Below are positions 1 through 64,000 of a stretch of DNA of 64,000 nucleotides, one piece after another. The notes beneath the pieces are model-generated. The model did not search any database. It was not told where the DNA came from and saw nothing but the letters and a program-made list of their open reading frames with translations. Where the stretch lies: the NCBI RefSeq assembly GCF_004328645.1, contig NZ_CP031395.1:3249501-3313500 (forward strand), written 5' to 3'. The position numbers were made by a program, and so were the translations under genes. Source of the stretch: Hylemonella gracilis (lineage in GTDB: Bacteria; Pseudomonadota; Gammaproteobacteria; Burkholderiales; Burkholderiaceae_C). Within the stretch, counting starts at the first letter, position 1, and every line of letters begins with the position of its first letter.

Positions 1-340
1 ACACCCCGTAGGCGCGCTGGCCGAATTCGGCCGAGGCGCCGCGGACCAGCGCATTGCCACCCATGCGGAAAGCCTGACGCCGGGCCTCGATCAGCAGGTT
101 CTCTTCCACGGCCTCGGGGACCCGGGCCACGGGCCCGACGCCGGCCCACACGGTCACCGATGTGCTGCCCAGATTCTGGCAAGTGAAGACCTCCACCTCC
201 GTCGCCAGACGGATGTCTTCATGCTCGCGTGAGTTCAGGGCGCTGCAGGCCGACAAGGCACAGGCGGCGAGTGCAAATGCGCCGGCGGTTCCCAAGAAAC
301 CTGTACCGAGCCGCGTTGATGAGATGAACCATTTCCTCAT
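1..340 (-). CDS. DUF4156-like lipoprotein, 3' end outside window
   Basis: The reading frame starts at ATG 340 and is still open at base 1, so only the first 113 residues are visible. The N-terminus has a positively charged start, a hydrophobic stretch and a lipobox-like LSAC at about residues 28-31, which suggests an outer-membrane or periplasmic lipoprotein. The body has a Cys-Gln-Asn segment, then EAVEENLLIEARRQA and GGNALV, the pattern of the DUF4156 family. An excellent ribosome site (AAAGGAGG) lies 7 bases upstream and overlaps the stop region of the preceding gene, so the two are probably co-translated. Function is unknown. Confidence 0.72.
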   Translation of the reverse strand, partial: MRKWFISSTRLGTGFLGTAGAFALAACALSACSALNSREHEDIRLATEVEVFTCQNLGSTSVTVWAGVGPVARVPEAVEENLLIEARRQAFRMGGNALVRGASAEFGQRAYGV

Positions 341-353
341 GCCATGCCTCCTT

Positions 354-968
354 TCAAGCGTGGATGCCGGTCACCTGCAGGTAACCGGCGCGGGTGGCGG
401 GCGACACCGCCTCCAGCAACTGGGCATGCCGGGTCTGGTGGCGCGTGACCATGCGCGCATCGGCCACCGCGCGCGACCGGCAGAACCAGTGGCAGCTGTG
501 TTGCATCAGCAGCAACTCCGCCATCAGGGTGTAGGCCTTGTCGCGCGGCGAACGCTGGCCGCGGTTGTCCGCCACCGCGCCGATGCCTTCGGCGTGCATG
601 GCCAGCAGGGCGCGCATGTCGAATGTCCGCCGCGGCAAGAGCTTGTCCGCGTAGGGGAAGGACCAATCCAGGGTGCTGACCAGGGTCTGGTCATTCCAGA
701 CCTTGGCGAAGTCTTCGGCGAAACGTTTGAACTGGCGGCTCAAGTCCTGTTCGGCGCCCTGCAGACTGGCCCAGATCTGCTCGCGGCGGACCGGTTCGTT
801 GGCGTCGAGCGCGCGCAGATAGCCCTCCGTCACGGTCTGCATGAGCTTTTCGATCTGATGCTGGTTCAGAAACCGCGCCAGCAACAGGATGCGCCGACGC
901 TGGTCTTTCACCTTGAGGAACTGGAAGCCCAGGATGGGCGCGAGCACGAGGGCGAGGAATATCTCCAT
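354..968 (-). CDS. Conserved hypothetical protein with one N-terminal membrane segment (204 aa)
   Basis: I do not recognise a named family. The first 17 residues are hydrophobic (a membrane anchor or signal anchor), followed by a basic KVKDQRRR stretch and a mostly helical cytoplasmic-looking body rich in Arg, Gln and Leu. The gene starts 53 bases after the 5-oxoprolinase stop without a strong ribosome site, and its stop is embedded in the ribosome site of the lipoprotein gene that follows. That coupling suggests an envelope pair rather than a part of lactam metabolism. Confidence 0.6.
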   Translation of the reverse strand: MEIFLALVLAPILGFQFLKVKDQRRRILLLARFLNQHQIEKLMQTVTEGYLRALDANEPVRREQIWASLQGAEQDLSRQFKRFAEDFAKVWNDQTLVSTLDWSFPYADKLLPRRTFDMRALLAMHAEGIGAVADNRGQRSPRDKAYTLMAELLLMQHSCHWFCRSRAVADARMVTRHQTRHAQLLEAVSPATRAGYLQVTGIHA

Positions 969-1021
969 GCGTTTTTCTGATAGGTCGTTGCGGATGAACA
1001 GCCCATCAGTGTAGCCAAGGC

Positions 1022-4000
1022 TCAGCTGAGCGTGCCATATCCCCCGCCGCCCGGCGTGTGGATTTCGAAGACGTCACCGGGCTGCATCTCCGCGGTCCCG
1101 ATGTGCCCCAGCACTTCCACCGAATCGGCCGCTCCACCACGGAACGCGCGGACGACCCGGTTGATGCCCGGCTGCCCCGGCGCGCCACCGGCCATGCCGA
1201 AAGCACCGTGCACGCGACCATTCGACAGAATGCCCGCGGTCATCCTTTCCAGGAACTGGACGCGCCGCACGCCGCCGTCGCCGCCTCGCCAACGGCCAGC
1301 ACCGCCCGAGCCCCGGCGAATCTCGTAGGCCAGCAGGCGCACCGGGAAACGGAACTCCAGCACCTCGGGGTCGGTGAGGCGCGAGTTGGTCATATGGGTC
1401 TGCACCACGCTCGTGCCGTCGAAACCGCTCACCACGCGCCCGGTTTCGTCGATCACCGCCCCAGCGCCGGAGCCCCCCGAGATGGTCTCGTAGTACTGGT
1501 ACTGCGCATTGCCGAAGGTGAAGTTGTTCATCGTGCACTGGCTGGCCGCCATCATGCCCAGGGCGCCATAGAGCGCGTTGGTGATGCAGGAGGACGTTTC
1601 CACATTGCCCGCGACCACCGAAGCCGGCGGATTCGGGTTCAGCATCGAGCCCGGCGGAATGATGACCTTGAGCGGCTTGAGACAGCCCGCGTTGAGCGGA
1701 ATGTCGTCGTCGACCAGGGTACGGAAGACGTAGAGCACCGCGGCCATGCAGACGGCCGTGGGCGCATTGAAGTTGTTGATCTGCTGCGGGCTGGTGCCGG
1801 TGAAGTCGATCTCCGCGCCACGGCTGGCGACGTCGACGCGCACCGCCACGCTGATCTGCGCGCCGTTGTCCAGTGCCAGGGTGTAGCTACCGTCCTTGAG
1901 CCGGGTGATCACACGGCGCACCGACTCCTCCGCGTTGTCCTGCACGTGCCGCATATAGGCCTGCACCACGTCCAGGCCGAATTGCGCGACCATCTTGCGC
2001 AGTTCCTGCACGCCTTTTTCATTGGCGGCGATCTGCGCCTTCAGGTCGGCCAGGTTCTGCTGCGGATTGCGCGAGGGGTATTCGCCACTCGCCAGCAGCG
2101 CCAGCACCTCGGTTTCGCGCAGCGCGCCACGGTCCACCAGCTTCACGTTGTTGATCTGCACGCCCTCTTCCTCGATGCGCGTCGAGAACGGTGGCATGGA
2201 GCCCGGTGTGGTGCCACCGATGTCGGCGTGGTGGCCGCGCGAACCGACGTAGAACGTGGGCTCCGCGCTGCCCTGGATGTAAACCGGCGTGATCACCGTC
2301 ACGTCGGGCAGGTGGGTGCCGCCGTGGTAGGGATCGTTGAGCATGTAGACGTCGCCCGGCTGCATGCGGCCGGCGTTCTCGCGAATCACGGTCTTGATGC
2401 TCTCGCCCATGGAGCCCAGGTGCACCGGCATGTGCGGTGCATTGGCGATCAGATTGCCCTCGGCGTCGAACAGCGCGCAGGAGAAATCCAGCCGCTCCTT
2501 GATGTTGACCGAGTGCGCGGTGTTCTGCAGCTGCAGGCCCATCTGCTCGGCGATGTTCATGAAGAGGTTGTTGAACACCTCCAGCAGCACCGGGTCGGCC
2601 TGGGTGCCGGCGGCGTAGCGCTGCTCGCGCGCCACTCGGCGCTCCAGCACCAGGTGGTCCAGCGCGGTCAGCTTCGCTTCCCAGCCAGGTTCGACCACGG
2701 TGGTCGCGTTCTTCTCGGCGATGATGGCCGGGCCGGTGATCAGGTCGCCGGGGCGCAGGTCCTCGCGCACGACCAGGGCCGCCGGGTGCCACGCACCACC
2801 CGAGTAAAGCCGCACGGTGTCGCGACGCGGCGTTTCGCGCACCGGGCTCAGGGCCTGCCGCCGTTCGGTGGGTGCGTCGCCCGCGATCACAGCCTCGACC
2901 GACACCGCTTCGACGATCAGACCCTTGCCCTGCATCAGGAAGGCATAGCGTTGGCGGTAAGCAGTCTCGAAGGCGGCGACGATGCCCGCGTGGACAGCTT
3001 GCGGCGTCGCAGCCTCCGGGCAGGACACGACCAAGGCCGCATCGCTGCCTTCGTAACGTACATGCACGCGCCGCTGCACGGTGATCGCGCCTTGGCTGAC
3101 CTGCTGCCCCGCAAGTGCCTGCGACGCACTGTCCGCCAGGGCATCGAGCCGCGCCGTGAGGTCGGGCAAGGCCGCCTCGCTCAACGCCGTTTCCACCGCC
3201 TGTTCGCGGATCAGGCTCTGGTCGGCCAGGCCCATGCCGTAAGCCGAGAGCACGCCCGCGAGCGGGTGCACCAGTACCCGCGTCATGCCCAGGGCATCGG
3301 CCACCAGGCAGGCATGCTGACCGCCCGCGCCACCAAAGCATTGCAGGGTGTAGCGAGTCACGTCGTACCCACGCGCGACCGAAATCTTCTTGATGGCGTT
3401 GGCCATCTGCTGCACGGCGATGTTGATGAAGCCCTCGGCCACATCCTCGGCGCTGCGGCCGGTGCGGGTCGCCAGTCCGTCGAACTTGGCGCGCACGGCC
3501 TCGGCATCCAGGGTTTCATCCGCCTTCGGACCGAACACCTTGGGGAACCAGGCAGGCTGGATTTTCCCGAGGAAGACGTTGGCATCGGTCACAGCCAGCG
3601 GGCCACCGCGCCGGTAACTCGCCGGCCCGGGGTTGGCGCCCGCGCTTTCGGGTCCGACCCGGAAACGCGCACCGTCGAAGCTCAGGATGGAGCCACCGCC
3701 GGCTGCCACCGTGTGGATGCTCATCATGGGCGCGCGCATGCGCACCCCGGCCACCTGGGTCTCGAACTCGCGCTCGAAGGCGCCCGCGTAATGGCTCACG
3801 TCGGTGCTGGTGCCGCCCATGTCGAAGCCGATGACCTTCACGCCGCCCTCGGCCGGCGCGGAGGCCGCATCGGTGAAGGCCAACTCGGCCGTGCGTGCCA
3901 TGCCCACGATGCCGCCCGCCGGCCCGGACAGGATGGCGTCCTTGCCCTGGAAGGCATGGGCATCCGTCAAGCCGCCCGAGGATTGCATGAAGTACAGAGG

Positions 4001-4732
4001 CACGCCAGGCATCTCGCCCGCCACCTGCTCGACGTAACGGCGCAGGATGGGTGATAGATAGGCATCCACCACTGTGGTGTCGCCCCGGCTCACGAACTTC
4101 ATCAGCGGGCTGGTGCCGTGCGAGGTGCTGATCTGGGTGAAACCAACCTCGCGCGCGAGGTTGGCCGCCCGCGCTTCGTGCGCGGTGTAGCGGTAACCGT
4201 GCATGAACACAATGGCCACGCTGCGCAGGCCCGCGTCGAACTGCGCCTGCAAATCCTGCTTCAGTGTCGATGCGGCCGCCTCATCCAGGGGCGCCACCAC
4301 CTCGCCGTGCGCGTCCATGCGCTCCTCGGCCTCGACCACGGCGGTGTAGAGCAGTTCCGGCAGCAAGATGCGCCGATCAAAGAGGCGCGGCCGGTTCTGG
4401 TAGGCGATGCGCAGCGCGTCGCGGAAACCCCGGGTGGTGACCAGCAACGTGGGCTCGCCCTTGCGTTCCAGCAAGGCATTGGTCGCGACCGTGGTGCCCA
4501 TCTTCACGCATTCCACCAAGGCGGGCGTGACGGGTTCGCCCGCCTTCAGGCCGAGCAAGTGCCGGATGCCGGCCACCGCCGCGTCCTTGTACTGCTCCGG
4601 GTTCTCGGACAGCAGCTTGTGCGTGGTGAGGGTGCCATCGGGGCGCTTGGCCACGATGTCGGTGAAGGTGCCGCCACGGTCGATCCAGAATTGCCAGCGG
4701 CCTGCACTCAGAAGCGGATTCTTTTCAGTCAT
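1022..4732 (-). CDS. 5-oxoprolinase (ATP-hydrolysing), fused hydantoinase A/B type
   Basis: At 1236 residues this matches the eukaryote-like OPLAH form, in which HyuA- and HyuB-type halves are fused; it opens 5-oxo-L-proline to glutamate with ATP. The N-terminal hydantoinase A region begins with DRGGTFTD (residues 18-25), a second phosphate-binding signature [10 protein letters not shown] lies near residue 300, and the hydantoinase B half starts at about residue 705 ([17 protein letters not shown]). Related hydantoinases and acetone or acetophenone carboxylases share these domains, but those are normally two separate chains, so 5-oxoprolinase is the better call. It is the last gene of the TRAP-amidase-DUF1445 set, 28 bases after the DUF1445 stop. 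Confidence 0.88.
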
Positions 4733-4760
4733 GTTGCAAATGAAGTGATGATGAGATTTT

Positions 4761-5558
4761 TCAGAACACCGCCATGCGGCTGTTCAGCAAGTCGGTGACC
4801 AGCATGTGACCGGGCGCGTGGGTGATGCAGAAATCCGGCTTGACGGCGGCCACGACCGATTGCGGCGTCACGCCACAGGCCCAGAACACCGGGACTTCGC
4901 CCGGCCGGATGTCCACCGCGTCGCCATAGTCGGGACGATGGATGTCGGTGATGCCGATCTCGGCCGGATCGCCGAAATGCACCGGTGCGCCATGCACGGA
5001 CGGGAAGCGCGAAGTCACCTGGATGGCGCGGATGGCGTCGGCCGCCTTCAAAGGGCGCATGGACACCACCAGCGGCCCCTGGAACACCCCCGCCGCCTGT
5101 GTAGGCACACGGGTGCGGTACATGGGCACGTTGCGCTGCTGTTCGATGTGGCGCACTGGCAAATCGTTCTCCAGCATGGCTTCCTCGAAGGAAAAGGAAC
5201 AGCCGATCAGGAAGGACACGAGGTCCTCGCGCCAGAAGTCGCGCACATCGGTCGGCTCGGCGACCAGTTGCCCCTTTTCCCAGACACGGTAGCGCGGGAT
5301 GTCGGTGCGGATGTCGATGTCATGCCCCAACTCGGGCAGCGCCGGGCTGCCGGGCTCGGACATGGCCAGCAGGGGGCAGGGCTTGGGATTGCGCTGGCAG
5401 AAAAGCAAAAAATCATCGGCCAGGGCCCGCGGCAGGATGGCCAGATTGGCCTGCACTCTGCCGGGAGCCAGGTTCGCGGTGGGGCCGGTCAGTTGACCGT
5501 TGCGCGCGCTCAGACGCACCTGGTAGGCGGCCTCGTCCATCCGGGTTTCGTGTTTCAT
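4761..5558 (-). CDS. DUF1445 protein, putative hydro-lyase / D-glutamate cyclase family
   Basis: 265 residues, full length for the DUF1445 family (Bacillus YcsI, mammalian DGLUCY C-terminal domain). DGLUCY interconverts D-glutamate and 5-oxo-D-proline, and ycsI sits with the pxpABC 5-oxoprolinase genes in Bacillus. Visible conserved stretches include [41 protein letters not shown] and the C-terminal [11 protein letters not shown]. Its start ATG overlaps the amidase stop (ATGA), showing translational coupling. Placement directly before a 5-oxoprolinase supports a role in pyroglutamate or D-glutamate metabolism; the exact reaction is an inference from the family. Confidence 0.82.
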
Positions 5559-6916
5559 GTGGCAGTCTTGTGCAGGCGGGCCTCGATGGCCAATCCGATG
5601 GACAGGATGCGGCGGTCGGCGCCATTCGCGCCAGCGAGCATGAGACCCACGGGCGCGTCACCTGCGCAGTGGCACGGCAGGGACAAGGCGCAGCCATCCA
5701 GGAAATTGATGAGGGTGGAGTTGCGCAACATCAGCAGATTGGTCGCGCCATACAGTTCATCGGAGGCCTCCAGGGCGGCAATCGGCGGCGCGATCACGGG
5801 CGTGGTCGGCATCAGCAGCGCGTCATACCCCGCGATGCGCTGTTCAACGCCGGCGACCCAGGCCTTGCGCGCGGCCATCAGGTCCAGCCAATCGGCAGCG
5901 GACAGGGCGGCGCCACGCCGGATGCGCGAGATCACCCGGGGGTCGTAGCGCTCGGGCGCGCGCGCGATGTGCGGGCGATGCCAGGCCCAGGCCTCGGCAG
6001 CGGTGAATCCGCCCTGCGCATTGAGAGTGGCGAGCTGCGCGAATTCTGGCAACGCGATCTCCTCCACCTGCGCACCCGCGGCCGACAGCGCTCGCACACT
6101 GGCGTCAAAAGCGGCCGCCACATCGGCGTCCATGCCTTCGCGTACCAAGGTCAGTGGCAAGGCCAGGCGCAGATGGCGCAAAGAGGCTGGCGCGGGCAAG
6201 TCCGCGTTCTGCTCGCCGGACAGAATCGCGTCGAGCGCCGCGCAACAGGCCACGCTGGCCGCCAACGGACCGATAGAGTCCAGTTGGGCGGACAAGGGCA
6301 ACACCCCGTCCATCGGAACCCGACGGGCGCTCGGCTTGAAACCCGTCAGCCCGCACAGGGCCGAGGGAATGCGCACCGAGCCACCCGTGTCCGAACCGAT
6401 GGCGGCCACTGCCATGCCGTCGGTCACCGAAACGGCTCCTCCCGAGGTGGAGCCACCAGGGATGCGCCCGGTGGCACGGTCCCAGGGGTTGCGTGGCGTG
6501 CCGTAGTGCGGGTTGAGTCCCAGGCCGGAATAGGCGAACTCCGTCATGTTGGTGCGCCCCACGATCACCGCGCCGGCGGCGATCAGGCGCTGCACGACAA
6601 GCGCATGCGCCTTGGCGGGCTCGGCGTCACGCAGCACCACGGAGCCCGCCAGCGTGGTCTCACCCGCCACGTCGAACAAATCCTTGATCGACACCGGCAG
6701 GCCTTCGAGCAGCGAGCGCGCCAGCCCGGCCCCCAACAACCAGTCGGAGGCTTGAGCCTGCGCGCGGGCGCGTTCGGCGTACACGCGGGTAAAGACGCGC
6801 ACGCCCTCGCCGGCCGGGTCGCTGGTGCGCGTCAGCGCCGTCTCGACCAGATCGCGTGCGGTCACGCGACCCGTGCGCAGGGCCTCGGCCTGCTGCTGCA
6901 AGGTAGGCAGGCTCAT
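5555..6916 (-). CDS. Amidase (amidase signature family)
   Basis: 453 residues from ATG 6916, which is preceded by GAGGTG. The amidase-signature triad is visible: Lys78 in PVSIKDLFD, the cis-Ser region GGSTSGG (154-160) and the nucleophile Ser180 in [12 protein letters not shown] longer frame runs upstream to 7024, but those residues are low-complexity Arg/Ser/Cys overlapping the previous gene, so the internal ATG is preferred. It overlaps or abuts both neighbours (DUF2848 stop at 6918, DUF1445 start at 5558). Substrate unknown; the context suggests an amide or N-carbamoyl compound that feeds the 5-oxoprolinase branch. Confidence 0.88.
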
Positions 6917-6917
6917 G

Positions 6918-7598
6918 TCAGGACACCTCGGGCAACACGTCGATCTGGTAGCTGTGCCGCAAGCTGCGCTGGCGCCGCGGGTCGTACAGCTCCATCGTGA
7001 ACGACGTCGCCGGGCGGATGCCACCGATGGCGGCCATGGTGCCGCAGGTCATGCCCGCGCCCTCGGGCAGCACACCACGCTCATGGTCGACGATGAGTTC
7101 CAGCGGCGTGCGCAGGGAAGCGACCTGCCCTTCCTGGTAGAGCACGCTCTGGCCGTTCTCGACGATGTAAGACCGCAGGATCAACTCGTCCCAATGGTCG
7201 GCCACCTCGCTGTGCAACCAGGCCGAGCGCGCCACCGGCTTGACGCACACTTGCTTGGACAGCGCCACGCTGTGTGCCTCCAGCTTGCGATCGGTGTGGT
7301 CCGAGGCCACACTGACGTAAAGCGCGCCGCCCTGCGTGAAAACGAAGGCTTCCGCCTCGCCCGAGGTGTGCGGCCCCACGACCTGCACACGGTCGGCCTG
7401 CGTGAGTTGATTGCTCGCGACCCGGTAGTACAAGGGCACGCGGCTGGGACGCGGCACGCCCAAGGCTTGCAACTCCTCGATGTGGTGCTCGACGGCGGCG
7501 CGATCGCGCCCGGCCCACCCCGCGACGATCAGCGTGTGGAAATCGATGTCCAGGGCTCGTGGACCCGTGTTGGTTTCAACTTGAAATCCGGTTTTCAT
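6918..7598 (-). CDS. DUF2848 family protein
   Basis: 226 residues, usual length for DUF2848, a family resembling fumarylacetoacetate-hydrolase-fold proteins. Conserved features include VPLYYRVASNQLTQ, the acidic/His segment VASDHTDRKLEAHSV and the C-terminal GMTCGTMAAIGGI followed by FTMELYDPRR. The family often sits beside amidases and transporters for small organic acids. It starts 19 bases after the TRAP large-permease stop and almost abuts the amidase. No reaction can be assigned from sequence. Confidence 0.8.
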   Translation of the reverse strand: MKTGFQVETNTGPRALDIDFHTLIVAGWAGRDRAAVEHHIEELQALGVPRPSRVPLYYRVASNQLTQADRVQVVGPHTSGEAEAFVFTQGGALYVSVASDHTDRKLEAHSVALSKQVCVKPVARSAWLHSEVADHWDELILRSYIVENGQSVLYQEGQVASLRTPLELIVDHERGVLPEGAGMTCGTMAAIGGIRPATSFTMELYDPRRQRSLRHSYQIDVLPEVS

Positions 7599-7617
7599 GG
7601 TTCAGTCAGGGAAAGAG

Positions 7618-8901
7618 TCATCCAAAGACACGGGGCAGCCAAAGCGCCAGATCAGGAAACCAGGTCAGCAACAGCAGCAGGACCGCCATCGCGCCGACGA
7701 AGGGCAGGCTGCCAACGATCACGGCCGTCATGGAGCCGCTCTTGCGCACGCTTTGCACGACAAAGAGGTTGAGCCCTACGGGCGGCGTGATGAGCGCGGC
7801 CTCGACCAACACAATGATCAGGATGCCCAACCAGACCGGGTCGTAGCCCAGTCCGATCATGATGGGCGCGATGACCGGGATGGTCATGATCATCATGGAC
7901 AGGGTTTCCATGAAACAGCCCAGCACCAGATAGAACAAGACCACGATCAGCAGCATCCAGCCGGGTGACAGTCCCAGCCCCGTGATCGAACGGGTCAGCG
8001 CATCAGTCAGCCCTGTCGCCGCCATCACGAAGTTGAGGAAAGCCGCCGCCAGCACGATCAGCATGATCATGGCCGTGGACTTCATCGCGCCTTCCACCGC
8101 GTCGCGCAACATGGACAGCGTCAGGCGCCGGGAACAGGCTGCCAGCACCAGCGCGCCCAATACGCCCAAGGCGGCAGCCTCGGTGGGCGTGGCCAGGCCA
8201 GCGTAGATGGAACCAACCACCAGCAGGAAGATGCCCAGCGGCGGCAGCAGGTGCAACAGGCTCGCGAAACGCTCTCGCCAGGTCGCCTGGATCTTCTTGC
8301 CACCCCAGGCGGGTTTGATCACGCAGGCAATCCACACCGTGAGCATGAACAACCCCGCCAGCAGCAGGCCGGGGAGGATGCCAGCGAGGTAGAGCTTGGG
8401 CACCGAGGAATTCGTCAGCACACCATAGATGACCAGATTGATCGAGGGCGGGATCAGAATGCCCAAGGTACCGCCCGCGGCAAGGCTGCCGAGGAACAAG
8501 GGTTCGTTGTAGCCGTTCTTTTGGATCTGCGGAATCGACACCGTGCCCACCGTCGCCGCCGTGGCCACGCTGGAACCCGAAGTCGCCGCGAACAGGGCCG
8601 AGGCCCCGATGTTGGCGTGCATCAGGCCACCCGGCAGCCAGGACAGCCACAGACTCATGGCGCCGTACATGCGTTCGGCGAAACCGCCCCGCAGCAGCAC
8701 TTCCCCCAACAGAACAAAAAGAGGGATGGAAACGAGAAGAAATTCGTTGTTGGTGCTCCAGGCGATTTCACCGATGCCACGCGTCAGCGGCAACATGGAA
8801 AAAAGGCCATCCAGCGTGAAGCCCAGCAAACCCAGGGCAGCACCCACGGGCAGGGACAGGCCAACCAGCACGAGCAGCAGGATCAGGGCGGTGGCGATCA
8901 T
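7618..8901 (-). CDS. TRAP transporter large permease subunit (DctM type)
   Basis: 427 residues, a strongly hydrophobic 12-13 helix protein with DctM hallmarks: ALFAATSGSSVATAATVG, GGTLGILIPPSINLVIYG, AGLATPTEAAALGV and ALITPPVGLNLFVVQ. It uses an ion gradient to move an organic acid delivered by the periplasmic binding protein. The start overlaps the DctQ stop (ATGA). It lies between the binding protein/DctQ genes and the DUF2848-amidase-5-oxoprolinase genes, so its substrate is probably a lactam, amide or amino-acid-like acid. Confidence 0.93.
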   Translation of the reverse strand: MIATALILLLVLVGLSLPVGAALGLLGFTLDGLFSMLPLTRGIGEIAWSTNNEFLLVSIPLFVLLGEVLLRGGFAERMYGAMSLWLSWLPGGLMHANIGASALFAATSGSSVATAATVGTVSIPQIQKNGYNEPLFLGSLAAGGTLGILIPPSINLVIYGVLTNSSVPKLYLAGILPGLLLAGLFMLTVWIACVIKPAWGGKKIQATWRERFASLLHLLPPLGIFLLVVGSIYAGLATPTEAAALGVLGALVLAACSRRLTLSMLRDAVEGAMKSTAMIMLIVLAAAFLNFVMAATGLTDALTRSITGLGLSPGWMLLIVVLFYLVLGCFMETLSMMIMTIPVIAPIMIGLGYDPVWLGILIIVLVEAALITPPVGLNLFVVQSVRKSGSMTAVIVGSLPFVGAMAVLLLLLTWFPDLALWLPRVFG

Positions 8902-9497
8902 GCGCGTTCCTCCATCAGCAGACGCTCGCCGGCGGCGGCTTCGTCCTCGGCTTCCTCCTGGGAGGAGCGGACACCGCCGATCTCCTTGACCGTCACCAAG
9001 TCACCCGTGACCAAGGCGGTCGAAGCGCGCAGCAGCATCAAGGCCACCGTCACACACATCCAGGCCAAGCCCAGCAACCACAGGCCCTGGGGTATCCACA
9101 GAGGCGTGCCCAGCGGCGTGTTGGCCGCCGATTTCTGGATCCAGGAGGTCTCGACCATGTCGTAGACATAACGCGTTAATACCGTCATGAACACGCCCAG
9201 GGACGCCAGCGCCAGCCAGTCGATCACCGCGGACAGACGAACTGGCAGATGCTGGTAGATCACGTCCACGCGCACGTTCGCGCGCTGCAGCGTAACGAAA
9301 GCCAGCGACCAGGACGTCCCGATGGCGAAGGCGTAGCTCGACAGCTCGTCGGCCCCGCCCACGGTGAAGCTGAAAAGCTTGCGCGCGATCACGTCGAAGG
9401 AAATCAGCAACACGCTCGCAATGGCAAGCGCTCCTCCGAACCAGACCGCGCCGCGGGACACGGCCTCGGCGCGACGCAGGAGTTGGCTCAGCATCAT
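8898..9497 (-). CDS. TRAP transporter small permease subunit (DctQ type)
   Basis: 199 residues with four predicted membrane helices, at about residues 18-40, 55-75, 95-115 and 140-160. The DctQ signature FDVIARKLF and the AFAIGTSWSLAFVTLQRANVRVDV segment are visible. The acidic C-terminal tail (EEAEDEAAAGERLLMEE) is longer than in many DctQ proteins. Both ends overlap neighbours by 4 bases (ATGA), with the binding protein upstream and DctM downstream. Confidence 0.9.
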   Translation of the reverse strand: MMLSQLLRRAEAVSRGAVWFGGALAIASVLLISFDVIARKLFSFTVGGADELSSYAFAIGTSWSLAFVTLQRANVRVDVIYQHLPVRLSAVIDWLALASLGVFMTVLTRYVYDMVETSWIQKSAANTPLGTPLWIPQGLWLLGLAWMCVTVALMLLRASTALVTGDLVTVKEIGGVRSSQEEAEDEAAAGERLLMEERA

Positions 9498-10542
9498 TTC
9501 TTCGCCACGAAACCAAGCGACTTGCCGATGGTGGCATTGAAGTCACTCACGCACTGATCCGAGCAGCGCGCGGCCCACTTGGGCAGCACGATCTCGGTGG
9601 TCAGCTTCTTGAGCAAGGCCTTGTCCGCGGCACTGGGTTGAACGATCTTGACCTTGCCCTTGACCGGCAGGGTACAGGCCGCGGCGCCCCCGTTGCAGTC
9701 ATACCCTAGCTGGGTCTGCTTGGCGGCGGCGTCCCACATGTCGTTCATCAACTTGTCGATATGGGTCTGCAAAAAGGTCTGCACCTTGGGGTCGAGCTTG
9801 TCCCAGGCCTTCTGATTGACGGCGTGGATCTGCTGATTCCAGTTGATGGGCAACGCGTAAAGGTGCGTTGCCACCTCGTACCACTTGGCCGAATAGCCCG
9901 ACAGCGAGCCCGTGATCGCACAGTCCACGACCTTGTTCTGCATGGCCGGAACCACTTCGCCAAAAGCCATGGTCACGCTGGTTCCCCCAGGGCTTCCACG
10001 AACTCGGCTTGCGTGCGGCTGCTGGTGCGCACTTTCTTGCCCTTCACATCGGCCAGCCCATTGAGGGTCGCATTGCAGAACAGCACCTGGGCCGGATAGG
10101 GCGAGATACCCAGGATCTTGACGCTGGAACCCTGGCCATAGAACTTGTCGTAGACCGGCTTGAAGAGATCGGTCACCTTGCGCGCGGCCGCGGCATCAGG
10201 TGCGAGGCCAGGCAGGTCGATCGCTTCATTGATCGGGTTGTCGCTGGCGAAGTACGACAGGGTGGCCGTGCCGAACTCCAGCACGCCAGAGGACAACAGG
10301 CGCATCAACTCCGGACCCTTGACGCCCATCTCGTTGAAGCCCTTGATCTCGGCCGTCACCTGCCCTTTGGACAGCTCAGGGATGGTCTTGGTCCAGAACG
10401 GCTGTTCGAACTCCTGGTACGCGGTGAGATTGCTCAGGCCCCCTGCGATCTTGAGCTGCGTGCGGGGCAGGTTCTGAGCCAAAGCGGGAACTGCCAGCAC
10501 CGTGGCAATCCAGGCGAACAAGGTGAGCGCGTGTTTTTTCAT
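9494..10542 (-). pseudogene. TRAP transporter binding protein (DctP type), broken by a -1 frameshift
   Basis: The start ATG 10542 has AGGAG upstream and begins a signal peptide ending near ALA-QN. The first frame reads correctly as far as AEFVEALG, then stops at 9973; the protein continues in a second frame from 9976 as VTMAFGEVVPAMQNKVVD to the end. Adding one C to the CCCCC run at 9984-9988 (G on the coding strand) restores ...EALGGTSVTMAFGE..., the expected DctP sequence. Without it both membrane subunits would lack their binding protein. The single-base change in a homopolymer could be a real mutation or a sequencing error. Confidence 0.85.
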
Positions 10543-10661
10543 GAGGGGAACTCCTGTGCGGTTGAGAAAGGAACGGTGTCCCATTCCAACCGAGCGGGCA
10601 TGAACTGTCCAATCGCGATTTCGGATGCCAAGGTATAAATTTTTCTTGGGTCTCAAAAATC

Positions 10662-11588
10662 TCATGCCCCAACCTTTTTGCGCGCACCTTTGCCGCGACG
10701 CTCGTACTCGGACGCCGTGCGCTGCGCCAGCTGCGCGATCGATTTCAAGGTGCGGCTTTCCGCCCCCTGCGCCCAGGTGGCCGTGAACACCAGGTCCGGC
10801 AGCTCGCCGGCGCGCACATCCAGAATGCGCAACTCGCCGTTGGCCAGTTCCTTGTCCAGAAAGATCGGCGCGATCACGCCGACCCCGACGCAGTCAAGCA
10901 TCATCTTCACCACCATGGACAGGGAGGCGCTGCCGATCATGCGTGGCGCTTTGATCCTGGCCCGCGCCAGCATGTCACGCACCACTTTGTACGGCGCGCT
11001 GTTCGAGGGGTAGGTGATCACCGGAAAACGCGCCACCTGCGTCAGCTTCAAGGTGCCAGCCCCTTGCTCCAGACGCGGACTCGCCACCCAGGCCAGGGGG
11101 TAGGCACACAGGTGCAGGTTCTCCAGGCGGGCTTCGTCCACCGGACCGAGCATGAAGGCCAGGTCGATCTGGCGCGCCAGCAACTGGCTGCGCATCACAT
11201 GGGACGTATCGACCTCGATCTGCGGCACGAGTGCCGGATAGGCCGTGTGCAAATGCTCCAGGAAATGCGGCAACCAGGTCTGCACGACGGTCTCGGCCAC
11301 GCCAATGCGGATGGGTCCACTCATGACGTTCTGCTCACGCGCCGCCAACATCATGTCCTGCCGCATCTGCAACATGCGCTCGGCATGAGACAGCAGTTCC
11401 TGCCCCTTGGCGGTCAGACTCACGCCCCGGGCATCGCGCTCGAACAGACGCACGCCCAGACTATCCTCGAGCGAGGCAATGCGCTGCGATACGGCGGGTT
11501 GCGTGGTGTGCAATTTCTCCGAAGCCGCGCGGAAACTACCGAGCTGCGCCACCCAGAAGAAGGTCTCTATATGGCGCAGGTCAACCAT
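10662..11588 (-). CDS. LysR-family transcriptional regulator
   Basis: 308 residues from ATG 11588; an upstream in-frame start at 11645 would add a non-homologous tail before the typical opening MVDLRHIETFFWVAQLGSF. The N-terminal winged helix (residues 1-60, FRAASEKLHTTQPAVSQRIASLEDSLG) is followed by a LysR effector-binding domain. It is on the same strand as, and 120 bases upstream of, the TRAP binding-protein gene, so it probably controls the pyroglutamate-like cluster. The effector is unknown. Confidence 0.9.
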   Translation of the reverse strand: MVDLRHIETFFWVAQLGSFRAASEKLHTTQPAVSQRIASLEDSLGVRLFERDARGVSLTAKGQELLSHAERMLQMRQDMMLAAREQNVMSGPIRIGVAETVVQTWLPHFLEHLHTAYPALVPQIEVDTSHVMRSQLLARQIDLAFMLGPVDEARLENLHLCAYPLAWVASPRLEQGAGTLKLTQVARFPVITYPSNSAPYKVVRDMLARARIKAPRMIGSASLSMVVKMMLDCVGVGVIAPIFLDKELANGELRILDVRAGELPDLVFTATWAQGAESRTLKSIAQLAQRTASEYERRGKGARKKVGA

Positions 11589-11693
11589 GGCACACGCCGC
11601 AAGGCGGAGTGACGAGACAGGAACGCACGGACGCCGGCGCGCCATCCGGCGTCACGCCGCGGACACGGAATCCGCCTGAGGCCAGCTTTTTCT

Positions 11694-12239
11694 TCATAGG
11701 CTGGCGGCCGAACGGGCGGCTTGGTCATACACACCCGAGAGCACTCGCAAGAGCCGCGCAAGTTCACCAATGTCGCGGTTCAGCCCGTCATCGGCCTTGA
11801 GCGCGTCGATCAGGCAGGTTTCACGGATCTCCCGATAGCGCTGCACATAGGCCTGCCCCTGCTCGGTGGAGGCGTAGGTCACCTCCTTGCCGTTCTTGCT
11901 GGAGGCCACCACGCCCAGGCCCTGCAGCTTCTTGAGCGAGTAGTTGATGAGATGGGTGTCCTCCACGTTCATGATGAAGCAGATGTCGGCCAAGCGCTTA
12001 TCACGCGCGCGATGCGTCACATGGTGCAGCACCAGCACATCCAGCGGCATCAGATCCTTCAGGCCGGCCGCACTCATGCAGTGCGCGATCCAGCGGTGGA
12101 AGGCATTGCCCGCGACGATCAAACCGAACTCAAACTCGCTCATTTCGGCGCTGCGCGGCGAGACCAGGTGCGCCGAGGACACGATGGGCGAACCCGGGGG
12201 TGTCTTGGTGGCGGATGAAACAGCGGCTTTGCGCGGCAT
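11694..12239 (-). CDS. MarR-like winged-helix transcriptional regulator
   Basis: 181 residues from ATG 12239, chosen because AGGAG lies 8 bases upstream; the in-frame ATG 12260 is less well placed. The core resembles the MarR winged helix: PLDVLVLHHVTHRARDKRLADICFIMNVEDTHLINYSLKKLQGLGVV, then a wing with KNGKEVTYASTEQGQAYV. It lies between two TRAP systems, divergent from the second one and upstream of lysR on the same strand, so either or both may be its targets. Confidence 0.82.
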   Translation of the reverse strand: MPRKAAVSSATKTPPGSPIVSSAHLVSPRSAEMSEFEFGLIVAGNAFHRWIAHCMSAAGLKDLMPLDVLVLHHVTHRARDKRLADICFIMNVEDTHLINYSLKKLQGLGVVASSKNGKEVTYASTEQGQAYVQRYREIRETCLIDALKADDGLNRDIGELARLLRVLSGVYDQAARSAASL

Positions 12240-12276
12240 CAGCGAGCTCCTGTCTGGCATTGATATTGCATGCGAC

Positions 12277-12326
12277 AAATTGTAGGGAGATAAAAAACAA
12301 TTTACCAACGAAATGTTGCCATTTCG
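12277..12326. promoter_or_regulatory. Candidate operator region between the MarR-like gene and the second TRAP operon
   Basis: The divergent intergenic region is locally AT-rich and holds two inverted repeats. The first is AAATTGT (12277-12283) and ACAATTT (12297-12303), with a 13-base spacer. The second is CGAAAT-GTTGCC-ATTTCG (12309-12326), a perfect 6-6-6 dyad. Their position suggests binding by the adjacent MarR-like protein. This is a sequence observation only; either could occur by chance in AT-rich DNA. Confidence 0.35.
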
Positions 12327-12403
12327 GGAAAACACCAAGCACCTTCCGTGCCACCTTCAATACAGTCTGCAATCCGTTTTCAACCCATTTCACTGGAGAT
12401 CAC

Positions 12404-13375
12404 ATGAAACGTCGCCTGTTCACTTTCGCCACTGCGGCCCTCGCCTTGATCGGCGGCAGCGCCCTGGCTCAGACCAAATGGGACCTGCCTGCGGCCTATC
12501 CGGCCACCAATTTCCACACCGAGAACCTCATGCAACTGGCGACCGACGTGGACAAGGCCACGGGCGGCAAGCTCAAGATCACCGTGCATGCCAATGCGTC
12601 GCTTTTCAAGGCCACGGAAATCAAGCGCGCGGTGCAGGGTGGACAAGCCCAGATCGGCGAGATCCTGTTGGTGAACTTCTCCAATGAATGGTTGCCCTTC
12701 GGCGCCGACGGTCTGCCCTTCCTGGCCGATAGCTACGACAGCGCCTTCAAGCTCTACCAAGCCCAGAAGCCGCTGCTGCAGAAGAAGCTCGATGAACAAG
12801 GCATGACGCTGCTCTACACCGTGGCCTGGCCGCCCCAAGGCATCTACGCCAAGAAGCCGATCAATAGCGCGGCCGATCTCAAGGGCGTGAAGTGGCGCGC
12901 CTACAGCCCGGCCACGGCGCGCATCGCCGAGCTGGTGGGCGCGCAACCCGTGACTGTGCAGGCCGCGGAGTTCGCCCAGGCCCTGGCCACCGGCGTGGTG
13001 GAAAGCACCATGACCTCGGGCGCGACCGGCGTGGACAGCAAACTGTACGAACACCTCAAGTACTACTACGACACCCAGGCCTGGCTGCCCAAGAACGCGA
13101 TCATCGTGAACAAGGCTGCCTTCAGTGCCCTGGACAAGTCCACGCAGGACGCTCTGCTCAAGGCTGCCGCCGCCGCCGAGAAACGTGGCTGGGACGCGAG
13201 CCGCAAGGTCAACACCGAGACGCTGGCCAAGCTCAAGGCCGAAGGCATGCAGGTGCTGTCGCCCTCGCCCGCGCTCAAGGCCGACTTGCAAAAGATCGGC
13301 GAGACCATGCTGAAGGAATGGCTGGAGAAATCCGGTGCCGACGGCCAGGCCCTCGTGGCGACCTACAAGAAGTAA
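12404..13375 (+). CDS. TRAP transporter solute-binding protein (DctP type)
   Basis: 323 residues from ATG 12404, with GGAGAT 6-7 bases upstream; the longer upstream frame overlaps the divergent regulator and lacks homology. A Sec signal peptide (residues 1-23, ending ALA-Q) precedes the binding fold. The DctP core includes GVKWRAYSPATARIAELVGAQPV, with the usual carboxylate-binding Arg, and EFAQALATGVVES. It heads an intact dctPQM set transcribed away from the MarR-like gene. The ligand cannot be read from sequence; it is presumably an organic acid. Confidence 0.92.
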   Translation: MKRRLFTFATAALALIGGSALAQTKWDLPAAYPATNFHTENLMQLATDVDKATGGKLKITVHANASLFKATEIKRAVQGGQAQIGEILLVNFSNEWLPFGADGLPFLADSYDSAFKLYQAQKPLLQKKLDEQGMTLLYTVAWPPQGIYAKKPINSAADLKGVKWRAYSPATARIAELVGAQPVTVQAAEFAQALATGVVESTMTSGATGVDSKLYEHLKYYYDTQAWLPKNAIIVNKAAFSALDKSTQDALLKAAAAAEKRGWDASRKVNTETLAKLKAEGMQVLSPSPALKADLQKIGETMLKEWLEKSGADGQALVATYKK

Positions 13376-13404
13376 GCCGGTCTTCCAGACAAGAGGGCTG
13401 ATTC

Positions 13405-13914
13405 ATGATGCGCCGAACACTCAACGCCCTCTATGACAGCGCCGCCGCCGTGGCGGCGCTGTGCATGGTCGGCCTGCTGATCTCGGTGCTGCTGTCCATC
13501 CTTGGACGGCAGTTCCATTTCCACATCTCCGGCATCGACGCCTACGCCGGCTACCTGATGGCGGGCACGGCCTCGCTGGCCTTGGCGCACACGCTCAAGC
13601 GGGGCGAGCACATCCGTGTCACCCTGCTGCTGGCCGCGCTCAAGGGCACCTGGAAACGCCTGCTCGAACTCTGGGCCCTGGGCCTGGGCACCTTGCTGGC
13701 TGGTCTATACGCCTGGTACAGCGTGCGACTGGTCTGGTTCTCGCACGCATTCAATGACGTGTCCACTTCCAACGACGCCACGCCGCTGTGGTTGCCGCAG
13801 ATCGGCATGGCCGTGGGCGCACTCATTCTCGCGATCGCCATGCTCGACGAGCTGGTGCTTGAAATCCTGGGCCGCCGCGTCGCCGCGGACGGCGAAGCCC
13901 TCCACAACGAGTAA
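13405..13914 (+). CDS. TRAP transporter small permease subunit (DctQ type)
   Basis: 169 residues with four hydrophobic helices and the family motif SILGRQFHFHISGIDAYAGYLMAGTASLALAHTLKRGEHIRV. It begins 29 bases after the binding-protein stop and ends 6 bases before dctM, so the three genes form one operon. It bridges the substrate-binding protein and the large permease in the inner membrane. Confidence 0.9.
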   Translation: MMRRTLNALYDSAAAVAALCMVGLLISVLLSILGRQFHFHISGIDAYAGYLMAGTASLALAHTLKRGEHIRVTLLLAALKGTWKRLLELWALGLGTLLAGLYAWYSVRLVWFSHAFNDVSTSNDATPLWLPQIGMAVGALILAIAMLDELVLEILGRRVAADGEALHNE

Positions 13915-13920
13915 GACCGC

Positions 13921-15216
13921 ATGAACGACTTCGCCATTACCGCCTTGCTGGTGCTCTCGCTGTTCCTGATCCTGGGCAGTGGTGTGTGGGTCGGGCTCAC
14001 GCTCTCGGGCGTGGCCTGGATCGGCATGCAGCTCTTTTCCTCGCGCCCCGCCGGCGACGCCATGGCCGTCACCATCTGGGGCTCGGCCACCAGTTGGACG
14101 CTGACCGCCCTGCCGCTGTTCGTGTGGATGGGTGAGATCCTGTTCCGCACCCGGCTGTCGCAGGACATGTTCAAGGGCCTCGCCCCCTGGATGCAGTCCC
14201 TGCCCGGCCGTCTGTTGCACACCAATGTCGCGGGCTGCACGCTGTTTGCCGCCGTCTCGGGTTCCAGCGCGGCCACCTGCGCCACCGTGGGCAAGATGAC
14301 GCTGCCCGAGCTGAGGAAGCGCGGTTACCCCGATGACATCGTGATTGGCACGCTGGCCGGCGCCGGCACGCTGGGCCTGCTGATCCCGCCGTCCATCATC
14401 ATGATCGTCTACGGCGTCATGGCCGAGGTCTCGATCGCCAAGCTCTTCGTCGCGGGCATCCTGCCGGGCGTCATGCTCGCCTTGCTGTTTTCGGGTTACA
14501 TCGCCGTCTGGGCCTGGCGTCATCCGGACCGCGTGCCCCCCACGGACACGCAGCTCGGCTTCGCGCAGAAGTTGGCCGCCTCGCGCAGCCTGATTCCCGT
14601 GGCACTGCTGATCACGGCCGTGCTCGGCTCCATCTACACCGGCATCGCCACGGCGACCGAAGCCGCCGCCGTCGGCGTGGTGGGCGCACTCGTTCTCTCG
14701 GCCGTACAAGGCTCGCTGAACTGGGCCACCTTCCGTGACGCCCTGATGGGTGCGACCCGGCTGTACTGCATGATCGCGCTGATCCTTGCGGGTGCGGCCT
14801 TCCTCACGCTCTCCATGGGCTACATCGGGCTGCCGCGCCACCTGGCCGAATGGATCGGCACGCTGGGCCTGAGCGAATTCCAATTGCTGGTCGCGCTCAC
14901 GCTCTTCTTCATTCTGCTGGGCTGTTTCCTGGACGGCATCTCCATGGTGGTGCTGACCATGGGCGTGCTCATGCCCACGGTGCAGAAAGCCGGCATTGAC
15001 CCGATCTGGTTCGGCATTTTCGTGGTGCTGGTGGTCGAGATGGCGCAGATCACCCCGCCGGTCGGCTTCAACCTCTTCGTTCTGCAGGGCATGACGGGCA
15101 AGTCCTTGGGCTGGATCGCCCGCGTCACCATCCCCATGTTTTTCCTGATGATCGCGGCCGTGCTGCTGCTGTGGATGTTCCCGGCGATCGCGACCTGGCT
15201 GCCCGGACGGATGTGA
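13921..15216 (+). CDS. TRAP transporter large permease subunit (DctM type)
   Basis: 431 residues, about 12 membrane helices. Family stretches include TLFAAVSGSSAATCATVGKM, GAGTLGLLIPPSIIMIVYG, GIATATEAAAVGVVGAL and QITPPVGFNLFVLQ. It completes the second dctPQM operon. The chemoreceptor gene follows only 14 bases later on the same strand, which suggests that uptake and sensing of the same compound are linked. Confidence 0.93.
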   Translation: MNDFAITALLVLSLFLILGSGVWVGLTLSGVAWIGMQLFSSRPAGDAMAVTIWGSATSWTLTALPLFVWMGEILFRTRLSQDMFKGLAPWMQSLPGRLLHTNVAGCTLFAAVSGSSAATCATVGKMTLPELRKRGYPDDIVIGTLAGAGTLGLLIPPSIIMIVYGVMAEVSIAKLFVAGILPGVMLALLFSGYIAVWAWRHPDRVPPTDTQLGFAQKLAASRSLIPVALLITAVLGSIYTGIATATEAAAVGVVGALVLSAVQGSLNWATFRDALMGATRLYCMIALILAGAAFLTLSMGYIGLPRHLAEWIGTLGLSEFQLLVALTLFFILLGCFLDGISMVVLTMGVLMPTVQKAGIDPIWFGIFVVLVVEMAQITPPVGFNLFVLQGMTGKSLGWIARVTIPMFFLMIAAVLLLWMFPAIATWLPGRM

Positions 15217-15230
15217 CCGCGAACCTCACG

Positions 15231-16862
15231 ATGAACAAGCTGCTCCTCTCCCACCGCCTCACGCTCGGCTTTGGCGTCGTTCTGGCGTTGCTGGCCATCA
15301 TCACCACCACGTCCTACTGGGGACTGGCACGCATCACCGATGGTCTGCGCTACATCGCCGAGGTCTACACAAGCAAGGCTGACCAATCCCAGCAGATGGA
15401 CCGGGCAGTCAACCATGTTCTCCTCGCGATGCGCAACCTTTCACTGCAGGAAACCCGCGAAAACGAACTGCGCCAGATGGACCAACTGCACCAGTCGCTC
15501 CAGCGCTACGACGCGGTGAAGGCCCGGCTCGCGCCCACGGTGACGAGCGTGGAGGAAAAGGCGCTATTCGACAAGCTGGCACGCTCCGAGCAGGACGCGC
15601 GGCAGATCTTCCTCGACGCGCGCCAGCAGGCTGGCGGCGATGACCCGGAGAAGAACGCCTTCCTGCTGCGCTTCGACCTGCGCCGCAACATGGAGAAGTG
15701 GGATGCGCTGCAACGCGCCTGGAGCCTGGACATCGAAAACCTGGCGCGCCTGGAGGCCGAACTCGGCCAGCGCTACTCGTCGGAGCTGCAGAACACTTCG
15801 GGCAGCATCCAGACCCTCCTGCTTGCCGTGGCGAGTGTCGCGCTGTTGGCCGGCATCGGTGCCTCGCTGCTGATCGCGCGCTCCATCACGCGCCCCCTGG
15901 CCTCTTCGGTCACGCTGGCGGACCGCATCGCCCAGGGCGACTTGTCCCGACCGCAACACACCGAACGACGCGACGAGATCGGCCAGTTGCTCACGGCGCT
16001 GGAATCGATGCGAAGTCAGTTGCATGATCTGGCCTCCGAAGTCAAGGCCACCACGGATGGCATCGGCAGTGCCTCGTCAGAGATCGCGCGCGGCAGCACG
16101 GACCTGTCGCAGCGCACCGAGGAAACCACCAGCAGCCTGGCGCAGACCGCGCACTTCATGAGCCAGCTGACCCAGCGGGTGCGCGACGCGGCGGACGTGG
16201 CGCGGCAGGCCAGCCAGCTCGCGGTGTCGGCCTCCGACGTGGCGAGTCGTGGTGGCGCCGTCGTGACCCAGGTGGTCTCGACCATGGAAGGCATCGCGAC
16301 CGACTCGGAACGCATCGCCGACATCGTGGGCATGATCGACGCCATCGCCTTTCAAACCAATATCCTGGCTCTGAATGCCGCCGTGGAAGCGGCGCGCGCC
16401 GGAGAACAGGGGCGCGGTTTTGCCGTCGTGGCGGGCGAGGTGCGCAACCTGGCGCAACGCTCCGCGGAGGCGGCCAAGGAAATCAAGGGCCTGATCGGCA
16501 CCTCCACCGAGAAGGTGACGGCTGGCACCCGCCTGGTGCGCGAGGCCGGCTCCACCATGGGCGACATCGTCAATTCGGTGCAACGGGTGACACAGATGAT
16601 CGGCGAGATCAGCACTTCCGCCGTGGCGCAAAACGAAGGCATTGCCCAGGTCAACGACGCGGTGAACCGGCTGGACGGCATGTCGCAACAGAACGCCGCG
16701 CTGGTCGAGGAATGCACCGCCACCGCCGCCCTGCTGGCCGACCAGGCCAGCGCCTTGGCCCAGGTGGTGCAACGCTTCAAACTGGTGCCGGGCGAGGTGA
16801 TCGGCCTCCCTCAGGCCCTCGGCCACAAGACCCGCCCCGCTCCCCGGATCGCCCTGAACTGA
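15231..16862 (+). CDS. Methyl-accepting chemotaxis protein
   Basis: 543 residues from ATG 15231; the upstream in-frame ATG lies inside dctM. Layout: TM1 (about 8-28), a periplasmic four-helix-bundle sensor (30-190), TM2 (195-216), HAMP (217-270) and a cytoplasmic signalling helix with the tip sequence DAIAFQTNILALNAAVEAARAGEQGRGFAVVAGEVR written here in part as FQTNILALNAAVEAARAGEQ. It signals to CheA/CheW. Because it is 14 bases behind a TRAP operon, it may sense that transporter's substrate or binding protein; this is inference. Confidence 0.92.
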   Translation: MNKLLLSHRLTLGFGVVLALLAIITTTSYWGLARITDGLRYIAEVYTSKADQSQQMDRAVNHVLLAMRNLSLQETRENELRQMDQLHQSLQRYDAVKARLAPTVTSVEEKALFDKLARSEQDARQIFLDARQQAGGDDPEKNAFLLRFDLRRNMEKWDALQRAWSLDIENLARLEAELGQRYSSELQNTSGSIQTLLLAVASVALLAGIGASLLIARSITRPLASSVTLADRIAQGDLSRPQHTERRDEIGQLLTALESMRSQLHDLASEVKATTDGIGSASSEIARGSTDLSQRTEETTSSLAQTAHFMSQLTQRVRDAADVARQASQLAVSASDVASRGGAVVTQVVSTMEGIATDSERIADIVGMIDAIAFQTNILALNAAVEAARAGEQGRGFAVVAGEVRNLAQRSAEAAKEIKGLIGTSTEKVTAGTRLVREAGSTMGDIVNSVQRVTQMIGEISTSAVAQNEGIAQVNDAVNRLDGMSQQNAALVEECTATAALLADQASALAQVVQRFKLVPGEVIGLPQALGHKTRPAPRIALN

Positions 16863-16901
16863 CGCAGTCAGCCCGCCGCACGCTAGCGCCGAGCAGGCGT
16901 T

Positions 16902-19352
16902 TCACCGCGCCTGTGCATCGGCGGCGCTCTGCAACAACTCGGCGAACTTCGCCGCCGGCAGGGCCGGGTGGTAGAGCCAGCCTTGAACCTCGTGCACATT
17001 GAGACCGAGCAGGATGGTCCGCTGGATCTCGGTCTCCACGCCCTCGGCCGTGACCTCCAGCCCCAGCGTTGTCGCCATGACCGCGATGGTGCGCGTGATC
17101 GCCATGTCGTTCGGATCGGTGGCAAGGTCTCGGATGAAGCTGCGATCGATCTTGAGCCGCGTCAAGGGCAGGAACTTGAGCATGGACAGGGACGAGAAGC
17201 CCGTGCCGAAATCGTCCAGCGCCAGGTGCACACCCAGTGCGCGCAGTTTGTGCAGGGCACGCTGCACGGCCTCGCCATGCTGGAGCGAGGATTCCGTGAG
17301 CTCGACCTCCAGCATCGTGGGGGACAGGCCATGGCGCGCCAGCGCCTCGCCCACGCCTTCGGCATACCCGTCCTGCTGCAGCTGCAGGGCCGAAACATTG
17401 ATGGCCAGGCGCCCCGCTTCCAGGCCCAGCGCCTTCCATTCGGCGGCGTTGCGGCAGGCCTGCTCCAGCACCCAGTCCCCGATCGGCAGGATGAGGCCGG
17501 TTTCCTCGGCCAGCGGAATGAAACGCTCGGGGCTGATGCGGCCCGAGGCGCCATGGTTCCAGCGCAGCAAGGCCTCGGCACCGGTGATGCGCCCGTCGCG
17601 CATGTCGATCACGGGCTGCCACTGCAGTTCCAGCTCGCCACGGACGATGGCCTGGCGCAGGCCCTGCTCCAGTTGAAGGCGCTCCAGCGCGCGTCGGGCC
17701 AGGCTTTGCGAGAAAACCGCACTGCGGTTGCGACCCGCCGACTTGGCCTCGTACATGGCGGTGTCGGCGGCCTGGACGAGCTCGTCCGCGCTGTCCGCAT
17801 GCTCGGGGAACAGGGCGATGCCGATGCTGGCCGTCGCGCTGACGGTCTGGCCCACGCTGGTGCGTATCGGCTCGCTGATCAACGCCAGCAGCTTGCGACC
17901 GAGCGCCTTTGCGTCGTCGATGCTGCGCAGCTTGTCCAGCAGGATCAGGAACTCGTCCCCGCCCATGCGGATGGCCACGTCGTTCTGACGCAGGGTGGAG
18001 CGGAAGCGGCGGGCGATCTCCACCAGCATCTCGTCGCCGACCGCATGACCCAGTGAATCGTTGATGTTCTTGAACCCGTCGAGGTCGATGACGAGCAGGC
18101 CGAAACCGCCGTCCTCGGTCCGGGTGGCCGCGCGGGCGATGTTGTGGCGCAGGCAGATGTCGAGCTGATGGCGATTGCCCAGACCTGTCAAGGCATCGTG
18201 CAGGGCGATGTGCGTCAGGCGGCTCTCGACACTGCGCAGGGCAGAGATGTCGCAGAAGGTCAGCACGTAGTGCGTGAGCTTGCCCACGCGGTCGATCACG
18301 GGTGACAGCCCCTCCCAGGCGGGGAACAGGGAGTTGTCGCGCCGGCGGCAGGTGATCTCGACCTGGACGGAATCAGGGTCATCCGACCCCGCGATCCGGC
18401 GCCGGTCGCCGATGCGCGAAGCGTGCAGAAAGTCATCGGGCCGCTGACCCAGAACGTCCTGGACACGCCAGCCGGTGATGCGCTCAAAAGCCTTGTTGGC
18501 CATGCACACGCGCTGTTCACGGTCCAGGATCAGGATGCCGTCGCCCGTCGTCTCGAACACGACCGCGGCCTGGCGCAGATGCTCCTCGGCCTCGATGCGC
18601 TCGCTCACATCGCGCAAGATGCCGACCACGCGGTCTTCCTCGGTGAAGTAGCTGGCATGAATCTCAAGCCAGATGCGTTCACCACCGTTGCAGCGCCAGG
18701 CGACGCACACCTGAATCATCTTTCCGGACAGCAGCAGTTCCGTCGTTTTCTCGCGCACCTCCACGTCCTCAATGTGCCGCAAAAAACCGTCCCGACTGAC
18801 GGTGAAGCCCTGCGAAGGTAGTTCGAATATCGACTCCAGGTAACCGTCCACCTCGATCTGCTGGCGTCCGACATCGAATTCCATCACGCCGAAATGCGCG
18901 GCCTCCATGGCCAGCCGGAAACGACGCTCGGCGCGGCGGGTCTTTTTTTCCTCGTTCACCCGAGCCAGCGCCGCACGGATGGTGGCGTTCAGTTCGACGA
19001 TGTGCACAGGTTTGATCACGTAACCGTAGGGCGCCGCCTTGATCGCCTTCTCCAGAATGTCGTCACCGGCATTGGCAGTCAGATAGATGACGGGCAACTG
19101 CAGGTTTTTCGTCACTTCCTCGGCAGCGCGCGTGCCGTCCCCGCCCCGCCCGAGATTGATGTCCATGAGCACCAGATCAGGTCGTTCGCGCCGCGCCAGT
19201 TCGATGGCCTGCCGCTCGCTCGAAGCAATGCCGGTGACGCTGTACCCCAAGGACTCGAGGCTTTGCTGAAGGTCGTAGGCGAAGATCAGTTCGTCTTCGA
19301 CAATCTGCACTCGCACAGGTTGGGGCGATTCTGTATTCACTGCCGTTTCCAT
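16902..19352 (-). CDS. Response regulator with PAS, GGDEF and EAL domains (c-di-GMP)
   Basis: 816 residues. Order: REC (14-130, phospho-acceptor Asp64 in VLMDINLG, acidic pair E19-D20), two PAS domains (about 140-260 and 265-375), GGDEF (about 380-545, RMGGDEF intact) and EAL (about 560-805, GAEALLRW, DDFGTGFS, AEGVET). It could both make and degrade cyclic di-GMP. The histidine kinase gene lies 15 bases upstream on the same strand, so the pair is a likely two-component system. The REC domain has the LMDINLG-type sequence common to stand-alone receiver proteins partnered with HWE/HisKA_2 kinases. Confidence 0.92.
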   Translation of the reverse strand: METAVNTESPQPVRVQIVEDELIFAYDLQQSLESLGYSVTGIASSERQAIELARRERPDLVLMDINLGRGGDGTRAAEEVTKNLQLPVIYLTANAGDDILEKAIKAAPYGYVIKPVHIVELNATIRAALARVNEEKKTRRAERRFRLAMEAAHFGVMEFDVGRQQIEVDGYLESIFELPSQGFTVSRDGFLRHIEDVEVREKTTELLLSGKMIQVCVAWRCNGGERIWLEIHASYFTEEDRVVGILRDVSERIEAEEHLRQAAVVFETTGDGILILDREQRVCMANKAFERITGWRVQDVLGQRPDDFLHASRIGDRRRIAGSDDPDSVQVEITCRRRDNSLFPAWEGLSPVIDRVGKLTHYVLTFCDISALRSVESRLTHIALHDALTGLGNRHQLDICLRHNIARAATRTEDGGFGLLVIDLDGFKNINDSLGHAVGDEMLVEIARRFRSTLRQNDVAIRMGGDEFLILLDKLRSIDDAKALGRKLLALISEPIRTSVGQTVSATASIGIALFPEHADSADELVQAADTAMYEAKSAGRNRSAVFSQSLARRALERLQLEQGLRQAIVRGELELQWQPVIDMRDGRITGAEALLRWNHGASGRISPERFIPLAEETGLILPIGDWVLEQACRNAAEWKALGLEAGRLAINVSALQLQQDGYAEGVGEALARHGLSPTMLEVELTESSLQHGEAVQRALHKLRALGVHLALDDFGTGFSSLSMLKFLPLTRLKIDRSFIRDLATDPNDMAITRTIAVMATTLGLEVTAEGVETEIQRTILLGLNVHEVQGWLYHPALPAAKFAELLQSAADAQAR

Positions 19353-19367
19353 GCCTTGCTCCCTTTT

Positions 19368-20774
19368 CTATTCTTCGATCTGGAACGTGAAGCGCAGGCT
19401 GGCGCCCGGGCCTTGCAAAATCTCCAAGCGGGCGTCGATCTGCTGAGTCAGCATGTGGATCAGCTGGAACCCCATCGATCTCGACGCCGTTGGATCGAAG
19501 CCTGCAGGAAATCCGACCCCGTCGTCACTCACCTGCAACGTAGCCTGCGGACCGTTCTGAATGACCGCGACCTGAATCTGCCCCTGTTCGCGGGAAGGGA
19601 AGGCATGCTTGTAGGCGTTCACGATCAGTTCGTTGACGATGAGTCCGCACGGCACTGCCTTTTGCGTTTCAACCCGCATGCCGCTGGACGGGAAGTCCAG
19701 AACGATGTCCACCCGCGTCTTATCGCGTTGGTACGTCTGTTTCAGCAGCTGCACGAGCTTGTCCAGATAGGGACCGAATTCAAGGCCGGAAAAATTGTTG
19801 CCTTCGTAGAGCAGCTGATGCGTCATGGCGATCACGCCCACTCGGCTGCGACTTTCGCGCAGGGCGTCTCGCGCAACGCCCTCCACGCTGCGGGACTGAA
19901 TGTTGAGCAGGCTGGCCACGATCTGCAGATTATTCTTGACCCGATGGTGCACCTCGTTGAGCAAGAGCGTCTTTTCGCGCAGCGAGGCCTCCATCGCAGC
20001 CTGCGCCGCCAGACGGTCCGTGATGTCCACGACGGTCGCGAGTACCTCCGGCGGGTTGCGCCCTGGAATCGGATTGAGTGCCACCTCCACGGGAAACTCA
20101 CTACCGTCCAGTCGCACCGCCGTGAGCTTGCGGCGCTCGGCCATCACGCGCTGCGTCGGCGCCTGCAGATAGCGGCCCATCTCGACGCGATGGGTGTCAC
20201 GCCGTGTCTGCGGCAGCAGCATGTTCACGTGCTGCCCGATCAGCTGTTCCGGCTCGCAGGCGAACAGCCTGCACATATTCCGGTTGACCAGCAGCATCTG
20301 GCCCTGCGAATCAACAAGCGTCATGCCCTCCGGGGCTTGCTCGAAAAGACTGCGCAAGCGCGCTTCGCTCGCCGACAATGCTCTCTGGCTGGCTTGCTGC
20401 AGCGTCACGTTCACTGCTTTTACCAGGATACCCACAACAGCACCATCGCGCGTGCGGATGGGCAGGTAGCTGGCGCGCCACTCGGAGGGTTTACCCGGCA
20501 GGCTGGGCACCTCGGCCATCACACTGAAATCTTCCTGGGGCTCTCCGGCCAGAACCTTGGCCAGCATGGGTGAGATTTCAGGATAGGCCGAAGGCAGCAC
20601 CTCTGAAACCGTGCGCCCGATTGCCGCGCCCGCCTCCACGCCATTGAAAGCGGCCAGAACGCCGTTGATGCGCCGGTATCGCAGTTCGCGGTCGAGCACC
20701 GCCAGGCCCAGGCCCAGATCGCTGCTGAACAGCGCATCCAGGAAAGCATCGTCCTGTATGGCAAAAGAATCCAT
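19368..20774 (-). CDS. PAS-PAS sensor histidine kinase, HisKA_2 type
   Basis: 468 residues from ATG 20774, preceded by a GGGGGA ribosome site; the longer frame to 20918 adds unrelated residues. Two PAS domains (about 10-135 and 140-260) precede a HisKA_2 phosphoacceptor region (NEVHHRVKNNLQIVASLL) and an ATPase domain with an N-box (VNELIVNAYKHAF) and G-box (DDGVGFPAG). There is no membrane segment, so it senses a cytoplasmic signal. It is directly upstream of the REC-PAS-GGDEF-EAL gene and divergent from the nitrate regulator. Confidence 0.9.
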   Translation of the reverse strand: MDSFAIQDDAFLDALFSSDLGLGLAVLDRELRYRRINGVLAAFNGVEAGAAIGRTVSEVLPSAYPEISPMLAKVLAGEPQEDFSVMAEVPSLPGKPSEWRASYLPIRTRDGAVVGILVKAVNVTLQQASQRALSASEARLRSLFEQAPEGMTLVDSQGQMLLVNRNMCRLFACEPEQLIGQHVNMLLPQTRRDTHRVEMGRYLQAPTQRVMAERRKLTAVRLDGSEFPVEVALNPIPGRNPPEVLATVVDITDRLAAQAAMEASLREKTLLLNEVHHRVKNNLQIVASLLNIQSRSVEGVARDALRESRSRVGVIAMTHQLLYEGNNFSGLEFGPYLDKLVQLLKQTYQRDKTRVDIVLDFPSSGMRVETQKAVPCGLIVNELIVNAYKHAFPSREQGQIQVAVIQNGPQATLQVSDDGVGFPAGFDPTASRSMGFQLIHMLTQQIDARLEILQGPGASLRFTFQIEE

Positions 20775-21023
20775 GCGTCCCCCTGATAAAGCTCGCGAAG
20801 GTTTTCGCACCGCTTTTCTTATTGGTACCAAGTTAGCACATCTACCTCGCTCTTCCCAGCCCCTTCCGCCGTTCCAATGTGCTTCGGTGCTGACGCCTCG
20901 GAACGGGATCGCGGCCATTTCAGCAAGCGATGAAGATCAGCGCTGGCAATCACCAAGACGTGGGAAACGTGAAAAACGCACGCCCTATGATCTCCGTCCA
21001 ACCACCGCGTTTAGACGGAACGC

Positions 21024-22271
21024 ATGAAACACCGACTTCCAATGAACTCCGGCTTGAATTTCCTCGTTGCCGCCCGCCAGTGCGAAATCAGCGAACTGGA
21101 GCACCTGGCTCTCACCAGCGAACTGGTGGGGGTAATCGGGCGCCTGGTGCACGCACTGCAGAAGGAGCGCGGCATTTCCAATCTATTCCTGGCATCGCGC
21201 GGCGAACGCTTCGGCGCGCAGCGCGCCCCCCAGGTGGAAGAGTGCCAGCGCCTGCAGGCCGAAGTGATGGCGCGTTTCGACGCGCTCGACACCGACGCCA
21301 GCCGCGCGCGCAACGGCGCGCGCCTGTTCAACCGCATCGCCTACGTGCTGCAGGCGCTGGACGGCCTGCCCGCGCTGCGCGCGCGCGTCGCCGCCCTGGC
21401 GCTCACGGCCGAGGAAACCACGGCCGCCTTCGTGCGCCTGATCGCGGGCCTGCTGTGCGTGGTGCTCGAAGCCGCGGACAGCGCGACCGACCCCGAGATC
21501 TCGCGCGCGCTGGTCGCCCTGTTCCACTTCATGCAGGGCAAGGAGTACGCGGGCCAGGAGCGCGCGCTCGGTTCGGCGGCCTACGCCTCCGGCCGCATTG
21601 ACCCGGAACGCCAACAGCAATGGCGGCACCTGATCGAGGCACAGGACGCCTGCTTCCAGGTCTTCCAGGATTTTTCCGACGCCAACGCGCGCGCCACCTG
21701 GTTGGGCCAGCAAGATGCCGAAGCCCTGGCTGCTCAGGAAAAGCTGCGTCGCGTTGCCGTAGACGCACGGCTGAGCAGCGCGCTCGACCCCAACGCCAGC
21801 CTGCCCTGGTACGAGAACTGCACGCGGCGCATCGACGCCATGCGCCAGGTCGAGGACGCGCTGGCCATTCACCTGCGCAGCCTGTGTGAGCGCCGCATCG
21901 CCCAGGCGCGCGCGGAGCTGCGTGACCAGCAGGCCAGCCTGCAGGCCTTGCAGCGCCAGGCCGCGGCCTCGGACGCCGAACCAGCGACCTCGCTGCTGTC
22001 GCCGCCCCTGAGCCCGCACCTGGAACGTTCGGTGCTGGGCATGGTGCAGGAGCAGAACCGCCGCCTGCAAACCATGAGCGACGAACTGGCGACCACGCGC
22101 GCCGCGCTCAATGAACGCAAGGTGATCGAGCGCGCCAAGGGCCTGCTGATGGCCTCGCGCAAGCTGAGCGAGGACGAAGCGCACACCATGCTGCGCCAGA
22201 CGGCGATGAACCAGGGCAAGCGCCTGGTGGACGTGGCGCAGACCGTACTCAGCATGTCGGACTACCTCTGA
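21024..22271 (+). CDS. nasR: Nitrate/nitrite-responsive antiterminator, NIT-ANTAR (NasR-like)
   Basis: 415 residues. The N-terminal NIT domain (about 30-310) has the typical opening LVHALQKERGISNLFLAS and the WYENCTRRIDAMRQVEDAL segment. The C-terminal ANTAR domain (about 350-410, NERKVIERAKGLLMASRKLSEDEAHTMLRQTAMNQGKRLVDVA, quoted here only as a guide to key residues ERAKGLLM and EDEAHTMLRQTAM) binds RNA. Klebsiella NasR of this layout prevents attenuation in the nasF leader when nitrate binds. Exactly such a leader lies downstream, before nrtA. A second in-frame ATG at 21042 is an alternative start. Confidence 0.93.
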   Translation: MKHRLPMNSGLNFLVAARQCEISELEHLALTSELVGVIGRLVHALQKERGISNLFLASRGERFGAQRAPQVEECQRLQAEVMARFDALDTDASRARNGARLFNRIAYVLQALDGLPALRARVAALALTAEETTAAFVRLIAGLLCVVLEAADSATDPEISRALVALFHFMQGKEYAGQERALGSAAYASGRIDPERQQQWRHLIEAQDACFQVFQDFSDANARATWLGQQDAEALAAQEKLRRVAVDARLSSALDPNASLPWYENCTRRIDAMRQVEDALAIHLRSLCERRIAQARAELRDQQASLQALQRQAAASDAEPATSLLSPPLSPHLERSVLGMVQEQNRRLQTMSDELATTRAALNERKVIERAKGLLMASRKLSEDEAHTMLRQTAMNQGKRLVDVAQTVLSMSDYL

Positions 22272-22409
22272 GCCGCGGCTGCGCCGCTCCTCTCCCTGCC
22301 CGCTTTTCAAGCACATCGCCCCTCACGCACCCCGCACCGGTCGGGTCGGAACGCACCGGACCCAGGCTGGACCGCCCAGTAAAAGTGCGGCGCACGATGC
22401 CCGACAAAC

Positions 22410-22430
22410 GTCGTAGAACCGCACTACGAC
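22410..22430. promoter_or_regulatory. Perfect 7-7-7 inverted repeat upstream of the nas promoter
   Basis: GTCGTAG (22410-22416), spacer AACCGCA, CTACGAC (22424-22430). It lies 78 bases upstream of the sigma54-like promoter, in the place expected for an enhancer site, but it does not match the NtrC consensus. It has no T-tract and so is a poor terminator for nasR. Confidence 0.4.
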
Positions 22431-22434
22431 AAGG

Positions 22435-22447
22435 CAAGCCATTGATT
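22435..22447 (-). promoter_or_regulatory. Putative IHF site
   Basis: On the minus strand the bases read AATCAATGGCTTG, an exact match to the IHF consensus WATCAANNNNTTR. It sits 40 bases upstream of the sigma54-type promoter, the usual location for DNA bending between enhancer and promoter. A 13-base degenerate match can occur by chance. Confidence 0.5.
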
Positions 22448-22487
22448 CACATCGATTTTTTCAGGACTTCACGTCCACCATGAAGCC

Positions 22488-22502
22488 TGGCACGCATCAT
22501 GC
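22488..22502 (+). promoter_or_regulatory. Putative sigma54 (-24/-12) promoter of the nitrate assimilation operon
   Basis: The bases TGGCACG-CATC-ATGC match the consensus TGGCACG-N4-TTGC with one mismatch, and the GG and GC doublets are separated by exactly 10 bases. The predicted transcription start is near 22514, six bases before the first leader hairpin. NtrC/sigma54 control of nas operons is known in Klebsiella. Confidence 0.65.
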
Positions 22503-22519
22503 TTTGAATTGAACGCCCC

Positions 22520-22571
22520 GCGCCAACGACGGTGCAGGCAACGCCCACCCGGGCCTGGACAACGGCGTCCA
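22520..22571 (+). promoter_or_regulatory. ANTAR-target RNA: two hexaloop hairpins in the nas leader
   Basis: Hairpin P1 (22520-22535) has stem GCGCC/GGUGC (one G-U pair) and loop AACGAC. Hairpin P2 (22556-22571) has stem UGGAC/GUCCA and loop AACGGC. Both loops have A at position 1 and G at position 4, the known ANTAR recognition pattern. The P2 loop and 3' strand are also the start of the terminator's left arm, so binding of P2 by the NIT-ANTAR protein would block termination. The linker between the hairpins is 20 bases. Confidence 0.78.
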
Positions 22572-22620
22572 TTTCCCGCGAGCTCATGTTCGCGGCGGAA
22601 TGGACGCCGTTTTTGTTTTT
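22561..22620 (+). terminator. Intrinsic terminator (attenuator) in the nas leader
   Basis: A 13-bp perfect stem pairs AACGGCGTCCATT (22561-22573) with AATGGACGCCGTT (22599-22611). An inner CCGCGA/TCGCGG stem extends it, and a TTTTTGTTTTT tract follows. It sits between the sigma54-like promoter and nrtA, so it would stop transcription before the operon unless antiterminated. Confidence 0.88.
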
Positions 22621-22661
22621 GCGCTCTGTCTTGTCTACGTCTTGTCACCAGGAGTCATCCC

Positions 22662-23966
22662 ATGAAGAACCGCCCGCCCGCCTCTTCCACCCGCCGCGCC
22701 CTCCTGCGCCAGGCCGCCGCCGTGGGCGGCGCGGCCATGGCCGGCAGCCTGTGGTCCAGCCGCGTCGCGGCTTCCACCAAGCTGGAAACCACGGCCGCCA
22801 AGCTGGGCTTCATCGCGCTGACCGACGCCGCGCCGCTCTTCGTGGCCGATGAAAAGGGCTTCTTCAAGAAGCATGGCATGACCGAAGTGGAAGTGCTCAA
22901 GCAATCCTCCTGGGGCACGACACGCGACAACCTCGTGCTGGGCTCCAAGAACAACGGCATTGACGGCGCGCACATCCTCACGCCCATGACCTACCTGATG
23001 ACCACCGGGGCCATCACCGCGAACAATGTGCCCACGCCCATGACCATCGTGGCGCGGCTGAACGTCGGTGGCCAGGGCATTTCTGTGGGCAGTGAATACC
23101 AGGACCTCAAGGTCGGCCTTGACGCCAAAGCCTTCGGCAAGGCCATGCAAGCCAAGCGCGCCAAGACCGGCAAGCCGGTGAACGCGGCCGTCACCTTTCC
23201 GGGCGGCACGCACGATCTGTGGATGCGCTACTGGCTCGCCGCCAGCGGCATCGACCCCAACAAGGACATCAACACCATCGTGGTGCCGCCGCCGCAGATG
23301 GTGGCCAACATGAAGGTCGGCAGCATGGACACCTTCTGTGTCTGCGAACCCTGGAACCGTCAACTCATCAACCAGAAGATCGGCTACACGGCGCTGACCA
23401 CCAGCGAGCTCTGGATGGACCATCCCGAAAAGGCCCTGGGCCTGCGCAAGGATTACGTCGACGCCAACCCCAACGCCACCAAGGCCCTGATCAAGGCGGT
23501 CATGGAAGCCCAGATGTGGTGCGAGGACCCCGCCAACCGCGCCGAGGTGGCCGAGATCTGCGCACGCCGCCGCTGGATCAGCGCGCCGGTCGAGGATGTG
23601 ATCGACCGCGTCAAGGGCGACTTCGACTACGGCACCGGCCGCGTGGAGATGAACAGCAAGTTCCAGATGCACTTCTGGAAAGACCACGCCAGCTACCCCT
23701 TCCAGAGCCACGACCTGTGGTTCCTGACCGAAGACATCCGCTGGGGCTACCTGCCGGCCAACCTGGACACCAAGGCCCTGATCGCCAGGGTCAACCGCGA
23801 AGATCTGTGGCGTGAAGCCGCCAAGGAACTGGGCCTGGCGGCCAAGGACATCCCCACGTCCACCTCGCGTGGCGTGGAGAAGTTCTTCGACGGCAAGGTC
23901 TTCGACCCGGCCAACCCCAAGAAGTACCTGGACAGCCTGTCCATCAAGTACCTCAAGAGCGCCTGA
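22662..23966 (+). CDS. nrtA: Nitrate ABC transporter substrate-binding protein
   Basis: 434 residues from ATG 22662, with AGGAG 7 bases upstream. The N-terminus STRRALLRQAAAVGG followed by a hydrophobic stretch looks like a twin-arginine export signal. The mature part is NrtA/NasF-like: GFIALTDAAPLFVADEKGFF, TFPGGTHDLWMRYWL, PPPQMVANMKVGSMDTFCVCEPWN. It binds nitrate in the periplasm and passes it to NrtB. First gene of the operon, 42 bases downstream of the attenuator T-tract. Confidence 0.93.
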   Translation: MKNRPPASSTRRALLRQAAAVGGAAMAGSLWSSRVAASTKLETTAAKLGFIALTDAAPLFVADEKGFFKKHGMTEVEVLKQSSWGTTRDNLVLGSKNNGIDGAHILTPMTYLMTTGAITANNVPTPMTIVARLNVGGQGISVGSEYQDLKVGLDAKAFGKAMQAKRAKTGKPVNAAVTFPGGTHDLWMRYWLAASGIDPNKDINTIVVPPPQMVANMKVGSMDTFCVCEPWNRQLINQKIGYTALTTSELWMDHPEKALGLRKDYVDANPNATKALIKAVMEAQMWCEDPANRAEVAEICARRRWISAPVEDVIDRVKGDFDYGTGRVEMNSKFQMHFWKDHASYPFQSHDLWFLTEDIRWGYLPANLDTKALIARVNREDLWREAAKELGLAAKDIPTSTSRGVEKFFDGKVFDPANPKKYLDSLSIKYLKSA

Positions 23967-23997
23967 GTCCGTCCCGCCGCCCGCAGAAGGAATTCCC

Positions 23998-24861
23998 ATG
24001 AGCACCCCCGATACCCTGGAGCCCCTCCGGCTCGCGACAGCGACACCCGCGTCGCGGGCTGGCGCCTGGCTGATCGCCAAGACGCGCGCGCTGGCCGTCC
24101 ACGTGCTGCCGCCCTTGATCCTCATCGGCCTGCTGGTGCTGATCTGGGAACTGCTGTGCGCGCGGCCCGGCGCCACGCTGCCACCGCCGAGTCGGGTGGT
24201 GCAGGACACCTGGGAGCTGATCGTCAGCCCCTTCTACGACAACGGCGGCAACGACGTGGGCCTGGCCTGGCAGCTGCTGGCCAGCTTGAAGCGTGTGGCT
24301 TACGGTTATGCGCTGGCGGTGGTGGCTGGCGTGGGTCTGGGCGTGCTGGTGGGCCAGTCCAGCTGGGCGCTGCGCGGCCTGGACCCCTTGTTCCAGGTGC
24401 TGCGCACGGTGCCGCCACTGGCCTGGCTGCCGATCTCGCTGGCGGGCTTTCGCGACGGCCACCCCTCGGCCATCTTCGTGATCTTCATCACCGCCATCTG
24501 GCCCATCATCATCAACACCTCCATCGGCATCCGCAACATCCCCGAGGACTACCGCAACGTCGCGCGCGTGATCCGGCTCAATGGGTTCGAGTACTTCGGC
24601 AAGATCATGTTGCCCGCCGCCGCACCCTTCATCTTCTCGGGGCTGCGCATCGGCGTGGGCCTGTCCTGGCTGGCCATCGTGGCGGCCGAAATGCTGATCG
24701 GCGGTGTGGGCATCGGCTTCTTCATATGGGATGCCTGGAACTCCTCGCGCATCAGCGACATCATCCTCGCCCTCGTCTACGTCGGTCTGATCGGCTTCCT
24801 GCTCGACCGACTCGTCGCCTGGATCGGCCACATCGTGACGCGCGGCACCTCCGCCAGCTGA
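23998..24861 (+). CDS. nrtB: Nitrate ABC transporter permease
   Basis: 287 residues from ATG 23998, with AGAAGGAA upstream. About six membrane helices, an SsuC/NrtB-type permease with the EAA-loop region NIPEDYRNVARVIRLNGFEYFGKIMLPAAAPFIFSGLRIG (key residues A-x-R-L-N-G). It forms the membrane channel for the NrtA-delivered nitrate. It lies between the binding-protein and ATPase genes, with short gaps of about 31 bases. Confidence 0.93.
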   Translation: MSTPDTLEPLRLATATPASRAGAWLIAKTRALAVHVLPPLILIGLLVLIWELLCARPGATLPPPSRVVQDTWELIVSPFYDNGGNDVGLAWQLLASLKRVAYGYALAVVAGVGLGVLVGQSSWALRGLDPLFQVLRTVPPLAWLPISLAGFRDGHPSAIFVIFITAIWPIIINTSIGIRNIPEDYRNVARVIRLNGFEYFGKIMLPAAAPFIFSGLRIGVGLSWLAIVAAEMLIGGVGIGFFIWDAWNSSRISDIILALVYVGLIGFLLDRLVAWIGHIVTRGTSAS

Positions 24862-24893
24862 ACCCGACCCGACCACCCACGGAGAACGACGCC

Positions 24894-25736
24894 ATGAACA
24901 ACGCTTACCTCAGCCTGTCCCAGGTGGACATGACCTTTCAAAGCCGCGGCGGCGCCAGCAACCCGGTGCTGCGCAACATCAACCTCGACGTGCGCCGGGG
25001 CGAGTTCATCTCGCTGATCGGCCATTCGGGCTGCGGCAAGTCGACCGTGCTCAACATCGTCGCCGGCCTGCTGCGGGCAACGCAAGGCGGCGTGATCGTC
25101 GATGGCCGCGAAGTCAACGCGCCCGGGCCGGACCGGGCGGTGGTCTTCCAGAACCACTCGCTGCTGCCCTGGCTCACCGTGCACCAGAACGTGGCGCTGG
25201 CGGTCGAGAAGATCTTCCGCGACAGCAAAACGGCGGCCGAGCGCAAGGCCTGGGTGCTGCACAACCTGGAGATGGTGAACATGACGCATGCGCTGCACCG
25301 CCTGCCTTCCGAGATTTCGGGCGGCATGAAACAGCGGGTTGGCATCGCGCGGGCGCTGGCCATGGAGCCCAAGGTGCTGCTGCTCGACGAACCCTTTGGA
25401 GCGCTGGACGCCCTGACCCGTGCCCACCTGCAGGACGAAGTCATACGCATCCAGGGTGAACTGGGCAACACCGTGCTGATGATCACCCACGACGTGGACG
25501 AGGCCGTGCTGCTGTCCGACCGCGTGGTGATGATGACCAACGGCCCGGCCGCCACCATCGGCCAGATCCTCGACGTGCCCCTGCCACGTCCGCGCAATCG
25601 CATCGCGCTGGCCAGCGACAGCGCCTACAACCACTGCCGGCAGGAAATCCTGAGCTTCCTGCACGAAAAGCAGCGCAAGGTGGAACCCATCACCACGCCC
25701 CGTTCGGACACGGCGACCGCCGCCCTGCGCGCCTGA
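24894..25736 (+). CDS. nrtD: Nitrate ABC transporter ATP-binding protein
   Basis: 280 residues from ATG 24894. ABC ATPase motifs: Walker A GHSGCGKST, Q-loop FQNHSLLPW, signature SGGMKQR, Walker B KVLLLDEPFGALD, H-loop MITHDVDEAVL. It lacks the NrtA-like extension that cyanobacterial NrtC has, so it is the NrtD/NasD-like form, probably acting as a homodimer. nirB begins 33 bases later. Confidence 0.92.
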   Translation: MNNAYLSLSQVDMTFQSRGGASNPVLRNINLDVRRGEFISLIGHSGCGKSTVLNIVAGLLRATQGGVIVDGREVNAPGPDRAVVFQNHSLLPWLTVHQNVALAVEKIFRDSKTAAERKAWVLHNLEMVNMTHALHRLPSEISGGMKQRVGIARALAMEPKVLLLDEPFGALDALTRAHLQDEVIRIQGELGNTVLMITHDVDEAVLLSDRVVMMTNGPAATIGQILDVPLPRPRNRIALASDSAYNHCRQEILSFLHEKQRKVEPITTPRSDTATAALRA

Positions 25737-25769
25737 GCCGCTGCAAGCACCCCACCCCAGGAGACTCCC

Positions 25770-28265
25770 ATGGACATGCGCGCCCGCAAACAGAAGCTCG
25801 TGATGATTGGCAATGGCATGGCCGGCGTGCGCAGCCTCGAAGAGCTGCTCAAGCTCGCGCCGGAAATGTATGAGATCACCGTCTTCGGCACCGAGCCCCA
25901 TCCCAACTACAACCGCATCCTGCTCTCGCCTGTGCTCGCGGGCGAACAGCAGCTCGAGGACATCGTGCTCAACGACTGGGCCTGGTACGAGACGAACGGC
26001 ATCACCCTGCACGCGGGCTGGACGGTGACGGAAATCGATCGCCGCCAGCGCCTCGTGCACGCCCGCAATGCCCAAGGCGAAACACGCAGCGCGCCCTACG
26101 ACCGGCTGATCCTCGCCACCGGCTCCAACCCCTTCATCCTGCCCGTGCCCGGCAAGGATCTGCAAGGCGTTCTGGCCTACCGCGACATCGCCGACACCGA
26201 GGCCATGATCGCCGCCGCCGCGCAATACAGGCACGCCGTCGTGATCGGCGGCGGCCTGCTGGGTCTGGAAGCCGCGAACGGGCTGATGAAGCGCGGCATG
26301 GACGTCACCGTGGTGCACGTCGCACCCTGGCTGATGGAGCGCCAGCTGGACGAGGTGGCAGGCCGCATGCTTCAGAAGTCACTGGAAGACCGAGGCATGA
26401 AGTTCCGCATCGGCGCACAGACCGGGGAGCTGCTGGGCGACGCCACGGGTCGGGTCGCCCGCGTGCGCTTCCAGGATGGCGATGAACTGCCCGCCGAACT
26501 CGTGGTAATGGCCGTGGGCATCCGCCCCAACACCGCGCTGGCCGAGCAGACCGGATTGCACGTGAACCGCGGCATCGTGGTCAACGACACGCTGCAGACC
26601 ACCACCGACCCGCGCATCTACGCCGTGGGCGAATGCGCGGCGCACCGGGGCATCGCCTACGGCCTGGTGGCGCCGCTGTTCGAACAAGGCAAGGTGCTGG
26701 CCAACCACTTGGCGCAGTTCGGCATCGGCCGTTACACGGGTTCGCTCACCTCGACCAAGCTCAAGGTCACCGGCATCGACCTGTTCTCCGCCGGGGACTT
26801 CCTCGGCGGACCGGGTACCGAGGAAATCGTGCTCAGCGATCCGCATGCCGAAGGCGGCGGCGTCTACAAGAAACTGGTGCTCAAGGACGACAAGCTGGTC
26901 GGTGCTTGCCTCTATGGCGACACGGTGGACGGCAGCTGGTACTTCAAGCTGCTGCGCAATGGGCGCAACGTGACCGACCTGCGCGACAAGCTGATGTTCG
27001 GCGAATCGAACATCGGCGACGCGGGCCACCAGGGCCAGTCGCGCGCCATGGCCATGGCCGATGGTGACGAAGTCTGCGGCTGCAACGGCGTCAGCAAGGG
27101 CGCGATCTGCAAGGCCATCAAGGAAAAAGGCTTGTTCACCCTGGACGAGGTGCGCAAGCACACCAAGGCCAGCGCAAGTTGCGGCTCCTGCACCGGCCTG
27201 GTGGAGCAAATCCTGATGTTCACGGCTGGTGGCGACTACAGCGCCACGCCCAAGACCAAGGCCCTGTGCGCCTGCACCGAGCATGGGCACCAGGCCGTGC
27301 GCGACGCCATCCGCACGCCCTTGCCCGACGGGCGCAAGCTGCTGACCATCCCGGAGGTCTACCGGCATCTGAATTGGAAAACACCCAACGGCTGCGCCAC
27401 CTGCCGCCCCGCGGTCAACTACTACCTGCTCAGTACCTGGCCCAAGGAGGCCGTGGACGACCCACAAAGCCGCTACATCAACGAGCGCAGCCACGCCAAC
27501 ATCCAGAAGGACGGCACCTACAGCGTGGTGCCGCGCATGTGGGGCGGCGAGACCACGGCCGACGAATTGCGCCGCATCGCCGACGCGGTGGACAAGTACA
27601 AGATTCCCACCGTCAAGGTCACGGGCGGGCAGCGCATCGACCTGCTGGGCGTGAAGAAGGAAGACCTGCAGAACGTCTGGCGCGACATCGGCATGCCCAG
27701 CGGTCACGCCTACGCCAAGGCGCTGCGCACGGTCAAAACCTGCGTGGGCAGCGAATGGTGCCGCATGGGCACGCAGGACAGCACGCAGATGGGCAAGGAC
27801 CTGGAGCGCGCGCTCTGGCGCATGCAGGCGCCGCACAAGGTCAAGCTCGCGGTCAGTGGCTGCCCGCGCAACTGCGCCGAGTCTGGCATCAAGGACGTGG
27901 GCGTGATCGGCGTGGACAGCGGCTGGGAGCTCTACGTCGCGGGCAATGGCGGCATCAAGACCGAGGTAGGTCAGTTCTTCTGCAAGGTCAAGACCGCCGC
28001 CGAAGTGCTGGAGTACAGCGGCGCCTTCCTGCAGCTCTACCGCGAAGAAGGCTGGTACCTGGAACGCACCGTGCACTACGTGGGCCGCGTGGGACTGGAC
28101 TACGTCAAGAAAAAGATCCTCGACGACCACGAAGGGCGCAAAGCCTTGTGGGAGCGCCTGCAGTTCGCGCTGGACGGTGAACCCGACCCCTGGTTCGAGG
28201 CTGACAAGGCCCGCGTGGACCAGCGCCAGTTCATCCCCATCCAGGTCGAAAAAACCACGGCCTGA
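25770..28265 (+). CDS. nirB: Assimilatory nitrite reductase [NAD(P)H], large subunit
   Basis: 831 residues, normal for NirB. N-terminal FAD/NAD(P)H domain (about 8-330: GNGMAGVRSLEELL, VIGGGLLGLEAANGL), then two BFD-type [2Fe-2S] motifs (CGCNGVSKGAIC with CGSCTG; CAC with CATC), then sulfite/nitrite reductase ferredoxin-like domains. The siroheme/[4Fe-4S] cysteines are intact in TCVGSEWC and GCPRNC. It reduces nitrite to ammonium in the cytoplasm with NirD. Siroheme would be supplied by the methyltransferase encoded further down the same strand. Confidence 0.96.
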   Translation: MDMRARKQKLVMIGNGMAGVRSLEELLKLAPEMYEITVFGTEPHPNYNRILLSPVLAGEQQLEDIVLNDWAWYETNGITLHAGWTVTEIDRRQRLVHARNAQGETRSAPYDRLILATGSNPFILPVPGKDLQGVLAYRDIADTEAMIAAAAQYRHAVVIGGGLLGLEAANGLMKRGMDVTVVHVAPWLMERQLDEVAGRMLQKSLEDRGMKFRIGAQTGELLGDATGRVARVRFQDGDELPAELVVMAVGIRPNTALAEQTGLHVNRGIVVNDTLQTTTDPRIYAVGECAAHRGIAYGLVAPLFEQGKVLANHLAQFGIGRYTGSLTSTKLKVTGIDLFSAGDFLGGPGTEEIVLSDPHAEGGGVYKKLVLKDDKLVGACLYGDTVDGSWYFKLLRNGRNVTDLRDKLMFGESNIGDAGHQGQSRAMAMADGDEVCGCNGVSKGAICKAIKEKGLFTLDEVRKHTKASASCGSCTGLVEQILMFTAGGDYSATPKTKALCACTEHGHQAVRDAIRTPLPDGRKLLTIPEVYRHLNWKTPNGCATCRPAVNYYLLSTWPKEAVDDPQSRYINERSHANIQKDGTYSVVPRMWGGETTADELRRIADAVDKYKIPTVKVTGGQRIDLLGVKKEDLQNVWRDIGMPSGHAYAKALRTVKTCVGSEWCRMGTQDSTQMGKDLERALWRMQAPHKVKLAVSGCPRNCAESGIKDVGVIGVDSGWELYVAGNGGIKTEVGQFFCKVKTAAEVLEYSGAFLQLYREEGWYLERTVHYVGRVGLDYVKKKILDDHEGRKALWERLQFALDGEPDPWFEADKARVDQRQFIPIQVEKTTA

Positions 28266-28301
28266 CGGACTCCCACCCGCCAAGCAAGCCCCCCATCCGC
28301 C

Positions 28302-28694
28302 ATGAACATGAACCAATGGACCCCCATCTGCCAGGTCGAGGACATTCCCCGACTGGGCGCGCGCCGCGTCGAACGCCCCCAGGGCATGGCCGTGGCGCTG
28401 TTCCGCACGGCGCAGGATGACATCCACGCCTTGCTCGACCGCTGTCCGCACAAGGGTGGCCCGCTGTCGCAAGGCATCGTCTTCGGCGCCAGCGTGGCCT
28501 GCCCGCTGCACAACTGGACCATCGAATTCGCCAGTGGCTGCGCCCGCGCGCCCGACGAAGGCAGCACGCCACGCTTTGCCGTCATGGTGGACCAGGGCGT
28601 GGTCCACCTCGATGCAACTGAACTTGCCACGCTGGCGCTGGACGTCGCACCGCCCGTGGCCGGCCCCTGCCTGCGCAAGGTGGCCTGCGCCTGA
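28302..28694 (+). CDS. nirD: Nitrite reductase small subunit, Rieske-type
   Basis: 130 residues. The Rieske-like fold carries CPH (in RCPHKGGPLSQG) and CPLH (in ACPLHNW), so all four [2Fe-2S] ligands appear present, unlike some enterobacterial NirD proteins that lack them. It partners NirB. The gene begins 36 bases after nirB; two ATGs (28302 and 28308) are possible starts. Confidence 0.92.
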   Translation: MNMNQWTPICQVEDIPRLGARRVERPQGMAVALFRTAQDDIHALLDRCPHKGGPLSQGIVFGASVACPLHNWTIEFASGCARAPDEGSTPRFAVMVDQGVVHLDATELATLALDVAPPVAGPCLRKVACA

Positions 28695-28711
28695 GGGTGA
28701 CCCCGGAACTT

Positions 28712-28753
28712 GGCATGCCTAAGGAAACTCGCTCCACCTGTCCCTACTGCGGT
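28712..28753 (+). repeat. 42-bp direct repeat, copy 1 (upstream of nasA)
   Basis: Identical to 28812-28853, exactly 100 bases apart. It contains a ribosome-site-free ATG followed by the first 13 codons of nasA, ending at CPYCG. The 58 bases between the copies form two adjacent short-loop hairpins: CGCCGC-TGC-GCGGCG (28756-28770) and CGCCC-GCT-GGGCG (28771-28783). Confidence 0.95.
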
Positions 28754-28822
28754 CTCGCCGCTGCGCGGCGCGCCCGCTGGGCGTGTACAGGCAACACCTC
28801 CGTAGGGACTCGGCATGCCTAA
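28715..28822 (+). other. 35-codon remnant ORF: duplicated nasA N-terminus
   Basis: Translation from ATG 28715 gives the first 13 residues of NasA (to CPYCG) and then 22 unrelated Arg/Ala-rich residues; the TAA stop (28820-28822) lies just inside the real nasA start. It is either a by-product of a small tandem duplication or a leader peptide that couples translation into nasA. There is no evidence that it is functional. Confidence 0.5.
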
Positions 28823-28853
28823 GGAAACTCGCTCCACCTGTCCCTACTGCGGT
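28812..28853 (+). repeat. 42-bp direct repeat, copy 2 (real start of nasA)
   Basis: Second copy of the 42-bp repeat, covering the start codon (28815) and first 13 codons of nasA. In this copy the reading continues as CPYCGVGCGV, the [4Fe-4S] binding motif, so this is the functional copy. Confidence 0.95.
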
Positions 28854-31694
28854 GTGGGCTGCGGTGTGATCATCGAAAGCGAGGGTGACCAGATCACCGG
28901 CGTGCGCGGTGACCCGGAGCATCCGGCCAATTTCGGCCGGCTCTGCTCCAAGGGTTCCACCCTGCATCTGACGGCCGCGCCCGAGATCACGCGCCAGCAC
29001 CGGCTGCTGCAGCCCTTGCGGCGCGCGCAACGCGGCGACGCGCCCGTGGCGATCGGCTGGGATGAGGCGCTGGACGACGCCGCCACGCGTTTCGCCCAAA
29101 TCGTCCAGGCGCATGGACCGGACGCGGTGGGCTTCTACATCAGCGGCCAATTGCTCACCGAGGACTATTACGTCTTCAACAAACTGGCCAAGGGCCTGAT
29201 TGGCAGCAACAACATCGACACCAACTCGCGCCTGTGCATGAGCAGCGCCGTGTCGGGCTACAAGCTCACGCTGGGCGCGGACGCGCCACCGACCTGTTAC
29301 GAAGACATCGACCACGCCGGCTGCCTTTTCATCGCGGGCAGCAACACCGCCTGGGCGCACCCCGTGCTCTTTCGTCGGATCGAGGATGCCAAGCGGCGCC
29401 GACCGGACCTGAAGATCGTCGTGGTCGACCCACGGCGCACCGACACTGCGAGCGGCGCCGACCTGTTCCTGCAGATCCAGCCCGGCACCGACGTGGCGCT
29501 GTTCCACGGCATGCTGCACCTCATGCTGTGGGAAGGCTGGACGGACAGCGCCTACATCGCCGCGCACACCCAGGGCTTCGACGAACTCAAGAGCCGCGTC
29601 CGTGACTGGACACCGGACCGGACGGCGCAGGTCTGCGGCATCCCGAAGGAAGCATTGGCCGAGGCGGCGCGCCTGTTCGCCACCGGTGGGGGAGATCCGC
29701 AACACCGCCGCCCCACCCTCAGTCTCTACTGCCAAGGCCTGAACCAGAGCAGCAGCGGCACGGCCAAGAACGCGGCCCTGATCAACCTGCACCTGGCCAC
29801 GGGCCAGATCGGCCAAGCCGGCGCTGGCCCCTTCTCGCTCACGGGCCAGCCCAACGCCATGGGCGGGCGCGAGGTCGGCGGCATGGCCAACCTGCTGTCC
29901 GCCCACCGCGACCTGGCCAACCCCGCGCACCGTGCCGAAGTGGCCGCGCTCTGGGGCCTGCCCTCCGTGCCCGAACAGCCCGGCAAGACGGCGGTAGAGA
30001 TGTTCCAGGCCGCCGCCGATGGCGAGATCAAGGCGCTCTGGATCGCTTGCACCAACCCCGCGCAGAGCATGCCCGATCAGGCCACGGTGCGACGCGCGCT
30101 GCAACGCGCCGAGTTCGTGGTCGTGCAGGAAGCTTTTACCACCACGGCCAGCTGCGACTTTGCCGATCTGCTGCTGCCCGCCACCACCTGGGGCGAAAAA
30201 GAGGGTACGGTCACCAACAGCGAACGCCGCATCAGCCGTGTGCGCGCGGCGGTGCGACCGCCTGGCCAGACCCGGCACGACTGGAAAATCGTGGTGGACT
30301 TCGCGCGCCGTCTGCAAGCACGGGGTATCGGCTCGCGGCACGCGCTGTTTCCCTACGATGGCCCTGAAGCCATCTGGAACGAACACCGCGCCAGCACGCG
30401 CGGACGTGATCTCGACATCACGGGTCTGAGCTATGAACAGCTGGAAGCGGCACCTCGGCAATGGCCCTGCCCCGCCGACACGACCCGGCATGACCCGGGC
30501 CAGACCCCAACCCTCATGCCGCAGCACCCCGGGGTCTCGCTCGGCAAAGCCCGTCTGTACGAGGACGGTCGCTTCCCCACCCCCGATGGGCGCGCACGTT
30601 TCGCTTCGGTGGACTACCAGCCGGTGGCCGAACCCCGCAGCGCGCGCTTTCCCTTCGCCCTGACCACGGGCCGTCTGCGCGACCAATGGCATGGCATGAG
30701 CCGCACCGGCACCCTGGGTCGTCTCTTCGGTCATGCGCCTGAGGCCCTGGTGCAGATCAACGCCAGCGACATGGCGCGGCGCGGCCTGAAGGAAGGAGAG
30801 CTTGTGCACCTCACCAGCCAACGCGGCTCCATCGTCCTGCCCCTGCAGGCCAGCGAGGACGTGGCCAGTGGCCAGGCCTTCATGGCCATGCACTGGGGTT
30901 CGGAGTTCCTCGGTGGACACAGCAGCACGGGCCAGCCCCTGGCCGGTGTGAACGCGCTCACGACTGCGGCCTTCGACCCGCTTTCCAAACAACCCGAGCT
31001 CAAGCACACCGCGGTCAAGATCCTCAAGGCCGAACTGCCCTGGACCTTGCTCGGCCTCGCCTGGTTGCCGCCCGAACGCGTGGGAGAAACGCGCGCAGCC
31101 TTGCGTCACCTGATGACGCGCTTTCCCTACACGAGCTGCGTGCCCTTCGGGCACGACAAGACCGGCCTGCTGCTGCGCGCGGCGGCCGACGCGGCCCCAC
31201 CCGAGGAACTGCTGAACCAGATCGAAGCCCTGCTGGGCCTGGACGTCACGGGCGTGCTGCGTTACGTCGACCGCAAGCGCGGCCAACGCCGTGCCTTGCT
31301 GCTGCGACGGGACGCGGCCGCCCCGGCCGGACCGGCCACGCTGCAGGCCGTGCTGCTGGGCGGCGACACCCGTGCTGAAAGCTGGCTGCGCAACCTGCTG
31401 CAGGACGAACTGCCCGCGCAGGCCTACGGCCGCCTCTTGCTCATGCCGGGCGCCCAGGCACCGGCCGCCCCGGACGCCGCGCGTCCACGCGCACGCCAGG
31501 TCTGCACCTGCTTCAACGTGGACGAAGACACCATCACCCAGACGCTGACGCAATGTGGTGGTGACGATCGCGAACGCTTGGTCGCCTTGCAGGACACGCT
31601 GAAGTGCGGCAGCAATTGCGGGTCCTGCGTGCCCGAGCTGCAACGCTTGGTGCGCCGCACGCAGGCGGCCCTGGCGCCTGCGCAACCAATTTGA
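28815..31694 (+). CDS. nasA: Assimilatory nitrate reductase, catalytic molybdenum subunit
   Basis: 959 residues. N-terminal [4Fe-4S] motif C9-x2-C12-x3-C16 with a fourth Cys in RLCSKG; Mo-bisMGD domain with SRLCMSSAVSGY (Mo-ligand Cys region), GSNTAWAHPVLFRRIE and ATTWGEKEGTVTNSERRISRV; molybdopterin dinucleotide-binding domain; C-terminal BFD-type [2Fe-2S] domain (VCTCFNVDEDTI and CGSNCGSC). Reduces nitrate to nitrite in the cytoplasm. The start is fixed to 28815 because the upstream duplicate copy runs into a stop. Needs molybdate; modABC is 27 kb away. Confidence 0.95.
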   Translation: MPKETRSTCPYCGVGCGVIIESEGDQITGVRGDPEHPANFGRLCSKGSTLHLTAAPEITRQHRLLQPLRRAQRGDAPVAIGWDEALDDAATRFAQIVQAHGPDAVGFYISGQLLTEDYYVFNKLAKGLIGSNNIDTNSRLCMSSAVSGYKLTLGADAPPTCYEDIDHAGCLFIAGSNTAWAHPVLFRRIEDAKRRRPDLKIVVVDPRRTDTASGADLFLQIQPGTDVALFHGMLHLMLWEGWTDSAYIAAHTQGFDELKSRVRDWTPDRTAQVCGIPKEALAEAARLFATGGGDPQHRRPTLSLYCQGLNQSSSGTAKNAALINLHLATGQIGQAGAGPFSLTGQPNAMGGREVGGMANLLSAHRDLANPAHRAEVAALWGLPSVPEQPGKTAVEMFQAAADGEIKALWIACTNPAQSMPDQATVRRALQRAEFVVVQEAFTTTASCDFADLLLPATTWGEKEGTVTNSERRISRVRAAVRPPGQTRHDWKIVVDFARRLQARGIGSRHALFPYDGPEAIWNEHRASTRGRDLDITGLSYEQLEAAPRQWPCPADTTRHDPGQTPTLMPQHPGVSLGKARLYEDGRFPTPDGRARFASVDYQPVAEPRSARFPFALTTGRLRDQWHGMSRTGTLGRLFGHAPEALVQINASDMARRGLKEGELVHLTSQRGSIVLPLQASEDVASGQAFMAMHWGSEFLGGHSSTGQPLAGVNALTTAAFDPLSKQPELKHTAVKILKAELPWTLLGLAWLPPERVGETRAALRHLMTRFPYTSCVPFGHDKTGLLLRAAADAAPPEELLNQIEALLGLDVTGVLRYVDRKRGQRRALLLRRDAAAPAGPATLQAVLLGGDTRAESWLRNLLQDELPAQAYGRLLLMPGAQAPAAPDAARPRARQVCTCFNVDEDTITQTLTQCGGDDRERLVALQDTLKCGSNCGSCVPELQRLVRRTQAALAPAQPI

Positions 31695-31743
31695 GAACAT
31701 CCGCTGAGCCGCGAAACCCTCTCCCGCAGCCGGCCCCGTCCCC

Positions 31744-32487
31744 ATGTCCATTCCGCGCTTTTCCGCCCCCACCGCCGCCCGGCCCGCGACGCCCTTGTTG
31801 ATGCCCGACACACAGATCCGCGACGCGGCGCCCGCGACCCCGCCGCACCCGCAGGGCATCTCCATCGTGAACCTCGCCGCGCGCCAGCGCATGCTGTCGC
31901 AACGCTTGATCCTGCAGATCCTGCTGGCCGCGCGCGGCGACACGGCCAAGCTGGACGAGGCGCGCCGCACCTTGCAGCTCTTCGGCGAGAGCCACCAGCG
32001 TTTGACGGGCGCTGCCACGGCCACAGGACTGGGCGACGCCGAAGCCCGCCGCATCCACGACACCTACCGCGGCCCGGCAGGCGTGGGACCAGTCATCGAT
32101 GCGTTCATGCGGCTGGTGCGCGAGGCCATCGACCGCATCGTGGCGCGGGACACGACCACCCCTGAAACCATCTCCCAGTTGGTCGACCAGACCGACCGCA
32201 TCCTGTCGGCGCTGGACACCGCGACCACGGCTTTCGATGACATCACCCGCAGCCGCTCTGGCGCCATGCTCAAGGAACTGGTCAGCATCGTGGGCGACAT
32301 CCAGGGCGTGGCCAAGGAGGCCAAGATCGTGAGCTTCAACGCCCAGGTGATGGCCGCCCGCGCGGGCCAGCACGGACGCGAGTTCGCCGTCGTCGCCAAC
32401 GTGCTGTCCAACATCACCGATGTGATCGACGGCCTCACGCGCAAGGCCGCGGTGCTGGCCGAACAACGCCACACGCTCGCGGCCTGA
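31744..32487 (+). CDS. Soluble PilJ-type nitrate-sensor-like / chemoreceptor-like protein
   Basis: 247 residues with no membrane helix. After a Pro/Ala-rich start, residues 40-65 (NLAARQRMLSQRLILQILLAA) match the PilJ/NarX-type N-terminal domain, where NarX has the nitrate-binding P-box. The last 80 residues resemble a short methyl-accepting signalling helix (EAKIVSFNAQVMAARAGQHGREFAVV), the protein-interaction tip of chemoreceptors. It lies 49 bases after nasA in the nitrate operon, so a cytoplasmic nitrate-sensing or chemotaxis-linked role is plausible. Function not established. Confidence 0.7.
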   Translation: MSIPRFSAPTAARPATPLLMPDTQIRDAAPATPPHPQGISIVNLAARQRMLSQRLILQILLAARGDTAKLDEARRTLQLFGESHQRLTGAATATGLGDAEARRIHDTYRGPAGVGPVIDAFMRLVREAIDRIVARDTTTPETISQLVDQTDRILSALDTATTAFDDITRSRSGAMLKELVSIVGDIQGVAKEAKIVSFNAQVMAARAGQHGREFAVVANVLSNITDVIDGLTRKAAVLAEQRHTLAA

Positions 32488-32520
32488 GCACGGGCCCGGC
32501 CCGGGCTAAACTTCCCGTCA

Positions 32521-32933
32521 TGCTTGCTTCCATTCCCGCGATCTGCCTCGGTGCCTGCCTCGGCGCGCTGGCACGCTGGCAACTCGGCCTCTGGCTCAAC
32601 GCCTCCGGCCCCATCGCTGGCACCTTCCTGCCCTGGGGCACGCTGGCCGCCAACCTGATCGGCGGCTACCTGGTTGGCGTCTGCGTCGCCGTGTTCCAGG
32701 CCCTGCCGCAATTGGACCCAACCTGGCGCCTGCTGCTCGTCACGGGCTTCCTGGGTGCGTTGACCACGTTTTCCAGTTTCTCCGCCGAGGTGGTGAACAT
32801 GCTCATGCAGCAGCGTTATGCCCTGGCCCTGGGCACGGCGGCGCTGCACCTGTTTGGCTCGCTGCTGCTGACCATCGTGGGCATGCAGAGCGCGAAATGG
32901 GCTCTCCCGGTCCTGCTGAGTCGCACGGCATGA
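32521..32933 (+). CDS. crcB: Fluoride ion channel CrcB/Fluc
   Basis: 137 residues, four membrane helices. Conserved features: GACLGALARWQLG, NLIGGYLVG (pore-lining Asn) and TGFLGALTTFSSFSAEV. It exports fluoride as a dual-topology dimer. It is embedded in the nitrate operon, 33 bases after the previous gene and overlapping the next by 4 bases (ATGA); I see no fluoride riboswitch in the short gap before it. Confidence 0.93.
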
Positions 32934-33826
32934 ACACGCAGATGCAAGTGTCCAGCGCCCGTGCAGAGGGCCGTGTCTACCTCGTCGGCGCCGGCCCCGG
33001 GGACCCGGAGCTGCTGACCCTGCGCGCCGCGCGCATCCTGGCCCGGGCCGATGCCCTGGTCTACGACAACCTGGTGTCCGACGGCGTGCTCGCCCTGGCC
33101 AACCCGACGGCCCAACGCATCTACGCGGGCAAGCGCCGCAATGAACATACGCTGCGCCAGGAGCAGATCAACACCCTGTTGGTGCAACTGGCGCGCGAAG
33201 GCCGCCAGGTCGTGCGGCTCAAGGGCGGCGACCCCTTCATCTTCGGCCGCGGTGGCGAGGAGATGCAAAAGCTGGCCGAAGCCGGCGTGCCCTTCGAGGT
33301 CGTGCCTGGCATCACGGCGGCCAGCGGCGTGGCCTGTTACGCGGGCATTCCACTCACCCACCGTGACCACGCCCAAAGCTGCCTCTTTGTGACGGGCCAC
33401 CTGAAGCATGTCCAGGATGCCGCCGACACCACGTCCGACGGCGCGCAGGGCCCCACGCAACCCGACCTGGACTGGGCCGCGCTGGCACGGCCCCAGCAGA
33501 CCGTGGTGATCTACATGGGTTTGTCCGCCCTGCCCGCCATCTGCCACAAACTCATCGAGCACGGCGCACCACCCACGCGCCCCATCGCGGCGGTGCAGCA
33601 TGCCACGCTGGCCACGCAGCGTGTCGTCATCGGCACGCTGGCTGACCTGCCCACGCAGCCCGGCGTGCAGGCGCTGCGTTCGCCCAGCCTGCTGATCGTG
33701 GGCGACGTGGTGACCTTGCATGGCGCGCTCGACTGGTTCGACCCGAGCGCCGTTGCCGCCATGCGCCTGAGCCACGACGAGCTGCGTCCGCCACCATCCT
33801 TGTCCCCTCCAGGAGCCTCCTCATGA
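32930..33826 (+). CDS. cobA: Uroporphyrinogen-III C-methyltransferase (siroheme branch)
   Basis: 298 residues from ATG 32930, which overlaps the crcB stop. SUMT family motifs: YLVGAGPGDPELLTLRA, YDNLVSDGVL, VRLKGGDPFIFGRGGEE and EVVPGITAASGVACYAG. It makes precorrin-2 from uroporphyrinogen III with two SAM molecules, the first step to siroheme for NirB. It lacks the CysG dehydrogenase/ferrochelatase domain, so those steps must be encoded elsewhere. Confidence 0.93.
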   Translation: MNTQMQVSSARAEGRVYLVGAGPGDPELLTLRAARILARADALVYDNLVSDGVLALANPTAQRIYAGKRRNEHTLRQEQINTLLVQLAREGRQVVRLKGGDPFIFGRGGEEMQKLAEAGVPFEVVPGITAASGVACYAGIPLTHRDHAQSCLFVTGHLKHVQDAADTTSDGAQGPTQPDLDWAALARPQQTVVIYMGLSALPAICHKLIEHGAPPTRPIAAVQHATLATQRVVIGTLADLPTQPGVQALRSPSLLIVGDVVTLHGALDWFDPSAVAAMRLSHDELRPPPSLSPPGASS

Positions 33827-34539
33827 GCGCAGCGCTCGATTACCTCGTCCAGGCCCGTCCCGAGGCCATGACGCATTACTTCAGCTTCCTCAAGGACGCC
33901 GGCAAACACCTCGACCCCAAGACGCGCAACCTGATCTCGGTCATCACCAAGGTGCACGCGCAGACCGAGCGCGGCCTCAAGCAATACCTCAAGCGCGCGC
34001 TGCGCGAGGGCTGCAGTGCCGCCGAGGTGATCGACGCCCTGCTGATGGCCTTTCCCGCCCTGGGCCTGACCAAGATCGTCTGGGCCACGGACGTGATCCT
34101 GTCCATGAACCTGCCCGAATTCACGCTTGAGGCCTTGCAGGGGGGCAAGGCGCCTGGACGGAAGTCCCCTGACACCTCGGACGAAGCAGCCCCGCGCTGG
34201 CGCGAGGCACTGGCGCTGGACGAGGTGCCCGACGGGGAAGTCAGACGCGTGGACTGCGACGGCCGCGGCCTCTTCATCTACAGGGGCAAGCAAGAGGGGG
34301 GCGAGACCGTGCGGGTCTACGACAGCCTCTGCCCGCACAACGCCACCAACATCCCCGAGCTGGCGCTGGAACGAAGCCGCAAGGCAGGTCAGGCCGGTGA
34401 AAAAAGCCTGACCCTCACCTGCCCCAAGCATGAGTGGCAATTCGACGTGCAAAGCGGCGACTGCATCAAGAAGGGTGACACGCCGCTGACCCGTCTGGAC
34501 AGCAAAGTGGAGGCAGGGCGCGTCTGGGTGCGCTGGTAG
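33823..34539 (+). CDS. Carboxymuconolactone decarboxylase-like / Rieske fusion
   Basis: 238 residues. N-terminal part (1-105) is an AhpD/CMD-like helical domain (NLISVITKVHAQTERGLKQYLKRALREGCSAAEVIDALLMAFPALG, key VHAQTERGLKQY), without the CxxC of AhpD. The C-terminal part (about 125-238) is a Rieske [2Fe-2S] domain with CPHNATN and CPKHEW. The start overlaps the cobA stop (ATGA). Its place at the end of the nitrate operon suggests an electron-transfer role for nitrate/nitrite reduction, but this is inference. Confidence 0.8.
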   Translation: MSAALDYLVQARPEAMTHYFSFLKDAGKHLDPKTRNLISVITKVHAQTERGLKQYLKRALREGCSAAEVIDALLMAFPALGLTKIVWATDVILSMNLPEFTLEALQGGKAPGRKSPDTSDEAAPRWREALALDEVPDGEVRRVDCDGRGLFIYRGKQEGGETVRVYDSLCPHNATNIPELALERSRKAGQAGEKSLTLTCPKHEWQFDVQSGDCIKKGDTPLTRLDSKVEAGRVWVRW

Positions 34540-34618
34540 GCTGTTCCGGTCCGTCGAATTCCAAACCGGTGCCTGCTCGCTGTGGCACCATCACGGACCC
34601 GAAACTCCCCACACCCTC

Positions 34619-35275
34619 ATGTTCCAACGTGCCGAAACCGAACGCCAGGCCCTGCTGCAAGCCCTGGCGCTCGGGGTGTTGCTGACGCTTGCCGCCCTGT
34701 TGACCGCCTGGCTCACACGCGGGCAAGCGATCTTTTCGTTGTTGCCTCCCGGTGGCGACGCGCCCGACATGCGGCCCGAGCAGCGCTTCGACCTGCACCT
34801 CACCTTCTTCACCATCTGGGCCACCATCGCGCTGGTCACGCCGGCCCTGTGCCTGTTTCCCTTCATCCGCGGCTCGGCCCTGGCCTGGCGTTACTGGCTG
34901 GCTTTCTGGACCGTCTCGCTGCTGGCCTTCGCCATCCACTTCTACTGGGCCGTGGTGCTGGTCTTCGGCAATGACTGGTCGCGCATCCTCAACACCCCGC
35001 GCGTGAGCGCGCCGCGCCTGGACACGGTATTCGCCATCTGGTGGGTGGCCGACGTGCTGCTGGCCTGGTTCCACCGCAGTGACGCGCTGTGGGTCCGCGC
35101 CCAGCGTCTGCTGGTGCACCTGCTGGCCTTCATCCTCTTCTTCATGGGCGCCGCGCGCGAGGGAGAACTGCTGCTTTCGCGCGTGATTGGCTACACCATG
35201 GCTGCCGCCGTGCTACTGGCCGTGCTGACCCGGCTCTGGCGCCTGCGGCCGGGTGCCGGGCGTCGGACGGGCTGA
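34619..35275 (+). CDS. Hypothetical integral membrane protein (218 aa)
   Basis: About five to six hydrophobic helices (residues 15-40, 60-80, 85-110, 135-155, 165-185, 190-205). Tryptophan and phenylalanine are frequent. I do not recognise a characterised family. It lies 79 bases after the nitrate operon's last gene on the same strand and converges with the MFS gene, almost abutting it. Confidence 0.7.
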   Translation: MFQRAETERQALLQALALGVLLTLAALLTAWLTRGQAIFSLLPPGGDAPDMRPEQRFDLHLTFFTIWATIALVTPALCLFPFIRGSALAWRYWLAFWTVSLLAFAIHFYWAVVLVFGNDWSRILNTPRVSAPRLDTVFAIWWVADVLLAWFHRSDALWVRAQRLLVHLLAFILFFMGAAREGELLLSRVIGYTMAAAVLLAVLTRLWRLRPGAGRRTG

Positions 35276-35276
35276 A

Positions 35277-36515
35277 TCAGACGTTCCTTGCGGCCCGCCG
35301 GCGCAACACCACGCCGAACAGCAGAATCTGCGCGAGCAGCCCCGCCAGCGAGGCCCCCAGCATCAGCAGGCCGAGGTTGACCGGCCCGTCGTGCGACACC
35401 AGTCCCACGCCGTAGGCCGCCAGCGCGCCCAGCAACTGCTGGGTCATCCCGGCCACGGCGGCCGCCGAGCCGGCCAGTGCGGGCACCAGACTGACCGTGC
35501 CCGCGAGCGCGGGTGGCGTGAGCAGGCCATGGCCCACCCCGATGAAGACCAAGGGCAAGGCAAAGGCCAGCGGGCTGCGCCACCCCGCCCAGGCCAGCCC
35601 CAGCAGCAGGGACAAGCCCAGCAGCACCGCACACTGGCCCACGGCCATCAGGCGCCGCTCGCCCCAGCCTTCCACCAGGCGCGTGGTCAACAGATTGCCC
35701 AGCACATAGGGAAAGGGCACGGCCATGATGTACCAGCCCACCTGCTGCGGCGCCACGCCATAGCCGGCAAGCACGATGGGCGCGCCCGAGAGAAAGCAGT
35801 AAAAAGCCGCCGTGGTGGAAGCCAGCACCACCACGTAGAGCAGGAAGGCTGGCTCGCGCGCCAGCCGCGCGTACGCGCTGGCCAGGGTACGCAGCCAATG
35901 CCGGGGCGGCTCCTGCGCGGAGCCACCCGCGGGCATGGCGCGCGCCGGACGACCGGGCGGAATGTCCCGCCAGGCCATGACCCAGGCCAGCAGCGCCAGC
36001 GCGGCCAGCAGCACGAAACCCCAGCGCCAGCCGGCCTGCACGTGGATGTAGCCACCCAGCAGCGTGGCCAGGGGCGGACACAGGCCCATGACCATGCCGA
36101 TGTAGGCCATGATGCGCGGGCGCTCGTGGCCGGCGAACCAGTCCTGCACCAGGGCCCGGCCCACCACCATGCCGGCCGCGGTGCCCGCGCCCTGCAGGGC
36201 ACGCGCCGCGATCAGGGTGGACAGATTGGGCGCCAGGGCCGCCAGCACGGAGCCCAGCACGGCCAGCGCCAGGCCGAAAAGCAGCACGGGCTTGCGGCCC
36301 AGGCGATCCGACCAGGGGCCATAGACCAGCTGCAGGCTGCCGTACGCGGCCACATAGGCGCTGAAACTCAGTTGCACGGTGGCCTGGCTGGCACCGAACT
36401 CATGCGCCCAGTCGGGCAGCGCCGGCAGGCACAGGGTCATGGCCACGAGGCCGAAGGCGACCTGCAGCACCAGATTCACGGTCATGCCGCGGCGCGGGGA
36501 AACAAGAACAGACAT
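35277..36515 (-). CDS. MFS drug-resistance-type transporter (Bcr/CflA family)
   Basis: 412 residues from ATG 36515, which sits at the chrA stop. About 12 helices; the loop 2-3 motif GPWSDRLGRKPVLLFG and the motif ALQGAGTAAGMVVGRALVQD are typical of Bcr/CflA exporters. An in-frame frame runs upstream to 37157 but overlaps chrA and is not protein-like. Probably a proton-driven drug or metabolite exporter. Adjacent to chrA and gst in a minus-strand stress/export group. Confidence 0.88.
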   Translation of the reverse strand: MSVLVSPRRGMTVNLVLQVAFGLVAMTLCLPALPDWAHEFGASQATVQLSFSAYVAAYGSLQLVYGPWSDRLGRKPVLLFGLALAVLGSVLAALAPNLSTLIAARALQGAGTAAGMVVGRALVQDWFAGHERPRIMAYIGMVMGLCPPLATLLGGYIHVQAGWRWGFVLLAALALLAWVMAWRDIPPGRPARAMPAGGSAQEPPRHWLRTLASAYARLAREPAFLLYVVVLASTTAAFYCFLSGAPIVLAGYGVAPQQVGWYIMAVPFPYVLGNLLTTRLVEGWGERRLMAVGQCAVLLGLSLLLGLAWAGWRSPLAFALPLVFIGVGHGLLTPPALAGTVSLVPALAGSAAAVAGMTQQLLGALAAYGVGLVSHDGPVNLGLLMLGASLAGLLAQILLFGVVLRRRAARNV

Positions 36516-36517
36516 GC

Positions 36518-37948
36518 TCACCAACCCAGGAATTGAAACAACAGCCCCAGCAGGGCACAGACCCCGATCACCTCCAGCACGGGGCGCCGGTAGCGCCACA
36601 GCCCGAGCAAGGCGCCGAGTGCGAGGCCCAGAGAGGCCAGGTCCACGCGCCCGCCGAGGCCTTGCGGCCAGGCCACATGGACGGCGAAGAACAGCGCCAG
36701 GTTCAGGATCACCCCGACCACGGCGGCGGTGATGGCGGTCAGCGGCGCGGTGAAAGACAGCCGGCCCCGCGTGGACTCCACCAGCGGCCCGCCCGCGAGG
36801 ATGAACAGAAAGGACGGCAGAAAAGTGAACCAGGTGACCAGCAGCGCCGCCAGGGCACCGGCCAGGAACAGGGCATCCGGCCCCAGCAGCGCCTGGTTCC
36901 AGCCCCCGGCGAAGGCGACGAAAGCCACCACCATGATGAGCGGTCCCGGTGTGGACTCGCCCAGGGCCAGACCGTCCATCATCTGCGCATTGCTCAGCCA
37001 GCCGTAATGGCCCACCGCGCCCTGATGGATGTAGGGCAGCACGGCATAGGCACCGCCAAAGGTCAGCAAGGCCGCCTTGGTGAAGAACCAGCCCATCTGG
37101 GTGTAGTCGTGCCGCCAGCCGAGCAGGCCCCAGAGCAGGCCCATGGGCAGCAGCCACAAGAGCGCGCCGACCAGAAGCACGCGCGCCAGGCCGGACCAGG
37201 CAAAACGCGCATGCGCGGGCGGTGGCGTGTGGTCGTCGATCAGGGCGGGTCGCTCGGCGGACGGCGTCGCGGCTCGCGGCGCCTCGTCGGTGGAGGCGGC
37301 CGCCACCCCACTGTCACGGTCGCCGCTGCGGCCGACACGGGAGGAACGGCCCCAACGTCCCCCGACCCAGCCCAACAAGGCCGCCACCGCCACGATCAGC
37401 GGAAAGGGAGGCTGCAGGACGGCAATGGCCAGGAAAGCCATCACCGCGATGCCCGTCAGCCCGACGTCCAGGTGGCCGTCGCAGTACAGCACGCGCGCGC
37501 CGATGCGCCAGGCTGCAAAGGCCACGATGGCTGTGATCGCCGGTTTGACACCATGGAACAGCCCCGCCACCAAGGGCGTCTGACCCCAGGCCATGTAGAG
37601 CCAGGACAGCGCGATCAGGATGAACAAGGAGGGCAGCACGAACAGCGCCCCGGCGACGATGCCGCCCCAGCGACGATGCATCAGCCAGCCGATGTAGGTG
37701 GCAAGCTGCTGGGCTTCGGGCCCGGGCAGCAGCATGCAGTAGTTCAACGCATGCAGGAAGCGCTTGCCCGAGATCCAGCGCCGCTGCTCCACCAGGTCAT
37801 GGTGCATGAGCGCGATCTGGCCCGCCGGGCCGCCGAAACTCAGGAAACCCAGTTTCAGCCAGTAGCGCGTGGCCTGGCCCAGCGAAACCGGCTCCGGCTC
37901 GGCCTGCGACTCCGACACCACGGACGCGGGCGGTCCGCCCCCCGACAT
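36518..37948 (-). CDS. chrA: Chromate transporter, long-chain type
   Basis: 476 residues from ATG 37948, which overlaps the GST stop (TGATG). Two homologous CHR halves of about six helices each are visible: LGFLSFGGPAGQIALMHHDLV (motif FGGPAGQ) with LLPGPEAQQLATYIG in the first, and ALLTFGGAYAVLPYI with LGESTPGPLIMVVAFVAF in the second. The halves are joined by a charged linker at about 230-290. Exports chromate. A longer frame to 38065 would overlap gst. Confidence 0.92.
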   Translation of the reverse strand: MSGGGPPASVVSESQAEPEPVSLGQATRYWLKLGFLSFGGPAGQIALMHHDLVEQRRWISGKRFLHALNYCMLLPGPEAQQLATYIGWLMHRRWGGIVAGALFVLPSLFILIALSWLYMAWGQTPLVAGLFHGVKPAITAIVAFAAWRIGARVLYCDGHLDVGLTGIAVMAFLAIAVLQPPFPLIVAVAALLGWVGGRWGRSSRVGRSGDRDSGVAAASTDEAPRAATPSAERPALIDDHTPPPAHARFAWSGLARVLLVGALLWLLPMGLLWGLLGWRHDYTQMGWFFTKAALLTFGGAYAVLPYIHQGAVGHYGWLSNAQMMDGLALGESTPGPLIMVVAFVAFAGGWNQALLGPDALFLAGALAALLVTWFTFLPSFLFILAGGPLVESTRGRLSFTAPLTAITAAVVGVILNLALFFAVHVAWPQGLGGRVDLASLGLALGALLGLWRYRRPVLEVIGVCALLGLLFQFLGW

Positions 37949-38553
37949 CAGGCCAGGCCTTCCGCCTTCAGCGCGGCGTGCACGCCAGGACGCGCCGCCA
38001 CGCGGGCCATGTAGGCCGTCAGGTTCGTGAAGGCACTGATGTCCAGCTTGACGGGGCGAGCCCAACTGGCCACGGTGAAGAGGTAGGCGTCGGCCACCGT
38101 GAAGTCGGCGCCCATCAGGTAGTCCTTGCCCGCGAGCTGCTGGTTCACCCAGCCCAGGCGGCGCTCCAGGTTGGCGCGCGCGAAGGCCTTGGCCTCCTCG
38201 GGCATGGCCGCGTTGAACAGGGGACTGAAGGACTTGTGGATCTCGGTGCCGATGAAGGTCAACCAGCTCTGCAGGCGATAGCGCTCGATCGTGCCGTTGG
38301 CCGGCGCGAGCTTCTTATCGGGTTTCTGATCGGCCAGGTACTGCACGATGGCTGGGCCTTCGGTCAGCACCTCGCCGCTGTCGAGCTGCAGGGCGGGCAC
38401 ATAGCCCTTGGGGTTGATGGCCAGGTAATCCGAGCCATCGGCCAGCGTCTTGGCCTTGAGATCGACGGCCAGTGCTTCGTGCGGCAGGCCCAGTTCCTCG
38501 AGCACGATGTGGGGAGAAAGAGAGCAGGCGCCGGGCTTGAAATAGAGTTTCAT
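37948..38553 (-). CDS. gstA: Glutathione S-transferase, beta class
   Basis: 201 residues, the usual beta-class length. MKLYFKPGACSLSPHIVLEE places the conserved Cys10; LTEGPAIVQYLAD is the glutathione-binding Glu-Ser/Pro region, and GADFTVADAYLF the C-terminal N-capping box. It conjugates or reduces electrophiles in the cytoplasm. Co-directional with chrA and the MFS gene. Confidence 0.92.
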   Translation of the reverse strand: MKLYFKPGACSLSPHIVLEELGLPHEALAVDLKAKTLADGSDYLAINPKGYVPALQLDSGEVLTEGPAIVQYLADQKPDKKLAPANGTIERYRLQSWLTFIGTEIHKSFSPLFNAAMPEEAKAFARANLERRLGWVNQQLAGKDYLMGADFTVADAYLFTVASWARPVKLDISAFTNLTAYMARVAARPGVHAALKAEGLA

Positions 38554-38803
38554 GGGTCAGAGGGTGCTGATTGAAGAAAAGAAAAAAGCGGCCCCGGCCT
38601 CTGGAAGCTGGGACGCGCCGGCGAAAACGTCGAGTGTAGGCAAATCCGCGCGCTCCGCGCTCACGCGAGTGGCACAATCCGCGACCTCCAGAGCGCTGCT
38701 GCGTTGTGACCCGCGCCTCTCTCCAGGTCGCTGTCGGTGGCCTCGCTGTCTGCCGCCACGACTGTCCCCAAGCCATTTTTCACGTTCTCCACGCTTTCCG
38801 CGC

Positions 38804-40063
38804 ATGACCCGCACGCTCACCGGCACTCTCGGCATCGACTTCGGCACCTCCAACTCCGCCATCGCCTGGGCCGAGCCCGGAAGCCGGGCGCGCCTGATCC
38901 CCCTGGAACACGACGCCACGGCCATGCCCACGGCCGTGTTCTACGACAACGAGGACTTCAGCACCCATTTCGGCCGGGACGCCCTCGCGCTGTACCTGGA
39001 GGGCGCGGAGGGCCGGCTGATGCGCTCACTCAAGAGTCTGCTGGGCAGCCCCTTGCTGCAGGAGACCACGACGGTGCACAACCGCGCGCTGAGCTATCAG
39101 GACATCATCGCCACCTTTCTGGCCACGCTGCGCGAGCGCGCCGCGCAGGCGCTGGGCGCAGCGCCCACGCGGGTGGTGATGGGCCGGCCCGTGCACTTCG
39201 TGGACGACAATGCCGAGCGCGATGCGCTGGCGCAGGCATCTCTGCTCCACGCCGCGCGGGCGGTGGGGTTTCAGGAGGTGTCCTTCCAGCTGGAGCCGAT
39301 CGCGGCGGCGCTGGACTATGAACGGCGGCTGGACCGGGAAAGCACCGTGCTGGTGGTGGACTTGGGCGGCGGCACCTCGGACTTCACCGTCGTGCGCCTG
39401 GGGCCACGACGCATGCAGGCGCCCGATCGCGCGGGCGACGTGCTGGCCACCACCGGCGTGCACATCGGCGGCACGGACTTCGACCACAAACTCAGTCTGG
39501 AACAGGTGATGCCGCTGCTGGGTTACCGCCATCTGGGGCCACAGGGCCGCGAGGTGCCCAGTCGCATCTTTTTTGATCTCGCGACCTGGCACCTGATCCA
39601 CTGGCTCTACCAGCCGCGCGCCATCGCCGAGGCCCAGGCCCTCTGGACCAACTATGCCGACGCGCGCCTGCACCAGCGCCTGATGCGCGCGCTGCGCGAA
39701 CGCCACGGCCACCGCATCGCCCACACGGTGGAGCAGGCCAAGATCCGCTGCTCGCAAGAGGACCGTGACTCGTCGATGGATCTTTCAGAGCTGGAGCCGG
39801 GCCTCGCCGCCCCGATGTCGGTGAGCGGGATGCAGGAACAGCTGCGCGCGCTGCTGGCGCGCACCGTGGCCTGTGCCCGGGAATGCGTGCATCTGGCGGG
39901 GGTGGCCGATGGCGCGCTCGCGGCCATCTACCTCACCGGCGGATCGTCCGCCCTGCGCCCTTTCCAGCAAGCCTTGCGGGCGGAGTTCGCGGGCGTGCCG
40001 CTGGTGAAAGGCGATCTGTTCGGCGGAGTGGCCTCGGGCTTGGCCTACGGCAGCGGTGCCTGA
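38804..40063 (+). CDS. Hsp70-like protein, YegD type
   Basis: 419 residues from ATG 38804; the longer upstream frame extends through the divergent promoter region. It has the Hsp70/actin ATPase fold only: GIDFGTSNSAIAWAEPG (phosphate 1), VVDLGGGTSDFTVVRLG (phosphate 2) and YLTGGSSALRPF (adenosine), with no substrate-binding domain, as in YegD. Client and role unknown. Divergent from gst with about 250 bases between. Confidence 0.88.
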   Translation: MTRTLTGTLGIDFGTSNSAIAWAEPGSRARLIPLEHDATAMPTAVFYDNEDFSTHFGRDALALYLEGAEGRLMRSLKSLLGSPLLQETTTVHNRALSYQDIIATFLATLRERAAQALGAAPTRVVMGRPVHFVDDNAERDALAQASLLHAARAVGFQEVSFQLEPIAAALDYERRLDRESTVLVVDLGGGTSDFTVVRLGPRRMQAPDRAGDVLATTGVHIGGTDFDHKLSLEQVMPLLGYRHLGPQGREVPSRIFFDLATWHLIHWLYQPRAIAEAQALWTNYADARLHQRLMRALRERHGHRIAHTVEQAKIRCSQEDRDSSMDLSELEPGLAAPMSVSGMQEQLRALLARTVACARECVHLAGVADGALAAIYLTGGSSALRPFQQALRAEFAGVPLVKGDLFGGVASGLAYGSGA

Positions 40064-40090
40064 GGCGCACGCAGCACCACTGCAACAGCG

Positions 40091-40110
40091 CTGACGCCCG
40101 CGCGCGTCAG
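40091..40110. terminator. Hairpin between convergent hsp70-like and fdsD genes
   Basis: CTGACGC (40091-40097), 6-base loop, GCGTCAG (40104-40110). It is a perfect 7-bp stem between convergent genes, a suitable place for a bidirectional terminator, but there is no T-tract on either strand. Confidence 0.4.
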
Positions 40111-40154
40111 GCCGGGCACGCGCGAGGACGCGGGGCCCTGGCCCGCTCCGTCGT

Positions 40155-40376
40155 TCACACCGGCAAGGGGTGCTTGCTCAAGGCCTCGCGCACGATGGGC
40201 AGCAGAGCCTCGGCCTGACCGGATTCCATCGCGGACGCCAGCTCACGGCGCATGCGCACCTCCCAGAACTTCTGGATGTGGTTGGCGATGCCCTCCAGTG
40301 CCTCGGCCCGGTCAGGCATGGCCGCGAAGAAAGTGCCGATCTGGTTGGCCATGCGGATGAGGTGTTCGAGGTTCAT
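40155..40376 (-). CDS. fdsD: NAD-dependent formate dehydrogenase delta subunit
   Basis: 73 residues, a small helical protein matching FdsD (MNLEHLIRMANQIGTFF, EGIANHIQKFWEVRMRRELA). It is the last gene of the fds operon, 9 bases after fdhD. In Cupriavidus FdsD is needed for active formate dehydrogenase. Confidence 0.9.
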   Translation of the reverse strand: MNLEHLIRMANQIGTFFAAMPDRAEALEGIANHIQKFWEVRMRRELASAMESGQAEALLPIVREALSKHPLPV

Positions 40377-40385
40377 GGTTGAGTC

Positions 40386-41267
40386 TCACAAAATGATTCT
40401 TCGAGGATGGCTGTACACGGACAGATCCTGGCCGCGGGCGAACCCCAGCAGACTCAGGCCGCAGTCCTGGGCCACGTCGATGGCCAGTCCCGTCACGCCG
40501 GACACGGCCGCCAGCAGCGTCACGCCCGCGCTGGCGGTCTTCTGCACCATCTCGTAACTGGCGCGGCTGCTGACGATGATGAAGCCTTCATTGGCGCGCG
40601 CCAGCTGAGCAGGCGCGCCGGGACGGGACAAGGCGCCGATCAGCTTGTCCAGCGCGTTATGGCGACCCACGTCTTCGCGCAGCAGGACGATCTCGCCATC
40701 CGCCGCACACCAGGCCGCCGCGTGCGTCGCCCCGGTGATGTTCAGCAGTCGCTGGCGCTCCCGCATCCGGCCCATGGCGGCCGACACGGCCGCGGCGCGG
40801 AACACGGTATGGGCATCGGTGGGCAAGGTCCTGGGAGAGCGCACGGCCTGATCCAGGCTGTCCGTCCCGCACAGGCCACAACCCGTGCGTCCGGCGAGGG
40901 TGCGACGCCGCTCCTTGAGCCGGGCAAAGCTGGCGGAAGCGATGTCCAGACTCACCGTGACGCCAGCCTGCCCTTCGCAGGAGACATCGGGCTGCACCTC
41001 GATGCCGTAGACCTGCGACGGGCTGTCGACGATGCCCTCGCTCAGGGAGAAACCAAAGGCAAAGTCTTCCAGGTCCAGCGGCGTGGCCAACATGACCGCG
41101 TGGGAAATGCCGTTGTAGACCAGGGCCACGGGGCATTCCTCGGCCACCCAGTCCTCGCCGTGGAACACCTGCCCGTCGCGCAGGCTCGTGACGGGGACCT
41201 TGCGTGCGTCCTTCATCACCGCCTCGGCGTGCGGCAGCGTTTGCGTGGGCAGGTCTTGCAGTTTCAT
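40386..41267 (-). CDS. fdhD: Formate dehydrogenase accessory sulfurtransferase
   Basis: 293 residues from ATG 41267; a TTG at 41285 is in frame but less likely. The functional Cys motif GCGLCG is present, with FSLSEGIVDSP, EDVGRHNALDKLIG and SSRASYEMVQKTASAGV. It transfers sulfur from IscS to the Mo-bisMGD cofactor of formate dehydrogenase. Called fdsC in the Cupriavidus fdsGBACD operon. It begins 20 bases after fdsA. Confidence 0.94.
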   Translation of the reverse strand: MKLQDLPTQTLPHAEAVMKDARKVPVTSLRDGQVFHGEDWVAEECPVALVYNGISHAVMLATPLDLEDFAFGFSLSEGIVDSPSQVYGIEVQPDVSCEGQAGVTVSLDIASASFARLKERRRTLAGRTGCGLCGTDSLDQAVRSPRTLPTDAHTVFRAAAVSAAMGRMRERQRLLNITGATHAAAWCAADGEIVLLREDVGRHNALDKLIGALSRPGAPAQLARANEGFIIVSSRASYEMVQKTASAGVTLLAAVSGVTGLAIDVAQDCGLSLLGFARGQDLSVYSHPRRIIL

Positions 41268-41287
41268 GCCTGCATTGTCAGGCAAAC

Positions 41288-44173
41288 TTACTTGCCCACC
41301 ACCTCGGCCTGCGCGGCCTGCAAATGCTGCAGCTGCTCGCGGTTGAAGCGCTCATAGCCCTTCTGCCATTCGGACGGCTGTGTCACGGGCATCACCTGCA
41401 CCGCCGTCACCTTGTACTCAGGGCAGTTGGTGGCCCAGTCGGAGTTGTCGGTCGTGATGACGTTGGCGCCCGATTCGGGGAAGTGGAAGGTGGTGTAGAC
41501 CACGCCCGGCTGCACCTTGTCGGTGACGATGGCACGCAGCACGGTCGCACCTGAGCGGCTCTGGATGCCAACCCAGTCGCCCTCATGGATGCCGCGGTCC
41601 TCGGCATCCTGCGGGTGGATCTCTAGCCGATCCTCGCTGTGCCAGTGCACGTTCTCCGTGCGCCGGGTCTGCGCACCCACGTTGTACTGGGACAAGATGC
41701 GCCCGGTCGTCAGGATGAGCGGGTACTTGGGCGTGACCTTCTCGTCGGTCGGCACGTACTGGGTGATGATGAACTTGCCCTTGCCGCGCACGAAGCTGCC
41801 GATGTGCATGGTCGGGGTGCCCTCGGGCGCCTCGTCGTTGCAAGGCCACTGCACGCTGCCCAGCTTGTCCAGCTTGTCGAAGCTCACGCCCTTGAAGGTC
41901 GGCGTCAGCGCGGCGATCTCGTCCATGATCTCGCTGGGGTGCTGGTAGTTCATGGGGTAACCCAGCGCATTGGACAGCATCTGCGTGACTTCCCAATCGG
42001 CGTACTTGGCCTTGGGCGGCATGACCTTGCGCACGCGCGAGATGCGGCGCTCGGCGTTGGTGAAGGTGCCGTCCTTCTCCAGGAAGGAAGCGCCCGGCAG
42101 GAACACGTGGGCATACTTGGCGGTTTCATTCAGGAACAGGTCCTGCACCACCACGCACTCCATGGATTCCAGGGCATGGGCCACGTGTTGGGTGTCCGGA
42201 TCGGATTGCACCGGGTCCTCACCCTCACAGTACAGGGCCTTGAAGCTGCCATCCACCGCGGCGCCCAGCATGTTGGGGATGCGCAGGCCGGGCTCGGCGC
42301 GCAGCTCCACGTTCCAGGCGCTCTCGAACAGGCTGCGCGCGGTGGCGTCCGACACATGGCGGTAGCCCGGCAGTTCGTGCGGGAAGGACCCCATGTCGCA
42401 GGAACCCTGCACATTGTTCTGGCCGCGCAGCGGGTTGACCCCCACGCCCTCGCGCCCCACGTTGCCGGTGGCCATGGCCAGGTTGGCGATGCCCATGACC
42501 ATGGTCGAACCCTGGCTGTGCTCGGTCACGCCCAGGCCGTAGTAGATGGCACCGTTCTTGCCCTTGGTGGCGAAGAGCCGGGCCGCGCCACGGATCTGCT
42601 CGGCCGGCACGCCGGTGACGGCTTCCATCGCTTCGGGCGAGTTCTCGGGCTTGGACACGAAGTCGCGCCACTCGTTGAAGGACTTGGCCTCGCAACGCTC
42701 GGCCACGAAGGCTTCGTCCACCAGGCCCTCGGTCACCACCACGTGCGCCAGGGCGCTGATGATGGCCACGTTGGTGCCGGGCTTGAGCTTGAGGTGGTAG
42801 TCCGAACGGATGTGCGGGCTCTTGACCAGGTCGATCTGACGCGGGTCCACCACGATGAGCTTGGCGCCGGCGCGCAGGCGCTTCTTCATGCGCGAACCGA
42901 ACACCGGGTGGCCGTCGGTCGGGTTGGCGCCGATCACCATGATGATGTCGCTCTTCTCCACCGACTTGAAGGTCTGCGTGCCGGCGGATTCGCCCAGCGT
43001 CTGCTTCAGGCCGTAGCCGGTGGGGGAATGGCACACGCGCGCGCAGGTGTCCACGTTGTTGTTGCCGAAGGCCGCGCGCACGAGCTTCTGAACCAGATAG
43101 CCCTCTTCGTTGGTGCAACGCGAGGACACCAGCGCGCCCACCGAGTCACGGCCGTACTTGGCCTGGATGCGCTTGAATTCGCTGGCCGTGTAGTTGATGG
43201 CTTCGTCCCAGCTCACCTCGGTCCACGGATCGTTGATGCTCTTGCGGATCATGGGGCTGGTGATGCGGTCCTGGTGCGTTGCATAGCCCCAGGCGAAACG
43301 GCCCTTGACGCAGGCGTGGCCTTCGTTGGCTTGGCCGTCCTTCCACGGCACCATGCGCACGACCTCGTTGCCCTTCATCTCGGCCTTGAAACCGCATCCC
43401 ACGCCGCAGTAGGCGCAGGTGGTGATGGCGCTGTGTTCGGGCTGACCCAGCTCGACCACGCTCTTTTCCTGCAGGGTGGCCGTGGGGCAGGCCTCGACGC
43501 AGGCGCCGCAGCTCACGCACTCGGACGCCATGAAAGCCTCGTCCTGGCCGGGCGAAACGCGGCTGTCGAAACCGCGACCGGAAATCGTCAGCGCGAAAGT
43601 GCCCTGGGTCTCCTCGCAGGCGCGCACGCAGCGGTTGCAGACGATGCACTTGCTTGGGTCGTAGTTGAAATAAGGATTGGAAAAATCGATGAGCGGCTTG
43701 CTTTCGCCCTTGAAGTGGTTCGCGCCTGCGTCCGCGCCCTGACCGTAACGCACTTCGCGCAGGCCGGTCACGCCGGCCATGTCCTGCAGCTCGCAATTGC
43801 CGTTGGCCGAGCAAGTCAGGCAGTCCAGCGGGTGGTCGCTGATGTAGAGCTCCATCACGTTCTTGCGCAGGTCCTGCAACTTGCTGGTCTGCGTGTGCAC
43901 CTTCATGCCGTTCTCGGCGGGCGTGGTGCAGCTGGCGGGGAAACCGCGCCGCCCTTCCACTTCCACCAGGCACAGGCGACAGGAACCGAAGGGCTCCAGG
44001 CTGTCAGTGGCACAGAGCTTGGGCACCTTGACGCCCGCGTCCACCGCGGCGCGCATGAGGGACGTGCCCTCGGGCACGGTGACGGTCTGGCCGTCGATCT
44101 CCAGCGTGACCTTTTTCTCGGATTCACGCAGGGGCGTGCCGTAATCGATTTCGAGCTTCAGATGGTCGAGCAT
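41288..44173 (-). CDS. fdsA: NAD-dependent formate dehydrogenase alpha (molybdenum) subunit
   Basis: 961 residues from ATG 44173, chosen for its GAAGGAG ribosome site. N-terminal [2Fe-2S] domain (FGSCRLCLVEVEG), His-Cys [4Fe-4S] motif, two 4Fe-4S clusters (CIVCNRCVRAC, CVSCGACVEAC), then CAYCGVGCGF and the molybdopterin domains. The Mo ligand is Cys in ARVCHSPTGYG, so this is a cysteine, not selenocysteine, enzyme. It oxidises formate to CO2 and passes electrons to FdsB. Confidence 0.96.
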   Translation of the reverse strand: MLDHLKLEIDYGTPLRESEKKVTLEIDGQTVTVPEGTSLMRAAVDAGVKVPKLCATDSLEPFGSCRLCLVEVEGRRGFPASCTTPAENGMKVHTQTSKLQDLRKNVMELYISDHPLDCLTCSANGNCELQDMAGVTGLREVRYGQGADAGANHFKGESKPLIDFSNPYFNYDPSKCIVCNRCVRACEETQGTFALTISGRGFDSRVSPGQDEAFMASECVSCGACVEACPTATLQEKSVVELGQPEHSAITTCAYCGVGCGFKAEMKGNEVVRMVPWKDGQANEGHACVKGRFAWGYATHQDRITSPMIRKSINDPWTEVSWDEAINYTASEFKRIQAKYGRDSVGALVSSRCTNEEGYLVQKLVRAAFGNNNVDTCARVCHSPTGYGLKQTLGESAGTQTFKSVEKSDIIMVIGANPTDGHPVFGSRMKKRLRAGAKLIVVDPRQIDLVKSPHIRSDYHLKLKPGTNVAIISALAHVVVTEGLVDEAFVAERCEAKSFNEWRDFVSKPENSPEAMEAVTGVPAEQIRGAARLFATKGKNGAIYYGLGVTEHSQGSTMVMGIANLAMATGNVGREGVGVNPLRGQNNVQGSCDMGSFPHELPGYRHVSDATARSLFESAWNVELRAEPGLRIPNMLGAAVDGSFKALYCEGEDPVQSDPDTQHVAHALESMECVVVQDLFLNETAKYAHVFLPGASFLEKDGTFTNAERRISRVRKVMPPKAKYADWEVTQMLSNALGYPMNYQHPSEIMDEIAALTPTFKGVSFDKLDKLGSVQWPCNDEAPEGTPTMHIGSFVRGKGKFIITQYVPTDEKVTPKYPLILTTGRILSQYNVGAQTRRTENVHWHSEDRLEIHPQDAEDRGIHEGDWVGIQSRSGATVLRAIVTDKVQPGVVYTTFHFPESGANVITTDNSDWATNCPEYKVTAVQVMPVTQPSEWQKGYERFNREQLQHLQAAQAEVVGK

Positions 44174-44207
44174 GGTGCGCTCCTTCAAAGGTTCGGTGGT
44201 CCGGGAC

Positions 44208-45788
44208 TCAGGCGGCTTTCTTGTCCGGGTTGGACAAGCCGAAATCCTGTGGGTAGTGGTTGAGGGCGGACAGCACCGGGAACGGCGTCATGCCGCCCAT
44301 GGCGCAGAGCGAGCCGTTGACCATGGTGTCGCACAGGTCGCGCAGCAGCTTGACCTGCTGGGCCTTGACCTCGGGCTTGCCCTGGCGGTCGGCGTCGGCG
44401 AGGCGGTCAATGACCTCCACCCCGCGCGTGGAGCCGATGCGACAGGGCGTGCACTTGCCGCAGGACTCGATGGCGCAGAACTCCATGGCGTAACGCGCCA
44501 GCTTGCGCATGTCGGAGGTGTCGTCGTGCACCACGATGCCGCCGTGGCCGACCGTGGCGCCCACGGCGGTCCAGCCTTCGTAGTCCATGGGCAGGTCCCA
44601 GTGTTGCTCGGGCACATAGGCACCCAGCGGCCCACCAACCTGGATAGCCTTGACGGGCCGACCGCTGGCCGTGCCGCCACCATAGGTGAACACCAGTTCA
44701 CGCAGCGTCACGCCGAAGGCTTTTTCCACCAAGCCGCCATGCTTGATGTTGCCGGCAAGCTGGATGGGCAGCGTGCCCTTGGAACGGCCCATGCCGTAGT
44801 TGGCATAAAAGGCCGCGCCCCGCGCCAGAATGATGGGCACGGAGGCGTAAGTGATGACGTTGTTGATGACGGTCGGCTTGCCGAACAGGCCCTGCAGGGC
44901 CGGGATCGGCGGCTTGGCGCGCACGATGCCACGCTTGCCTTCGATGCTCTCCAGCATGGCGGTTTCCTCGCCACAGACATAGCTGCCCGCGCCCTTGCGC
45001 ACTTCCAGATGGAAGGCCCGGCCCGAACCCAGCACGCTGTCACCCAGGAAACCGGCCTTCGTGGCGCGGGCGATCGCTTCGTTCAGATTGGCGATCGCGT
45101 GCGGATACTCGCTGCGCACGTAGATGTAGCCGCGCGTCGCGCCGGTCGCCATGGCGGCGATGGTCATGCCTTCGATGAGCATGTAGGGATCACCCTCCAT
45201 GGTCATGCGGTCGGAGAAGGTGCCCGAGTCGCCCTCGTCGGCGTTGCAGACCACGTACTTCTGGTCCGCCTGGGCGGCAGCCACGGTCTTCCACTTGATG
45301 CCGGCCGGGAAGGCCGCGCCACCACGGCCGCGCAGGCCCGAATCAAGTACCTGCTGCACCACGTCGGTGGGCTTGATCTCGAGCGCCTTGCGCAGACCCG
45401 CATAACCCTCGTGCGCCTGGTAATCCTCGAGCGAGACGGGATCGGTGATGCCCATGCGGGCGAAGGTCAGGCGCTCCTGCTTCTTGAGGTAATCAATCTC
45501 CTCGGTCAGCCCCAGGCCGAGCTTGTGCGCGCCGCCATTCTGAAAGCCCACGTCGAACAGACGCGCCACGTCCTCGGCCTGCACCGGACCATAGGCCACG
45601 CGACCTTTCTGGGTCGCCACCTCGACCAGTGGCTCCAGCCAGAACAGGCCACGCGAGCTGTTGCGCACCAGCTCGATGGCGATGTTGCGCTTCTTCGCTT
45701 CGCTCTGAATGGCCGCTGCGGTTTCGTCCGCGCCCAGGGCCAGGGCCGCGGAATCACGTGGCACGTAAATTTTCACGGCGGTGCTCAT
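44208..45788 (-). CDS. fdsB: NAD-dependent formate dehydrogenase beta (FMN/NAD) subunit
   Basis: 526 residues from ATG 45788, which overlaps the fdsG stop (ATGA). N-terminal thioredoxin-like part, then the NuoF-like core with LRGRGGAAFPAGIKW (FMN/NADH), VVCNADEGDSGTF and the [4Fe-4S] motif SCGKCTPCRIG. It reduces NAD+. The frame extends upstream over fdsG, but that part is not homologous. Confidence 0.96.
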   Translation of the reverse strand: MSTAVKIYVPRDSAALALGADETAAAIQSEAKKRNIAIELVRNSSRGLFWLEPLVEVATQKGRVAYGPVQAEDVARLFDVGFQNGGAHKLGLGLTEEIDYLKKQERLTFARMGITDPVSLEDYQAHEGYAGLRKALEIKPTDVVQQVLDSGLRGRGGAAFPAGIKWKTVAAAQADQKYVVCNADEGDSGTFSDRMTMEGDPYMLIEGMTIAAMATGATRGYIYVRSEYPHAIANLNEAIARATKAGFLGDSVLGSGRAFHLEVRKGAGSYVCGEETAMLESIEGKRGIVRAKPPIPALQGLFGKPTVINNVITYASVPIILARGAAFYANYGMGRSKGTLPIQLAGNIKHGGLVEKAFGVTLRELVFTYGGGTASGRPVKAIQVGGPLGAYVPEQHWDLPMDYEGWTAVGATVGHGGIVVHDDTSDMRKLARYAMEFCAIESCGKCTPCRIGSTRGVEVIDRLADADRQGKPEVKAQQVKLLRDLCDTMVNGSLCAMGGMTPFPVLSALNHYPQDFGLSNPDKKAA

Positions 45789-46267
45789 GCGGCCTCCTTC
45801 AGCTGCGCCAACAGACGGTCGAACTTGGTGGGTGTCACACGCGCGTGGAACTTGTCCCGGATCTGCACGGCCGGCGCGGTGGCGCACAAGCCCAGGCAGT
45901 ACACCGGCTCCAGGGTCACGTTGTGGCCCGCCGCGCTCTTGCTGGCGTGCTCCCACAGTGCTTCGGAACCACAGGACTGGCAGGCCTCGGCCCGGCACAC
46001 CTGAACCACGGCGCCCTGGGCGGGTTCGCTGCGGAAGTGGTGGTAATAGGTGATGACCCCGTGCACCTCGGCCCGGGAAACGTTGAGGGCTTCGGCGATG
46101 TCGGCCACGACATCGGCGGGGATGTAGCCCAGCTGGTCCTGAATGTCATGCAGGATGGGCAGCAAAGCGCCGGGCTGCTGGCTGCGCGCGTCGAGCACCG
46201 CACGCACCGTCGCTTTCTGCTGGGGGCTGGAGGGATAGTTCCGGGCTGTGCCCGTGGTCTTGTTCAT
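45785..46267 (-). CDS. fdsG: NAD-dependent formate dehydrogenase gamma subunit
   Basis: 160 residues, NuoE-like. The [2Fe-2S] cysteines occur in CRAEACQSCG and CLGLC. GYIPADVVADIAEALNVSRAEVHGVITYYHHF is the typical helical part (key VHGVITYYHHF). First gene of the fds operon, with a GAGG ribosome site. A 9-3-9 palindrome lies about 100 bases upstream. Confidence 0.94.
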   Translation of the reverse strand: MNKTTGTARNYPSSPQQKATVRAVLDARSQQPGALLPILHDIQDQLGYIPADVVADIAEALNVSRAEVHGVITYYHHFRSEPAQGAVVQVCRAEACQSCGSEALWEHASKSAAGHNVTLEPVYCLGLCATAPAVQIRDKFHARVTPTKFDRLLAQLKEAA

Positions 46268-46369
46268 GCTTGCCTCGCTCGGTCTGACCCCATCACAGGG
46301 ATGGACGGGTCGGTGCGATCAGTTTCATCGCGGATCCGATCAATGGCAAATTTGTTTAGGACATGCTTT

Positions 46370-46390
46370 GATTCATTCGGTGAATGAATC
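46370..46390. promoter_or_regulatory. Perfect palindrome upstream of fdsG
   Basis: GATTCATTC (46370-46378), centre GGT, GAATGAATC (46382-46390). It lies 103-123 bases upstream of the fdsG start in an AT-rich stretch; a second dyad, TTCGC-N7-GCGAA (46401-46417), is next to it. It is the best candidate operator for the fds operon. Formate dehydrogenase operons of this type are often under a LysR regulator (FdsR), which is not encoded in this window. Confidence 0.5.
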
Positions 46391-46488
46391 GATGGCCTAT
46401 TTCGCCATTTTTGCGAATGAGAATCTATTTCAATCGCCTTGACAGCTTCAACGGGTCGCCCCATCAAGGCAAACCGCCCCGGCAATGT

Positions 46489-47313
46489 TCAGAATGCCGG
46501 GCTCGTGAACACCGCCGGATCGATCCGGGCAGCGGAACGAAAAGCCGGGCGAGCAAACAAATACCCCTGCATCAGGCAGATGCCGACATCGCTCAGGAAA
46601 TCGCGTTCAGCCGGAGTTTCGATGCCCTCGGCGATGAGTTGGATGCCCATGTCCTCGCACAAGGCCACCATGCTGCGCACGATGGCCTGACGTGGCCGGT
46701 CAAGGTGGACGCCCCGAATCAGGTCCATGTCCAGCTTGATCAGGTCGGGCTGGAAGTCAGACAGCAGCTTGAGCCCCGCGTAGCCGGCGCCGAAATCGTC
46801 GATGGCCGTCTTGAAGCCGCAGCGCTTGTACTCCCGCAGGATGTCGGCGAACCAGGGTCCGTCCTCGACGCGCTCGCCTTCGGTCACCTCGAAAATGATG
46901 CGCTCCACCGGGAATCCGTGCACCCGCGCGGCTTCCAGCGTGGTGCGGATGCACAGCTCGGGCTTGTAGATGGCATTGGGCAGGAAATTGACCGAGATGG
47001 ATTCGGCAATGTCCAGCTCGCTCGCCGCCTTGATCGCCTTGACCCGGCAAGCCTGGTCAAAGCGGTAACGGTTGTGCTCGTTGACCTGGGCCAGCACGCT
47101 GGCCGCGCCCTCGCCCGCCGGCCCCCGCACCAGCGCCTCGTGCGCGAAAACAGTCCGGGCTCGAACGTCCACGATGGGCTGAAAGGCGTATTCGAACTGG
47201 AAGCCCACCCGCTCCGCCCGGCCACAGTCATCGCAGTCGCGCGCGCTGCCGGTCAGGGGTACAAAATCAATCGGAAAAGTCGGATTGAAACCGTGGCTGG
47301 AATCCTTGCGCAT
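46489..47313 (-). CDS. EAL-domain c-di-GMP phosphodiesterase
   Basis: 274 residues from ATG 47313; the very long minus frame beyond it is antisense to the next gene. A short N-terminus with CDDCG precedes a stand-alone EAL domain: AHEALVRGP, VNFLPN, FEVTEGERVED, AIDDFGAGYAG, KLDMDLIRG, AEGIETPAE. The catalytic acidic residues appear present, so it should hydrolyse c-di-GMP. No membrane helix. It lies upstream of the fds operon on the same strand and diverges from the GGDEF-EAL gene. Confidence 0.88.
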   Translation of the reverse strand: MRKDSSHGFNPTFPIDFVPLTGSARDCDDCGRAERVGFQFEYAFQPIVDVRARTVFAHEALVRGPAGEGAASVLAQVNEHNRYRFDQACRVKAIKAASELDIAESISVNFLPNAIYKPELCIRTTLEAARVHGFPVERIIFEVTEGERVEDGPWFADILREYKRCGFKTAIDDFGAGYAGLKLLSDFQPDLIKLDMDLIRGVHLDRPRQAIVRSMVALCEDMGIQLIAEGIETPAERDFLSDVGICLMQGYLFARPAFRSAARIDPAVFTSPAF

Positions 47314-47490
47314 GCGGTCATTGTGACAGTAGCCGGCCGGGCAAATACCCGACTGGGCGCCTACAGCACAAGCACGACGGACTGTCGATGTTCGTATACC
47401 CTTAGGGGCTGCGTGGCGCAACTCCTGATCAATGTCAAGCACGGCTCGGCGGCGACGTGCTATAAAAAACCAACGCCAGTGCATAAACCC

Positions 47491-49809
47491 ATGTCCAGAT
47501 TCGGTCCTCCGACCCTGCGCGAACTGCGAGCCGACATCGCCGCCATGTACGACGGCGACGGGCCCGAAGCCGCGCGTTTGCGCGGCGCGCACCTGAGTTC
47601 GGTGATCCGACTGACACCACCGCTGATGTTCGCCAACTTCGGCAGTGGCGCTCTGGCGGTGTGGTCGTTCGCACCGGATATCCCCCTCGGCCTCTGGATC
47701 TGGATGGCCGCGCTGTGCACGGTCTGCGGCTTGGCCATGCTCAACTGGGTGCGACGGCGGGGGCGGCAGGTGCTCACGGCCTCCCCACGCAGCGTGCGAC
47801 GCGCCACCCTGCATGCCCTGTTGCTGGCCAGTGCCTGGGGCACGCTGCCACTGCTGTGGTTCGGAGGTTCGACCATCGACCAGCAGTTGCCCCTGGTCGC
47901 CCTGATCAGCGGCATGCTGGGTGCCGGCAGCTTCGTGCTCAGCCCCCTCCCCTACGCCAGCCTGGCCTGGGCGGCGGCCATTTCTCTGGGGTCCATCGGG
48001 GCGCTGATCAACGCCGACAGCGCGTCCGCCGCCAAAGTGGGCCTGCTGGTGAGCCTGTACGCGCCCATCGTCGTGATTGGCTCGCTGGTGAGCTGGTACA
48101 AGTCCACCGCGCTGCTGCGCGCGCAGGCGCAATCGGCACGGCAGGAACAGATGCTGTCTGTGCTCCTGCAGGACTTCGAGCAGAACGCGGGTGACGCCCT
48201 TTGGGAGACCGATCCGGCCGGACGATTGCGGCATGCCTCGAAACGCCTGCGCGAACTGCTGGGTCTGCCCATCAAGGCACGGGAACCCGATGCGCTGCTG
48301 GAACTGCTGTCGCAACGCTGCCGCACCTGCGCCGACGCGCTCGGCCGCCAGTTGGCGTCCGGTCAGCCCTTCCGCGACCTGCGCCTGTCCATCCAGGATG
48401 AACGTGGCACGGTGCACCTGCTGATGAACGGCAAGCCGCTGTCGGACGAGAACGGCAACTTCCTGGGCTGGCGGGGCGTGGTCAGCGACGTGAGCGAGAA
48501 AGTGCTGCACGAGGAAACGCTGCGGCGGCTGGCGCACACGGACTCGCTGACCGGTCTGGCCAACCGCTTCCTGCTGCGCGACAGGCTGAACCGGCTCATC
48601 GTGCAAAAACACCCCCTGGCCTTGCTCGCCATCGATCTGGATCGCTTCAAGACGGTGAACGACAACCACGGCCACAGTGCGGGCGACGCTGTGCTGCAGG
48701 CGGTCTCCGAGCGCCTGCGCGCGCGCTTGCCCGCGGACGCGCTGCTGGCGCGTCTGGGTGGTGACGAATTCGCGGTCGTGCTCTCGACCCCGGCCGACAT
48801 GGCGATGGTGGAGGTTCTGGCCCAGCGCGTGGTGGACAGCTTGAGCGAACCGATGGAGATCGGCTCGCGCATCCTGCGCGTTGGCGCCAGCGTGGGCCTG
48901 ACCACGCGCCACAACGAACCCGTGTCGCTGGACGGTCTGCTGGTGCAGGCCGACATGGCCATGTACGCGGCCAAGGACGCGGGCCGCGGACGCTGGGCGC
49001 GCTACACGCCCTTGCTGGGTGAGCACAGCCGACGGCAACTGGCGATCGAGCAGGGACTGCGCACCGCGTTGGAGCGGGGTGAATTGGTGCTGCACTGGCA
49101 GGCCAAGCTGGATCTCGCCTCCTCCCACATCACCGGCGCGGAAGCGCTGATGCGCTGGACCCATCCCACCCTCGGCCCCATCGGGCCCTTTGAATTCATC
49201 GCCGTGGCGGAACAGTGCGGCCTGATCGACGCCATGGGCCAGTGGGCGCTGCGCGAAGCCTGCCGCGCGGGCACCCAGGAACTGGCCGGACTGACCGTGG
49301 CAGTCAATGTGTCGCCCGCCCAATTGCAGAGTGGTCATTTTCTGAACCAGCTGCGCGACGCACTGAACACCTCGGGCATGGACCCGGGTCGGCTGGAACT
49401 GGAGATCACCGAATCCGTCTTCATGGAAGACGCCGAACAGGCCCTGCGCCTGCTGCGCGACATCCGCCAAACCGGCGTGCGCCTGGCGCTGGACGACTTC
49501 GGCACCGGCTACTCTTCCCTTTCTTATCTGCGCAGCTTCCCGTTCGACACCCTCAAGATCGATCGCTCCTTCGTGACGGAGCTGCTGTCCAGGGAGCAAT
49601 CCCGTGCCATCGTGCGCATGATCGCCGAGCTGGCCGCCACGCTGGGCATGCGCACGGTGGCCGAGGGCGTGGAAACGGCGGAACAGATGCAGGCCGTGCG
49701 CGCGGCGGGCTGCGACGAGGTTCAGGGTTATCTGGTGTCACGCCCCAAGCCACTGGCGGAATTCCGACGCAGCTTCGAAATGGCCGCGATCGCGCGGACA
49801 CCGGGCTGA
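47491..49809 (+). CDS. Membrane GGDEF-EAL protein (c-di-GMP metabolism)
   Basis: 772 residues from ATG 47491; the open frame runs back to 46384 but overlaps the divergent gene. About six N-terminal membrane helices (45-205), a PAS-like region (about 230-345), GGDEF (about 355-510, RLGGDEF intact) and EAL (about 530-765, GAEALMRW, DDFGTGYSS, AEGVET). Likely a bifunctional, membrane-linked cyclase/phosphodiesterase. The MarR gene follows 97 bases later. Confidence 0.92.
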   Translation: MSRFGPPTLRELRADIAAMYDGDGPEAARLRGAHLSSVIRLTPPLMFANFGSGALAVWSFAPDIPLGLWIWMAALCTVCGLAMLNWVRRRGRQVLTASPRSVRRATLHALLLASAWGTLPLLWFGGSTIDQQLPLVALISGMLGAGSFVLSPLPYASLAWAAAISLGSIGALINADSASAAKVGLLVSLYAPIVVIGSLVSWYKSTALLRAQAQSARQEQMLSVLLQDFEQNAGDALWETDPAGRLRHASKRLRELLGLPIKAREPDALLELLSQRCRTCADALGRQLASGQPFRDLRLSIQDERGTVHLLMNGKPLSDENGNFLGWRGVVSDVSEKVLHEETLRRLAHTDSLTGLANRFLLRDRLNRLIVQKHPLALLAIDLDRFKTVNDNHGHSAGDAVLQAVSERLRARLPADALLARLGGDEFAVVLSTPADMAMVEVLAQRVVDSLSEPMEIGSRILRVGASVGLTTRHNEPVSLDGLLVQADMAMYAAKDAGRGRWARYTPLLGEHSRRQLAIEQGLRTALERGELVLHWQAKLDLASSHITGAEALMRWTHPTLGPIGPFEFIAVAEQCGLIDAMGQWALREACRAGTQELAGLTVAVNVSPAQLQSGHFLNQLRDALNTSGMDPGRLELEITESVFMEDAEQALRLLRDIRQTGVRLALDDFGTGYSSLSYLRSFPFDTLKIDRSFVTELLSREQSRAIVRMIAELAATLGMRTVAEGVETAEQMQAVRAAGCDEVQGYLVSRPKPLAEFRRSFEMAAIARTPG

Positions 49810-49877
49810 GCGGCCCCAGCCCGATGCGTTGACCCGACGGCCAGGTCGGCACCGTAGCCGGGCCCGGGCCTTGCCTC

Positions 49878-49904
49878 TATACTGACAAGGTTTCCAGGGA
49901 AACC
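49878..49904 (+). promoter_or_regulatory. marR promoter -10 and palindromic operator
   Basis: A -10 box TATACT (49878-49883) is followed by GGTTTCC-AG-GGAAACC (49889-49904), a perfect 7-2-7 palindrome ending two bases before the marR start codon. The same motif occurs twice before the DUF1398 gene. The position predicts autorepression by the MarR protein. Confidence 0.75.
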
Positions 49905-49906
49905 CG

Positions 49907-50389
49907 ATGGCCAGAGCAGCAACAAAACCCACGCGCACCGAAACCGTCAGCCCGCTCGAAGCCCACCTTGGCTTCTGGTTGCGCTTCGTCTCCAACCACG
50001 TGTCCGCGCGCTTTGCCGAACTGCTCGCAGCACACGGCATATCGGTCAGTGAGTGGACCGCCCTGCGCACCCTGCACGACCGCACGGAGACCCGCCATGC
50101 CGCGCTGATCGAGGCCCTGGGCATGACCAAGGGCGCCGCCTCCAAGATCGTGACCCGGCTGGAGGCCAAGGGCCTGGCCGAACGCCGTCTGGCCGAGGAC
50201 AGCGCGCGCGATCAGGTGTTAACCCTGACGTCGCAGGGCCGGCGCCTGGTCCCGCTGCTGGCCGCCCTGGCCGACGCCAACGAGGCGCATTTCTTCGGCC
50301 ACCTCAAGGCAGCGGAACGCCAGGCCCTGGTGGACAGCATGCGCGCCCTGGTCGCTCACCACGGGCTCGAGTCCGTTCCGGTGGACTGA
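49907..50389 (+). CDS. MarR-family transcriptional regulator
   Basis: 160 residues. Winged-helix core ISVSEWTALRTLHDRTETRHAALIEALGMTKGAASKIVTRLEAKGLAERRLAEDSARDQVLTLTSQG (key recognition helix TKGAASKIVTRLEAKG, wing RDQVLTLT). It should act as a dimer on a palindrome such as the GTTTCC-N2-GGAAAC motif found before this gene and before the next operon. Ligand unknown. Confidence 0.9.
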   Translation: MARAATKPTRTETVSPLEAHLGFWLRFVSNHVSARFAELLAAHGISVSEWTALRTLHDRTETRHAALIEALGMTKGAASKIVTRLEAKGLAERRLAEDSARDQVLTLTSQGRRLVPLLAALADANEAHFFGHLKAAERQALVDSMRALVAHHGLESVPVD

Positions 50390-50443
50390 GACCCGGGCCA
50401 CACGCCCCGCCTTCCCCCTTTCTTCGCCCTCCAGGTCCTGCAC

Positions 50444-50495
50444 TTGCAAAAGTTTCCAAGGAAACTACAATTGATAATTGGTATCCACGGAAACC
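50444..50495 (+). promoter_or_regulatory. Promoter of the DUF1398 operon with two MarR-type operators
   Basis: A -35 TTGCAA (50444-50449) and a -10 TACAAT (50466-50471) are spaced by 16 bases. The palindrome AGTTTCC-AA-GGAAACT (50451-50466) fills the spacer. A second copy, GGTATCC-AC-GGAAACC (50480-50495, one mismatch), lies over the expected transcription start. The layout is that of a repressed promoter; the adjacent MarR is the likely repressor. Confidence 0.72.
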
Positions 50496-50525
50496 AACTC
50501 ACGCACAGCAAACCCGGAGCCTCTC

Positions 50526-50921
50526 ATGAACCCCACCACCCTCTCCGCCATCGAATCCACCTTCGCCGCGTCCAAGGCCGGCAGCATCCACTTCGGCCAG
50601 GTCGTCGACCGCTTGATGGCTGCCGGGGTGGAGGCCTACCACGTGGATTACCGCGCCGCCCGCGTCACCTATTACCTGCCCGACGATGAAACGCACACAC
50701 TCGGTTTCGAACCGCCCGCCGTGCCCGTGGCCCCTGCTTTCAACGCCGAGGGCATGGTGGCCGCCATCCGCGGCGCGCAAGCCGGCACCGTGAAGTACCC
50801 GGAATTCAAGCGTCTTTCGCAAGCCGCGGGCTGCGCGAGCTACACGGTCTGGATCGCGGGCCGTCACGTCACCTACTACGGCCGCAAGGGCGAGATGCAC
50901 GTGGAGCGGTTTCCAGACTGA
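50526..50921 (+). CDS. DUF1398 family protein
   Basis: 131 residues from ATG 50526; the upstream ATG 50478 overlaps the operator. DUF1398 features: AGSIHFGQVVDRLMAAGVEAYHVDYRAARVTYY (key HVDYRAARVTYY) and the repeat-like C-terminal half YPEFKRLSQAAGCASYTVWIAGRHVTYYGRKGE. The two halves look related (both end in VTYY). Function unknown. First gene of a MarR-controlled operon. Confidence 0.8.
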   Translation: MNPTTLSAIESTFAASKAGSIHFGQVVDRLMAAGVEAYHVDYRAARVTYYLPDDETHTLGFEPPAVPVAPAFNAEGMVAAIRGAQAGTVKYPEFKRLSQAAGCASYTVWIAGRHVTYYGRKGEMHVERFPD

Positions 50922-50961
50922 ACCCCAGCGCCCTCCCACCTCACACGCACCAGGAAACATC

Positions 50962-51324
50962 ATGATCGACCACATCGGCTTGCGCACGGCCCAGTTCGAA
51001 CGCAGCAAAACCTTCTATACCCATGCGCTGGCCCCACTGGGCATCACTCCCCAGGTGGAGTACCCCGGCGGCGTGGGCTACGGCCGCGCGGGTGTGCCCA
51101 TGTTCTGGATCGGCCAGTCGGAACAGGCACCGTCCAGCATGCACTTGGCCCTCACCGCCCCCGACCCGGCCGCCGTGAGAGCGTTCTACCAGGCGGCCCT
51201 GGCTGCAGGCGCGAGTGACAATGGCGCCCCGGGCCTGCGGCCCGACTACCACGCGCGCTACTACGCAGCTTTTGTGATCGACCCGGACGGCAACAATATC
51301 GAAGCCGTCTGCCACGCAGCCTGA
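50962..51324 (+). CDS. VOC (glyoxalase/bleomycin resistance) family protein
   Basis: 120 residues, one VOC module. MIDHIGLRTAQFERSKTFY gives the first metal His; the HLALTAPDPAAVRAFYQAAL segment and the end DPDGNNIEAVCH give the His/Glu positions. Such proteins bind a divalent metal and act on small electrophiles or bind drugs. Second gene of the MarR-controlled operon, 40 bases after DUF1398. Confidence 0.88.
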   Translation: MIDHIGLRTAQFERSKTFYTHALAPLGITPQVEYPGGVGYGRAGVPMFWIGQSEQAPSSMHLALTAPDPAAVRAFYQAALAAGASDNGAPGLRPDYHARYYAAFVIDPDGNNIEAVCHAA

Positions 51325-51331
51325 GGTCCAC

Positions 51332-51772
51332 ATGCAGACCCGTGCATTCTTGCTAGGTGGTGTGTTGCCCACCGTCTTGCTGGGCCTGGGCACAGTCCTG
51401 ATGAAACTCAGCATGCGCGAAGGTACCAGCGTGGCCAACTTCCTGCTCCACGTCGGCTTGGCCGTCCTCACCGTGGGCTTGGCGGGAAGTTGGCTGGGCG
51501 GCGGGTGGAAGATCACGCCGCGCGGCCTGCTTTACGCCACGGCCATGGGACTGTGCTGGTCCGTCGCCATCGGCGCCATGGCCTACGGCGTCTCCACGCT
51601 GCGGATTCCGCTCGCGGTGCTGGCGCCACTGACCAACGCCAATGCGCTGGTCGCGCTGACGCTGTCGCTGCTGATCTTCAGGGAATGGGAGGATCTGAAG
51701 CTGGCCCAGGCGCTGACGGGCACGGTGCTGATCATCGCGGGCGCGGCAGTGGTCTCAACCGCCAAGAGCTGA
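51332..51772 (+). CDS. EamA/SMR-like small transporter
   Basis: 146 residues with about four to five membrane helices, a half-size EamA-type protein. LAPLTNANALVALTLSLLIFREWEDLKLAQALTGTVLIIAGAA is the typical C-terminal helix pair (key FREWEDLKLAQALTG). It could act as a dimeric exporter. It begins 7 bases after the VOC gene. Confidence 0.75.
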   Translation: MQTRAFLLGGVLPTVLLGLGTVLMKLSMREGTSVANFLLHVGLAVLTVGLAGSWLGGGWKITPRGLLYATAMGLCWSVAIGAMAYGVSTLRIPLAVLAPLTNANALVALTLSLLIFREWEDLKLAQALTGTVLIIAGAAVVSTAKS

Positions 51773-51788
51773 ACATCAGCCCGGCACA

Positions 51789-52922
51789 ATGCGCGCCATG
51801 CCCCGCCCCACCGCTCCCCCCGAAGCGCAGGAATCCGCCCCCCTGCTCAAGAACCTGCTCGACGCCCAGGTGCTGGCGCAGATCGCCGACGCCGCCGTGC
51901 AGGTGCACCCGGCTTTCGACCGCAAGGCCTTCCTGGCCCGCACACGGCGCGGCCTGGACGGCCTGTCCATCATGGCGCGCATCGCCCACGCGGCCGACGG
52001 CCTGCGCGCGCACCTGCCCGAGGACGTCCCGCGCGCCCTGGCCCTGCTGCGCCGCATGGCGCCGCACGCACCGCGCGGCCTGCCTGGCCTGGTGCTGCCC
52101 GAGTTCGTGGGTCGGCACGGCCTGGACCACTTCGATCTGTCGCTGGACGCGCTGCGCGAACTCACGCCCTACAGCAGCGCGGAATTCGCCGTTCGCCCCT
52201 TCCTCGCGCAAGACCCGGCCACCGCCCTGGCCCATGCCCTGCGTTGGGCCGAGGACGACAACGACCATGTGCGCCGCCTCGCCAGCGAAGGCACGCGCCC
52301 GCGCCTGCCCTGGGCGCGGCGCCTGCCGCTCTTCATCGCCGAACCCCGGCACGCCCTGCCCATCCTGGAACGGCTGCGCGCCGACCCCAGCGACTACGTG
52401 CGCCGCTCGGTGGCCAACCACCTCAACGACATCGCCAAGGATCATCCCGAGTGGATGCTGGACTTGCTGGCAAGCTGGCCCACGGACCAGCCCGAGACAG
52501 GCTGGATCGCCAAGCACGCGCTGCGCAACCTGATCAAGGCCGGCCACCCCCGCGCGCTCGGCCTCATCGGCGCGAGCGCCGACGCGCAAGTGGCGCTGGA
52601 CCACTTCAAGGTGAAACCCGCCACGCTGCAACTGGGCGAACGCCTGCACCTGAGCCTGGCCCTGCGCTCCACCGCGCGCGAAACGCAAAACCTCGTGGTG
52701 GACTACGCCATCCACTACGTCAAGAAAAACGGCGAGACCAGCCGCAAGGTCTTCAAGTGGCGCACGCTGCCGCTGGACGCTGGCGCCACACTCACGCTGG
52801 ACAAGCAACAGACCGTGCAGGACTACACCACGCGCAAGCACTACCCGGGCGTGCACACGGTGGAGGTGCTGGTGAATGGGGTGACTGTGGGAACGGAGCG
52901 GTTTCGTCTGGTGACGGACTGA
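51789..52922 (+). CDS. DNA alkylation repair protein, AlkC-like HEAT-repeat family
   Basis: 377 residues. HEAT-like repeats contain HVRRLASEGTRPRLPW and YVRRSVANHLNDIAKDHP, typical of AlkC-type alkylpurine glycosylases, and the last 100 residues form an Ig-like beta domain as in AlkC proteins. It should excise alkylated bases. Start at 51789 or 51798. It follows the EamA-like gene by 16 bases, so it may be in the same MarR-controlled operon. Confidence 0.8.
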   Translation: MRAMPRPTAPPEAQESAPLLKNLLDAQVLAQIADAAVQVHPAFDRKAFLARTRRGLDGLSIMARIAHAADGLRAHLPEDVPRALALLRRMAPHAPRGLPGLVLPEFVGRHGLDHFDLSLDALRELTPYSSAEFAVRPFLAQDPATALAHALRWAEDDNDHVRRLASEGTRPRLPWARRLPLFIAEPRHALPILERLRADPSDYVRRSVANHLNDIAKDHPEWMLDLLASWPTDQPETGWIAKHALRNLIKAGHPRALGLIGASADAQVALDHFKVKPATLQLGERLHLSLALRSTARETQNLVVDYAIHYVKKNGETSRKVFKWRTLPLDAGATLTLDKQQTVQDYTTRKHYPGVHTVEVLVNGVTVGTERFRLVTD

Positions 52923-53166
52923 AGCGAGGTCTGAGGGAGGTTGATCGCTTCAGGCAGATATCAGAGGGATGGTTTCGCTGCACGAGCGACCACAGTCGTT
53001 GAAACCAATCATTCACCGGACACAGGCTCATATGGCCGTTCGGCGACCAAGAACAGTTTTTCGATCAAGATCGGTTAGACGCTGTCGCAAAACCTACTTG
53101 CGTTGGGTATGAGCTGGTACGGTCAATCCACGTATGGCACGGAATACTTTACGGAATCTGGTGCGT

Positions 53167-53457
53167 TCATTCTGAAAAAAACAGCACCCCTAAAAGGCTT
53201 AGATAGATGGCAGACGTCAGCCATAGCATCACCTCTCTGGCTATGCGATTGCCTTTGCCATTCCCGTCAAGCTCAATGAAAGTCACTGGCCACATTCCTT
53301 TATCTATGCCATAGGCCAAAAAATTCCACGAAAAAAATACCCAAATCAGTGGAAGAGCCCTACTTGGATAGACGGCCAAGTCTTTGACGCAATACAGCAG
53401 CAGCGTAAGGATCGTAAGAGTCAGCCAGAGGCAAAGCGATTTTTTTGTCTTGCTCAC
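53167..53457 (-). CDS. Small membrane protein (96 aa), unknown
   Basis: Starts with GTG at 53457. Three hydrophobic stretches (about 8-24, 34-50 and 75-93) separated by a short polar part ELDGNGKGNRIARE. AT-rich codon use unlike the neighbouring core genes. No family recognised. It lies downstream of the GmrSD-like gene on the same strand with a 224-base gap, so it may be a separate unit. Confidence 0.5.
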   Translation of the reverse strand: MSKTKKSLCLWLTLTILTLLLYCVKDLAVYPSRALPLIWVFFSWNFLAYGIDKGMWPVTFIELDGNGKGNRIAREVMLWLTSAIYLSLLGVLFFSE

Positions 53458-53681
53458 TTTTCTTCATCTCAAGAGAATCCGACTCGACACGTTCGACAAA
53501 TGCGACCACCCCCGAATCGACATGCAGTGGCCAGACACTTTCGACCCATAGCCGACGGACAACAAAAGTATTCGAGCGTTAGCTTTGCTACCTCAGAGGT
53601 CAAGCAATTCAACGTCCCAGCCACGCCGGTCGCAAATCCACGTGCAGTTTTGAAACAAACGAAATGTGTACATCCGCACGA

Positions 53682-55367
53682 TTACTTGATTGCCCAGACC
53701 GTGTCATATGCGTACTCGGCAAGTCTGGTGGTACGCTGCTCGATTTCCGCGTTCGTCCAGGCCATGGCCGTCGCAATTTCTGGCTCTAAGGCATAGCCAT
53801 GCTTGATAAGCAAGGCCTTCTTCTGGACAAATGGTTTGTCCCCCAAGACCTCGCCGTTGAACTTCACTGGCACAACTAACAGATTGCCAATGTTGTGCAC
53901 ATTGCCCGACCCGCCAGACAGCGGCATTAGGTGTTCAATAGACGTTGAGGAGCGATCTATGTCCACCGCAGAATTTCTCTTCTGATCGAGTCTCCACAGG
54001 GTGTAGCGAATTACCTCGCGTTGGCGCTGGTTCTGATACGAGAGTTGCTTGAACTTCGAAATAAAGACCTCTCTAGAAGGTACCTTGCTTACTATCTTCC
54101 TCTTGAAGTCCATTATGCAAATTCCCCTGCTATTGGCATCTGACGCATTGGCTATATCACGCGCGTGTGCCGCGTACATCTTGCTAACGCCGCCAGATGA
54201 AGGCTGCGCACTGATAGTCGTGAAAATGAAGTGGTAGCGCTCCACCAACGAGAATAGCTCACGCACCTGACCATCCTTCAAGAGCTTTGCTTTGTAGAGG
54301 CGAAGCACCGTCAGCAGTAGAGGGTTGGCGATCTGGATATTCAAAATGCCCGAGATACATAGCAAGGAGTCTTCTATGTCTCGCGTGGCCTTATTCCAGA
54401 GCGCCAAGTTGCCTGGCTCTGTTATGCCTCGGTACAAGACTGCGTCCGATCGCAACTCGTCGAGAAGATCTTTGACATTCAAGGCAGTGACTTCATCCTT
54501 GATCGCTTTGAAAAGCCGCTTCTCCGTAGTGAAGGGATACTTCGAGAGCCAGTAGTGATGCAGGAATGTCTTGATCTCGATGGGGCGTTCTGCCGCGTCA
54601 AGCGTAGACTGAATTTCGTTCCAATGATCCTTCGGCCTGTCCAGTGCTTTGCCCTTGTCGGGCAGCAGTCGTAAGAAATGATTCTTCGCTAGGTCTGCGG
54701 CCGTCAGGTCTTTGCCACGGGTATTCAGCGTCTCGAAGATCAAGTACGCGTCATCTTGGTTGTCCAGCGTGATCGAAATAACTTTGAGCGCTAGGAGCTT
54801 GTTACGAGCCTGCTCCAACCACTTCTTGCCAGCGTCCTTGGCTTTGGATGGATGCACATTTTCAATCGCTTTATCGACCCCCTCCTTGATGTAGCCGGCG
54901 ATAGTCTGATAAGCCACACTAAGTGCCTTCTCTTCCTGGCCTGCTTCGATGTATGAGCTCTCCTTGTCCAAGCTCTGAATCTTGGCCTGCAGGAATGGGT
55001 ACGAAGTTTCTGTCTTGAGGACGAACTGGGTCTGGTCGTTAAGATCACGAGTTTCAATAAGGCGATGCACTCCCTTACCAAGGGCATCGTGGCCGAGTTC
55101 TATGAACTTATCCCGAATAGCGCACAAGGCAATGGTGATAGTAGTTAGGCGCTGCTGGCCATCCACCAGGCCATAGGAAGAACTGGAAAGGTTGTATGAG
55201 ACGAAGGCCCCGATAAAGTAGTCCTTCTTGACCTCGGCTGTGCTATCAATCCAGAACTCCTCGACGTGCTCTTTCTCCCAAGAGAATGGCCGCTGGAAAC
55301 GCGGAATCAGGTATGTTCCCGATTCCAGTACCTGACGGATGTCGCGTTCTATGCATTGAATCTTCAT
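53682..55367 (-). CDS. DUF262/DUF1524 protein, GmrSD-like restriction/defence protein
   Basis: 561 residues from ATG 55367, preceded by AAGGGG; GTG 55373 is an alternative. N-terminal DUF262 domain: LIPRFQRPFSWEKEHVEEFW, FIGAFVSY, DGQQRLTT (NTP-binding) and IFETLNTRGKDLTAADLAKNHFLR. C-terminal DUF1524/HNH-like part: SIEHLMPLSGG...HNIGNLLVVPVKFN, with the His and Asn residues of the nuclease. GmrSD and SspE-type proteins use this pair to cleave modified phage DNA. It is solitary and AT-rich, so a phage-defence role is likely but not shown. Confidence 0.8.
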   Translation of the reverse strand: MKIQCIERDIRQVLESGTYLIPRFQRPFSWEKEHVEEFWIDSTAEVKKDYFIGAFVSYNLSSSSYGLVDGQQRLTTITIALCAIRDKFIELGHDALGKGVHRLIETRDLNDQTQFVLKTETSYPFLQAKIQSLDKESSYIEAGQEEKALSVAYQTIAGYIKEGVDKAIENVHPSKAKDAGKKWLEQARNKLLALKVISITLDNQDDAYLIFETLNTRGKDLTAADLAKNHFLRLLPDKGKALDRPKDHWNEIQSTLDAAERPIEIKTFLHHYWLSKYPFTTEKRLFKAIKDEVTALNVKDLLDELRSDAVLYRGITEPGNLALWNKATRDIEDSLLCISGILNIQIANPLLLTVLRLYKAKLLKDGQVRELFSLVERYHFIFTTISAQPSSGGVSKMYAAHARDIANASDANSRGICIMDFKRKIVSKVPSREVFISKFKQLSYQNQRQREVIRYTLWRLDQKRNSAVDIDRSSTSIEHLMPLSGGSGNVHNIGNLLVVPVKFNGEVLGDKPFVQKKALLIKHGYALEPEIATAMAWTNAEIEQRTTRLAEYAYDTVWAIK

Positions 55368-55656
55368 GTCCACCCCTTTTGTTACTTGGGGGACAGTTTA
55401 GTGGCGTTATAGCCGGCTTTGATTTTTCATCGCTACGGACCCTTCAGTTTTCAAGCGCCCCTACTGCATCTCCGATTGAAATTTCCCTTCTGACCGTGAG
55501 CAGTCCCCAGGCAGCGTTAACTGACCAGCCGCAACCGCTACCAACCTGTGCCCCCGTTTTCGCCAGACGTCCCGCAACGATTGATTTCCATTCTGGGGGC
55601 CCCGGACTGCCCGCGCACCAGGGGCCCAGCCCCCGGCTCATCCACACAGCGGCGTC

Positions 55657-56241
55657 TCAGAACCCGAGACTGGCGCCCGCCCCCATCAAGGTCGCCACAC
55701 CCAGCACCGCGAAGATGAGTGCCGCGATGCCATGCACCAGGCGGATGGGCAGTTTGTGCGCGAGCTTGTCGCCGATCAGCACGGCGGGCACGTTGGCCAG
55801 CATCATGCCCAGGGTGGTGCCCATCACGACCAGGAAAGCATCACTGTAGCGCGCGGCCATGGCCACGGTCGCGATCTGGGTCTTGTCGCCCATCTCGGCC
55901 AGGAAGAAGGCGACGAAGGTGGCGCCAAAAACACCCAGCCGACGTGCGGCCAGGGAATCGCCTTCGTCGTCGTCCATCTTGTCGGGCACCAGGGTCCAGG
56001 CGGCCATGGCGATGAAGGACAGGCCCAGCACCCAGCGCAGCACCTGCGGGCTGGTCAGGCTGGTGAGCCATGCGCCGAGCGCGCCCGCCAGGGCATGGTT
56101 GAGCACAGTCGCGACCAGGATGCCCGCGATGATGGGCCAGGGGCGCTTGAAGCGGGCGGCGAGGATGAAGGCCAGCAGTTGGGTCTTGTCACCGATTTCG
56201 GCGAGGGCGACAACGCCGGTCGAGACGAGGAGAGCTTCCAT
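55657..56241 (-). CDS. GDT1/TMEM165-type (UPF0016) manganese exporter
   Basis: 194 residues from ATG 56241. Two repeats each carry the E-x-G-D-K-T signature: ALAEIGDKTQLLAF and FLAEMGDKTQIATV, with about six helices in all. The family exports Mn2+ in bacteria. A yybP-ykoY riboswitch in the 5' leader supports that role. Confidence 0.9.
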   Translation of the reverse strand: MEALLVSTGVVALAEIGDKTQLLAFILAARFKRPWPIIAGILVATVLNHALAGALGAWLTSLTSPQVLRWVLGLSFIAMAAWTLVPDKMDDDEGDSLAARRLGVFGATFVAFFLAEMGDKTQIATVAMAARYSDAFLVVMGTTLGMMLANVPAVLIGDKLAHKLPIRLVHGIAALIFAVLGVATLMGAGASLGF

Positions 56242-56275
56242 GAGAAATGTCCAAGGCCGGTGTACAGAGACGATT

Positions 56276-56316
56276 GACCACGACGCATCCCCGGCCAAAA
56301 CGGAGGCTTCGTGGTC
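56276..56316 (-). promoter_or_regulatory. Possible expression-platform hairpin after the Mn riboswitch
   Basis: GACCACGA and TCGTGGTC (8-bp arms, about 25-base interior) lie between the aptamer and the exporter start. Part of the left arm overlaps the aptamer's last conserved segment, so ligand binding could switch this structure. No T-tract follows, so control of translation or Rho access is likelier than intrinsic termination. Confidence 0.45.
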
Positions 56317-56420
56317 AAAGGTCTTGCCAGGCTAAGGGCTGCTTGCGCCATGACCGATAGGTCAAGTGTGTTGACGCAAGCCTCTTCGCGGAGAAGAGCG
56401 GCTACTCCCCAATGACGGGG
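56305..56420 (-). promoter_or_regulatory. yybP-ykoY manganese riboswitch
   Basis: On the minus strand the leader has GGGGAGTAGC (plus-strand 56401-56410) and, further down, GCAAGACCTTTG (about 56318-56329), the two conserved loop regions of the yybP-ykoY class. A GACC-TATC-GGTC hairpin lies between. A -10 like TAGAAT just upstream (56424-56429) puts the start of the RNA near the aptamer. It precedes a Mn exporter, the expected partner. Confidence 0.82.
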
Positions 56421-56455
56421 CGTATTCTAACAAAGGGAATCACCGGGCCCAGGGC

Positions 56456-57292
56456 TTAAGCGCCCGCGGACTCGCGCACGCCCTGCAACCAGGCCGTGGG
56501 CGTGGCCCCTTCCACCTGTCCGAAGGCGCGCCCGAAGCTGGCCGAGCTGCCATACCCCACCTCCAGCGCAACCTGCTTGACCGGCCGGCCCGCGCGCAAG
56601 AGACGCTTGGCCAAACCCACGCGCCAGCGCTTGAGGTACTCGGCCGCCGGCATGCCCATCACCGCGGTGAAGTGCCCGGCGAAGCGCGAGCGCGACATGC
56701 CCGCCCGCGCGGCCATGCGCTCCAGCGTCCAGCCCGACTGCGGCGCGGCGTGGATGGCGGTCAGCGCGCGCGCCAGGCGAAGATCAGCAAGCCCGGCCAT
56801 GACGCCCCGGTCCATCAGTTTGCGTTCCATGGCCAGGCGCAGCAGGCGCACGACCAGCACCTCGGACAGTCGTTCCAGCACCGCCGCCTGGCCGCAGTGA
56901 CGGACGGCAGCCTCCTCGAACAAGGCATCGATCAAGGAAGCGACGCCCTGCATGTCGGCCAAGGGCAGGCACAAGGGCTGATCCAGCGCTTGCAGAAGCG
57001 GGTTTTCATCGCCCGCGCCGAATTCGATCAGGGCACCGAGCAGGTGGGCGCGCGCCTCCCCCACCGGCCGCAGGGTGTGGCGCTGGGGACAGGCATAAAA
57101 AACCAGCGTGGGTTCGCGCAGAAGACAGTGGCGGCGGCCCGGTCCGGCCAGCTCAACCGCCCCCTGCCGCAGCAGGTACAGCCGGCCAGCGCCTTCCGAG
57201 GCCTCGGCTTGCAGGGGGCGCGCCAGCACGCCGTTGTGCAGCAAGGTGGCACGCAGCTCGAAGCGCTCAAGAAAGTCAGTCAGGCGGTCCAC
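56456..57292 (-). CDS. AraC-family regulator with cupin-type sensor domain
   Basis: 278 residues from GTG 57292, the most likely start; a TTG at 57316 is in frame. The N-terminal cupin_6-like domain (about 1-165) precedes two AraC helix-turn-helix units: LERMAARAGMSRSRFAGHFTAVMGMPAAEYLKRWRV (key AGMSRSRFAGHF) and QVALEVGYGSSASFGRAFGQVEG. It is divergent from the ketopantoate reductase gene and may control it. Confidence 0.88.
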   Translation of the reverse strand: MDRLTDFLERFELRATLLHNGVLARPLQAEASEGAGRLYLLRQGAVELAGPGRRHCLLREPTLVFYACPQRHTLRPVGEARAHLLGALIEFGAGDENPLLQALDQPLCLPLADMQGVASLIDALFEEAAVRHCGQAAVLERLSEVLVVRLLRLAMERKLMDRGVMAGLADLRLARALTAIHAAPQSGWTLERMAARAGMSRSRFAGHFTAVMGMPAAEYLKRWRVGLAKRLLRAGRPVKQVALEVGYGSSASFGRAFGQVEGATPTAWLQGVRESAGA

Positions 57293-57429
57293 AAAAACAA
57301 AACCCAAAAAACACAATCCAGGACGAAAAGTGAATCAATCAGTCATTCTGATCACTCATCGTACCGGATTGTCCTCTACGATCACGCCATCGCCCATTCC
57401 TCACCCCTCTCAGAGACGAAAGCTTTCAC

Positions 57430-58371
57430 ATGAAGATCTTGATCCTTGGCGCCGGCGGTATCGGCGGATATTTCGGCGCGCGCCTGATCCAGGCCGGCGC
57501 GGACGTCACCTTCTTGCTGCGCGAGCGGCGCAAGCAGCAGGTGGACAGCGAGGGCCTGAAGATCGAGACGCCGCGCGGCCCCTTCAGCGTGCAGCCGCGC
57601 ACGGTGACGGCGCAGGCCGTGGGGCCGGACTATGACTTGATCCTGCTCACGCCCAAGGCCTATGACCTGGACAGCGCGCTGGCCTCGCTGGCGCGCGCCG
57701 ACGGGCGCGGTGTTCTGCTGCCCTTCCTCAACGGCATCGACCACCTGCAGGCGCTGGATGCGCGCTACGGCCGCGCGCGCGTCATGGGCGGCGTGGCCCA
57801 CATCGCGGCCGCGCTCACGCCCGAGGGCGTGGTGAAGCAGCTCAACGATCTGCACCGCCTGACCGTCGGGCCGCGCGACCCGGCCCATGAGTCCCTGGCG
57901 CGCGACTTCGCGGCCCTGGGCACGGGCGCCGGCTACGACAGCGTGCACAGCGAGGACATCGAACAGGTGCTGTGGGACAAATGGGTGTTCCTCGCCACGC
58001 TGGCGGGCATGACCACGGTCTGCCAGGGCTCGGTGGGCGAGATCGTGGCCACGAGCGAAGGCGAGGCCCTGACGCGCACCATGTACGCGGAGGCCTGCGC
58101 CGTGGCCCAGGCCGAGGACCACGCCGTCGGCGCGGCCGCGCAAAACCAGGCCCTGGGCATGCTGACGCAGCCGGGCTCGGCCTTCACGGCCTCGATGCTG
58201 CGCGACCTGCAAGGCGGGCTGCCGACCGAGCACGAGCACATCCTGGGCGCGCTGGCGCGCCGTGGCCGCCAGCTCGGCGTGGGCGTGGACCTGCTGCGCC
58301 TGGCCTACTCGCACATGGCGGTGCGGGCCGCGCAGTCGCAATCCCAATCCCAATCCCAATCGCGGTCGTAA
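57430..58371 (+). CDS. panE: 2-dehydropantoate 2-reductase family protein
   Basis: 313 residues. N-terminal Rossmann motif GAGGIGGYFGARL (residues 7-19), the LLTPKAYD segment, and the C-terminal domain with DKWVFLATLAGMT (catalytic Lys region in the family). It reduces ketopantoate with NADPH or a related 2-ketoacid. The C-terminus ends in a serine-glutamine run (SQSQSQSQSRS) encoded by a CAATCC hexamer repeat. Many paralogues exist in this phylum, so pantothenate synthesis is not certain. Confidence 0.85.
   Translation: MKILILGAGGIGGYFGARLIQAGADVTFLLRERRKQQVDSEGLKIETPRGPFSVQPRTVTAQAVGPDYDLILLTPKAYDLDSALASLARADGRGVLLPFLNGIDHLQALDARYGRARVMGGVAHIAAALTPEGVVKQLNDLHRLTVGPRDPAHESLARDFAALGTGAGYDSVHSEDIEQVLWDKWVFLATLAGMTTVCQGSVGEIVATSEGEALTRTMYAEACAVAQAEDHAVGAAAQNQALGMLTQPGSAFTASMLRDLQGGLPTEHEHILGALARRGRQLGVGVDLLRLAYSHMAVRAAQSQSQSQSQSRS
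58339..58361 (+). repeat. CAATCC hexanucleotide repeat inside the panE 3' end
   Basis: Nearly four tandem copies of CAATCC, read as repeated Gln-Ser. Slippage would add or remove a Gln-Ser pair without shifting the frame. Confidence 0.9.
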
Positions 58372-58420
58372 TTCGAAGCCCGGGGTCTGACAAGCCGGCC
58401 CCGGGCCTGAGCTGGTGCCG

Positions 58421-59623
58421 TCAACGCACCAGCGCGGCCGACTTCACCTGCGCCCAGACCGGCAGCCCCGGGCACAAGCCCAAGGCCTCGCAGGCACGGC
58501 GGGTGATGCGCGCCAGCAGCAGGGATTCGCCGCAGCGCAGGCGCACCAGCACTTGCGAGGCATGGGCGTCCGGCGCGATGGCGTCCACCACGGCCGGCAA
58601 CAGGTTCTGGATGCTGGTCTGGCGCGGCTCGGCCAAGGCCAGGCTGACATCGCGGGCCAGCACGCGCAGGCGCACCTCGCGGCCCACGGGCAGGCCCTCG
58701 TCGCGCACGCTCAGTTCGCCGCCCGCGAAGCCGACCCGGGCCAGATGCCAGGCTGCATCGCGCTCCAGCACGGTGCCTTGCAGCAAGGCCCCCGCGTCCT
58801 CGCCCACCACCAGCGGGCTGTCGAGGGCAGCCAGCACCTGGGCCACCGGACCGGCCGCGCGCACCTGTCCGCGTTCCAGCACCACGAGGTGCGCGGCCAG
58901 CCGCGCCAGTTCGTCGGCCGAATGGGTGACGTAGAGCATGGGCAGGCGCAGTTTGTCGCGCAAGCGCTCCAGCCAGGGCAGGATGTCCTGACGGCGCGCA
59001 GCGTCGAGCGCGGCGAGCGGCTCGTCCAGCAACAGCAGGCGCGGCCCGGTGGCCAGGGCCCGCGCGATCGCCACCCGCTGGCGCTCGCCGCCGGACAGTT
59101 GCTGCACCCGCCGCGCGAGCAAGTGCTCGATGCCCAGCAAGGCCACGGCCTCGTCCAGCGCGCGCCGGCCTTGGGCCAGGAGCGCACCGCGCCAACTCCT
59201 CTTGAGCCCGTACTGCAAATTGCCGTGCACATCGAGGTGTTCAAACAGGCTGGCTTCTTGAAACACATAACCCAGGGGCCGACGGTGCGTGGGCAGGAAG
59301 ACGCCCCTCGCCTCGTCCTGCCAGACCTCGCCGCCCACGACCACGCGGGCGGGCGTCTCTTGCCCCTGCCCGGTGGCCGATCGCGCGCGCTCCAGTCCGG
59401 CCACGCAGCGCAGCACGCTGGTCTTGCCCGAACCCGAAGGCCCATAGAGCACGGTGATGCCGCGCGCGGGCAGCGTGAGGTCCACATTCAGATCAAAGTC
59501 CGCGCGCGCCAGACTCAGGCGCACGTGGAAGAGCTCATCCAGCAGGGTCGCGACGGTCGTCATGGCCGACTCGCTCACCATCGGGACATTCAGCACCTGT
59601 TGATTCACAGCCGGGTCATTCAT
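58421..59623 (-). CDS. modC: Molybdate ABC transporter ATP-binding protein
   Basis: 400 residues. ABC motifs: Walker A GPSGSGKTS, signature LSGGERQRVA, Walker B LLLLDEPLAALD; C-terminal molybdate-binding mop/TOBE domain with TSIQNLLPAVV. A start overlapping the modB stop (ATGA) was chosen. N-terminal 30 residues before the ABC core are longer than usual. It energises molybdate uptake for the Mo enzymes in this window. Confidence 0.92.
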   Translation of the reverse strand: MNDPAVNQQVLNVPMVSESAMTTVATLLDELFHVRLSLARADFDLNVDLTLPARGITVLYGPSGSGKTSVLRCVAGLERARSATGQGQETPARVVVGGEVWQDEARGVFLPTHRRPLGYVFQEASLFEHLDVHGNLQYGLKRSWRGALLAQGRRALDEAVALLGIEHLLARRVQQLSGGERQRVAIARALATGPRLLLLDEPLAALDAARRQDILPWLERLRDKLRLPMLYVTHSADELARLAAHLVVLERGQVRAAGPVAQVLAALDSPLVVGEDAGALLQGTVLERDAAWHLARVGFAGGELSVRDEGLPVGREVRLRVLARDVSLALAEPRQTSIQNLLPAVVDAIAPDAHASQVLVRLRCGESLLLARITRRACEALGLCPGLPVWAQVKSAALVR

Positions 59624-60303
59624 GGCATGACCCGATCACGCCCGCGCCGCAGACCGGCCAGGACCAGCAGCACCGCAAAACTGAACAGCACCATGCCGCC
59701 TGCCAACCAATGCGCTTGGGTGTACGCCATGGCTTCCACGTGGCCGTAGATCTGGGTCGAAACCACGCGGGTCTGCCCAGGGATGTTTCCGCCGATCATC
59801 AGCACCACACCAAACTCGCCGACGGTGTGCGCGAAGCTCAGGATGGCCGCCGTCAACACACCGCCCTTGGCCTGCGGCAGGGCCACGGTGAAGAAGGCGT
59901 CCAGCGGACGCGCCCGCAACGTGGCCGCCACTTCCAGCGGACGCGCGCCGAGAGACTCAAAGGCGTGCTGCAGGGGCTGCACCGCGAACGGCAGTGAAAA
60001 GAAAACGGAGCCGATCAGCAGGCCCGTGAAGCTGAAGGACAGCAAGCCCCAGCCCAGCGCCTGGGTGAGTTGCCCCAGCCAGCCGTTGGGGCCCATCAGC
60101 ACCAGCAGATAAAAGCCCAGCACCGTGGGCGGCAGCACCAAGGGCAAGGTGACGAGCGCGCTCACCGGCGCCCGCCAGCGTGAAGGGCTGCGTGCCAGCC
60201 ACCAGGCCAGGGGCGTGGCGATGATCAACAGCAACAGGGTCGTGAGCGCGGCCAGCTCCAGCGTGAGCCGGATGGCCTGCCAGTCATCGGCGGAAAAAAC
60301 CAT
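59620..60303 (-). CDS. modB: Molybdate ABC transporter permease
   Basis: 227 residues with five to six helices; the EAA loop FESLGARPLEVAATLRARPLDAFFTVALPQA is visible (key LGARPLEVAATL). Length normal for ModB. It overlaps modC and begins 9 bases after the modA stop. Confidence 0.93.
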   Translation of the reverse strand: MVFSADDWQAIRLTLELAALTTLLLLIIATPLAWWLARSPSRWRAPVSALVTLPLVLPPTVLGFYLLVLMGPNGWLGQLTQALGWGLLSFSFTGLLIGSVFFSLPFAVQPLQHAFESLGARPLEVAATLRARPLDAFFTVALPQAKGGVLTAAILSFAHTVGEFGVVLMIGGNIPGQTRVVSTQIYGHVEAMAYTQAHWLAGGMVLFSFAVLLVLAGLRRGRDRVMP

Positions 60304-60312
60304 CCCGTCAGA

Positions 60313-61128
<816 letters not shown>

Positions 61129-61146
61129 CTAGCACGAAACACCGAA

Positions 61147-61171
61147 ACGCTATTCAGATTAAGAATAGCGA
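61147..61171. promoter_or_regulatory. ModE-type operator, modE-proximal
   Basis: ACGCTATTC (61147-61155), 7-base spacer, GAATAGCGA (61163-61171), same 9-7-9 layout as the first site and 47 bases away. The inner 8-base arms are perfect. It lies 76 bases before modE, so both transcripts could be controlled. Confidence 0.72.
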
Positions 61172-61246
61172 TCACCCCCGACCCCTGCGCGCGAGGACCG
61201 GACGGTCCACCGGCTTGTCCGGACGGCAGCCGAATACCATAAGCCC

Positions 61247-62065
61247 ATGAGCAAGAAAACACTGCCGCTGGCCGAAGTGCTGGGCTTCCAGGCCAGCGAC
61301 AAACGCATCGACATCCTGCGCCGCATCGGCCAGGTCGGCTCCATCTCCGAGGCCGCGCGCGGCGCGGGCGTGAGCTACAAGGCCGCCTGGCAGGCTTTGG
61401 AAACGCTGGGCAATCTGGCGGGCCAGCCCCTGGTCGAGAAGGCCGTGGGGGGCAGCGGCGGCGGTGGCGCGGTGCTCACCGCCGCGGGCCAGCGCGTGCT
61501 GCTGGCCGCCGATGCGCTAGCCCAGGCGCGTGCGCAGGCCCTGGCGAGCCTGGACACCAGCGCGGGAGGACATGCCGCCTCGACCACCGCCTCCCGCCGC
61601 GCCGCCTCCGCGCTGCGCACCAGCATGCGCAACCAGTTCGCCTGCACGGTCGGTGCCCTGCGCTCGGTGCAAGGCCAGGTGCGGGTCCAACTGCTGCTGG
61701 CGCGGGAAGGCGAGACGCCCTTGCCCCTGCACGCGCGCATCACCCGTGAAAGCGCCCAGTTGCTGGGCCTGCGCGTGGGATTGCCGGTGCTTGCGCTGTG
61801 CAAGGCCACGGCGGTACGGGTCACGGCCCGGCCGGCGCAGGCGCGTGGCGCGCAAACGGAGAGCAGCAATTTCCTGACCGGCGTGGTGACGCGTGCTTCG
61901 CGGGCGGCGGCCGGCGGCGAAGTCAGCCTGCGACTGTCCAGCGAGCCTGGCACCTCCGGCCCCTACATCGTGGGCTTCGCGGCGGCCGGCCACGGACTGC
62001 GAGCCGGGCAGACGGCCCACATCGGGCTGGACGAATCCGCCGTGGTGATCGCGGCGGCCGACTGA
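61247..62065 (+). CDS. modE: Molybdate-responsive regulator ModE
   Basis: 272 residues. N-terminal winged helix (about 10-110: RRIGQVGSISEAARGAGVSYKAAWQALETL) and two C-terminal mop/TOBE domains (about 125-200 and 205-270: NQFACTVGALRSVQGQVRVQLLL). It binds molybdate and represses mod genes. Divergent from modABC with two 9-7-9 operators between. Confidence 0.92.
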   Translation: MSKKTLPLAEVLGFQASDKRIDILRRIGQVGSISEAARGAGVSYKAAWQALETLGNLAGQPLVEKAVGGSGGGGAVLTAAGQRVLLAADALAQARAQALASLDTSAGGHAASTTASRRAASALRTSMRNQFACTVGALRSVQGQVRVQLLLAREGETPLPLHARITRESAQLLGLRVGLPVLALCKATAVRVTARPAQARGAQTESSNFLTGVVTRASRAAAGGEVSLRLSSEPGTSGPYIVGFAAAGHGLRAGQTAHIGLDESAVVIAAAD

Positions 62066-62112
62066 GCCATCGGACCCCACTGCGCCAGCCCATGCCCCGG
62101 GGGCCAATGTGA

Positions 62113-63336
62113 TCAGGTCTTCAGGGCTGCCGTCACGGCCGCGGGCGCGTGGCCCACGCTGATCGTGGGCGTGCCATGCCATGCGGCGCAGCGCCGCACC
62201 GCCAGGGCGATGTCGCCGATCAACCTTTGGCTGGTCCGCAGGCCCGGCTCCAGGTACAGGGCCTTGACCTCGAACACCCCTTGCTTGCGATGGGCCTTGG
62301 CGTCCAGCCGCCCCACCAGCTTGCCCCGGCTCAGGATGGGCAGCACGAAGTAGCCGTACTTGCGCTTTTCGGCGGGGGTGTAGCACTCCAAGCGGTAATC
62401 GAAGTCGAACAGCTCCACCGCGCGCTTGCGGTCCCAGACCACCGGGTCAAAGGGCGAGAGCAGGGTGTTCACCGTCGAAGACAACTCACCGGCCTCGGCC
62501 TGCGCCAGCCAGGGCGCCAGATCAGCATGCACGAAGGCGTCGTGCTTCCAGCCCTCGACGCGTACCGGTGTCAGTTCGCCGGTGTCGGCCAGCGCATGCA
62601 GCGCAGCGTCGTACTTGCCTCGCTTGAGCCGGTAGTAGTCCGCCACCCAGCCCGCCTTCACCAGGCCCAGGGCCCGGCAGGAGCGCCGCACCATCTGAGC
62701 TTGCGCCGCCTCCACCGTGGGGAGATCGCGGCGGTCATCCCAATGGGGCAAGACGCGCTCGGCCAGGTCATACACGCGCTGAAAATTGCGGCGCTCGGCC
62801 ACCATCAGACGCCCCGTCGTGAACAGCAATTCCAGGTGCCGCTTCTCCGGCTTCCAATCCCACCAGCCGGCACTCTTGGCCGTGCCCTTGCCCTCGTTCC
62901 TGCGCTCGAAATCGGCCGAACGCACCGGCCCCCGTTCGCGAACGTGCGCCAGCAGGGCGTTAATCTCGGCCCCATGCGTCTCCATCCAGCGCGCGGAGAA
63001 CTTCCAGCCCATGCCCGATGGGTCCAGCATGCGGTGCCTCAGCAGGCCGTAGTCGCGCGTCGGAACGAAACAGGCTTCGTGGGCCCAGTATTCGTAGATG
63101 GCGCCCTCGGCCAGGGTCTGCTCCAGCCAGGCCGGGTCGTAGCTTCCCAGGCGGCTGAACAGCACCAGGTAAGGACTGCGCGCCACCACCTGGATGGTGT
63201 CGATTTGCAGCAAGGCCATGCGCTCGATGGCGGCCAGCACATCGGCCTTCGCCGCCTTCTTGCGGGGCGGCGCCAGCAGGCCCTGGGCCGCCAGGTGGAG
63301 GGAGCGCGCGCCGGCCAGTGAAAGGTGGTGCGTCAC
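62113..63336 (-). CDS. ycaQ: YcaQ-type DNA glycosylase (HTH_42, crosslink repair family)
   Basis: 407 residues from GTG 63336. The Q-x-D catalytic motif appears as QID (residues 44-46, in LLQIDTIQVV), and VRSADFERR and FDPVVWDRKRAVELFDFDYRLECY are typical of the family. E. coli YcaQ unhooks DNA interstrand crosslinks. It overlaps the next gene's stop by 4 bases. Confidence 0.9.
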   Translation of the reverse strand: MTHHLSLAGARSLHLAAQGLLAPPRKKAAKADVLAAIERMALLQIDTIQVVARSPYLVLFSRLGSYDPAWLEQTLAEGAIYEYWAHEACFVPTRDYGLLRHRMLDPSGMGWKFSARWMETHGAEINALLAHVRERGPVRSADFERRNEGKGTAKSAGWWDWKPEKRHLELLFTTGRLMVAERRNFQRVYDLAERVLPHWDDRRDLPTVEAAQAQMVRRSCRALGLVKAGWVADYYRLKRGKYDAALHALADTGELTPVRVEGWKHDAFVHADLAPWLAQAEAGELSSTVNTLLSPFDPVVWDRKRAVELFDFDYRLECYTPAEKRKYGYFVLPILSRGKLVGRLDAKAHRKQGVFEVKALYLEPGLRTSQRLIGDIALAVRRCAAWHGTPTISVGHAPAAVTAALKT

Positions 63337-64000
63337 CGCGCCGCCTGCACCCGGTTGCGACCGGCCTGCTTGGCGGCGTACAGGGCCTGGTCCGCCCGTT
63401 GCACAAGCAACTTCATGCTCTCCTCGGCCGCGGGCCGGCGGGCCGGGACGTCGTTGGCCGCCTCGGAGTTGCCTCCCTCGACCAGCAACTGTGCGACGCC
63501 GAGGGAGACCGTGACGTGCAGGGTCTCGCCGTGCTCCCCTTGCACCGGCATGGCTGCGGCGGCGATCGCCAGCCGGATGCGGTCTGCCGTATCGATCCCA
63601 CCGTCGAGCGGGGTGTCGGGCAGCAGCAGCACGAATTCCTCGCCGCCGTAGCGAGCCACCACGTCATTGCCGCGCAACTGACCGCGGATGATCTGACCGA
63701 TCTGGCGCAGCACGGCGTCCCCCGCCGGGTGCCCGTGGCTGTCGTTGATGCGCTTGAAGTGATCGACATCAAGCAGCAAACAGACCAGGGACTCGCCGCT
63801 GCGCTGAGCCGCCTTGACCTCTTCCAGACAGCGCGACTCGAAATAGCGGCGGTTGTGCACGCCCGTGAGCGCGTCCGTCAGGCCCACCAGCTTCAGGCGC
63901 TCGGCCACCAGGGCGTTGTCGAGGCAAATGGCCGCCAGGGCCGCCAGACGCTCCAGGAAATCCGTGCTGTTGCCGGCCGAAAAACGCATTGCGTCGCGAC
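63333..64000 (-). CDS. DUF484-GGDEF diguanylate cyclase, 5' end outside window
   Basis: The frame is open past the right edge; an internal ATG at 63989 is not assumed to be the start. The visible N-terminal part resembles a DUF484/GAF linker (LAALAAICLDNALVAERLKLVGLTDALTGVHNRR), then GGDEF with GGEEF intact (RYGGEEFVLLLP) and a divergent C-terminus. It should make c-di-GMP. Its stop overlaps the ycaQ start (GTGA). Confidence 0.85.
   Translation of the reverse strand, partial: RDAMRFSAGNSTDFLERLAALAAICLDNALVAERLKLVGLTDALTGVHNRRYFESRCLEEVKAAQRSGESLVCLLLDVDHFKRINDSHGHPAGDAVLRQIGQIIRGQLRGNDVVARYGGEEFVLLLPDTPLDGGIDTADRIRLAIAAAAMPVQGEHGETLHVTVSLGVAQLLVEGGNSEAANDVPARRPAAEESMKLLVQRADQALYAAKQAGRNRVQAAR

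Follow-up and report, generated by a model that had tools for sequence, protein, structure and literature searches.

The stretch at 22487-22661 in Hylemonella gracilis, flanked by a NIT-ANTAR gene on its 5' side and by the ATG of nrtA (22662) on its 3' side, is very probably a nitrate-responsive ANTAR antitermination leader of the NasR/nasF type. Switches of this kind have been described in Klebsiella, so the leader adds a member to the kind and does not found a new one. Coordinates refer to the 64,000-nucleotide stretch of DNA that was analyzed, hereafter the window, in which the regulator, leader, and operon have the following features:

21024..22271, + strand: NIT-ANTAR (NasR-type) regulator gene, 415 aa from the ATG at 21024 (Pfam, NasR match)
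22374..22388, no strand assigned: imperfect NtrC-like palindrome GCCC-AGTAAAA-GTGC, matching GCAC-N7-GTGC at 7 of 8 positions (palindrome match, position)
22487..22503, + strand: sigma54-type core promoter CTGGCACGCATCATGCT, with a ten-base spacing of GG and GC (sequence)
22520-22535, + strand: P1 hairpin GCGCC-AACGAC-GGUGC, hexaloop AACGAC at 22525-22530, -6.7 kcal/mol (sequence and folding)
22543-22554, + strand: small linker hairpin GCCC-ACCC-GGGC in the interval between P1 and P2 (minimum free energy fold of the nascent RNA)
22556-22571, + strand: P2 hairpin (antiterminator) UGGAC-AACGGC-GUCCA, hexaloop AACGGC at 22561-22566, -5.6 kcal/mol (sequence and folding)
22561-22611, + strand: intrinsic terminator stem-loop, 23 pairs and one bulge, fold of -41.9 kcal/mol
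22610-22620, + strand: T-tract TTTTTGTTTTT, predicted 3' end of the attenuated RNA (sequence)
22650-22654, + strand: AGGAG upstream of the nrtA ATG (sequence)
22662..23966, + strand: nrtA, nitrate-binding protein of an ABC transporter and first gene of the operon (Pfam NMT1_2, 2e-105; named by family and context)
24001..24861, + strand: nrtB, permease (TIGR01183, 317.9 bits)
24879..25736, + strand: nrtD, ATPase (TIGR01184, 349.3 bits)
25770..28265, + strand: nirB, nitrite reductase large subunit (TIGR02374, 931.5 bits)
28302..28694, + strand: nirD, small subunit (TIGR02378, 77.2 bits; cut-off 74.65)
28815..31694, + strand: nasA-type molybdopterin assimilatory nitrate reductase (Pfam Molybdopterin, 6.2e-73; BFD-like C-terminus)

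The predicted structures of the leader are those of an attenuator. An earlier note, made from the sequence alone, had described a P1 loop AACGAC and a P2 loop AACGGC, each with A1 and G4, and both are found in the sequence and by folding. Both loops are closed by a C-G pair, as they are in 41 of 41 aligned leaders. Bases 22561-22571, which form the loop and 3' arm of P2, also belong to the terminator, making the two structures mutually exclusive. The overlap and the T-tract thus agree with the earlier description, but the terminator has 23 pairs and one bulge rather than the 13 bp given there. Folding with and without P2, which the note had proposed as a check, gave the expected pair of states. 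The nascent RNA 22514-22572 folds unaided as P1, the hairpin at 22543-22554, and P2 (-26.0 kcal/mol), and in the full 22514-22620 the terminator fold is favored (-63.0 vs. -43.7 kcal/mol with P1 and P2 enforced). The folding z-score of 22500-22670 is -3.34, a value that none of 200 shuffles reached.

The protein encoded just upstream is, as had been claimed, a NIT-ANTAR protein. Pfam domains NIT (2.7e-54, residues 41-283) and ANTAR (2.2e-20, residues 357-409) are present, and among proteins of solved structure the closest is NasR (4AKK, 5.4e-49). Judged from relatives, translation may start at Met7 (21042), which is invariant in the regulator alignment (A1). NasR numbering was transferred through the 4AKK alignment and the residue names given in PMC7496416. 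The counterparts of NasR R340 and K347 (R365 and K372 in the window) are invariant in 80 of 80 relatives, and the K341 position is K in 77 and R in three. At the K345 position all 80 have R, a swap reported to behave like wild type in NasR (K345R; PMC7496416). The W362 position is His387 in the window and either His (57 of 80) or Tyr (23 of 80) in relatives; the same source describes this position as aromatic and reports loss of RNA binding in W362A. At the position of the autoinhibitory partner E191, the window protein has Glu, as do just eight of the 80 relatives. Divergent from the regulator, at 16902-20918 on the minus strand, are a response regulator-PAS-GGDEF-EAL gene and a PAS/HisKA_2 histidine kinase gene.

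Conservation of P1 and P2 in related genomes, on which the earlier note had staked its reading, is extensive. We compared 80 loci from one scan of genome contigs, chosen for presence of a NIT-ANTAR gene; these are mostly Comamonadaceae, with some Azoarcus/Thauera and Oxalobacteraceae and one Pseudomonas. A P2 sequence preceded by a sigma54-type element occurs in 78 of the 80. P1 and P2 occur together in 76 by a looser P1 pattern and in 74 by a strict rule that found nothing in controls (no reverse-strand match in the 80 loci, none in 68 upstream kilobases, and a mean of 0 over 20 rounds of shuffling). Among the exceptions, L088 and L112 are without a canonical P1 and L094 is without a P2 within 1 kb, though a genome contig equal to it in length (994978) has an R1 match ~2.7 kb farther along, ahead of nrtA (R1 is the covariance model described below); the sequence of L059 stops 240 nt past the end of the gene. 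The first recognized gene past the regulator is nrtA in 77 of 78 loci that have a match.

The leaders fall into two main spacing types. In the long type, to which the window belongs, the P1 loop is 36-45 nt from the P2 loop (40 loci). In the short type, the distance is 27-31 nt (26 loci, mainly Variovorax), the P2 loop is AAAGGC in 24 of 26, and a different hairpin precedes P1. Another ten loci have other spacings and were dropped from the alignment. The 40 long-linker leaders and the window make up alignment A2 (41 leaders); the 26 short-linker leaders were kept apart, and alignment A3 contains 24 of these. Covariance model R1, trained on 35 of the sequences in A2, scores the window, itself one of the 35, at 84.5 bits.

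Covariation across the 41 leaders supports P1 and the inner pairs of the terminator. The outer five pairs of P1 have 50 double-change cells, compared to 16.1 when shuffled and at most 28 when slid, although the number of P1 pairs with any double change (five) is not above the shuffled value of 4.7. In the terminator, 97.1% of cells pair and 24 are double changes, which none of 500 shuffles reach. In P2, GGACAACGGCGTC is invariant, and its pairing therefore gets no covariation support. Such near-invariance is expected of bases that protein and terminator both depend on.

The linker between P1 and P2 has a structure of its own in the long type. In the window it measures 22 nt between 4-bp stems and 20 nt between 5-bp stems. 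The latter value is inside the 2-25 nt reported in an actinobacterial survey (PMC8164766) and longer than the 5-12 nt reported for eut leaders, in which a linker of 14 nt impaired induction (PMC3369931) and an additional 20 nt abolished antitermination (PMC8934654). We tested linkers in 98 distinct leaders including the window; for the hairpin count, 10 of 66 long and 12 of 32 short linkers were dropped as being at least 75% alike. Of the 56 long linkers that were kept, 39 have a stem of at least 4 bp (shuffles 26.4, SD 3.2; none of 500 shuffles reach the observed count), and a 4-bp stem is present in 1 of 20 short linkers (shuffles 1.1). Folding z-scores of single linkers are weak, with a mean of -0.58. 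Since EutV is reported to tolerate only short linkers, we tested whether pairing in the hairpin limits the length of unpaired linker. In long linkers, the unpaired remainder is 7.7 nt, equal to that of shuffled linkers (7.7 nt; Wilcoxon p 0.54), and a linker-shortening role of the hairpin is not supported.

The leader starts at what appears to be a nitrogen-controlled promoter. The sigma54-type site at 22487-22503 places the predicted start at ~22514, the first coordinate of the leader in the earlier note, and predicts an attenuated RNA of ~107 nt. Farther upstream, GCAC-N7-GTGC is an NtrC-like palindrome. An exact copy is present between gene and sigma54-type site in 63 of 79 upstream regions (78 loci and the window; shuffles 0.28), and palindromes with other spacers, from 5 to 13, occur in at most eight of the 79 each. 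The window palindrome is at -114 from the T of the -24 element, and two other strains of H. gracilis have 8 of 8 matches at -114 (L034) and -113 (L035). Matches of at least 7 of 8 arise in 129 of 1,000 shuffles of the window, so position is the better argument for an NtrC-like site here. The genome encodes one NtrC over the cut-off and one RpoN, and a simple scan of 21900-34600 found no sigma70-like promoter. With a sigma54-type promoter at the start of the leader, two inputs are probable rather than nitrate alone: transcription would be initiated under nitrogen shortage and allowed to proceed by nitrate. A 2017 paper describes Klebsiella nas genes as activated by the Ntr system and nitrate-induced through NasR (PMC5424462), and by that statement the two-input design is already known.

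The leader is positioned to serve all six genes of the operon, given that nrtD and nirB are just 33 bases apart. On the plus strand from leader to nasA, a simple scan found, besides the attenuator, one weak terminator-like stem, inside nrtB. The name nasA is given by context because the protein matches no NCBIfam cut-off among the 25 models listed. Directly past nasA (31744-32487, + strand) is a gene, perhaps of the same operon, whose product has an N-terminal domain of PilJ type and matches MCP signaling weakly and in part. The same leader stands before two kinds of nrtA: the window protein is 97% identical to that of L034 and 38% identical to that of L035, and the regulators of these strains are 92% and 89% identical to that of the window, respectively. 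The change in nrtA type seems to be located just past the terminator in these three sequences. Elsewhere in the window, 56256-56422 on the minus strand is a manganese riboswitch (yybP-ykoY, RF00080, 99.6 bits).

The elements, their predicted structures and mutual exclusion, covariation, position beside the regulator, and genes for NIT-ANTAR, sigma54, and NtrC are direct observations; from Klebsiella NasR and Enterococcus EutV, we infer RNA binding, nitrate response, and read-through. Under nitrogen limitation, phosphorylated NtrC and sigma54 RNA polymerase would start transcription at ~22514. By default, the RNA would adopt P1 and the terminator and stop at ~22620. Binding of nitrate or nitrite by the NIT domain of the upstream-encoded protein would free the ANTAR domains, which would contact the P1 and then the P2 hexaloop while the RNA emerges. 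With P2 held as a hairpin, its loop and 3' arm would be unavailable to the terminator, and polymerase would read through into nrtABD-nirBD-nasA.

The leader resembles known ANTAR systems. As reported for the nasF leader and NasR of Klebsiella oxytoca (PMC7496416, PMC3369931, PMC5424462), there is a NIT-ANTAR protein, two hexaloop hairpins with A1 and G4, overlap of P2 and terminator, probable Ntr control, and a nitrate-assimilation operon. Unlike K. oxytoca nasF, the operon here is nrtABD-nirBD-nasA in a Comamonadaceae-type genome. The regulator also differs from Klebsiella NasR in having His at the W362 position, and the linker hairpin may be a further difference from the Klebsiella leader. 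The nas leaders of Pseudomonas, Azotobacter, and Paracoccus are likewise reported to mediate ANTAR antitermination of nitrate-assimilation operons (PMC5424462), but in NasS/NasT the sensor and RNA binder are two proteins and the regulator in the window is one fused protein. Some R1 matches also lie 3' of ANTAR genes that lack a NIT domain, genes we read as NasT-like. The eut leaders and EutV of Enterococcus faecalis follow the same dual-hexaloop antiterminator principle, but have a two-component input and reported linkers of 5-12 nt.

Within the genome, the leader stands alone. R1 has one good sense match and all others, except its own antisense image, have E of 0.059 or higher; a wider regulon in this genome is rejected. 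Across the family, R1 is present in 95 of 200 genomes. A strong NIT match (121.9 bits or more; the next scores 75.0) is present in 55 of 200; in at least 51 of these an ANTAR domain is listed within 1 kb 3' of NIT, and 51 have an R1 match and four do not. With antisense images of R1 matches excluded, at least 90 of 115 sense matches have a listed ANTAR domain on their own strand 55-1277 nt to the 5' side (limit of 1.5 kb). Among the matches listed, at least 43 of these leaders follow a NIT-ANTAR and 47 follow an ANTAR without a NIT match nearby.

Twenty-five sense leaders are without a listed ANTAR nearby, and 23 were fetched and read for the downstream gene, named by similarity to window proteins, by Pfam (four genes), or otherwise by reading of start sequences. 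These leaders are before nirB-type (10), nrtA-type (5), and formate/nitrite-transporter genes (2, one by Pfam). Four further targets occur once each: an MFS transporter gene, a nirD-like gene followed by nasA, a nasA-type gene, and flhD. The remaining two were unplaced: L178 has neither a sigma54-type site nor P2, and L179 is at a contig end. The leader before flhD, in genome G044 (L167:2838-3441, - strand; R1 46.1 bits), has a sigma54-type site, a P1 with AACGGC, a P2 of GGAC-AAAGGC-GUCC, and a terminator that starts from the P2 loop. It is upstream of flhD (Pfam FlhD, 3.5e-38) followed by an flhC-like ORF, named by reading; the other copy of the leader in G044 is 3' of an ANTAR gene of NasT size. 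Nitrate-gated motility is possible in this one genome. The ~130 bases from T-tract to the flhD ATG leave room for another promoter.

Initiation by NtrC and sigma54 could instead provide most of the control, with attenuation as a minor fine adjustment. This is unlikely, but it fits conservation of the sigma54-type site (78 of 80 loci) and exact palindrome (63 of 79 regions), and N2-fixing conditions are reported to raise expression of all listed nitrate-assimilation genes of Azoarcus olearius but narK more than 50-fold (PMC8467165). It leaves unexplained why P2 and terminator are conserved and mutually exclusive, and in vitro read-through of the Klebsiella homologue is reported as 52% with nitrate vs. 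5% without (PMC7496416). We consider it very improbable that the leader is a true ANTAR target with an AmiR-like ANTAR protein as main reader and the neighboring NIT-ANTAR protein as a secondary one. The genome does have two ANTAR genes in total, the second at C1:368833 (locus L002) and AmiR-like. In addition, 47 of 115 sense leaders in relatives follow an ANTAR gene without a NIT match nearby, so leaders of this type could work with several kinds of sensor. But the AmiR-like gene is flanked, by ORF reading, with genes for an AmiC-like binding protein and an ABC-transporter permease rather than nitrate genes, and the NIT-ANTAR gene is directly upstream in the window as well as in the 80 loci, which were chosen for that gene.

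A strong terminator 290 nt past a stop codon would be ordinary, and the stem-loop might merely end the regulator transcript, with the likeness to P1 and P2 incidental and the operon driven from elsewhere. We consider this extremely unlikely. P1 covaries, P2 hardly varies in either loop or stem, a sigma54-type site lies between gene and hairpins, the scan for sigma70-like promoters found none, and similar leaders in relatives stand before nirB, away from the regulator. The NasR/nasF-type leader is the reading that we retain. Points that weigh against it are the His at the W362 position, the rarity of Glu at the E191 position among relatives, a linker longer than in the eut leaders, the imperfect NtrC-like site, and the four genomes in which a strong NIT match comes without an R1 match.

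Two Rfam families bear on this reading. The window scores 29.5 bits against narK (RF03032; gathering score 43.2) and 29.4 bits against P11 (RF00625; gathering score 70) and is rejected as a member of either; nor did 16 of the loci have a narK or P11 match at gathering score. At E of 0.001, narK is found in 22 of 200 family genomes, with none over gathering score. By hand comparison, 16 of these 22 matches overlap R1, five more follow an ANTAR gene, and the remaining one is in G144. In the class, narK is found in 15 of 369 genomes (two over gathering score), and eight of 16 loci fetched from these matches have a sigma54-type site and P2 pattern. P11 is found in 13 of 369 including the genome analyzed here (one over gathering score).

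The consensus of narK has a sigma54-like element, a P1 of its own (CC-AACGGC-GG), and a P2-like GAC-AAAGAC-GUC, although its structure line marks P1 only. P11 has a sigma54-like element, a P1 with an A1/G4 loop, GGAC-AAAGGC-GUCC, and a terminator. Both exceed their scores in one genome (L221:3749-3815, narK, 55.1 bits, and 7441-7580, P11, 126.2 bits; + strand). The order there is NasS-like, NasT-like, narK RNA, transporter, unrelated ORF, P11, nirB, and nasA, with genes named by reading of start sequences, and each RNA has two A1/G4 hexaloops and a terminator starting at the P2 loop. The nirB leader of P. aeruginosa is reported to be controlled by NasT. From these motifs, narK and P11 look like the same element: ANTAR leaders with the sigma54 promoter inside the model. 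Among the papers listed by our literature searches, we saw none that links narK RNA to ANTAR.

Taken jointly, these patterns could be read as one conserved, portable module, in a view that might equally prove right or wrong. The unit would join a dual-hexaloop ANTAR attenuator to a core promoter of sigma54 type, with P1, or an extra hairpin in the short-linker form, near the first transcript bases. In beta- and gammaproteobacteria it would serve fused NIT-ANTAR and split NasS-NasT nitrate sensors alike, and would have been copied before nrtA, nirB, nasA, transporter genes, and, in one relative, flhDC. The narK and P11 families would describe it partly, their models including promoter DNA and not marking P2. 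The third hairpin of the long-linker form, as in the window, may help to place the loops for the ANTAR dimer; the compaction test did not support this last part.

These findings record the NasR mechanism as widespread in a betaproteobacterial family, 55 of whose 200 sampled genomes have a strong NIT match, although nasR was called a mainly gammaproteobacterial gene in the 2017 paper (PMC5424462). They also suggest a function for Rfam narK. The natural variants of P1, P2, linker, and terminator, of which there are dozens, provide material for testing the use of two loops by an ANTAR dimer, a problem posed by the structure of EutV (PMC8934654). If the module reading is true, nitrate would gate motility in the relative with the leader before flhDC.
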